Shown piece by piece: positions 1 through 35,328 of a DNA stretch of 35,328 nt (position 1 is the first letter of the stretch; each line of letters opens with the position of its first letter). The translations under genes were made by a program, and so were the position numbers. The notes beneath the pieces are model-generated. The model made no database searches, was not told the origin of the DNA, and saw only the letters and a program-made list of their open reading frames with translations. The stretch is from NCBI GenBank assembly GCA_937925645.1, contig CALAMB010000015.1:1-35328 (forward strand). Reading direction: 5' to 3'. Origin of the DNA: an uncultured Acidobacteriota bacterium. GTDB taxonomy: Bacteria > Acidobacteriota > JAAYUB01.

Positions 1-50
1 GCGACGGCGGCCAGCAGCAGGACGGCCAGCGTGGCAGCGGCAAGTTTCAT
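1..50 (-). CDS. N-terminus of an exported protein (partial)
   Basis: Only the first 16 codons lie in the window. They read as a Sec signal peptide: Met-Lys followed by an Ala/Leu/Val-rich core (MKLAAATLAVLLLAAV). The ATG at 50 has a consensus ribosome binding site, CAGGAGG, five bases upstream, so the start is secure. The mature protein lies beyond the left edge, so no function can be given. It diverges from the DUF362 gene at 238. Confidence 0.7.
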   Translation of the reverse strand, partial: MKLAAATLAVLLLAAV

Positions 51-90
51 GATCGCCTCCTGAAGTGCGGATGTGGCATGCTCACGCGGT

Positions 91-96
91 ATTGTA
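91..96 (-). promoter_or_regulatory. Possible -10 element for the leftward exported protein
   Basis: The minus strand reads TACAAT about 40 bases upstream of the ATG at 50, giving a leader of about 34 bases. I could not find a convincing -35 hexamer at 16-18 bases, so the call is weak. Confidence 0.3.
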
Positions 97-165
97 CCTT
101 AAATCCAAGGCGATGGGTTGAAACCGACTGACGTCGAAGTGCGTCTCAACACTGTCCCGCCAGGA

Positions 166-195
166 TTGCGGACGGGGAAGCATAAAGGATACAAT
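166..195 (+). promoter_or_regulatory. Sigma-70-like promoter for the DUF362 gene
   Basis: TTGCGG at 166-171 and TACAAT at 190-195 are separated by 18 bases. Transcription would begin near 202, upstream of the ribosome binding site at 225-231. This placement supports translation starting at 238 rather than at the in-frame TTG at 118, which would lie upstream of the promoter. Confidence 0.45.
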
Positions 196-237
196 GGACG
201 AAGCCGCCCGCGGGACACACTGCCGAGGAGGTGCCGG

Positions 238-1242
238 ATGCGCCAGACGAGAGACGGGCTCAACCGTCGGGATTTTATGAAGGGTTCCGTGGCGGGGCTG
301 GTGGGCTGGCCGCTGCTCGGCTCCATGATGGGAACGGTCCGGGCCGACGCCCCCCGCGCAGCCCGGATCGCCCTCTGCAAGACCACCGACCGCCGGGCGG
401 GCGTGGAGCAGGTCATGAAGCTGTTGGACTTCGAGCCGCCGCGCGGCCGGCGGGTGCTCGTCAAGCCCAACTTCAACACCGCCGACCCGGCGCCCGGCTC
501 CACTCACAATGACACTCTGCTCGCCATCGTGCGGGAGCTGCGTCGCCGCGACGCCGGTGCCATCGCTGTGGGCGACCGGTGCGGCCCGGCCAAGATGCCC
601 GAGGTGCTCGCTCAGAAGGGCATCCTGGAAATGGCCAAAGAGGAGCGGTTCGAGGTGATCGACTTCGGAGCGCTCCCCGAATCCGACTGGCTGCCGTTCA
701 CCGCGCCGGGCCTCCACTGGGAGAGCGGCTTCACCATCCCGCGGCCGGTCCGGGAGGCCGAATACATCGTGACCACGCCCTGCCTCAAGACCCACCAGTA
801 CGGCGGCGTGTTCACCATGTCGCTGAAACTGAGCGTGGGAGTCACCCCCCGCGGCCTGATGCGTCAGCTCCACGGCAACACCGAGCACATGCGCCGGATG
901 ATCGCCGAGATCAACCTGGCCTACACGCCGAAGCTCGTCGTGCTGGACGGCGTGGAGTGCTTCGTCGACGGCGGGCCCATGCAGGGGAAGCAGGCGACGG
1001 CCGGCGTGATTCTGGCCGGCACCGACCGGGTGGCCGTCGACGCCGCGGGACTGGCGGTGCTCCGCGAGGTGGGCGCCAACGATGTGATCATGGGGACGCC
1101 CGTTTTCCAACAGGAGCAGATCGCCCGGGCCGTGGAACTGGGCCTGGGCGTGGGCCGGCCCGAAGCCATCGAGTTCGTCACCGGCGACGCCGAGAGCCGG
1201 CGGTATGCCGACAAGCTGCGAGCGATCCTGACGGCGAGCTGA
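238..1242 (+). CDS. Tat-exported DUF362 domain protein
   Basis: Predicted 334-residue protein. The N-terminus carries a twin-arginine signal (NRRDFMKG, Arg10-Arg11, then a hydrophobic stretch ending near ADA at about residue 37), so the protein is expected to be exported folded. The mature part matches DUF362 in outline: a VLVKPNFN segment near residue 80, a central GDR segment and a KTHQYGG segment. DUF362 proteins are often found with iron-sulfur domains or redox enzymes, but no ferredoxin-type cysteine cluster is visible and the activity is unknown. The start at 238 is chosen because GAGGAGG lies six bases upstream and a promoter sits at 166-195. The frame stays open upstream to 118, but that part lacks a ribosome binding site. 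The gene stands alone before the STAS gene, 70 bases downstream. Confidence 0.8.
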   Translation: MRQTRDGLNRRDFMKGSVAGLVGWPLLGSMMGTVRADAPRAARIALCKTTDRRAGVEQVMKLLDFEPPRGRRVLVKPNFNTADPAPGSTHNDTLLAIVRELRRRDAGAIAVGDRCGPAKMPEVLAQKGILEMAKEERFEVIDFGALPESDWLPFTAPGLHWESGFTIPRPVREAEYIVTTPCLKTHQYGGVFTMSLKLSVGVTPRGLMRQLHGNTEHMRRMIAEINLAYTPKLVVLDGVECFVDGGPMQGKQATAGVILAGTDRVAVDAAGLAVLREVGANDVIMGTPVFQQEQIARAVELGLGVGRPEAIEFVTGDAESRRYADKLRAILTAS

Positions 1243-1312
1243 TCCCGATTCAATTTGCCTTCCGGCGATAAAATCCCTATGATCGGAACATCCCGGTTTC
1301 CCGAGGTGGGCC

Positions 1313-1639
1313 ATGCAGGTGGAAGTCTCCAGCATCGGCGGCAAGTGGACGATCCTCGCGCCGCAGGGCCGCGTGGACGCCCATACCGTCGACGATTTCG
1401 AGACCGCCGTCCGGAAGGAACTGGCGGCGGGCGCGCGGTGGCTGGCCATGGACCTGGCCAGCGTCCCCTACATGAACAGCGCCGGCCTGCGCGTCCTGCT
1501 CATCGCGCTCAAGGCCGTCCGGCCGCTCGACGGCGGCGTGGTGCTGGTGCGGCCGCAGCCGCAGGTTCAGGAGATCCTCGAGATCTCCGGATTCATGAAC
1601 ATCTTCTCGGTCGTCGCCGACACCGACGGATTAAGTTGA
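1313..1639 (+). CDS. STAS-domain anti-sigma factor antagonist
   Basis: A 108-residue single-domain STAS protein of the SpoIIAA/RsbV type. The alternating strand-helix pattern and the segment MNSAGLRVLL (about residues 53-62) match the phosphorylation loop; the Ser there is the expected site for a partner kinase. In such systems the unphosphorylated antagonist binds the kinase/anti-sigma protein and frees a sigma factor or other target, and a PP2C phosphatase resets it. The next gene, starting two bases after this stop codon, encodes both phosphatase and kinase-like domains, so the two form one partner-switching operon. A GAGGTGGG ribosome binding site precedes the ATG. The target of the switch is not in this window. 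Confidence 0.88.
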   Translation: MQVEVSSIGGKWTILAPQGRVDAHTVDDFETAVRKELAAGARWLAMDLASVPYMNSAGLRVLLIALKAVRPLDGGVVLVRPQPQVQEILEISGFMNIFSVVADTDGLS

Positions 1640-1640
1640 C

Positions 1641-4040
1641 ATGAGCATCAAGGCCCGCCTGCTGCTGGTTCTGATCCCCGCCATCCTGATCCTGTTCGGC
1701 GCGTTGCTGCTGCTGAGCTTCCGCCAGAGCGAGCACACCGTCCTGACCCAGATCAACCGGGAATCGTACGAGCTGGCCCGCGCCCACGCGCGGGAGTTCG
1801 ACATCCTCTTCGAATCGTCCCGGCAGGTGGCCGAAGGGATCGCCACGTCGGTGGGCAGCATGGAGACGCTGACCCCCGAAAGCGTCGACCTGCTGCTCCA
1901 GGGCACGTTTTCGCGAAACCCGGGCATCTACGGCAGCACGATCTCCTTCGTGCCCGACAAGACGCCGCTGGGGCGCTACGCCCCCTACTACTGCCGCGCC
2001 GCCGGCGGCGATCTGAAATTCCAGTCGCTGGCCGACCCCGCCTACGACTACACCCGGTGGGACTGGTTCCGGCAGCCGCTGGCCGACGGGCGGGGGCACT
2101 GGACCGAGCCGTACCTGGACACCGGCGGCGGCGACATCCTGATGACCACCTACGCCTACCCTGTCTGGCACAAGGGCGAGCTGGTGGGCGTGGCCACCGT
2201 GGACATCGCGTTAACCGAGCTGGTGGACCGCCTGGAACGGTTCGCCGGCCGCCGGGGCGGCCAGGCCTTCATGGTGACGGAGGCGGGCCGGCTCATCGGC
2301 CGGAGCCGCCAGGTCTCCGGCCAGCTGATGTCCAACGAGAGTTTCTGGGACATCGCCGAGCGGTCGTCGGACCCCCACCTCAAGGAGCTGGCCCTGCTGC
2401 TGCGGGATCCGGAGCCCAACTTCGTCGACATGACCGATCCGTACACCCGCCGGCCGTCATTGGTGATCGACGCCCGGATCGAATCGATCGGCTGGACCCT
2501 GGCCATCATCGCGCCGCGCGACGTCGTGCTGCAGCCCCTGATCCAGTTGCGAAACACCGTGATCCCCATCGCCGTCATCATCGTGGGGTTGATCGTGGTG
2601 CTGCTGCTGGCGGTGTCCGATTCCGTCACCAAGCCGCTGGCCCGGTTCCTCGGTCAGACCGACAACTATTCCAGAGGCGATTTCGCCGAGCGCCTGGCCG
2701 AGGACAAGGGGCCCCGGGAGATCCGCCGCCTGGCGGGCTCCTTCAACCGGCTCGGTCAGGCCATCCTGGATCAGATCGAGAACGTCAAGACCAGCACGGC
2801 GCAGAAGGAGCGGTACCGCCAGGAGCTGATGATCGCCGCCGACATCCAGCGCAGCATCCTGCCCCGGCAGTTCCCGCCGTTCCCGGAGCTCCAGGACCGC
2901 CTCGACGTGTACGGCTACTACCGGCCGGCCCGGGAGGTGGGCGGCGACTACTTCGATTTCCTCCGGCTGCCCGGCGGCGCGGTGGGCTTCGTCGTGGCCG
3001 ACGTATCCGGCAAGGGCGCCCCGGCGGCCTTCTTCATGGCCATGGCCCGGCTGCTGGTGCGCGCCATGGCCGGGCGCGGCTACTCGCCGGCGGAGATCGC
3101 GCGGCGGGCCAACCACCTGCTGTTCGAGGATAACGAGGCGGGCCTGTTCGTGACCCTGCTCTACGCCGAGTACCATCCGGCCACCGGTCGGACGCGGCTC
3201 GTCAGCGCCGGGCACAACCCGCCGGTGCTCCGCCGCGCCGACGGCCGGACGGAGGAGATCCGGCCGAATCCCGGCATCCCGCTGGGCGTGATGCCGGGCG
3301 CGCACTACGAAGTCATGGAGCTGACGCTGGCGCCGGGCGACACCCTGGTCATGTACACCGACGGCGTGACCGACATCCAGGACGCGCAGGAGGAGGACTT
3401 CGGCATGACCCGGCTCTGCGACGCGGCCGGCGCCGCGCCGGCGGGCGATGCCCAGGCGATGGCGGACGCCATCGTGGCGGCGGTGTCGGCGTTCGCCGGC
3501 GAGCAGCCCCAGCCCGACGACATCACCCTGGTGACCCTGATCCGGCGCGGCGGAGAGGCCGCGGCCGCCGGTCCGGAGGGCCGACCCGAGGAGGTGATCC
3601 AGATGGTGCTGCCCGCCCGCACCGGCGTGCTGGCCCGGGTGGCGATGATGGTCGAGTCGGCGGCCCGGGAGGCGGGCTTCATCCGCAGCGAGGCGGAGCG
3701 GATCGTCCTGGCGGTGGACGAAGTGGTTTCCAACGTGATCGAGCACGCCTACGGGCCGGGCACGGCGGAGACCTTCGAGCTGCGCCTTGGCACCAGCGAC
3801 GACGCGCTGCGGGTCACCGTCACCGACTACGGGCAGCCGTTCGATTTTGATGCGGCCAGCCGCAGGTACGACGGCCACGCCACGCCGGACCAGCCGGTGG
3901 GGGGCATCGGCCTGTTCCTCGTCCGCGAGGTCATGGACGAGGTCCGCTACGAGCCCGACACCGTGGACGGCAACCGCGTCACCCTGGTCAAGTTCCGAAA
4001 GATCGATGATGCTCCGGCCAAAGACGAGGTTCAAGACTGA
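1641..4040 (+). CDS. Membrane sensor with SpoIIE phosphatase and RsbW-like kinase domains
   Basis: Predicted 799-residue signalling protein. Order: transmembrane helix at about 6-26; a periplasmic dCache-like sensor at about 30-300; a second helix at about 306-325; HAMP linker at about 326-380; coiled-coil; PP2C/SpoIIE phosphatase at about 410-635 with metal-binding motifs GGDYFD (434-439), DVSGKG (454-459), YTDGVTD (572-578) and PDDITL (625-630); and a C-terminal HATPase domain with the N-box DEVVSNVIEHAY (693-704), DYGQPF (729-734) and GGIGLFLV (754-761). The phosphatase would dephosphorylate the STAS protein encoded just upstream, and the kinase domain would phosphorylate it, so opposing activities sit in one sensor polypeptide. 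The ATG follows the STAS stop after a single base, so translation is probably coupled. The ligand is unknown. Confidence 0.9.
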   Translation: MSIKARLLLVLIPAILILFGALLLLSFRQSEHTVLTQINRESYELARAHAREFDILFESSRQVAEGIATSVGSMETLTPESVDLLLQGTFSRNPGIYGSTISFVPDKTPLGRYAPYYCRAAGGDLKFQSLADPAYDYTRWDWFRQPLADGRGHWTEPYLDTGGGDILMTTYAYPVWHKGELVGVATVDIALTELVDRLERFAGRRGGQAFMVTEAGRLIGRSRQVSGQLMSNESFWDIAERSSDPHLKELALLLRDPEPNFVDMTDPYTRRPSLVIDARIESIGWTLAIIAPRDVVLQPLIQLRNTVIPIAVIIVGLIVVLLLAVSDSVTKPLARFLGQTDNYSRGDFAERLAEDKGPREIRRLAGSFNRLGQAILDQIENVKTSTAQKERYRQELMIAADIQRSILPRQFPPFPELQDRLDVYGYYRPAREVGGDYFDFLRLPGGAVGFVVADVSGKGAPAAFFMAMARLLVRAMAGRGYSPAEIARRANHLLFEDNEAGLFVTLLYAEYHPATGRTRLVSAGHNPPVLRRADGRTEEIRPNPGIPLGVMPGAHYEVMELTLAPGDTLVMYTDGVTDIQDAQEEDFGMTRLCDAAGAAPAGDAQAMADAIVAAVSAFAGEQPQPDDITLVTLIRRGGEAAAAGPEGRPEEVIQMVLPARTGVLARVAMMVESAAREAGFIRSEAERIVLAVDEVVSNVIEHAYGPGTAETFELRLGTSDDALRVTVTDYGQPFDFDAASRRYDGHATPDQPVGGIGLFLVREVMDEVRYEPDTVDGNRVTLVKFRKIDDAPAKDEVQD

Positions 4041-4245
4041 CGGCTCGATGCGGGATCAGTCGCCACGAACGCGCATGAGACCCCAGGGATTCATCGGGCC
4101 TTGATCCTCTTTCATTGATCATTTTTCATCTGTCATTTTTCATGGAGTGGTCATTGATCATTGTTCAATTGTTATTGGCTATCTGGGATCCTGTGCCGGC
4201 TTGTCGCGATTGTCCCGTTTCGGCCCCGCCCTCCGGTTCCGACTG

Positions 4246-4308
4246 CCGATATCCGACGTCCGATATCCCATGTCCGAAATCCGATATCCGAAGTCCGATG
4301 TCCGAAGT
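4246..4308. repeat. Heptanucleotide tandem array (CCGANNT)x9
   Basis: Nine consecutive seven-base units: CCGATAT, CCGACGT, CCGATAT, CCCATGT, CCGAAAT, CCGATAT, CCGAAGT, CCGATGT, CCGAAGT. Positions 5 and 6 vary while CCGA and the final T are almost constant. There is no spacer, so this is not CRISPR-like. Confidence 0.9.
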
Positions 4309-4351
4309 TCGCATGGCGGAGACGAGCCTCTAACCTCGAGCCTCTAGCCCC

Positions 4352-4512
4352 GATTACGATCACGATTACGATTACGATTACGAATTACGATTACGATTAC
4401 GATTACGAATTACGATTACGAGCACGGCTTCCGGACACGAGCCTCTAGCCTCGAGCCTCTAGTCTCGATTACGACCACGATTACGAGTACGATTACGAAT
4501 TACGAGTACGAG
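4352..4512. repeat. GATTAC hexamer arrays in a higher-order repeat
   Basis: Runs of (GATTAC) broken by GAATTAC occur at about 4353-4420 and again at about 4465-4512. Each is followed by an ACGAGCACG-CTTC segment and an ACACGAGCCTCTAG block. The second copy has more substitutions (GACCAC, GAGTAC). This indicates duplication of a unit of about 110 bases that itself contains hexamer repeats. Confidence 0.8.
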
Positions 4513-4534
4513 CACGACTTCAGGACACGAGCCT

Positions 4535-7500
4535 CTAGTCTCGAGCCTCGAGCCTCGTGTCCCGGTGCCACAGTCGGTACAGCGCCGGCAGCACGAGCAG
4601 AGTGAGCGCGGTGGACGACAGGATGCCGCCGATAACCACTGTGGCCAGCGGGCGCTGGACCTCGGCGCCGGTGCCCGTGGCCACGGCCATGGGCACGAAT
4701 CCCAGCGCGGCCACCAGGGCGGTCATGAGCACCGGCCGGAAGCGGGTGAGAGCTCCCTCGCGGATCGCGGCGGCCAGGTTGCGCCCGTCGCGGCGCAGCT
4801 GGTTGATGTGGGTGACCAGCACCAGGCCGTTGAGCACGGCCACGCCCGACAGCGCGATGAAGCCCACCGCCGCCGAGATGGAGAAGGGAATCCCTCGAAG
4901 CCAAAGGGCCAGCACGCCGCCCGACAGCGCCAGCGGCACGCCGGTGAACACCATGGCGGCGTCCCGGCCGGAGCCGAAGGTGGCGAACAGCATCAGGAAG
5001 ATCAGCAGGAAGCACGCCGGCACCACCACCAGCAGTCGGTCCCGGGCCGCCAGCAGGTTCTGGTACTGGCCGCCCCATTCGATCCATGTGCCTGGCGCCG
5101 GGCGGACTTCCCGGCCCACCCGCTCCCGGACCTCGGCCACGAACGAGCCGAGGTCCCGGCCGCGGACGTTGGCCTGGACCGTCACCCGGCGCTTGCCGTT
5201 CTCCCGGTTCACCTGGCCGGGACCGAAGGCGACCTCGATCCGGGCCACGGTTTCCAGCGGCACGGTTCCCCTCAGGCCGGCCGCCGACGCGGCGCCGCCG
5301 CCGGAGTCCGCGGCCGCCGGCAGCGGCACCGGCAGGCGGCGGATGGCCGCCACGTCGGCGCGCAGCGCGTCGGGCAGCCGGACCACGATGGGGAACCGGC
5401 GATCCCCCTGGTACACTTCGCCCGCCTCTCGGCCGCCGATGGCGGTGACCACCAGGTCCTGGATGTCAGCCACGTTGAGCCCGTACCGGGCTGCGGTCGC
5501 CCGGTCCACGGCGATGTTCAGGGTGGGGGAACCCTCGTGCTGCGACATCCGCGCGTCGGCGGCGCCGGGCACGGTCTGGACGACCTGCAGGATCCGCCGG
5601 GCGATCTCCTCCAGCGTCACAAAGTCGTCCCCGAACACCTTCACCGCCAGGTCGCCGCGCACGCCGGCCACCAGCTCGTTCATGCGAAGCTCGATGGGCT
5701 GGCTGAATTCGTACAGGTTGCCCGGCACGGGCTCCACCGCCGCCTGAATCTTTGCGATCAGACCGGCTTTCGGGAGGCCGGGGTCCGGCCAGGCGGGCCG
5801 GGGCTTGAGGATGATGTAGCCGTCGGAGAAGTTGGGCGGCATGGGATCGAAGGCGACCTCGGCCGTGCCTGTCTTCGAATACATCAGCTCCACTTCGGGC
5901 AGACGGGCCACCGCTGCCTCGACCTGGGCCTGCAGAGCCAGCGACTGGTCGATGGCGATGCTGGGGACCCGGATCGACTGGAGGCTCAGGTTTCCCTCGT
6001 CGAGCTGGGGCACGAATTCCTGGCCCATGGACAGGAAGAGCAGCACGGCGCCGGCGAACACGGCCACCGCGGCGCCCACCACCGCCCAGCGGACGCGCAC
6101 CGCCAGGTCGAGCAGCGGGGCGTAGGCCCTTTTCAGCAGGGCGATCAGGTGGTTTTCGGTCTCCTGGACCGGGCCGCGGACGGCCAGCGCCACCAGCGCG
6201 GGCACGGCGGTGAGCGACAGGACAAACGCCGCGGTGAGCGCGAATATCACCGTCAGGGCCATGGGGTGGAACATTTTCCCTTCGATGCCGGTGAGGGCCA
6301 GGATGGGGACGTACACCAGGATGATGATCGCCTCGCCGAAGGCGGTGGCGGCGCGCACCTCGCGGCAGGCGGCGCCCGTCACCGCCAGCCGCTCGGACGC
6401 GGTCAGCGCCCGGCCCAGCTCGCGCTGCCGCTCGCCGAGGCGGCGCAGGCAGTTTTCCACGATGATGACGGCGCCGTCCACGATGAGGCCGAAGTCGATG
6501 GCGCCGAGGCTCATGAGATTGGCGCTGAGCCCGGCGCGATCCATGCCGATGGCGGTCAGCAGCATCGAGACGGGGATGGCTGTCGCGGTGATGAGGGCCG
6601 CCCGCAGGTTGCCCAGGAGCAGCAGCAGCACCGCGATCACCAGCACCGCGCCGAGGAAGAGGTTCTCCTGGACGGTGGCGATGGTCTTGTCCACAAGCTC
6701 GGTGCGCACAAGCACCGGCCGCAGGCGGATGCCCGGCGGGAGGCTGGCGCGGATCTCGTCCACGCGAGCGGTTACCGCCTCGGTGACCGAGCGGGGGTTG
6801 GCCCCGAGGAGCATGAGCACCGTGCCCACCACCACCTCGCGGCCGTTCTCGCTGGCCGCGCCGAGGCGCAGCTCGCGGCCCGCGCCGATGGTGGCCACCT
6901 GGGACAGGCGCACCGGCGTCCCCCCGCGGGCGGTGACGACAATGTGGCCGATCTCGTCCGGGCCGGTGACCCGGCCCTCGGAGCGCACGACGTACGCCTC
7001 GCCCGCCTGGTCGATGGTGCCGGCGCCCACGCTGGCGTTGTTCCGCTCGAGGGCGGCCAGGATCTCCGGCAGGGTGACGCCGTAGGCGACGAGACGCGCC
7101 GGGTCCGGCTGCACCAGGAACTGCCGCTCGAAACCGCCGATCGTGTCCACGCCCGCCACGCCGGCGACAGTGCGCAACTGGGGGCTCACCACCCACTCCT
7201 GCACGGTGCGCAGGTAAGCGAGTCGCTCCGGCTCCTCCGCCAACCGCTCGCCCTCGGGGGTCCGGTAGCTGCCGTCGGGCTGCCAACCCGGCGCATCCGA
7301 CCTGCCGCCGGCGCCCGGCTCGGCGGGGCGATCATACTCGATGATGTACACGTAGATCTCCCCGAGGCCGGTGGTGACGGGGCCGAGGCGTGGCTCAGCG
7401 TCGGCGGGGATCCGGTGGCGGGCTTCCGCCAGCCGCTCCAGCACCTGCTGGCGGGCGAAGTAGATGTCGGTGTCGTCGCCGAAGACCGCCTCGACCTGGC

Positions 7501-7771
7501 AGAAGCCGTTGCGCGAGAGCGACCGGGTGGACTGCAGTCCCGGTATGCCCGCCAGGGCGGTCTCCAGGGGGAAGGCGACCTGCTGTTCGATTTCGGTGGG
7601 CCCGAGCGGCGGGTAGACCGTCGTGACCTGCACGATCCGGCTGCTGACGTCAGGCACCGCGTCGATGGGCAGGCGCAGCAAGGCGAAGGCGCCGTAGGCC
7701 GCCGCCAGGGCGGTGAGTGTCAGCACCAGCCAGCGGTGGCGGATGCTGAAGTCGATGATCCGGTTCAACAT
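4535..7771 (-). CDS. czcA: Heavy-metal efflux RND transporter, CzcA type
   Basis: Predicted 1078-residue inner-membrane proton/metal antiporter, the usual size for heavy-metal RND pumps. The N-terminus (first transmembrane helix, then DAVPDVSS and PPLGPTEIEQQV) is typical. Helix 4 carries DFGLIVDGAVIIVEN (Asp426, Asp432, Glu439), the pattern of the CzcA branch exporting divalent cations such as Zn, Co or Cd, rather than the Cu/Ag branch; the metal assignment is inference from that motif. The ATG at 7771 has AAGGAG eight bases upstream. It is last in the order czcC-czcB-czcA and would form the tripartite pump with them. The final residues (RDTRLEARD) are encoded by the intergenic repeat, so the extreme C-terminus looks acquired or replaced. 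Confidence 0.92.
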   Translation of the reverse strand: MLNRIIDFSIRHRWLVLTLTALAAAYGAFALLRLPIDAVPDVSSRIVQVTTVYPPLGPTEIEQQVAFPLETALAGIPGLQSTRSLSRNGFCQVEAVFGDDTDIYFARQQVLERLAEARHRIPADAEPRLGPVTTGLGEIYVYIIEYDRPAEPGAGGRSDAPGWQPDGSYRTPEGERLAEEPERLAYLRTVQEWVVSPQLRTVAGVAGVDTIGGFERQFLVQPDPARLVAYGVTLPEILAALERNNASVGAGTIDQAGEAYVVRSEGRVTGPDEIGHIVVTARGGTPVRLSQVATIGAGRELRLGAASENGREVVVGTVLMLLGANPRSVTEAVTARVDEIRASLPPGIRLRPVLVRTELVDKTIATVQENLFLGAVLVIAVLLLLLGNLRAALITATAIPVSMLLTAIGMDRAGLSANLMSLGAIDFGLIVDGAVIIVENCLRRLGERQRELGRALTASERLAVTGAACREVRAATAFGEAIIILVYVPILALTGIEGKMFHPMALTVIFALTAAFVLSLTAVPALVALAVRGPVQETENHLIALLKRAYAPLLDLAVRVRWAVVGAAVAVFAGAVLLFLSMGQEFVPQLDEGNLSLQSIRVPSIAIDQSLALQAQVEAAVARLPEVELMYSKTGTAEVAFDPMPPNFSDGYIILKPRPAWPDPGLPKAGLIAKIQAAVEPVPGNLYEFSQPIELRMNELVAGVRGDLAVKVFGDDFVTLEEIARRILQVVQTVPGAADARMSQHEGSPTLNIAVDRATAARYGLNVADIQDLVVTAIGGREAGEVYQGDRRFPIVVRLPDALRADVAAIRRLPVPLPAAADSGGGAASAAGLRGTVPLETVARIEVAFGPGQVNRENGKRRVTVQANVRGRDLGSFVAEVRERVGREVRPAPGTWIEWGGQYQNLLAARDRLLVVVPACFLLIFLMLFATFGSGRDAAMVFTGVPLALSGGVLALWLRGIPFSISAAVGFIALSGVAVLNGLVLVTHINQLRRDGRNLAAAIREGALTRFRPVLMTALVAALGFVPMAVATGTGAEVQRPLATVVIGGILSSTALTLLVLPALYRLWHRDTRLEARD

Positions 7772-7821
7772 GGTTGCGCTCCTTGAGGCGGACGGCCGGG
7801 CCGCCGCCGGTTCTGCCGGCG

Positions 7822-9120
7822 CTAGTGGCCCGAGCAGGTCTTGCCTTCCATCAGCCCTTTCTCGTATTGGGCCTTGAGGACGAACGCGCCCGACACCGCC
7901 ACCCGGTCGCCGGGTCGCAGGCCGGACTCGATGGGGATGCGGTCGCCTGCCGGGGTGCCGGTGCGGACGGCGCGAGGCTCGAAGACGCCCGGCTCGCCGG
8001 CCGTTTCAACGAACACCGTGGGCCGGCCGTCCACCGACTGGACCGCCCCGGCCGGCATGGCCAGGATCGCCGCGGCGCCGGCGACGCTGAAGCGGGTTTC
8101 CACGAACATCCCCGACTTGAGCGGCAACCCGACTCCGCCCACTTCGATGCGGACGGGCACCGTGCGCGTGGCCGGATCCACCACCGGCGGGATGAAGGTC
8201 ACGGTGCCGCGGACGGCGGTCCCGAGCGACGGGGCGCTGACCTCCGCCGCCAGGCCGGTGCGGAAGTGCTGGATCTCGGTCTCCGGCACGTCGGCCAGCA
8301 CCCAGAGAGTGCGGGTGTCCGCGAGCAGGAAGACGGCCTCCCGTTCCGGGCCCACGACCTCGCCCAGCGTGGCGTGGCGCTCCACCACCTGGCCGGCGAC
8401 GGGGGCGCGGACGGCGTAGCTCGGTTCGATCTGGCCGGTGCGGACCAGGCGCTCGAGATCGGCCGGCGCCATGCCCCACAGGCGCAACTGGTCGGCGGCG
8501 GCGCGCTCGGCGGCTTCCGCCGCCTGCAGGTCGGCCTCGGCCTTGCGGCGGTCGCCGTCGCGGCGCTGGTACTCGCCCACCGACATGCCCTTCTCCGCCA
8601 GGAGGTGCTCGGCCCGCTCGGCGGCGCGGCGGGCGACTTCCAGCGCGGTGCGGGCCACCTGGACCTGGGTGCGCCGCTGGAGGAAATCGCTCTGGGCCTG
8701 GCCCAGCGCCACGCTGTCCACCACCAGGAGCACGTCGCCCCGGGCCACGCAGTCGCCCAGCCGCGCCCGCACCTCGGCCACCCGGCCGGACACGGGGGTG
8801 CTCACGTGGGCCATCCGCTCGGTGTCGAAGGTGACCCGGCCCGGGTAGGCAAGCGCCTGGACCATGACCTGCCGGCGGACGGTTTCCACCCGGACGCCGT
8901 TGGCGCGCATCGCCTCCGGGGTGAGGCGGAGGGGCGCGGGCGCCTCGCCGGCGTGATCGTGCCCGTCGTGATCGGGATCCCCGGCCTCCTGGCCGCGGGT
9001 TTCTGCGGCGTGATCGTAGGCCGTGGCCGATGGGGACGCGCCGCCGCAGCCGGCGATTGAAGCGACGGCCGTAGCCAGCAGCAGGCCGGCGCAGAGGCGG
9101 GCAATCAGGTTCGCGTTCAT
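7822..9120 (-). CDS. czcB: RND periplasmic adaptor lipoprotein, CzcB type
   Basis: A 432-residue membrane fusion protein linking CzcA to the outer-membrane channel. The N-terminus is a lipoprotein signal ending in ASIAGC (lipidated Cys at about 25). A short His/Asp stretch (DPDHDGHDH, about residues 48-56) may bind metal. Then come the barrel-sandwich half-motif (AHVSTPVSGRVAEV), a long alpha-helical hairpin rich in Ala/Glu/Arg, the second half-motif (YAVRAPVAGQVVERHATLGE) and the beta-barrel region. The C-terminus KTCSGH adds another Cys/His pair. Its ATG overlaps the czcC stop as ATGA, which indicates translational coupling. czcA begins 50 bases downstream. Confidence 0.9.
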   Translation of the reverse strand: MNANLIARLCAGLLLATAVASIAGCGGASPSATAYDHAAETRGQEAGDPDHDGHDHAGEAPAPLRLTPEAMRANGVRVETVRRQVMVQALAYPGRVTFDTERMAHVSTPVSGRVAEVRARLGDCVARGDVLLVVDSVALGQAQSDFLQRRTQVQVARTALEVARRAAERAEHLLAEKGMSVGEYQRRDGDRRKAEADLQAAEAAERAAADQLRLWGMAPADLERLVRTGQIEPSYAVRAPVAGQVVERHATLGEVVGPEREAVFLLADTRTLWVLADVPETEIQHFRTGLAAEVSAPSLGTAVRGTVTFIPPVVDPATRTVPVRIEVGGVGLPLKSGMFVETRFSVAGAAAILAMPAGAVQSVDGRPTVFVETAGEPGVFEPRAVRTGTPAGDRIPIESGLRPGDRVAVSGAFVLKAQYEKGLMEGKTCSGH

Positions 9121-10415
9121 GGTTCCGTGTCTCCTTTTCCAAGGGCCCGGTCGAGTTCGGCACGGGCGATCTGGACGTCGTACAGACTCAGAAGGTACTC
9201 CCTTTCCACTTGTCGGGCGGTCCGGCGAGTGTCCAGCAGGTGCAGGAAATCCTCTTCCCCTTCGCGGTAGCGGAGGGTCTCGATGCGGTACGTCTCAGCC
9301 GCCGCCTGGCGCAGCCCGCCCTCGAAGGCGGCGCGCTGCTCGCGGGCCTGCGCGAGGCGCTCCGCGGCCAGTGCCGCGTCGCGCCGGAGTTCCCGCCGGG
9401 TGCGCTGGATCAGGGCGTCGGCCTCGGCGCGGCGGGCCGCCGCGACGGCGATGCCGCCGGCGTTGCGGTCCCAGGCCGGGAGCTCCAGGCGGAGGAATCC
9501 GCTCACGCCGTCTGCGTCGTACTCGCGCGCCGCGGCCAGGCCCAGGGCCAGTGCCGGCCGGCGGGCGGCCTCCTCGACCCGGAGTTCCTGTTCGCGGCGC
9601 AGCCGGACGGCTTCGGCCAGCCGCAGCGCCGGGTGGTCCGGAGGTACCGCCGCCGGATCCGCACCGGCGTCCGGTGGAGCGTCGGTCCAATCCACGGTCA
9701 GATCAAACTCGGGCGGCAGCCTGTTGTCGCACCAGGCGGCCAGCTCCGTCCGGGCGGCCGCCAGACGCCCCCCGGCCCCGGCGACGGACCGGTCCGCGTG
9801 GAGGCGCTCCAGGCGGGCCCTGATCCGATCCAGCTCGGCCGCCTCTCCGCCCTCGACGCGGCGGCCCACGATGGCCTCGATCTCGGCTGCGGTGGCGGCG
9901 TCGTCGCGGGCCAACGCCAGTGCCTGTTGGTAGTACAGGGTGGTGAAGAACACCCGTCGGATTTCGAACGCAAGCGCCACGCGGTCGAGCGCCGTGTCCC
10001 AGCCAGCGGCGTCGACGCCGGCGGCGGCGGCGGCCGCGCGGGCCTGGCGCAGCGCCGGCCACTCGATGGGCTGGGCGAACGCCGCGGCCAACGTGGCCAC
10101 CGAGCCCGCGCCGTCGGCCCGGCCGCCGGCCCAGCCGGCCGAGACTTCCAGTTCCGGGTTGGGATAGGCGGCGGCCCGTCGCCGCTCGGCTTCGGCTTCG
10201 GCGCGGCGGGCGGTCAGAACGGCGCGGTTCGGATTGGCCTCGACGGCGATCGTCAGCACCTCACGGAGCGTGAGGCGGGGCGGCGCGGCGGCGGTCGCAT
10301 CCGCGACGGCGACCGTGCCGGCGCCGACGGTCAACATGACGGTCAACGCCGCGAGACCGGCACCACGGCGACGCGATTCGGTGACGGCGCGTATTAAATG
10401 GTTGTGAATCAGCAT
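9117..10415 (-). CDS. czcC: TolC-like outer-membrane efflux protein, CzcC type
   Basis: Predicted 432-residue outer-membrane channel of the metal RND pump. After a signal region (Arg-rich N-terminus, hydrophobic core, cleavage near VAVADATAA) it shows the two-fold alpha-helical pattern of the OEP family, with long Ala/Arg/Glu-rich helices, an LTLREVLTIAVEANP segment near the mature N-terminus and a second LRLAEAVRLRREQEL repeat. Start at 10415 is preferred because AAGGAG lies six bases upstream; the frame is open to 10493 but no ribosome binding site is seen there. It ends in a four-base overlap with czcB. Confidence 0.87.
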   Translation of the reverse strand: MLIHNHLIRAVTESRRRGAGLAALTVMLTVGAGTVAVADATAAAPPRLTLREVLTIAVEANPNRAVLTARRAEAEAERRRAAAYPNPELEVSAGWAGGRADGAGSVATLAAAFAQPIEWPALRQARAAAAAAGVDAAGWDTALDRVALAFEIRRVFFTTLYYQQALALARDDAATAAEIEAIVGRRVEGGEAAELDRIRARLERLHADRSVAGAGGRLAAARTELAAWCDNRLPPEFDLTVDWTDAPPDAGADPAAVPPDHPALRLAEAVRLRREQELRVEEAARRPALALGLAAAREYDADGVSGFLRLELPAWDRNAGGIAVAAARRAEADALIQRTRRELRRDAALAAERLAQAREQRAAFEGGLRQAAAETYRIETLRYREGEEDFLHLLDTRRTARQVEREYLLSLYDVQIARAELDRALGKGDTEP

Positions 10416-10530
10416 GGCGGCTCCTTGCAACAGGTGGCGGCACGGTTGGCAGCCGTTCCGCCAGGGACACGTCCGGAGGATAGCTCCGGTCACGAATTTT
10501 ATGGAAATGTAGCCAGACGGGAACAGCGGG

Positions 10531-11016
10531 CTAGCAGAGCCGAACGACGGAGCGAACGACAGTCAGGGCGGGCGAGCGGCCGGGTGGCGACCCGTCCGAA
10601 TCGCGGACGATTCCGCCGGCGTCTGCTTCGATGGCGTAACCGGCTGGCGCAGCCGCATCCCCGCAGGCGATCAAGGCGTGGGACAGGGCGCCGGCAGCGC
10701 CGATGGCCGGCCGGCTGCTCATGGCGAAATCCAGGCACCCGGCGGCCGCGTGATCATTCACGACGACGAGATCCGACCCGGGGGCGTGTCCTGTCTGGTG
10801 TTCTCCGGCGTGGCAGTGGTCGCTGACGCAGCCGGCGGAATCCGGCGTGCCGGCAAAGTGGCCGGACAGGGGCGTCAGCTCCACTTCGAGACAGCCGTCG
10901 GCCTGCCGGCAGAGGGCCAGCCCGGTGGGCCAGGCGGAAAGGAGCATCGCCGCCAAGGCGATGGCGGGGGCGAGCAGTCGGCAGCGGGTCCGGATCCGTC
11001 TCAGCATGCTCCTCAC
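10531..11016 (-). CDS. Small exported Cys/His protein at the head of the czc operon
   Basis: About 161 residues: an Arg-rich N-terminus and hydrophobic signal (LLAPAIALAAMLLSAWPTGLA), then a mature part with several cysteines and a histidine cluster (CVSDHCHAGEHQTGH, about residues 63-77). It lies 115 bases upstream of czcC on the same strand, so it may be the first gene of the operon. Small periplasmic Cys/His proteins such as CzcI and CzcE accompany other czc operons; this resemblance is by position and composition only, not by a recognised family. The start is uncertain: GTG at 11016 has no clear ribosome binding site, and for ATG at 11007 the GAGGAG is too close. An export and metal-binding role is inference. 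Confidence 0.6.
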   Translation of the reverse strand: MRSMLRRIRTRCRLLAPAIALAAMLLSAWPTGLALCRQADGCLEVELTPLSGHFAGTPDSAGCVSDHCHAGEHQTGHAPGSDLVVVNDHAAAGCLDFAMSSRPAIGAAGALSHALIACGDAAAPAGYAIEADAGGIVRDSDGSPPGRSPALTVVRSVVRLC

Positions 11017-11039
11017 CGGTGGGGACGCGTCGAAGTGGC

Positions 11040-11068
11040 AGTCTATCAGAACGTATGCAACCGAACAA
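11040..11068 (-). promoter_or_regulatory. Possible czc operon promoter
   Basis: On the minus strand TTGTTC (11063-11068) and TAGACT (11040-11045) are 17 bases apart, just upstream of the small exported protein. Both hexamers are imperfect. No MerR-type long spacer or clear dyad was seen, so the mode of metal control cannot be inferred. Confidence 0.3.
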
Positions 11069-11149
11069 GACTGGATGCTGTGGAGACGGAAGCAGATTCA
11101 GTTCAAGCAGGTCGCCTCCAGACAATTGTACCGACGATGGCGGAAGGGT

Positions 11150-11179
11150 TTGGTTTTGTCGCCGGCTCGACCCTATAAT
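11150..11179 (+). promoter_or_regulatory. Sigma-70-like promoter of the 11252-12431 gene pair
   Basis: TTGGTT at 11150-11155, an 18-base spacer and a perfect TATAAT at 11174-11179. Transcription would start near 11186 and give a leader of about 65 bases to the ATG at 11252. Confidence 0.55.
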
Positions 11180-11251
11180 GTGATCCAGGTACTCATGCAC
11201 TCATTGAATCGGGGACTACTGCCTGGCTGGTGGCGGCCCATCGGAGGCGTC

Positions 11252-11563
11252 ATGGGAGGAGAGGATTCCAGAATTGTCTTGAGGGAGCAGTTGCTGCAGC
11301 TGGTACCGTGGCTGGACGAGCTGGATGCGGCCCGGTGGCACCTGGTGGGGTACGACACCTATGCGGGTGATTACTATCCGCTGTACGAATCGCACGTCAC
11401 CGAGGCGGCAGCGCAAGTGGCCGCGCTGCGGCGGCTCGTGGTGCTGGAAGTGCAGCAGCCCACGGAGACGTCGGGCGGCCAGGCCGACGGCGGCATCCAG
11501 GACCGGGTCTTCATTCTGGGACCGGGCGGCATCTTTTACCGCGCCGTGATAATGGAGGAGTGA
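11252..11563 (+). CDS. Small conserved-looking protein of unknown function
   Basis: A 103-residue protein I do not recognise. It is acidic, with a helical N-terminal part (VLREQLLQLVPWLDEL), a tyrosine-rich centre (GYDTYAGDYYPLY) and a C-terminal part of probable beta strands (RVFILGPGGIFYRAVIM). It has no signal peptide or membrane segment, so it is probably cytoplasmic. The ATG at 11252 is chosen for CGGAGG four bases upstream and the promoter at 11150-11179; the frame is open far upstream, but that part crosses the promoter. Only four bases separate its stop from the next ATG, so the two genes are probably one operon and may act together. Confidence 0.7.
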   Translation: MGGEDSRIVLREQLLQLVPWLDELDAARWHLVGYDTYAGDYYPLYESHVTEAAAQVAALRRLVVLEVQQPTETSGGQADGGIQDRVFILGPGGIFYRAVIMEE

Positions 11564-11567
11564 CCGA

Positions 11568-12431
11568 ATGCGCCTCTGGCTGCGCCGCCGCGAGGCCCGT
11601 GAACTGGCGTTCGACGCCGCGGTGTCCGTCGCCTCGCCGGCGGAGTGGCGCGAGGCGGTGGCCGATCCCGCGCTGGTGAGCTCGGTGCTCTGGCCGGAGA
11701 CGCCGCGGTTCCGGCCCGAGGGGTCCGACTACCTGCGGAAGTCCCACCCCCACGAGCGCGGCTACCGCGACGACCCGGGGGTGAACGCGTCGTACGCGGT
11801 CGCGTGCGACCGGCTGGCGGCGCGCCTGGCCAAGGAGCTGGCCGGCGCCCGGGTGCTGGCGTACGCGCCGCTCCGCGGTGCGTTCCCCATCTGGCGTGCG
11901 TTGCGGCGCCGCCTGCCCGGCCTGACGCTCACCCCCTACTTCCCGGTCACGTCCAGCTTCGTCTTCTACCCGGAGGCGTACGGCATCCGCAACCGGCAAG
12001 GCCGGCCGGCGTCGGGGCGCTTCGCCAACCGGCTGGAGCTGGCGCGCCTGCGGCCGCTGCTGGCCGGCTTCGACGCGCTCCTCTACCTCGAGGAGATCGT
12101 GTCGGGCGGGATGCTCAAAGGGCACCTGCGGGACATGCTGGACCTGAAGATCGACCGGGACATCCCCATCTTCGCCGCCGGGCTGGCCGACGCCCGCGGG
12201 GAGCGCTCCGCGATCAGCCGCCGGGCCGTGGACGCCATGGTGGCCGACGGACGGGTGCGGCGCTTCCTCTGGGAGGGATGCGACACCCTCATCACCGAAG
12301 ACCAGCGGTTTCTCCTCGGCGTCCACTACGCGGACTACGCCCTCGGCCCCCACGCCGTGCCCATGCTCGACGAGACGCTGGACTTTTATCCAGAGCGCGG
12401 GGTCTTCGACCAGGCGGTGATGGGCGCTTGA
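11568..12431 (+). CDS. Unassigned protein with phosphoribosyltransferase-like features
   Basis: A 287-residue soluble protein. Two segments recall type I phosphoribosyltransferases: VLAYAPLRGAFPIWRAL (about residues 95-111), like the first strand and loop, and ALLYLEEIVSGGMLKGHL (about 171-188), in the place of the PRPP loop, but with Glu-Glu instead of Asp-Asp and GGM instead of TGGT. This fold call is inference from pattern and no substrate can be named. The N-terminal third, with DYLRKSHPHERGYRDDPG, is unlike anything I recognise. A GGAGGAG ribosome binding site lies inside the end of the upstream gene, which ends four bases before the ATG, indicating co-translation. Confidence 0.6.
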   Translation: MRLWLRRREARELAFDAAVSVASPAEWREAVADPALVSSVLWPETPRFRPEGSDYLRKSHPHERGYRDDPGVNASYAVACDRLAARLAKELAGARVLAYAPLRGAFPIWRALRRRLPGLTLTPYFPVTSSFVFYPEAYGIRNRQGRPASGRFANRLELARLRPLLAGFDALLYLEEIVSGGMLKGHLRDMLDLKIDRDIPIFAAGLADARGERSAISRRAVDAMVADGRVRRFLWEGCDTLITEDQRFLLGVHYADYALGPHAVPMLDETLDFYPERGVFDQAVMGA

Positions 12432-12464
12432 GACATCTGCCGGGGTCGAAGGGCACAAGCCGAT

Positions 12465-12488
12465 GGTGAATTGGTGAATCGGTGAATG
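12465..12488. repeat. Octamer tandem repeat (GGTGAATN)x3
   Basis: GGTGAATT, GGTGAATC and GGTGAATG follow each other without spacing in the gap between two convergent genes. About 70 bases on, GCGCCTTG is also tandemly repeated. These are short simple-sequence repeats of the same style as the island at 4041-4534. Confidence 0.7.
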
Positions 12489-12609
12489 GAGCCCGGACCC
12501 AATCAGGAAGGAATTCCGGCGTTGCCGGACCCGGAGCCCGCGTGGCAGCTTCGCGCCTTGGCGCCTTGGCGAGCCCGGCCGACCGGCTGCGGCGCAGCCG
12601 GCGACCCGG

Positions 12610-13848
12610 TCAACGCGCGGTGGATGCAGGCGGCGCCGGACGCGCCAGGGAGACAAGGTGGCTGGCGGTGTTCACCAGCAGCACCTTCATGCCGGGTTTG
12701 AGAAATCCCTCGGCGCGCAGCCGCCGCGCGGCGGCGAGGGTCGCGGCGCCCTCGTAGCTCGCGGCCACGCCCAACGCGCCGTAGCGCCGGAACGCGGCCA
12801 CGATCTCCGCCTCGGCCGCCGCCACGGCGGTCCCGCCCGACTCGCGCAGCACCCCGAGCATCCGGTGGCCCATGATGGCGCCGGGGACGTCCAGGCCGTC
12901 GGCCACGGTCCCGCGCGAGACCACGGGTTCCACCGCAGCCAGGCCGCGGCGGTAGGCCTCCACCACCGGGGCGCACTGCTCTGACTGCACCGCGATCAGG
13001 GCAGGTGGTTTGCCGGGGAGGCGGTCCAGCTCGTTCAGCTCCCTGAACGCCTTCCAGATCCCCACCAGCCCGGTGCCGCCGCCGGTGGGGTAGATGATAG
13101 CGTCGGGCAGGGCGCGGGGGCCGAAGTGCGCGGCGATGTCCAGCCCCATGGTCTTCTTTCCCTCGAGCCGGCCCGGTTCGAAAAACGTGGAGATGTCCAC
13201 CAGCGTGCCCGCCGTGAGCTCGTCGCGCAGGTCGTCGCGCATTTTCCGGCCGGCGGCGGCGATGTTGGCGCCGTGGAAGCGCACCTCGCCGCCGAAGAAT
13301 TCGCATTCCCGGTGATAGATGGACCCGCGCCACGCCTCAGGCATGTAGACGATGCACCCCGGAAGCCCCAGCCGGCTGGAGAAGAGGCAGGCGGCCACGC
13401 CGGCGTTTCCCTGGGTGGGCAGGCAGAAGCGGCGGGCGCCGCAGGCGGCGCCGAAGGCGATCCCCACCGCCAGGCCGCGGTCCTTGAAGCTGCCCGAGGG
13501 GTGGCCGCCCTCGTTCATGAGCTGGACGTCGAGATCCAGCTCGTCTGAAAGCGCCGCCTGGCGGACGAACACTGGCCGTCCCACGTCGGCGGCGTAAGCG
13601 TCGTCGACGCCCCACACGGGCAGCAGCGCGGCGTGGCGCCAGAGACCGTCCGCGGCCTCGGGTCCGCGCCAGTCGCCGGCCCGGTCGTCGCGGAGCGCGT
13701 CGAGCCGGTACAGCGCCTCCACCGGCTTGCCCGGCGGCGGGCAGCAGGGGCACAGGCCGACGGGACGCTGGAACTCGTGGTGGGGGACGGTCTGCCCCGT
13801 CGCGGAACAGACCAGGCGATCCAGGTATGGATTGATGCGCAGCTCCAT
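12610..13848 (-). CDS. thrC: Threonine-synthase-like PLP enzyme
   Basis: Predicted 412-residue pyridoxal-phosphate enzyme of fold type II. HPSGSFKDRG (Lys122) is the Schiff-base lysine motif of threonine synthase, QGNAGVAA (about 146-153) matches the substrate-binding Asn loop, and PTGGGTG (254-260) is the phosphate-binding glycine loop. The N-terminus has four cysteines (Cys14, Cys33, Cys35, Cys36) resembling the zinc-ribbon-like head seen in many archaeal-type threonine synthases. The expected reaction is O-phosphohomoserine to threonine. Related fold-II enzymes (threonine dehydratase, cysteate synthase) cannot be fully excluded, and no other threonine gene is adjacent. The ATG at 13848 has GGAGG five bases upstream. 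Confidence 0.82.
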   Translation of the reverse strand: MELRINPYLDRLVCSATGQTVPHHEFQRPVGLCPCCPPPGKPVEALYRLDALRDDRAGDWRGPEAADGLWRHAALLPVWGVDDAYAADVGRPVFVRQAALSDELDLDVQLMNEGGHPSGSFKDRGLAVGIAFGAACGARRFCLPTQGNAGVAACLFSSRLGLPGCIVYMPEAWRGSIYHRECEFFGGEVRFHGANIAAAGRKMRDDLRDELTAGTLVDISTFFEPGRLEGKKTMGLDIAAHFGPRALPDAIIYPTGGGTGLVGIWKAFRELNELDRLPGKPPALIAVQSEQCAPVVEAYRRGLAAVEPVVSRGTVADGLDVPGAIMGHRMLGVLRESGGTAVAAAEAEIVAAFRRYGALGVAASYEGAATLAAARRLRAEGFLKPGMKVLLVNTASHLVSLARPAPPASTAR

Positions 13849-13985
13849 GAATCCTCCAGGCGGTGGGGGCGGTCCGGGGGGGGCGGTCCCGCCCCGCTTC
13901 CGCCTATGATAATCCCGCCGGCGGCTTTTCGCCAGCCCCCTGGCGCGGTCGGGTGGCCGTCATCGGAAAAAAACTGCCGGGCCAT

Positions 13986-14012
13986 GAACCTGATTCGGGT
14001 CGCGGGATCGTA
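13986..14012 (+). promoter_or_regulatory. Possible ECF-type (autoregulated) promoter of the sigma gene
   Basis: GAACC at 13986-13990 and TCGTA at 14008-14012 are 17 bases apart, similar in form to the GAAC / TCNNA pattern of RpoE-type promoters. TATATA at 14011-14016 overlaps it, so a housekeeping promoter is an alternative. Transcription would begin about 35 bases before the ATG. Confidence 0.35.
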
Positions 14013-14056
14013 TATAGAGGTGGAATCGACAGAACGTCTCCGAGGGCGGCGCGACG

Positions 14057-14560
14057 ATGGAGTGGAGCCCGGCCGAATTCGAACAGGTCGTGAAAGAGCA
14101 TCAGGCCCGGGTGTTCAGCCTGGCGCTCCGGTTCCTGCGGGACCGGGGACTGGCCGAAGAGGTGGCGCAAGACGTGTTTATCCGGTTGTACCAAAACGGC
14201 GGGGACATCGAGAGCGCGGAGCACCTGCACCACTGGCTGCGCCGCGTGGCGGTGCGGCGCTGTGTCGACGCCTGGCGGGCTCGCCGCCGCCGTCCGGAGC
14301 TCGTGCTCCTGGAGGCGCCGGTCCCCTGCGGCGCGCCCTCGCCTGGGGACGCGCTCCTGCAGACACAGCTGCGTGAGCTGGTGGACCGGCTCCCCGCCGC
14401 CTCGCGGCTGGTGATGGTGCTCCGCTACCAGGAAGGCCTCGCGCCCCGGGAGATCGCCCGGATGCTGGGTGTGTCCGTCAACACGGTGAAGAGCCGGATC
14501 AACCGGTCCATCAGCTGGCTCCGGACCCGCGCCGCCGGAGCCCCGGAGGTGGCGTCATGA
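14057..14560 (+). CDS. ECF RNA polymerase sigma factor
   Basis: Predicted 167-residue sigma-70 family protein with only regions 2 and 4. Region 2 (about residues 8-75) includes the core-binding segment GLAEEVAQDVFIRLYQ and HLHHWLRRVAVRRCVD; region 4 (about 105-160) holds the helix-turn-helix GLAPREIARMLGVSVNTVKSRINRS. Its stop overlaps the start of the next gene, a single-pass membrane protein, as ATGA. This is the usual arrangement of an ECF sigma factor and its anti-sigma factor. The downstream exported DUF4252 protein suggests an envelope-related regulon, but that is inference. Confidence 0.9.
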   Translation: MEWSPAEFEQVVKEHQARVFSLALRFLRDRGLAEEVAQDVFIRLYQNGGDIESAEHLHHWLRRVAVRRCVDAWRARRRRPELVLLEAPVPCGAPSPGDALLQTQLRELVDRLPAASRLVMVLRYQEGLAPREIARMLGVSVNTVKSRINRSISWLRTRAAGAPEVAS

Positions 14561-14970
14561 CCCCGTTGGACGACGACCTGCGCCGGTCCCTGGCGCCCGA
14601 AGATCCCGGTCCCGAATTCACCCGCCGGGTGATGGCGCGGGTGGCCCGCCTCGACGCCGACCGGCGCACGTCGCGCCGGCTGGCATGGCGAGGCCGCCTG
14701 GTCCGCGGACTGGTGGCGGCCGGACTGTTGCTGGCCGCCGGGAGTTGGGTCGAATGGCGGTTCGGTCTCTGGCCGGGCCGTCCGTCCGGCGGGGATCAGA
14801 CGGCACGCGTCGTTCCGGCGGCCCCGGCGCCGGAGCTGGCCGGCCTGCCCGCGGGCATGTCTCCGGAGGACGGCGAGCGGATGAAAGAGGAATTGATCCG
14901 GGCGCTGCGGTTGGCCAGCCGCAAGATGAACGCGGCCCGGGAGCGGGCCGTGGAGCGCGCCCGCACATAG
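14557..14970 (+). CDS. Single-pass membrane protein, probable anti-sigma factor
   Basis: A 137-residue protein. A charged cytoplasmic N-terminus (1-45) is followed by one transmembrane segment (about 48-63, LVRGLVAAGLLLAAGSW) and a periplasmic tail with a Pro/Ala-rich part and an Arg/Lys/Glu-rich helix at the end. It has no HxxxCxxC zinc motif, so it is not a classical ZAS anti-sigma domain. The role is inferred from the four-base overlap with the ECF sigma gene and from topology. The end helix (about 100-137) could sense periplasmic conditions. Confidence 0.6.
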   Translation: MTPLDDDLRRSLAPEDPGPEFTRRVMARVARLDADRRTSRRLAWRGRLVRGLVAAGLLLAAGSWVEWRFGLWPGRPSGGDQTARVVPAAPAPELAGLPAGMSPEDGERMKEELIRALRLASRKMNAARERAVERART

Positions 14971-15032
14971 ATCGACGGCGCATCGAAGATCCGGATCTGA
15001 CGGTTTAATCAACAATGATACGGAGGAAGACC

Positions 15033-15608
15033 ATGAAACCATACCTGTACCGTACGTCGGTTCTGGCTTTCGCCCTGTTCCTGCTCGCGGCGCTTTCACC
15101 CGCCGCAGCCGGCCAGGGGGCCCAGATCAATTTTGACGCCCTCAAGCACCTCGAGGCCAAGGCGGACGAGGTGGTGGATGTCACCCTCGACGGCGACAGC
15201 CTGCGGTTCGCCGGTGCGTTTCTGTCCAGAAACGACCCGGAGGAAGTCGCGGTCCGCAAGCTGATCCATTCGCTCAAGGGGATCTACGTGAAGGCGTACA
15301 CCTTCGACGCCGACGGCCAGTTCACCGCCGCCGACATCGAGTCGGTCCGCAGCCAGCTCCGGGCGCCGGAATGGACTCGGCTCGTGGGCGTGCGCAGCCG
15401 CAAGGGGGGCGAGAATGTCGACGTCTTCATGTTGCTCAAGGGTGACGCCATCGAGGGGATGGCCATTATCGCCTTCGAGGACCGGGAACTGGCGGTGATC
15501 AACATCGTCGGCCCCATCGACATGGAGACGCTGATGGAGCTCGAGGGGCACATCGGCATCCCCGACCTCGAGCTGGAGAAAGACGACCGCCGGCCCGGGA
15601 GCCGCTGA
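15033..15608 (+). CDS. Exported DUF4252 protein
   Basis: Predicted 191 residues with a Sec signal peptide (YRTSVLAFALFLLAALSPAAA) and a mature domain matching DUF4252 in outline: INFDALKHLEAKADEVVDVTL, then GIYVKAYTFDADGQ, then a WTRLVGVRSRKGGENVDVFML segment. DUF4252 proteins are small secreted proteins of unknown function, often next to ECF sigma genes. The ATG at 15033 has GGAGGA six bases upstream; an in-frame ATG at 15015 lacks one. It lies 62 bases after the membrane protein and one base before the next gene, so it is very likely part of the sigma operon. Confidence 0.82.
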   Translation: MKPYLYRTSVLAFALFLLAALSPAAAGQGAQINFDALKHLEAKADEVVDVTLDGDSLRFAGAFLSRNDPEEVAVRKLIHSLKGIYVKAYTFDADGQFTAADIESVRSQLRAPEWTRLVGVRSRKGGENVDVFMLLKGDAIEGMAIIAFEDRELAVINIVGPIDMETLMELEGHIGIPDLELEKDDRRPGSR

Positions 15609-15609
15609 C

Positions 15610-16122
15610 ATGCGCGCCGGCGTCCGACGGGTTCTCCTGCCGCTGCTGCTGGTCGGGCTGGCCCTGCTTGCGGCGGCGCCCGTCCAGGCAGGCAGCAAGG
15701 AGTTCGACCGGCTGGTCCGCCACGTGGAGCAGCAGCTCGGCACGGCCAAAACGGACATCCCCTGCGGTTGGCTCGTCGGGCTCGCCCTGCGCTTCACCAA
15801 GCCGGAGGGGGTCAGGGGACTTCAGTTCGCCGTGTTCGAAGACGTGCCCGGAGAAGCAGCGGCCGGATTCGGCGAACTGGAGGCGGGTGCCCGCGCGTGC
15901 CTCGGGCCCGGCTGGGCCCGCATGGTCTGCCAGCGCTGCCCCGCCCGCAACGAGGCCCAGCTGATCTGGGTGCAGCCCGCGAAGAAAGAGGTGCGGCTCA
16001 TGATCGTCTCGGTGGGCGACGGCGAGGCCGCCGTGCTCCACGTGCGACTGGATCCCGATAAATTCTCCGAGTGGATGGACGAGCCCACCGTTATCGCCCG
16101 CCGGGTCAGGCGGACGCAATAA
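15610..16122 (+). CDS. Exported protein of unknown function in the sigma operon
   Basis: A 170-residue protein with a clear signal peptide (RRVLLPLLLVGLALLAAAPVQA). The mature part has four cysteines (DIPCGW, RACLGP, MVCQRCPA), which in the periplasm could form disulfides. It is not a recognised family, though its size, export signal and tandem position suggest it works with the DUF4252 protein. The ATG follows the DUF4252 stop after one base (TGACATG), so translation is probably coupled. A rho-independent terminator follows. Confidence 0.72.
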   Translation: MRAGVRRVLLPLLLVGLALLAAAPVQAGSKEFDRLVRHVEQQLGTAKTDIPCGWLVGLALRFTKPEGVRGLQFAVFEDVPGEAAAGFGELEAGARACLGPGWARMVCQRCPARNEAQLIWVQPAKKEVRLMIVSVGDGEAAVLHVRLDPDKFSEWMDEPTVIARRVRRTQ

Positions 16123-16163
16123 GTGCGCGCTCCGCACGCGCGTTTGCGGAAATTACGCGGTTG

Positions 16164-16194
16164 AAATGCTGCCGATCCCTGGCAGCATTTTTTT
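16164..16194 (+). terminator. Rho-independent terminator of the ECF sigma operon
   Basis: A perfect 10-base stem, AAATGCTGCC at 16164-16173 and GGCAGCATTT at 16181-16190, with a seven-base loop (GATCCCT), runs into a tract of T residues (16188-16194). It is 42 bases after the last stop codon of the operon. Confidence 0.88.
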
Positions 16195-16252
16195 GCCTGC
16201 AACAATGAATGCCGCACCGTCCCCGACGAAAACCGAGACCGTGTGATGAAAA

Positions 16253-16283
16253 TGATGGCATCAGGTGCTATGATGTTGCATCA
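16253..16283 (+). promoter_or_regulatory. Extended -10 promoter with two operator-like dyads
   Basis: TGCTATGAT at 16266-16274 is an extended -10 element. It is bracketed by two related dyads: TGATG-G-CATCA at 16253-16263, in the spacer, and TGATG-TTG-CATCA at 16271-16283, overlapping the -10 and the expected start site. Their centres are about 19 bases apart, close to two helical turns. This suggests repression by a dimeric regulator. No regulator gene is adjacent. Confidence 0.45.
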
Positions 16284-16380
16284 GCGTCATATCCAGTCAG
16301 CATCCGGATCCTGCCCTGACGCAGCGGCGCCATCAGACCGGGATCCATGTCGCTGGCAGGAGCAACGGAAGGGAATCCTC

Positions 16381-16863
16381 ATGGAAAAATCTGCCGGCTG
16401 GAATCGTCTCAACCGCGTGTTTCACGGGTTGAGCCATCTGAAGTTCGCCTTCTATCTGGGGGGCCTGTACTATCAGTTACAGGCCATGGTGTTCGGAAGC
16501 CGGGAGGCATTCACGAAAGACCTGTGTTTCGCCTTGCTCCTGTACGGATTCGCCATGGCTCTGGAGGGGCTGCGGGATAACAGCCGGATCGTGGACCTCC
16601 GGCGGAAGCAGCTGACCCATCGCGTCAGTCTGTTTCAATGGGTGGTCTCAGGATCCATCCTGCTGTTTTCCTTCGCGGTGCTGCTGGGGCTGGTCCTGCT
16701 CGTTTACCTGGGGGATGAGTTTCAGGGCGTGGCCGTCGCTTCGTTTGGCCTGGGCGGGCTGGCGCTCATGCGACAGGAATACGACTGCCTCAACCAGGCG
16801 CTGGAGTTCCCAGACCAGCCGATTGATCCAGAACCGTCTCCCGCCTCCGAAAACAGGCAATGA
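16381..16863 (+). CDS. Small multi-pass membrane protein
   Basis: A 160-residue protein with four hydrophobic segments at about 19-37, 46-62, 83-106 and 112-126, and a Pro/Glu-rich C-terminal tail. I do not recognise the family. The ATG at 16381 is chosen because an AAGGGA element lies about eight bases upstream and the promoter at 16253-16283 lies upstream of it; the open frame reaches back to 16243 but crosses the promoter dyads. Its stop overlaps the start of the radical SAM gene (ATGA), so the two are translationally coupled and probably functionally linked, for example as membrane partner of the enzyme; that is inference. Confidence 0.68.
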   Translation: MEKSAGWNRLNRVFHGLSHLKFAFYLGGLYYQLQAMVFGSREAFTKDLCFALLLYGFAMALEGLRDNSRIVDLRRKQLTHRVSLFQWVVSGSILLFSFAVLLGLVLLVYLGDEFQGVAVASFGLGGLALMRQEYDCLNQALEFPDQPIDPEPSPASENRQ

Positions 16864-18833
16864 GGCCACTCCCGGGGATAGCGTTTGCGGACGGAGGCGG
16901 CGCCGGCCTCGACGACGGTCAACGTTCGCCGCTGCCTTTGCGCGTCAGCCTGGTGGGGCTGGCCATGGAGGTGCTCGGCCGGGCAGCGCCGAACCTGGCG
17001 GTGTACAACCTGCGGGCCTACGCCCTGGGCGATCCCGAGCTGGCGCCCCGCGTCGCGGTGGCGGTTCACGACCTGCCGGTCACCGAGCCGGATGGCCGGG
17101 TGCTGGCCGCGGTGGCCGCCGACCGATCCCGCCTCGTGGGCCTGTCATGCTACTCGTGGAACGCGCCGGCCATGCTCCGTCTGGCGGCGGGGATCCGGGC
17201 CGCCGACCCGGCGACGATCATCCTGCTGGGCGGGCCCGACGCGACCTTCCGGGCCGGGGAGCTGCTGGCGCGGCACGCCGCCGTGGACGGCGTCGTCGCC
17301 GGCGAGGGGGAGGAGGCGTTCCGGCTGTTGCTGCGGCGGCTGGCGGGCCTCGACCCGGCGCCGTGGGAGGATACGCCCGGGCTCGTGGTGCGTGACGGCG
17401 CCGGTTATCGCGCCCTGCCGCCCCCCGAGGTTCTCGCCATGAACCGGGTGCCGGTGCTGCTGGGCGACCCCGACTTCCACCGCCGCCACCCCGGCCTGCT
17501 GGTCGTGGAGACGGCCCGCGGCTGCCGCCACCGCTGCGCCTACTGCACGTACGGCGCCCAGTCGCCCGGCCGGCGGTTGCGGCCTCTCGGCGACGTCGCC
17601 CGTGCCCTGCGCGCGTTCGCCGCTGCCGGCGGCGGAAAAGTCTGGCTCCTCGACCCCGGGCTCAACCAGGAGCCGCGGCGGTTCCGGGCGCTGGTCCGCC
17701 ACCTGGGTGCGTTGAACAACCTGACGCTGGTAGGGGCGGAGCTGAATCTGGCCACGCTCCAGCCGCCGGATCTGGCGCCGCTGGCCGGCCGGGTGGGCGA
17801 CTTCCTCATTTTCGGGCTGCAGTCCGTCTCGCCGCGCGCCCTGCGCCAGGCCGGGCGGTCGGCACGGCTGGCGGCGTTCGGGGCTAGGGCGCGCCAGCTC
17901 CGCCAGGCCGGTCTCCCCTTCAGCCTGGATGTCATCTACGGCCTGCCCGGCGACGACTACGCCGCCTTCAGCAGGACTCTCGACGCTGCCTTCGCCATGG
18001 AGCCGAACTTCATCAACTGCTTCCGGCTCCAGGTGCTGCCGGGCAGCCGGTTCGCCCGGGAATCCGAACGATGGGGTCTGCGTCACCAGCCGGAGCCGCC
18101 GTACCACCTGGAGAACTGTCACACATTCTCCGCCGGCGACATGGCCCGGGCGGACCGCCTGGCCCGGGCGCTGACCGTCTGCCACCAGTTCACCTACCGC
18201 ACCGAGATCGTCGGCCTGGCGGCGCGGGAACTGGGTGGTCGGCCGACGGACGTTCTCGAGGCGTTTCTGAACGGCGGCTGGCGGGGCGCGCCGCTCGATG
18301 AGGCGGAGCTGGCCCGCCTGGCGTCGCCCGCCGGGCAGGCGGACGGCTTGCCCGTCCTCCGGCAATGCCTGGATCATGCCTTTCGGGCGGCGGGTCACGC
18401 GGCGCTGCCCGGACCGCTGGACGACCTGCTGCGGCTGCAGCACCACTGGGGGCGCCTGCGGATCCGGGCCGGCTGTGCCCGCCCGGCTCCCCGCCGGGTG
18501 GATACTGCGGGCTGCATCCGGCTGGCCGAGTCCGCCTGCCGCCTGGCCTTCGACGCGGACGTGCTGACCCTGCTGGCGCAACTGCCGCCGCTGGCCGCGG
18601 TGGCGGGCCGGCCGCTCCGACTGGCGCTCGCCATCGCCGGCGGCACGGTGCAGATGGCGTGCCTCAGCGCCGAGGTCGCCCGGGTGCTGGATCTGCTTGA
18701 GCGACCCATGCCGGTCGCGGAGCTGGAAGCGGCTGTCGGCGGCTGGTCGCGGGACATTTCGGCGGACGAGGCCCGTCGCTGGCTGCACCGGATCCTGGAC
18801 GCTTTCGCCAGCCGGGGCTTGGTGACGCGCTGA
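16860..18833 (+). CDS. B12-binding-type radical SAM protein with DUF4080-like C-terminus
   Basis: Predicted 657 residues. The N-terminal part (about 28-165) has the Rossmann-like pattern of a B12-binding domain (VGLSCYSWN, IILLGGPDATF, DGVVAGEGEEAF) but lacks the usual DxHxxG cobalt-ligand motif. The radical SAM core follows, with CRHRCAYC (Cys222, Cys226, Cys229) for the 4Fe-4S cluster and downstream strands such as FLIFGLQSVSPRALRQAGR and FSLDVIYGLPGDDYAAF. The C-terminal 230 residues resemble the DUF4080 extension and end in a helical segment. Substrate unknown. Its ATG overlaps the stop of the small membrane protein. No precursor peptide is visible nearby. Confidence 0.8.
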   Translation: MRPLPGIAFADGGGAGLDDGQRSPLPLRVSLVGLAMEVLGRAAPNLAVYNLRAYALGDPELAPRVAVAVHDLPVTEPDGRVLAAVAADRSRLVGLSCYSWNAPAMLRLAAGIRAADPATIILLGGPDATFRAGELLARHAAVDGVVAGEGEEAFRLLLRRLAGLDPAPWEDTPGLVVRDGAGYRALPPPEVLAMNRVPVLLGDPDFHRRHPGLLVVETARGCRHRCAYCTYGAQSPGRRLRPLGDVARALRAFAAAGGGKVWLLDPGLNQEPRRFRALVRHLGALNNLTLVGAELNLATLQPPDLAPLAGRVGDFLIFGLQSVSPRALRQAGRSARLAAFGARARQLRQAGLPFSLDVIYGLPGDDYAAFSRTLDAAFAMEPNFINCFRLQVLPGSRFARESERWGLRHQPEPPYHLENCHTFSAGDMARADRLARALTVCHQFTYRTEIVGLAARELGGRPTDVLEAFLNGGWRGAPLDEAELARLASPAGQADGLPVLRQCLDHAFRAAGHAALPGPLDDLLRLQHHWGRLRIRAGCARPAPRRVDTAGCIRLAESACRLAFDADVLTLLAQLPPLAAVAGRPLRLALAIAGGTVQMACLSAEVARVLDLLERPMPVAELEAAVGGWSRDISADEARRWLHRILDAFASRGLVTR

Positions 18834-18942
18834 GCCGCGAGCCGGCCCGTCCGCCATCCGAAGCGCCGCCGCCTGAACGGCCGGCGATCCCGAATGCGCG
18901 CACCGCCGAAAACCACACTGTCGCTCGCGCCATGGCTCAGGG

Positions 18943-18948
18943 TATAAT
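18943..18948 (+). promoter_or_regulatory. -10 element of the PAS gene
   Basis: A perfect TATAAT lies 20 bases before the ATG at 18968. A weak -35-like TGTCGC occurs 18 bases upstream. The -10 overlaps the first codons of an upstream in-frame ATG (18932), which makes the later start much more likely. The leader would be only about 13 bases. Confidence 0.45.
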
Positions 18949-18967
18949 GCCGCCCGCAGGAGGGGGC

Positions 18968-19660
18968 ATGAACGACGCGCGACCCGCCCACAGTCACGGC
19001 AACGGGTTGGATGAAACGGAGCGGCTGCTCCGCACGGAGCGGAACTTCGTCACCGCCGTCCTGGACAGTTCCAACGCCCTGCTGGTGGTGCTGGACCTGG
19101 AGGGCCGCGTGCTGCGCTTCAACCGCGCCGCCGAGCAGGCGGCCGGCCGCCCGTTCCTGGAGGCCATCGGCCGGTCGCCCGACGAGTGCTTTCCCCCCGA
19201 CGGATCCGGAGCCGCCCTGCGGCCGCTGCTGGAGCGGATCCGGTCCGGCGAGTCCCCGGTGGACGGCCGCATCGGCTGGACGGACCGGGACGGCCGGCGG
19301 CGCTGCACCCAGTGGACGGTCACGGCCTGCCCGGGTGAGAACGGCGAGGCAGCCTACATCATCTGCTCCGGGGTCGACATCACGCCGCTGCGGGAGGCGG
19401 AGGAGGAGCGCGAGCGCCTCATCGGCGAGCTGCGGAACGCGCTGGCGCGCATCGAGACCCTGCACGGCCTGATCCCCATCTGCGCCGGCTGCAAGAAAAT
19501 CCGCGACGACGGCGGCTACTGGCACCAGGTGGAGGCCTACATCGAGGCCCGGTCGCGAGCCGAGTTCAGCCACGGTCTCTGCCCCGACTGCATCGTCCGG
19601 CTCTACCCCGACTTTGCCAACCGCCTCAAAACCGCCGGCGACCCGGCGGACGAAACCTGA
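18968..19660 (+). CDS. PAS-domain protein with a C-terminal four-cysteine motif
   Basis: Predicted 230 residues, soluble. A PAS domain (about 30-145) is followed by a short coiled coil (about 138-160) and a compact C-terminal module with PICAGCKKIRDDGGYW and HGLCPDCIVRLYP, that is CxxC...CxxC, a likely zinc or iron site. This module is common at the ends of PAS and receiver proteins in many bacteria, but its role is not established. There is no kinase, cyclase or DNA-binding domain, so the output is unclear. The ATG at 18968 has CAGGAGGGG just upstream, and the TATAAT at 18943 excludes the 18932 start. Confidence 0.8.
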   Translation: MNDARPAHSHGNGLDETERLLRTERNFVTAVLDSSNALLVVLDLEGRVLRFNRAAEQAAGRPFLEAIGRSPDECFPPDGSGAALRPLLERIRSGESPVDGRIGWTDRDGRRRCTQWTVTACPGENGEAAYIICSGVDITPLREAEEERERLIGELRNALARIETLHGLIPICAGCKKIRDDGGYWHQVEAYIEARSRAEFSHGLCPDCIVRLYPDFANRLKTAGDPADET

Positions 19661-19715
19661 CGAGTCCGAAAACGACAACGGACGGGCCGCTTCGAAGGGC
19701 GTTGCCTGAAATGAC

Positions 19716-19744
19716 TTGACTTTACAGACCTCCCTCACAATAAT
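19716..19744 (+). promoter_or_regulatory. Strong sigma-70 promoter of the membrane pyrophosphatase gene
   Basis: TTGACT at 19716-19721, a 17-base spacer and AATAAT at 19739-19744; each hexamer matches consensus at five of six positions. Transcription would start near 19751, leaving a leader of about 180 bases before the ATG at 19931. Confidence 0.7.
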
Positions 19745-19769
19745 GCACAGTTTCAGAGACGGCTCATTT

Positions 19770-19855
19770 GCCGGACAAGCGGCCGGCCATTCGTGCATCC
19801 AGGCGGTTTTCCGCCGACGCCGACGCGGATGGGTCGGAGGGCGCGAGAGGCGCCC
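19770..19855 (+). promoter_or_regulatory. Structured 5' leader of the pyrophosphatase mRNA
   Basis: Three hairpins can be drawn in the 180-base untranslated leader: GCCGG/CCGGC at 19770-19774 and 19783-19787; GGCGG-TTTT-CCGCC at 19802-19815; and GGGCGC-GAGAG-GCGCCC at 19839-19855. None has a T tract, so they are not simple terminators. I recognise no known riboswitch consensus. It may be a cis-acting RNA, but G+C-rich sequence folds easily. Confidence 0.4.
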
Positions 19856-19930
19856 GTCAGGATCCGCCGGGTTGTCGGGGAGAACGTCCAGCCGGGTTGG
19901 AATAATCATCGGTCCAGAGGAGATATGGTT

Positions 19931-22420
<2,490 letters not shown>

Positions 22421-22426
22421 ACGCGC

Positions 22427-22460
22427 GCGGGGGGCGACGTTTGTCGCCCCCCGCTTTCCT
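22427..22460 (+). terminator. Strong hairpin terminator after hppA
   Basis: A perfect 12-base stem, GCGGGGGGCGAC at 22427-22438 and GTCGCCCCCCGC at 22443-22454, with loop GTTT, followed by TTTCCTT. It begins seven bases after the stop codon of the pyrophosphatase gene. Confidence 0.85.
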
Positions 22461-22580
22461 TCATCCCGCCGCAGGGATTCCACCCATTTTCACCGGATTG
22501 TTTCGGAACGCACGCCATGCCCCGCGGGCAACACACCCGCCACGGTGCCGTCGATGGGGCATCCCGCTGCAGGAGGCGAT

Positions 22581-22769
22581 TCAGCGCGGGCGGTTGGGGA
22601 CCGCCCGGATTTTTTCCAGGAGCTGTTCCACCCGGACCTGTTTTTCCTTGAGCATTTCCTTGTACGCCTGGGTCCGGGTGTGGTGGATCTCGATGGGCAG
22701 CCCGCACAGCTCCTTGTGCAGCATCGCCTCCAGGATGGCCAGTTCCTCGACTGACAGATCGATGTCCAT
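22581..22769 (-). CDS. Small helical protein of unknown function
   Basis: A 62-residue, charged, almost wholly helical protein (LSVEELAILEAMLHKELCGLP, then EIHHTRTQAYKEMLKEK and a Leu-rich coiled-coil end). Small proteins of this pattern occur in many bacteria without an assigned role. The ATG at 22769 is preceded by GGAGGGGGCC, a good ribosome binding site; an earlier in-frame start at 22787 has none. It lies 58 bases downstream of the giant secreted protein gene on the same strand and may share its transcript. Confidence 0.72.
   Translation of the reverse strand: MDIDLSVEELAILEAMLHKELCGLPIEIHHTRTQAYKEMLKEKQVRVEQLLEKIRAVPNRPR
22588..22615 (+). terminator. Possible second rightward terminator inside the small gene
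   Basis: GGGCGGT at 22588-22594 and ACCGCCC at 22600-22606 form a seven-base stem with a TGGGG loop, followed after GGA by six T residues. It lies within the last codons of the convergent small gene and could stop read-through from hppA. Coding constraint could equally explain it. Confidence 0.35.
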
Positions 22770-22827
22770 GGCCCCCTCCGTAACCACATGATATCACACC
22801 CCACCGAGGGGCCGGATCTTTGCGCCC

Positions 22828-25800
22828 CTAGGGCAGCGGCTGGGCGTTGACGGCGGACAGGAAATTCAGCGCCTGGTCGCCGAACAGCGCGAAGACGATC
22901 ACGTCACGGGCCGGGTCGCTCAGGCTCTCGACGAGCAGGAAGCCGCCGAAGATACTCGTCAGAGCGGGCATCTGCTGATCCAGCAGGAAGACGCTCCGGC
23001 CGCGGGCCGGGATATTGAGCGTGCTCGAATCCAGTTCCACGCCGTTCTGGTCATGGGCCGTCAGGCGGACCTGCTGGCCGGTGTCCCCCGGGTTGAGCAC
23101 GGCGAGACCCGTGAAAAATGACGTGCTGCCGAGTTGGCCGTTGGCCATGTGCGCCACGAGGCTGCGCGCCTGCCCCTGCGCGGCCAATGGCAAACTTGAC
23201 AGGAACCGCCCGTTGCCGGACTCGCCGAAGGTCACCAGGCCCATCAGCGGCGCTTCGCCCTGCGGCTCCACGGTCAGGTAGCCCGTGGCGGGGCCGGTGA
23301 GTCCGAACAGGGTGGCCACGTCCTGCTGGAGCTTGCTCTGCGCCGGGACGCTCAGCGCCGGGCTGGTGCCCAGGAGCTGGCCGGCGTCGCCGAACATGCG
23401 GATCACCACGGCCGTGCCGGTGTCGGTCGCGTTGAGCACGGTGAGCCGCGTTTCGTAGTTCACGCCCAGATTGCCGCAGGCGAAGTGCGGCGAGTAGAGG
23501 GTGGACGCGGATTCGGGCAGGGTCAGCCCGTCGATCGCCGCCAGCTTGTCGCTGTTGCCGGAAAGCTGGCAGCCCAGCACGGGGATGTCGGCCTGCAGCC
23601 GGATGAAGTCGGGCGCGGCCAGGGCGGGGAAGGCGGTCCCCAGATCCACTTCGAGCCGACCGCGACCCGGCAGCGTGTAGGACTTGGACTGGAGGACGGA
23701 GCCGTTGCTGAGCCGGTCCAGGACCAGCCGGCACTGGTTCTTGCTGGGATTGATGACCAGCAGCGTGCGCACCGGATCCGTGCCGGCGGGGAACAGGAGC
23801 CGGGTGTGGGCGTCGCGCGCGTCGGGCAGCGGGAGCCCGTCCATGTAGTGGAGGGTGGCGCCGTCGTTGGCCAGCCAGAATCCGTACGTCTCCGGCTCGG
23901 TCAGAAAGCCGCGCACCCAGCGCCCGGGCTGGTCGGCGTCGGCGCCGAACACGCTGGGGTCGGTGAGGTAGCGGGCATATTGCTGCCCGGGCGCCAGCGG
24001 CACGGTGACCGCCTTCCGGTGGGTGCCCGTGGAGTCGTAGAGCTCCAGGTTGAGCAGGCCCGTCGAAGCGCCGAGGTTGATGACGGAAAACGACAGGTCC
24101 CGGCTTTGCGGCAGATGCACCAGGTTGAACGCCCGGTCGGCGAGCGCCGCCACGCCGGTCCGGGAGCAGATGCCGCCGAGCGTGGTGCCGCCGGCGATGC
24201 TGAGGATGTCGTTTTCGACCAGCGTCACGTGGTTGACCGGATCCAGTTCCATGTCGCCCAGGGTGTTGATCGAATAGGCGTAGGCCATGGTGCCGTTGGC
24301 GTCCGAGACGCAGAGGCCGAGCTTGTAGTAATCGGCGTAGCCCACCAGGATGTCCGGCCCGTGCTGGCCGTCGAAGTTTTCGGCCTGGAGGGCCGATGGC
24401 GGGTTGATGAAAAAAATGTTCTGGCCGGAACCGGGCGCGAAGGTGCCGCCGGCGCCGGCGTGCCAGATGCTGATGGATTTGCTCGCCGCCTGCGCCACGG
24501 CCAGATCGGTGCGGCCGTCGCGGCCGAAGTCGGCGGCCGCCACGGCGACCGGCTGTCCGCCGGGCGTGGCGTAGCTGGCGGCCGAGAACGAGCCGCCCTC
24601 GTTGCGCACCACCGTCACGGAGTTGTTGTCGCGGTTGACCACCGCGATGTCCGGCCGGCTGTCGCCGTTGAAGTCGCCGGTTGTCAGCGCCACCGGTCCG
24701 GAGCCCGAGTAGATCGACTCGCTGCTTGAAAACGCCTGTCCGTACAGGATCTGCAGGGAACCCATGGCGGGGACCGTGTACAGGAAATCCTTCTGGTTGT
24801 CGCCGTTGATGTCGATCACCTGCGAGGCGCTGGGTTCGCCGGCCAGCGCCGCCGTTCGGACGGCAGCGAGGGGGCTGCCGGGGCGGGCGGCCTTGTCGAA
24901 GAGGGTTTCCCAGGCGTAGATCCGCAGCGTGCCGGCAGTGTCGGCAACCAGGATATCCGGCCGGCCGTCGCCGGTCACGTCGCCGATCTCCACCGTGCGG
25001 GCCGCGGCGCCGTCCAGGGACCGCCAGTCCAGCGTCGGGTACGTGCCGTCCGGTCCCGACAGCGACCAGTACAGCCGGTTGGACGCCGCGTCGATGGAGA
25101 CGATGTCCTCGCGCCCGTCGCCGTCGAGGTCGCCCTGGGCGTGGTCGGTGATCGTGGCGCCAACGAGGCGGGCGGGGGCGACATCCTCCGCCACGGTGTG
25201 ATCGAGCCGGAACAGGTTCAGCGTGTCGGGAGTGAATTTGGTCGTCAGGGCGGCGCCCGTCTTCTGGTAGAACGCCCGGACCGTGACCGGGAACATGTCG
25301 TCGGTCAGGTTGAAATCGTAGCCCCGCAGGTCCCCGAAGAACTGGGAGTTGGCCTGGGTGAACTGGCCGGCGGCGCCCCAGTTGCTCGCCGCGTTGAGAG
25401 GCCAGACGCCGGCGCCGATCCCGATGGTGAAGCCGAGGTAGTTCTCGTCGTCGTCGGGTTCCCAGGCGCTGGTGCTCCGGGTGAGGCGCAGCCAGATCTT
25501 GTTCTCGCCCTGCACGCAGCGGAACAGCTGGATCGCGTGGTCGTCGATGCCGGCGGTGGCCGCAGTGTCCACGACCGGCTGGTAGGTGGCCGACACGCCG
25601 TCAAAGGCGTATTCCGAGACGGCCAGCGGCTGCAACCTCGCGCCGGGGGGCAGCACGTCGAGCTGGGTCAGGGTGCCGTCGGCCAGAGTCTGGCTCAGCA
25701 GGGCGCCGTCGGGCAGGGTGAGTTCCAGGATGACCGGATTGGCAGTGCCGGCGCCGGGGAAGGTGTTGGGCGCCAGGAGGACCGTGATCGCCGAGGCGGG

Positions 25801-27726
25801 CAGGATCTGGGCGGCGAGCGCCTGGTTCACGTTGCCGGTCTGGCCGGCCCGGGTCAGCAGCGGCACCGTGGGCGCGGTCGTCGACGTGTAGGCGAACACG
25901 CCGCTCGACGTGGCGGCGTACACCCGCGTGGGCGACCGCACGTCGGTGGCCAGCGCCTGGACGTCCGTTTCGGTAGTGGCGCGCGACACGGCGAACCAGG
26001 AAGCGCCGGAATTGGGGCTGTAGAACAGCCCGTCGGTGGTGCCCGCGAACATGCCCTGGGTTTTGGGCTGGCGCACCAGCGCCTTCACCCAGTGGGACGC
26101 CAGTCCGGCGGGCGTCCAAGCGCCACCTTCATCCGTGCTCTTGAACACGCCCGAGCGCGTGCCGGCGAAGAGTGTCTGCGGACTGGCCTCGTTGGAGGCC
26201 AGGCTGTGGACGCGCGTTTCGGTCAGGCCCGTCATCGCCGGATTCCAGGTGAGGCCGCCGTCGGCGGACTTGTAGAAGCCGTCGTCACCGACAGCGTACA
26301 TCTTCAGAGCGGACCACGGGTCGAACATCAGCTCGATCACGTTGACGTCCACGAGCTGGCCGGTGGGGGTCCAGGTGGCGCCGCCGTCAGTGGACAGGAA
26401 CAGGCCGAAGAAGGGATAGTCCCAGGTGGGCCACCCGGACGTGGCCCATACGGTCAGGGGATCGTCCGGGTCCGTTTCGATATCGAAGATATACTTGTTG
26501 GGTGAGCCGCCGAGTACGCGACTCCAGCTCTCCCCCTCGTCCAGCGTCCGGTACATGCTTCCGTTGATGGTGCCCATGATCGTCACGGGGTCGGTTGCGG
26601 AGCTCAGGGCGAGATTCTGGAAGGCGAGGTCGTTGCCGTAATGGCTCTGAAACGCCCACGACTCGCCGCCGTCGGTGCTCTTGAACAGGTAGCCCGAGTC
26701 GTCGCCGGCATAGACGATGCCGGCGCCCTCCGGCGATACGGCGAGGCAGTGGGTCTTGGTCCGGATGCCGGAGCTGGCCTCCTGCCAGGTGACGCCGTGG
26801 TTCCACGACCGCTGGATGCCGCCGACGGTGCCGGCGTACAACGCTCCCGCCGGATCGATGGACTCGATGGCGATGCAGCGGCCGCCGAGTTCGTTGACCA
26901 CTTCCCATGTGGCGCCGCCGTCAGTGCTGGCATAGACTGCGGCCAATGAGATGCAGAACAGACGGTCCGGATCTCCGGGGTCGCAGACCAGGCCGTTGAA
27001 GTAAAGGTGGGACGAACTCTGGGTCCAGGTCGCCCCGCTGTCGGAACTGACGTACACGGCCCACGGGATATAGGAGCTGGCGTAGACGCGGCCGGGAATG
27101 GTGGGGTGGCAGGCCACGCGCCAGCCCTCGGCGACGGTTGGCGAGACGTTCGTCCAGTTCAAACCGCCGTTGGTGCTCTTTTGCACGCCCGAATTCCAGG
27201 TGGCGATATAGAGTGTCTGGCTGGCCAGGGGGGCCTGCCGGATCTGGTCAATCTGGGGCGTGCCCGGGATCGTGGCGACGACGGTCCAGTAGAATCCGCC
27301 GTCGAGGGAGCGGTACACTTGCGTCAAGCTCGCCGCATAGATGATCGAGGGATCGGTGGGGTGGAAAGCGAAGCAGCGGACGGAGTTGCCGGCAACCTTG
27401 GACCATGTGTCGCCGCCGTCCGGACTCCGGTGGATCCCGGTCGAGTTGGAGGCGAACACCACCCGGTGGTCGAGGGGATGGATGTCGGCGGCCTCAATGG
27501 GCGAGGTGAAGCCGGCGATGGCTTCCCAGCTTTGTCCCCAGTTGCGGCTCCGGTAGAAACCGCCTTCCCGCACGCCGGCGAACAGCACGTTGGGCGTCTG
27601 GGAGTCGACGGTGACGAACTTCATCTGTCCACCGTACGGTCCGGCGGTGCTCCAGCGGTTCAATCCGGCCGTGGCCGGCAGCGCCAGCGCCATCAGCAAA
27701 ACCACGATACCCGCGATGCGATGCAT
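22828..27726 (-). CDS. Giant secreted Asp-box (BNR) and FG-GAP repeat protein
   Basis: Predicted 1632 residues with a Sec signal peptide (IVVLLMALALPATAG). Residues 40-640 form sialidase/VPS10-like beta-propeller blades with 13 Asp-boxes of form SxDxGxTW, for example at 60-67, 101-108, 140-147, 184-191, 227-234, 267-274, 350-357, 445-452 and 487-494. Residues about 860-1130 contain FG-GAP/VCBS calcium-binding repeats (DLDGDGREDI, DVTGDGRPDI, DINGDNQKDF, DFNGDSRPDI, DFGRDGRTDL). The C-terminal 400 residues are repeated beta-sandwich-like segments (LNATDTGTAVVIRMFG, LNPGDTGQQVRLTAHD). There are no obvious catalytic residues, so an adhesive or surface role is more likely than sialidase activity. 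The ATG has GAAGGAGG four bases upstream. Confidence 0.85.
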   Translation of the reverse strand: MHRIAGIVVLLMALALPATAGLNRWSTAGPYGGQMKFVTVDSQTPNVLFAGVREGGFYRSRNWGQSWEAIAGFTSPIEAADIHPLDHRVVFASNSTGIHRSPDGGDTWSKVAGNSVRCFAFHPTDPSIIYAASLTQVYRSLDGGFYWTVVATIPGTPQIDQIRQAPLASQTLYIATWNSGVQKSTNGGLNWTNVSPTVAEGWRVACHPTIPGRVYASSYIPWAVYVSSDSGATWTQSSSHLYFNGLVCDPGDPDRLFCISLAAVYASTDGGATWEVVNELGGRCIAIESIDPAGALYAGTVGGIQRSWNHGVTWQEASSGIRTKTHCLAVSPEGAGIVYAGDDSGYLFKSTDGGESWAFQSHYGNDLAFQNLALSSATDPVTIMGTINGSMYRTLDEGESWSRVLGGSPNKYIFDIETDPDDPLTVWATSGWPTWDYPFFGLFLSTDGGATWTPTGQLVDVNVIELMFDPWSALKMYAVGDDGFYKSADGGLTWNPAMTGLTETRVHSLASNEASPQTLFAGTRSGVFKSTDEGGAWTPAGLASHWVKALVRQPKTQGMFAGTTDGLFYSPNSGASWFAVSRATTETDVQALATDVRSPTRVYAATSSGVFAYTSTTAPTVPLLTRAGQTGNVNQALAAQILPASAITVLLAPNTFPGAGTANPVILELTLPDGALLSQTLADGTLTQLDVLPPGARLQPLAVSEYAFDGVSATYQPVVDTAATAGIDDHAIQLFRCVQGENKIWLRLTRSTSAWEPDDDENYLGFTIGIGAGVWPLNAASNWGAAGQFTQANSQFFGDLRGYDFNLTDDMFPVTVRAFYQKTGAALTTKFTPDTLNLFRLDHTVAEDVAPARLVGATITDHAQGDLDGDGREDIVSIDAASNRLYWSLSGPDGTYPTLDWRSLDGAAARTVEIGDVTGDGRPDILVADTAGTLRIYAWETLFDKAARPGSPLAAVRTAALAGEPSASQVIDINGDNQKDFLYTVPAMGSLQILYGQAFSSSESIYSGSGPVALTTGDFNGDSRPDIAVVNRDNNSVTVVRNEGGSFSAASYATPGGQPVAVAAADFGRDGRTDLAVAQAASKSISIWHAGAGGTFAPGSGQNIFFINPPSALQAENFDGQHGPDILVGYADYYKLGLCVSDANGTMAYAYSINTLGDMELDPVNHVTLVENDILSIAGGTTLGGICSRTGVAALADRAFNLVHLPQSRDLSFSVINLGASTGLLNLELYDSTGTHRKAVTVPLAPGQQYARYLTDPSVFGADADQPGRWVRGFLTEPETYGFWLANDGATLHYMDGLPLPDARDAHTRLLFPAGTDPVRTLLVINPSKNQCRLVLDRLSNGSVLQSKSYTLPGRGRLEVDLGTAFPALAAPDFIRLQADIPVLGCQLSGNSDKLAAIDGLTLPESASTLYSPHFACGNLGVNYETRLTVLNATDTGTAVVIRMFGDAGQLLGTSPALSVPAQSKLQQDVATLFGLTGPATGYLTVEPQGEAPLMGLVTFGESGNGRFLSSLPLAAQGQARSLVAHMANGQLGSTSFFTGLAVLNPGDTGQQVRLTAHDQNGVELDSSTLNIPARGRSVFLLDQQMPALTSIFGGFLLVESLSDPARDVIVFALFGDQALNFLSAVNAQPLP

Positions 27727-27903
27727 GCACCCTCCTTCTAGGAGCCGTCCGTGGAGCCGGAATCCGGCTACGCCCCGCGGTCGGCCTCGTTCGACCCGCC
27801 GTTCTGGGCGTCGGTCGTCTCTTGACGATTCACCGGCGACTGACGGCAGTCCGGTCGGTACTGACAGTGTATTTGTCGTCAGATCGGCGGAAATGTGTCT
27901 GCA

Positions 27904-27931
27904 TTTTTACAGAGCATGTCGGATTAGTCAA
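27904..27931 (-). promoter_or_regulatory. Promoter of the giant secreted protein gene
   Basis: On the minus strand TTGACT (27926-27931) and TAAAAA (27904-27909) are 16 bases apart. Transcription would begin near 27897, with a leader of about 170 bases. In that leader CTGAC and GTCAG flank a 12-base AT-richer segment, and AGCCGGA-A-TCCGGCT forms a small palindrome near 27755-27769. Confidence 0.5.
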
Positions 27932-27948
27932 GGCGGACCGGATCCGGA

Positions 27949-29298
27949 TCACCGGCGGGGCGGGATCAGGATCAGCGTCTCCTGGGGCGGGATGAGGTAC
28001 TCGGCGCCGGTGGCGGTGACCACCGCCATCTCCTCGACGGAGATGGTCTTCGTCGCCGGGCGGCCCTGATGTTCGATGGGCCAGCAGAAGAAGCCGTCGT
28101 AGGCGAACACCATGCCGGCGGCGACGACCCGGAGGGCGTCGCCCGCGGGGGTGCGGTCCGGCTGGCCGCCGGTGAGCATGGGGCCGGCGTCGTGGGCCCA
28201 GTAGCCCACCGGGTGGCCCGTGCCCCACGGCACCGGCAGCGACCCCTGGGCGGCCATCCACTCGCGCTGGACGCGGTCCACCTCGAAGCCGCGGGCGCCG
28301 GGTTTCAGGGCCGCCAGCACGCGTCGGTGGCTCTGGACGGCGCGCTCCCAGTAGCGGCGGATCTCCGGCGGCGGACCGGTTTCGCCTTCGCGAAGCACGT
28401 AAGCGAATCGCTGCAGGTCGGTGCACCAAACGCCGTGCACCAGGATCCCGAAGTCGATCTGGATCACGTCGCCGGGCATGATGATCTTGCCGGTCGAGTG
28501 AGAATGGCCGCGATCGGGCCCGGAGTTGACGTTGGGGTTCTGGTCGGGTGCCCAGGCGTCGCCGACGCCGAGTTCCCGCATCCGGCCCTTGAGGAACCGG
28601 GCCACGTCGGCGTCGGCGGTCTTTCCCGGCACCACGGTGGCATAGGCCTCGTGCAGGAGCCGCTCGGTGAGGCGCGCCGCCTCCCGCATGATGGCGACCT
28701 CCTCGGGCAGCTTCACGGCGAGCCAGGTGAGCACCAGTTCCTCGGACGAGACGAGCCGGCCGGTCCAGCCGGCGCCGAGGGCTCCCTCGAGCTCCCGGCG
28801 CTGGGTGTGGCTCAGTCCGTCGGCCACGGCGCGGGCGGAGGAGTTGACGGCGACCGTTACCGCGCCGCGCTCCCGGAGCGCCGCGGCCACCGTCGCCCAG
28901 AGGTTCGCGTCGCGCTCCAGCACCCGGTAGGTGTCGTGGAGGCCGACCTCCCGCAGCGCCGTCGCCTCGCCTGGCGGGGTGATGGCCAGCGACGATACCC
29001 GCCCCTCCTTCAGGAAAAAGAGGAACGCCGCCTGGCCGCCGGCGTTCTCGCCGCCCACGTGGAGCGCCAACGGATCGTTGGCATTCTCGCGGCAGACGAC
29101 CACCCAGGCGTCCGCGCCGGCCGCCTGCATGGCCACCGGCAGCAGCCGTTCCACACGCGCCCGGCGGATCGCCGGCCAAGGATTGGCGGCGGCTTCGGGC
29201 GTGGCGGCGCACAGCAAACCGCCGCCGACGGAGAGTACCAGCAGGGCGATCCAATTTCGTCGGATCATGAGACCTGGATGGCGAACGATGCGGACCAT
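27949..29298 (-). CDS. Exported M24 family metallopeptidase (Xaa-Pro aminopeptidase-like)
   Basis: Predicted 449 residues. A basic N-terminus and hydrophobic segment (WIALLVLSVGGGLLCAA, about 16-32) suggest export or membrane anchoring. An N-terminal creatinase-like domain (about 45-195) precedes the pita-bread peptidase domain. Candidate dinuclear metal ligands are Asp282 (IDFG), Asp294 (CTDLQR), His362 (GTGHPVGY) and Glu422/423 (VEEMAVVT). The position usually held by Glu in the TIEPG motif reads AYDGF (Asp401), a conservative but unusual change. The expected reaction is removal of N-terminal residues before proline. ATG 29298 has AAGGAG eight bases upstream; MIRRNW at 29268 is an alternative start. 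Confidence 0.82.
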   Translation of the reverse strand: MVRIVRHPGLMIRRNWIALLVLSVGGGLLCAATPEAAANPWPAIRRARVERLLPVAMQAAGADAWVVVCRENANDPLALHVGGENAGGQAAFLFFLKEGRVSSLAITPPGEATALREVGLHDTYRVLERDANLWATVAAALRERGAVTVAVNSSARAVADGLSHTQRRELEGALGAGWTGRLVSSEELVLTWLAVKLPEEVAIMREAARLTERLLHEAYATVVPGKTADADVARFLKGRMRELGVGDAWAPDQNPNVNSGPDRGHSHSTGKIIMPGDVIQIDFGILVHGVWCTDLQRFAYVLREGETGPPPEIRRYWERAVQSHRRVLAALKPGARGFEVDRVQREWMAAQGSLPVPWGTGHPVGYWAHDAGPMLTGGQPDRTPAGDALRVVAAGMVFAYDGFFCWPIEHQGRPATKTISVEEMAVVTATGAEYLIPPQETLILIPPRR

Positions 29299-29334
29299 GG
29301 GGCGCTCCTTGGAGTGTCGAGTGAAAGCCATAAC

Positions 29335-29364
29335 ACAGTACTTCGGTGTCCCCGTCGCTGTCAA
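29335..29364 (-). promoter_or_regulatory. Possible promoter of the M24 peptidase gene
   Basis: On the minus strand TTGACA (29359-29364) is a perfect -35 element; TACTGT (29335-29340) lies 18 bases downstream as a poor -10. The start site would fall about 30 bases before the ATG. Confidence 0.35.
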
Positions 29365-29416
29365 TCGGGGAGGTGGTGCGCTCCGGACGATCGCGCGACA
29401 GCGGCAGTGTTTCGTA

Positions 29417-29439
29417 GCGCGCGTTCGATGAACGCGCGC
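29417..29439. repeat. Perfect 10-base inverted repeat
   Basis: GCGCGCGTTC at 29417-29426 and GAACGCGCGC at 29430-29439 are exact reverse complements with a three-base loop (GAT). No T tract follows on either strand. It lies in the 295-base gap between the divergent M24 peptidase and antitoxin genes and may be an operator, a barrier hairpin or a dispersed palindrome. Confidence 0.75.
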
Positions 29440-29546
29440 CTGAGGCAGGCTGTCGTGGCACGGCGTTGACGCATGTTGGGTGGATCACACAGACTGCGGT
29501 CTGGCCGCATTCGTCGAATGGTCAGGGTCCGATCATCGGGCCGGTC

Positions 29547-29573
29547 TTGACAGGAATTCAGGCATGATATTTC
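29547..29573 (+). promoter_or_regulatory. Probable promoter of the toxin-antitoxin pair
   Basis: A perfect TTGACA at 29547-29552 with TATTTC at 29568-29573, only 15 bases apart. ATGA and TCAT half-sites flank the -10 region (29564-29578), a possible autoregulatory site for the RHH antitoxin. Confidence 0.45.
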
Positions 29574-29593
29574 GTCATACCCGGAGGCGCGAC

Positions 29594-29836
29594 ATGGGGC
29601 GATCCAAAGTGGCCATCACCATCGATGAGGCGCTCCTTCGGCGGCTGGATCAACTGGTGAAACAAGCCGTGTTCCGCAATCGCAGCCAGGCGATCCAGGT
29701 CGCGGTGCAGGAGAAGCTGGAGCGCGTCGATCAGAACCGGCTGGCGCGCGAGTGCGGCAAGCTGGATCCGGGTTTTGAAAAGACCCTGGCGGAGGAGGGA
29801 TTGTCGGAGGAGTTGAGGCGATGGCCGGAATACTGA
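29594..29836 (+). CDS. Ribbon-helix-helix antitoxin of a MazEF-type pair
   Basis: An 80-residue protein. The N-terminus ([20 protein letters not shown]) followed by [16 protein letters not shown] is a ribbon-helix-helix DNA-binding fold; the charged C-terminal tail would wrap the toxin. It should neutralise the MazF-like toxin encoded next and repress the shared promoter. The ATG at 29594 has CGGAGG seven bases upstream. The reading frame overlaps the toxin gene by 16 bases, the usual coupling for such pairs. G+C is about 60% in this stretch, lower than neighbouring genes, consistent with horizontal gain. Confidence 0.87.
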
Positions 29837-30159
29837 GGGGCGATATTCGGTGGGCGGATTCGAATCCGGAGCGAGGGTATGGGCAGGCAGGGCAGCGGCC
29901 GGTCCTGATTTTGAGTCACGATGTGTTCAACGAGCGTTCGGGTAAGGTGATCGCCGTCGCCATCACGGGTCAGCCGCAGCGAGCGGGCTTTCCGCTGACA
30001 CTGGAGCTGGAGTCGAAAGATCGGCCGAAACGGTTCTGGGTCAAGATCAGCCAGATCCGGACGTTGGCCGTCGTGCGAATCGGCAAACGGCTCGGGAAAG
30101 CGAAGCCCGGGGAGATCGCCCAGGTCGTGGACGGGCTCAATGAAATCATCGGACCCTGA
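29821..30159 (+). CDS. mazF: MazF/PemK-type endoribonuclease toxin
   Basis: A 112-residue protein of the MazF fold. [27 protein letters not shown] (about 6-32, segments RGDI and GQRPVLILS) is the family hallmark, and a [19 protein letters not shown] segment matches the C-terminal DQIRT-type strand. MazF toxins cut single-stranded mRNA at short sequence-specific sites; the specificity here cannot be read off. It is complete and follows its antitoxin with a 16-base overlap, so the pair appears functional. No phage or plasmid gene is adjacent. Confidence 0.88.
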
Positions 30160-30257
30160 CCACGGCGTGAATCCGACAGTCCGGCCGGCAGTCCCGGCAA
30201 GCCGACCCAACGTACTTCCACTGCCGATCCGATGCACCATTGGGTTTCGAAGTGATC

Positions 30258-30300
30258 TTGACGAGCCACCCGCTGCGTTTTACATTGTCAGACATGACAA
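30258..30300 (+). promoter_or_regulatory. Promoter with a perfect operator dyad
   Basis: TTGACG at 30258-30263, a 17-base spacer and TACATT at 30281-30286 make a good sigma-70 promoter. The dyad TTGTCA-N4-TGACAA at 30285-30300 overlaps the -10 and the expected start site near 30293, the classical place for a repressor. The leader to the ATG at 30450 is about 157 bases. I cannot name the regulator. Confidence 0.6.
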
Positions 30301-30449
30301 CCTCGGGCCCGATCATTCAAGTGCACAGGGACCCGGTCGTCTTGCTGACGACAGCCAGCCGGCGATCCGGAAAAACCCGCAGCGCGATCTGTTGTTTCGC
30401 GCCGCGCTGCTGATGCCGGGCGCTGGGCAGACTCAGGAGGGAGGAAGCG

Positions 30450-31055
30450 ATGCGGTCGATACTCGTGACGACAGTGCTGCTCATCGGGTGCCTGGCGGGA
30501 TCCGGCATCGGACGGGCGGAGGGCCGGCCGTTTCTGCCGGTGGGCGTCTTCATCGCGCCCATCGAAGAGGGCGCTCGAATCTTCACCCCGGTGCGGCTGC
30601 TGCCGTTCGATCATCCGGAGGCGTTGGGCCACGAGTTCCCGAACGCGTTGCAGCTTCACGGAACCGAGTTCGACACACTCGTCCTGCTCGGCAGCCACGC
30701 CGGCCTGGGGCTTGCCGCCACGCTGCAGCGGTATCCCCGGCAACCGGACGCCGCCTGGCCATACCCGGGCTTTGACCAGCCCCCGCTCGAGGCGCTCCGG
30801 AATGCGGCGGTGGTCCGACGGCCGATGGCGGAGACGCCGATCCCTGGCTTGCGGGCGGCCGGCTTCTGCGGTCGCCAATTGGTCGGTTTCATCGTCGACA
30901 CGCGGGGGCTGAGTCTGAGCGCCCGGGGCATGGAGCGTCCGACCGCCATGGGCCTGGACCTCGACCGCGCCGCGTTTCTGAAGGCGGTCCGGCGGGCCGC
31001 CGATGCAGCCCCGGCGGCCGCGGCGGCGAGCATCGTTGTCTACGAGCCGCGGTGA
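30450..31055 (+). CDS. Exported protein of unknown function
   Basis: A 201-residue protein with a signal peptide (RSILVTTVLLIGCLAGSGIGRAEG); the Cys at position 14 is not in a clean lipobox. The mature part is not a recognised family; it holds FPNALQLHGTEFDTLVLLGSHAGLGLAATL, RAAGFCGRQLVGFIVDTRG and an Ala-rich C-terminal helix. The ATG has a very strong AGGAGGGAGGAAG site just upstream. It is transcribed alone from the operator-bearing promoter at 30258-30300 and converges on the gene at 31150. Confidence 0.72.
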   Translation: MRSILVTTVLLIGCLAGSGIGRAEGRPFLPVGVFIAPIEEGARIFTPVRLLPFDHPEALGHEFPNALQLHGTEFDTLVLLGSHAGLGLAATLQRYPRQPDAAWPYPGFDQPPLEALRNAAVVRRPMAETPIPGLRAAGFCGRQLVGFIVDTRGLSLSARGMERPTAMGLDLDRAAFLKAVRRAADAAPAAAAASIVVYEPR

Positions 31056-31149
31056 GCGCCGCCGCCATACAGCGCGCGGAAACAGGCGGAGCCGCCCGCG
31101 GGCTCACCGGACTACCCGCCCATCGTACCGCCCGCCGACTTCGCGAAGA

Positions 31150-31674
31150 TCATTCGGGGCGATAGTACGCGGCGAACTCGGCCGCGAAGGTGAAGCCGAT
31201 GCCCTTCTCCTTCCGTTCGCCGTCGCAGGTGAGCCGGCCCGCCAGGCCCGTCGCGTCGTACCGGTCAAGGGTCAGCCGGTAGCGGGTGGAATTGCCGCTG
31301 GGCCCGTGGCCGAAAGCGGGGTGGCGGACCTTGACGGCTGTCAATTTTCCCTCGTGGCTGATGGTCAGCTCCAGGGCGCGGAGGTTTCCGGCCTTTTCCA
31401 GCTTGAGGCGTTCGTTCGGGTCCGTGACGGCGGCCGCGGGCAGCTCCCGGTCGCACAGGAGCACCACGGCGTCCAGTTGGCCCGGGTCGAAATGGCCGGC
31501 GCGCCGGTGGGCGTAGGCATGGGTCAGCGCGGTCGCCTCGCCGTTGACGGTGAGCGTGCCTTCGACCTGGCCCGGTTTGACGGCCAGCGCCCATGGGGCG
31601 CAGAGTGCCGCCACCATGACCAGTAACGCCGGCAGTGCCGACCGTGAAACGATGCGTCTGACAGGGGGCATCAT
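31150..31674 (-). CDS. Exported protein of unknown function
   Basis: A 174-residue protein with a signal peptide (SALPALLVMVAALCAPWALA). The mature part looks all-beta: EGTLTVNGEATALTHAYAHRR, QLDAVVLLCDRELP, and a C-terminal TFAAEFAAYYRPE. Family not recognised. The ATG at 31674 has GGAGGA four bases upstream; a second ATG follows directly at 31671. It is driven by its own extended -10 element and lies downstream of the truncated fumC copy. Confidence 0.72.
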   Translation of the reverse strand: MMPPVRRIVSRSALPALLVMVAALCAPWALAVKPGQVEGTLTVNGEATALTHAYAHRRAGHFDPGQLDAVVLLCDRELPAAAVTDPNERLKLEKAGNLRALELTISHEGKLTAVKVRHPAFGHGPSGNSTRYRLTLDRYDATGLAGRLTCDGERKEKGIGFTFAAEFAAYYRPE

Positions 31675-31723
31675 GTCATCCTCCGTCCGCTCGAATTCCC
31701 GGGGATAAGGTGATTCTAACCGG

Positions 31724-31732
31724 ATTATAACA
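31724..31732 (-). promoter_or_regulatory. Extended -10 promoter for the gene at 31674
   Basis: The minus strand reads TGTTATAAT, an extended -10 with a perfect TATAAT, giving a leader of about 43 bases. No strong -35 is seen, as is usual for this promoter type. Confidence 0.5.
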
Positions 31733-31782
31733 TTTCGGCCGCCGTCCGACGCCGCATATCCAAGACGACGGGTATCCGGTCG

Positions 31783-31931
31783 TCAGCCGCCCGAGCCGCC
31801 GCCCTTGATGCCGCCCTCGGTCAGGGAGCGGGGGTCCAGCAGGCGGTCCAGTTCGGCGGGCGCCAGGCCCGTCGCCTCGGCGGCCACCTCGCGTACCCGC
31901 CGCCCCTCGGCAAAGGCGCGCTTGGCGATGG
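31783..31931 (-). pseudogene. Truncated 3' copy of fumC
   Basis: The last 48 codons of class II fumarase, in frame and ending in a stop (TGA at 31783-31785), with no start codon, ribosome binding site or N-terminal part. 31787-31931 is identical base for base to 34088-34232 of the intact gene; identity ends at the third base of the final Gly codon (GGC here, GGG there) and the stops differ (TGA against TAG). A hairpin with GACGAC/GTCGTC arms (31764-31784) overlaps the stop. It cannot encode a functional enzyme. Confidence 0.9.
31787..31931. repeat. 145-base direct repeat, left copy
   Basis: Exact match to 34088-34232, in the same orientation, offset 2301 bases. It brackets the leftward sigma/anti-sigma/secreted protein operon together with the right copy. 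Confidence 0.93.
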
Positions 31932-31962
31932 TTGTGGTCCCTCAGGTCCCGGGACGATGCGC

Positions 31963-32919
31963 TCACTCTTGGGGTTTAACGCCGGCCCCGACTCCTACGC
32001 TGGCTTCCACCACACTCCAGTCGGGTCCCGCCGGGCCCTTGGACCCCGAACCTCGCGCCGGATACGTGAAGACATCCGGATCGTGCTGGATCCACACCTT
32101 CCATGGGCCGCCGTCAAGGAAGTCGTCCCGCGAGATCAGTTCGAACCGGTTGTCCCGATAGTCGAACCGGATGAGGTTGCCCTTGACGGTCCCCATTAGG
32201 TCCGTCTTTCCAGCGGGGCGGAAAAATAGCCGGAAGCGGCCGAACTGTTTCGTCAGGATCTCGAAGTGGACGGCACCCTCCCGGTCGCTTCGCGCGGAAC
32301 CGTCGGAACCGGATCCGCCCCACACCCGACGGTCGTTGAGGAGCAGCATGCCACCCGTGATGCGCAGCTCATGCAATGGCATTGGGTACGCTCCTGCCGG
32401 CATCGCGTTTTCCACCAGAGGGACCACCTGGATGGCATATTTGATGTCGCGTCCTCGATCCTCGAACAGGTTGACAACCGCCTTTTCCAGGTTGCGCACC
32501 GTGGCCGCGGCTTTTCCGGTATGGGCGGTAGTCCCGATCTTCATGGTCCATTGAAACTGCAGCTCGATGCCGTCGGGCAGAATCCGGGCGGGCCGGATGG
32601 TGAGCTGGTACTCCCTTGATTCAGTCCGGTCGTCGGTGGTTTTCGCACCCGTCTGGATGGTGGCCGAATGTCCCAACACGACCTGCACCTTTGGAGCCAA
32701 CAGAGTCATGGTTTCCGCAGGGTGGATCTGCAGCAACGCCAGATCCAGGTTGATGATGATCGGCCTCTCCCTGCCTGTGTCGTTCGCGGCGGCACCCAGG
32801 CGCTCTTCCGGCGGCGCGGCCGGCGCTCCGGTGTCGACCGGCGCGATCGCCGGTCCGGCGGTGAGGCCGATGGTGGTCAGCAACAGCAGCCAGCCGATCA
32901 ACCCAACAGTGGACTGCAT
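31963..32919 (-). CDS. Exported protein of unknown function in the sigma cassette
   Basis: A 318-residue protein with a signal peptide (IGWLLLLTTIGLTAGPAIA). The mature part is probably rich in beta strands (REYQLTIRPARILPDGIELQFQW, HFEILTKQFGRFRLFFRPAG, GNLIRFDYRDNRFELISRDDF) and has no recognised family. ATG 32919 is chosen: GGAGGA lies about seven bases upstream, whereas for ATG 32925 it is too close. The start is two bases past the anti-sigma stop, so the three genes form one operon. It may be the signal receptor or main target of the sigma factor; that is inference. Confidence 0.72.
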   Translation of the reverse strand: MQSTVGLIGWLLLLTTIGLTAGPAIAPVDTGAPAAPPEERLGAAANDTGRERPIIINLDLALLQIHPAETMTLLAPKVQVVLGHSATIQTGAKTTDDRTESREYQLTIRPARILPDGIELQFQWTMKIGTTAHTGKAAATVRNLEKAVVNLFEDRGRDIKYAIQVVPLVENAMPAGAYPMPLHELRITGGMLLLNDRRVWGGSGSDGSARSDREGAVHFEILTKQFGRFRLFFRPAGKTDLMGTVKGNLIRFDYRDNRFELISRDDFLDGGPWKVWIQHDPDVFTYPARGSGSKGPAGPDWSVVEASVGVGAGVKPQE

Positions 32920-32921
32920 GA

Positions 32922-33419
32922 TCATTCCTCCCTGAAGACATAGACTGTCGTATCCTCGACGGGCTGGCACCGGGACAGGTCCAGGACGATCTCCCGCTGC
33001 AGGATCGTGTCACCGGCGGCGATGGTCACTGTAGTGACCGGCGGCTGCCGGGTGGCCCGCAGTTCTCCCATGATGAGGCGCTGCTGCCAGATGACGATGC
33101 CCATGCCGGCGATCAACAGCCCGGCGGCGGCCAGCAGCGGGATCGGAATTTGGAGATGCCGGCGCCAGATGCTGCGTGGTGCACCCGCTGCCGCGAGTCG
33201 TTGATCAGGGGGAACGGCGTGTGCCAGCGGCGGCGCGGCCACGACGGGCCAGGCTTCATCCAGTGAACGGCGAACCGTCTGGGCCCGCCGCCGGACGGCA
33301 TCGACTGCATCGCGGCAGTCTGGACAGGCAGACAGGTGCGCGCGGATCGTGTCGGCGGAGAGGGAATCCAGCTCGCCGTCGACGAACGATTGCATGGCGG
33401 ATCGGTCAAGGCATCGCAT
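32922..33419 (-). CDS. Zinc-finger transmembrane anti-sigma factor
   Basis: Predicted 165 residues. The cytoplasmic N-terminus carries the ZAS-type pattern HLSACPDC (HxxxCxxC, about residues 28-35), which with an upstream His or Cys binds zinc and holds the sigma factor. A transmembrane helix follows at about 92-110 (IPLLLAAAGLLIAGMGIVIW region), then a periplasmic domain ending VYVFREE. ATG 33419 has GAGG seven bases upstream; a GTG at 33425 is in frame but poorly placed. It starts nine bases after the sigma stop. Confidence 0.85.
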   Translation of the reverse strand: MRCLDRSAMQSFVDGELDSLSADTIRAHLSACPDCRDAVDAVRRRAQTVRRSLDEAWPVVAAPPLAHAVPPDQRLAAAGAPRSIWRRHLQIPIPLLAAAGLLIAGMGIVIWQQRLIMGELRATRQPPVTTVTIAAGDTILQREIVLDLSRCQPVEDTTVYVFREE

Positions 33420-33428
33420 GGTCACACC

Positions 33429-33953
33429 TCATTCCAGTAGTGCCGCCAGCCTGTCGATGGCCCGGGACAGCGCCTTCCCCACGGTGGTCACCCGCAGGTC
33501 CAGCACGCGGGCCATCTCGGCGTAGCTCATCTCGTTCCAGTACAGCACGACGAGAAGCCGGTCCCGGTCGGGCAACCGGCTGAGGGCCTGCCTGACTTTC
33601 GCTATTCGGTCCTGTTGCAAGTAGTCTGCTTCCGTGTCGTGGCCGTCCGGCAGATCGGGGCTGCAGGCCAGGGGCAGGAATCGTCGCCACCGCAGGCGGC
33701 GGAGTCGATCCCGCCACAGGTTCACCGTCACGCGGCACAGCCAGGCCCGCGGATTCTCGGGCGATCGGCCGGTGTCAGGCTGCTGCGCCACCCGCAGGAA
33801 CGCCTCCTGCACCAGTTCCTCCGCGGTGTCGAGGCACCCCGTCAGGCGGACCGCCAGTCGAAGCAGCCAGTCGGCATGGTCTTGGTAAAGGCGTTCCAGC
33901 GCGGTGTCCGTTTCCGCCATCCGGCCCGTGGTCTGTGTCTGAGAGAAATCCAT
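33429..33953 (-). CDS. ECF RNA polymerase sigma factor in the cassette
   Basis: Predicted 174 residues with region 2 (ALERLYQDHADWLLRLAVRL, then DTAEELVQEAFLRVAQ and PRAWLCRVTVNLWRDRLRR) and region 4 (ALSRLPDRDRLLVVLYWNEMSYAEMARVLDLRVTTVGKALSRAIDRL). It is not closely similar to the sigma factor at 14057. It is followed by its likely zinc anti-sigma factor. The ATG at 33953 lacks a strong ribosome binding site; an internal ATG at 33920 is an alternative. A hairpin lies in its leader. Confidence 0.88.
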   Translation of the reverse strand: MDFSQTQTTGRMAETDTALERLYQDHADWLLRLAVRLTGCLDTAEELVQEAFLRVAQQPDTGRSPENPRAWLCRVTVNLWRDRLRRLRWRRFLPLACSPDLPDGHDTEADYLQQDRIAKVRQALSRLPDRDRLLVVLYWNEMSYAEMARVLDLRVTTVGKALSRAIDRLAALLE

Positions 33954-33983
33954 TCTCGTTGATCCGACCCGGCTCTCACCCGC

Positions 33984-34000
33984 GCGAACCGTTGGTTCGC
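33984..34000 (-). promoter_or_regulatory. Perfect 7-base hairpin in the sigma leader
   Basis: GCGAACC at 33984-33990 and GGTTCGC at 33994-34000 are exact reverse complements with a three-base loop. It sits 31-47 bases upstream of the sigma ATG. It may be an operator or a translational control hairpin. Confidence 0.5.
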
Positions 34001-34045
34001 CCGGCCATCATCACCATAGACGAAGCCGCGGCGAATTTGTGGCAC

Positions 34046-34074
34046 CGACTCAATATAAAAATGAAACTGAGTCG
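34046..34074 (-). promoter_or_regulatory. Dyad around an AT-rich -10-like element downstream of fumC
   Basis: CGACTCA at 34046-34052 and TGAGTCG at 34068-34074 form a perfect seven-base dyad around AT-rich sequence whose minus strand reads TTTTTATATT. It begins ten bases past the fumC stop. It could act as a fumC terminator hairpin (no T tract follows) or as a regulated promoter for the sigma operon. Confidence 0.4.
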
Positions 34075-34083
34075 ACGGGTGCG

Positions 34084-35328
34084 CTACCCGCCCGAGCCGC
34101 CGCCCTTGATGCCGCCCTCGGTCAGGGAGCGGGGGTCCAGCAGGCGGTCCAGTTCGGCGGGCGCCAGGCCCGTCGCCTCGGCGGCCACCTCGCGTACCCG
34201 CCGCCCCTCGGCAAAGGCGCGCTTGGCGATGGCCGCAGCGGCGTCGTAGCCGATCACCGGGTTGAGCGCCGTGACCATGATGGGATTCTTCTCCACCCGT
34301 TCCGCCACGGCGGCGCGGTTGACCGTGAAACCCGCCACGGCCTTGTCCGCCAGCAGCCGGGCGGCGGCGGCCAGCAGCCCCTCGGCCTGCAGCAGGTTGT
34401 GGGTCACCAGCGGCAGCATGGTGTTGAGCTGGAAGTTGCCCCCCTGGCCGCCCAGGGTGACCGCCGTGTCGCAGGCGATGGCCTGGGCGGCGGCCATGAT
34501 CACCGCTTCGCAGATCACCGGATTGATCTTGCCGGGCATGATGGAGGAGCCGGGCTGGAGCGCCGGCAGGGCGATCTCGGCCAGCCCCGCCTGGGGCCCG
34601 GAGTTCATCCAGCGCAGGTCGTTGGCGATCTTCATCAGGATCACGGCGACCGTTTTCAACTGACCGGACAGCTCCACCGCCGTGTCCTGGGCCGCCTGCA
34701 GCTCGAAGTGGTTGTCCCCCTCGCGGAAAGGCAACCCGGTGAGCCGCGCCAGCGCCGCGGCGGCGCGCCGGCCGAACTCGGGGTGGGCGTTGATGCCGGT
34801 GCCCACGGCGGTGCCCCCCAGCGCCAACTCCGCCAGCCGGGGCAGGACCGCCTCGACGCGGGCGATGGCGTGGTGCGCCTGGCTGGACCAGGCGCCGATC
34901 TCCTGCCCCAGCCGCACGGGCATGGCGTCCATGAGATGGGTGCGGCCGGTTTTCACCACGTCGTCGAGCGCGACGGCGCGCCGGTCGAGGACGTCCCGCA
35001 GGTGGCGCAGCGCCGGCAGCAGCTCGCCGGCGGCCTGCTCGTAGGCGGCCACGTGGATGGCGGCGGGAATGACGTCGTTGGACGACTGGCCCATGTTCAC
35101 GTGGTCGTTGGGATGGACGGCGGGCGGGCCGGCGGCGTCCTCCAGCAGTTGCCGCGCCCGGGCGGCGATCACCTCGTTGGCGTTCATGTTGGTGGACGTG
35201 CCCGAGCCGGTCTGGAACACGTCCACGGGGAAATGGCTGTCCCACCGGCCGTCGGCCACCTCGCGGGCGGCGGCGCCGATGGCGGCGGCCGGCTCCGGCG
35301 GCAGGAGGCCGAGCGCGGCGTTGGCCTC
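34084..35328 (-). CDS. fumC: Class II fumarate hydratase (5' end outside the window)
   Basis: 414 residues are present; the family is about 460 long, so some 45-60 N-terminal residues lie beyond the right edge. Visible motifs: QTGSGTSTNMNANEV, the RTHLMDAMPVRLGQE catalytic segment, and the superfamily signature GSSIMPGKINPV. The enzyme interconverts fumarate and malate in the TCA cycle in the cytoplasm. Aspartase and argininosuccinate lyase share the fold, but HLMDAMPVRLG favours fumarase. The C-terminus ends GGGSGG before TAG at 34084-34086. The last 145 bases recur exactly at 31787-31931. Confidence 0.93.
   Translation of the reverse strand, partial: EANAALGLLPPEPAAAIGAAAREVADGRWDSHFPVDVFQTGSGTSTNMNANEVIAARARQLLEDAAGPPAVHPNDHVNMGQSSNDVIPAAIHVAAYEQAAGELLPALRHLRDVLDRRAVALDDVVKTGRTHLMDAMPVRLGQEIGAWSSQAHHAIARVEAVLPRLAELALGGTAVGTGINAHPEFGRRAAAALARLTGLPFREGDNHFELQAAQDTAVELSGQLKTVAVILMKIANDLRWMNSGPQAGLAEIALPALQPGSSIMPGKINPVICEAVIMAAAQAIACDTAVTLGGQGGNFQLNTMLPLVTHNLLQAEGLLAAAARLLADKAVAGFTVNRAAVAERVEKNPIMVTALNPVIGYDAAAAIAKRAFAEGRRVREVAAEATGLAPAELDRLLDPRSLTEGGIKGGGSGG

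Follow-up and report, generated by a model that had tools for sequence, protein, structure and literature searches.

Genes and repeats at the locus

The window (the whole stretch of DNA that was analysed, 35,328 nucleotides) carries at one end fumC, whose product has the Pfam domains Lyase_1 and FumaraseC_C, followed on the same strand by a three-gene operon and then by a second copy of the 3' end of fumC (Table 1). We call the copy that lies in the gene R and the distal one R'. The C-terminal sequence GGIKGGG(S/T)GG of the fumarase is common to 7 of 9 aligned relatives (the near-identical P0005 not counted), and R is the real end of fumC, which keeps its C-terminus and its stop, as a preliminary description of this DNA had stated.

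Table 1. Positions of the features discussed (numbering of the window)
Feature	Position	Strand	Evidence or remark
RHH antitoxin and PemK/MazF-like toxin pair	29594..30159	+	present in G050, absent here in G075
o30450, accessory gene	30450..31055	+	matches in 3 of 396 genomes
Y174, accessory gene for a small exported-looking protein	31150..31674	-	matches in 16 of 396 genomes
R', distal repeat copy, untranslated fumC 3' end	31787..31931	-	TGA at 31783-31785 behind it
Native spacer behind ORF3	31932..31962	-	shared with G075
ORF3, exported-looking protein	31963..32919	-	strong matches limited to G037, G075 and G050 of 396 genomes
Zinc-finger anti-sigma factor	32922..33425	-	Pfam zf-HC2; HxxxCxxC
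ECF sigma factor	33429..33953	-	Pfam Sigma70_r2 and Sigma70_r4_2; TIGR02937
fumC, class II fumarate hydratase	34084..35328	-	stop TAG at 34084-34086; 5' end outside the window
R, proximal repeat copy, coding 3' end of fumC	34088..34232	-	repeat search and alignment of relatives
Putative mosaic breakpoint zone in fumC	34372..34590	-	identity comparison; near-identity to G037 ends

The operon is a stress-type control operon, and its composition is as had been described: an ECF sigma factor with sigma regions 2 and 4 only, an adjacent HxxxCxxC anti-sigma factor, in which inspection by eye shows a hydrophobic, possibly membrane-spanning stretch, and ORF3, an exported-looking protein about 318 residues long. 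Its G+C content (ORF3 62.9%, anti-sigma 67.1%, sigma 67.0%) is indeed lower than that of fumC (73.3%), but the figures first given, 53-62% against 82%, were too extreme. ORF3 has no Pfam or NCBIfam match and was found in none of the seven more distant genomes of our first locus search. Its predicted structure is too weak (mean pLDDT 51.9) for the best PDB matches, chains of a type III secretion needle complex and its secretin at E values no better than about 0.007 (none of the 778 matches reaches E <= 0.001), to be more than a lead. We also considered carriage by a plasmid or virus and rejected it: a search of 72,556 plasmid records at E 1e-5 gave nothing for ORF3, and no viral contig was confirmed for ORF3 or Y174.

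R and R' are identical over all 145 bases (100%), lie in the same orientation and are spaced 2301 bases apart, which bears out what had been read from the letters. This pair is the single repeat reported within the window (seed 20, minimum length 30), and a chance origin is excluded because in 20 triplet-shuffled windows the longest exact repeat had 18 bases. The identity breaks off one base ahead of the stop codon, so that R ends GGG-TAG, with the stop that fumC also has in G037, G075 and G050, and R' ends GGC-TGA; the second copy does keep the frame of fumC with a different stop, as claimed. R' nevertheless is a fragment and not a gene, because it lacks a start codon and has a TGA in frame just upstream; it is an untranslatable tail of fumC, a non-working spare piece.

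The operon in close relatives

Relatives were sought with the nearest fumarase protein in the 396-genome sample of the phylum of G003 (the Acidobacteriota sample), a collection that holds one genome per species and gives no kinship. The fumarase has matches in 366 of the 396 genomes, among which G037, G075 and G050 are far closer than the rest; we call these three sister species, a label that we infer from sequence identity. ORF3 has matches in six genomes of the sample, one in each of these three, the others being weak and partial.

In all three relatives fumC, sigma factor, anti-sigma factor and ORF3 follow each other in the same order. Since the operon lies directly downstream of fumC in every one of them, it is an old resident neighbour of this gene, and R' with the genes behind it is the peculiarity of the window. 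The idea of a regulatory cassette newly inserted beside fumC, as the preliminary description had it, is therefore not supported and was rejected.

The R sequence occurs at one place each in the three relatives, identical to the window's at 145/145 positions in G037, 135/145 in G075 and 138/145 in G050. R', Y174 and o30450 are absent at the corresponding place on the contigs of G075 and G050. The contig of G037 (4243 bases) stops before the position of R', ending inside ORF3 at window position 32040, 109 bases before the junction of spacer and R'. The comparison of fumC downstream regions proposed earlier has thus found the operon resident throughout and a second fumC end missing from G075 and G050; relatives carrying both copies in diverged form had been named as the refuting case, and neither of these two has a second copy. 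As the simplest reading we also rejected an old duplication kept from the common ancestor: R equals R', yet 10 of the 145 positions of R are different in G075 and 7 in G050, and the lack of a second copy on their contigs opposes it as well.

Recent exchange with a lineage close to G037

Compared with G037, the window differs at only 2 of 2332 sites in 32040-34371 and at 35 of 957 in 34372-35328 (Fisher test, sites treated as independent, p about 4e-17). By part, the differences number 2/2048 in the operon, 0/145 in R, 4/357 in the next part of fumC and 31/739 beyond. The first mismatch, at 34372, comes after an identical run of 1040 bases, and a further stretch, 34444-34571, is again identical in both. 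Changes private to the window number 9 in the 957 fumC bases beyond 34371 and 0 in 32040-34371; those private to G037 number 21 and 0, respectively. In fumC of G037 (locus L113) we observed 14 differences in less than 100 bases, corresponding to window 34591-34684 and mostly private to G037, a cluster that suggests a second small import; when it is left out the Fisher p is still about 1e-10.

Outside this block G037 is about as close to the window as the other two relatives, judging from the two stretches for which it has an orthologue: window 6-3957 is 90% identical to G037, 89% to G050 and 89% to G075, and window 4463-7736 is 88%, 85% and 86% identical, respectively. In the operon the window differs from G075 at 8.6% and from G050 at 9.1% of sites, and in the 5' part of fumC it differs from G075 by 3.4% and from G037 by 4.2%. 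Because the block is 99.9% identical to G037 and the two other comparable stretches only 88-90%, operon and fumC end appear to have been exchanged recently between the lineage of the window and one like G037, with a breakpoint in the zone listed in Table 1. Import into the window is our preferred reading of the direction, the data showing an exchange between lineages only. The short contig of G037 could be mis-binned, which counts against the import.

The recent event invoked in the preliminary description is thus supported, and so is its acquisition of the operon, in the form of a recent import; the transferred block, however, includes the 3' end of fumC itself. Likewise, the duplicated target that it proposed stands as a second, recent fumC end, but how this copy arose can only be reconstructed.

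The distal junction and a variable interval

At the other end of the operon the spacer runs directly into internal sequence of a fumC end, and two bases at this join are common to both sides in the unrearranged sequences. The corresponding point of the G075 spacer, where R' begins in the window, is the foot of a stable palindromic hairpin, behind which the gene of an M24 peptidase follows. In G050, ORF3 has an altered C-terminus (L112 4256-4294), apparently through a deletion extending into the toxin-antitoxin region; behind it come the toxin-antitoxin pair and then M24. The interval between M24 and ORF3 (29480-31931) is a variable spot, different in every genome that shows it complete: it measures 0.2 kb in G075, holds the toxin-antitoxin pair in G050 and contains this pair, two further genes and R' in the window. 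A palindromic REP-like element lies at window 29413-29447 before the M24 gene; it has many matches in G037, G075 and G050, and the hairpin at the ORF3 spacer of G075 resembles it.

R', on which TGA follows at once, reads like the genuine terminus of a fumC allele that had different DNA downstream. A fumC allele directly before Y174 was not found in any genome searched, nor did fumC occur in the two stretches that we read around Y174-like genes (in G023 and G075). Y174 has its best match in G023 (68%), a distant one in G075 (32%) and none in G037; o30450 has its best match in G016 (50%), the other two being weak. For neither was an orthologue found in G037, G075 or G050, where DNA matches are limited to short stretches. 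Short repeats bordering the accessory segment looked like chance and were set aside.

Origin of the second fumC end

We think that the window gained the operon by recombining with a sister lineage, an event that left the second fumC end behind, a reading to which we give a probability of about one half; the locus is most likely a case of ordinary gene swapping and involves no new mobile element. In the ancestral state that we infer, fumC would have been directly followed by the accessory genes now at 30450-31674. The incoming DNA, from a sister lineage very close to G037, would have comprised the sigma operon together with the 3' part of fumC that precedes it. At one end, ordinary homologous exchange would have taken place inside fumC, where the sharp change of identity is observed; at the other, the operon spacer would have been joined to internal sequence of a fumC 3' end through the two bases that they share, the junction being observed and the manner of its formation our reconstruction. 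The outcome would be a whole fumC, an added operon and a displaced tail, R', with its own TGA stop.

This import would account for the place where R' ends: identity stops at the fumC stop and another stop codon follows, as expected of the end of a real allele. Against it stands the fact that R' is identical to R of G037. A tail native to the recipient should show about 5 differences, and the probability of finding none in 145 bases is about 0.005 at 3.66% divergence; therefore either the donor had two copies or the two tails were homogenised by gene conversion, and one of these must be added to the import. The recombination may accordingly have followed one of two topologies, namely homology-facilitated illegitimate recombination followed by homogenisation of both tails, or the arrival of donor DNA that already carried a tandem or circular unit of fumC tail and operon. 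Further points against the import are that no genome with fumC next to Y174 was found, that the G037 contig ends short of the junction, and that for window 9000-31786 no orthologue was seen in G037.

The rival that survives best, possible though clearly less probable than the import, is a local duplication after it: the operon block would have come in by homologous exchange, and R' would be a later templated copy, made when replication stalled at the hairpin behind ORF3 and switched template. That the spacer of G075 meets its stable palindrome exactly at the junction point and that the junction has a 2-base microhomology both speak for such a copy, which would also explain directly why R and R' are identical. 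On the other hand, the end of R' one base before the stop, and then a stop codon, would be a coincidence (3/64 for the stop alone, by arithmetic only).

Somewhat more doubtful is a chimera of the assembly, in which the contig would join two co-occurring species through shared stretches of fumC. The switch of identity does fall in a gene common to both species, and the identical stretch behind the first mismatches would suit a false join. But an overlap assembler is not expected to create a spacer/R' junction with 2 shared bases only, two independent wrong joins would be required, and R, with its differences to G075 and G050, is not a conserved sequence.

A bolder extension of the import, which we consider improbable, would make fumC end and operon a self-restoring, integrase-free cassette that moves between sister species by recombination in fumC, the 145-base tails allowing clean gain and loss, so that strains would switch between a fumC-operon and a fumC-accessory-gene state. 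RecA acting on the two copies is predicted to delete the operon cleanly and to leave an intact fumC; if this is true, strains would have a simple route to gain or lose a sigma-factor circuit.

That a small element integrated site-specifically, using R and R' as its attachment sites, is very improbable: a gene end is the target, direct repeats of it flank the segment and the gene is restored with reading frame and stop, and direct repeats of such length are seen for att sites in genes, but none of the three close relatives shows an empty site, each having the operon beside fumC already and two of them visibly without a second copy, and the near-identity to G037 extends past the repeat to 34371. 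In line with the preliminary description, neither integrase nor transposase was found among the 26 ORFs scanned (Pfam or NCBIfam) or among the 10 ORFs of 29480-33953 (PHROGs). The window has no tRNA and no Rfam match at the gathering score.

Comparison with known systems

The phenomenon is of a known kind: a recent recombination between species from which a gene end was left over. Integrative elements of the icd type attach at the 3' end of a gene, and the locus is like them in that direct repeats of a gene end flank a segment and the gene is intact; it differs in that no integrase is seen and in that the relatives carry the segment as an ordinary neighbour on the chromosome. With interspecies mosaic genes made by homologous recombination it shares an abrupt shift of identity within a housekeeping gene, here fumC, whereas in our case the gene end is still present in a second copy.

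Homology-facilitated illegitimate recombination, known from natural transformation, is described in PMC4437187 and PMC6382021 as a homologous anchor at one end and a microhomology join at the other. An anchor in fumC and a microhomology join between spacer and R' are both seen here, although the sequence of G037 ends at 32040 and the donor side of the junction lies beyond it. The microhomology has 2 bases, unlike the 3- to 10-bp segments given in PMC6382021, and the insert here is resident DNA of a sister species. In PMC3410848 illegitimate recombination is confined to the reference list. Among the titles listed by our literature search none is on this locus; we do not claim that it is absent from print.

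The locus would be a fresh footprint of the exchange of regulatory genes between species within the Acidobacteriota sample searched, and it indicates that a displaced gene end can mimic an att site where ordinary recombination suffices.

Repeats elsewhere in the window

A non-coding stretch at 4240-4560, between the genes of a SpoIIE-type regulator and an RND pump, matches dozens of places in the three relatives, and window 1-9100 has 54, 63 and 60 matches in them in all, orthologous regions included. The stretch appears to belong to a dispersed repeat family that has no Rfam match. A large gene at 22828-27726 codes for a Sortilin/FG-GAP repeat protein and has several paralogous stretches, 65-70% identical, in each relative.
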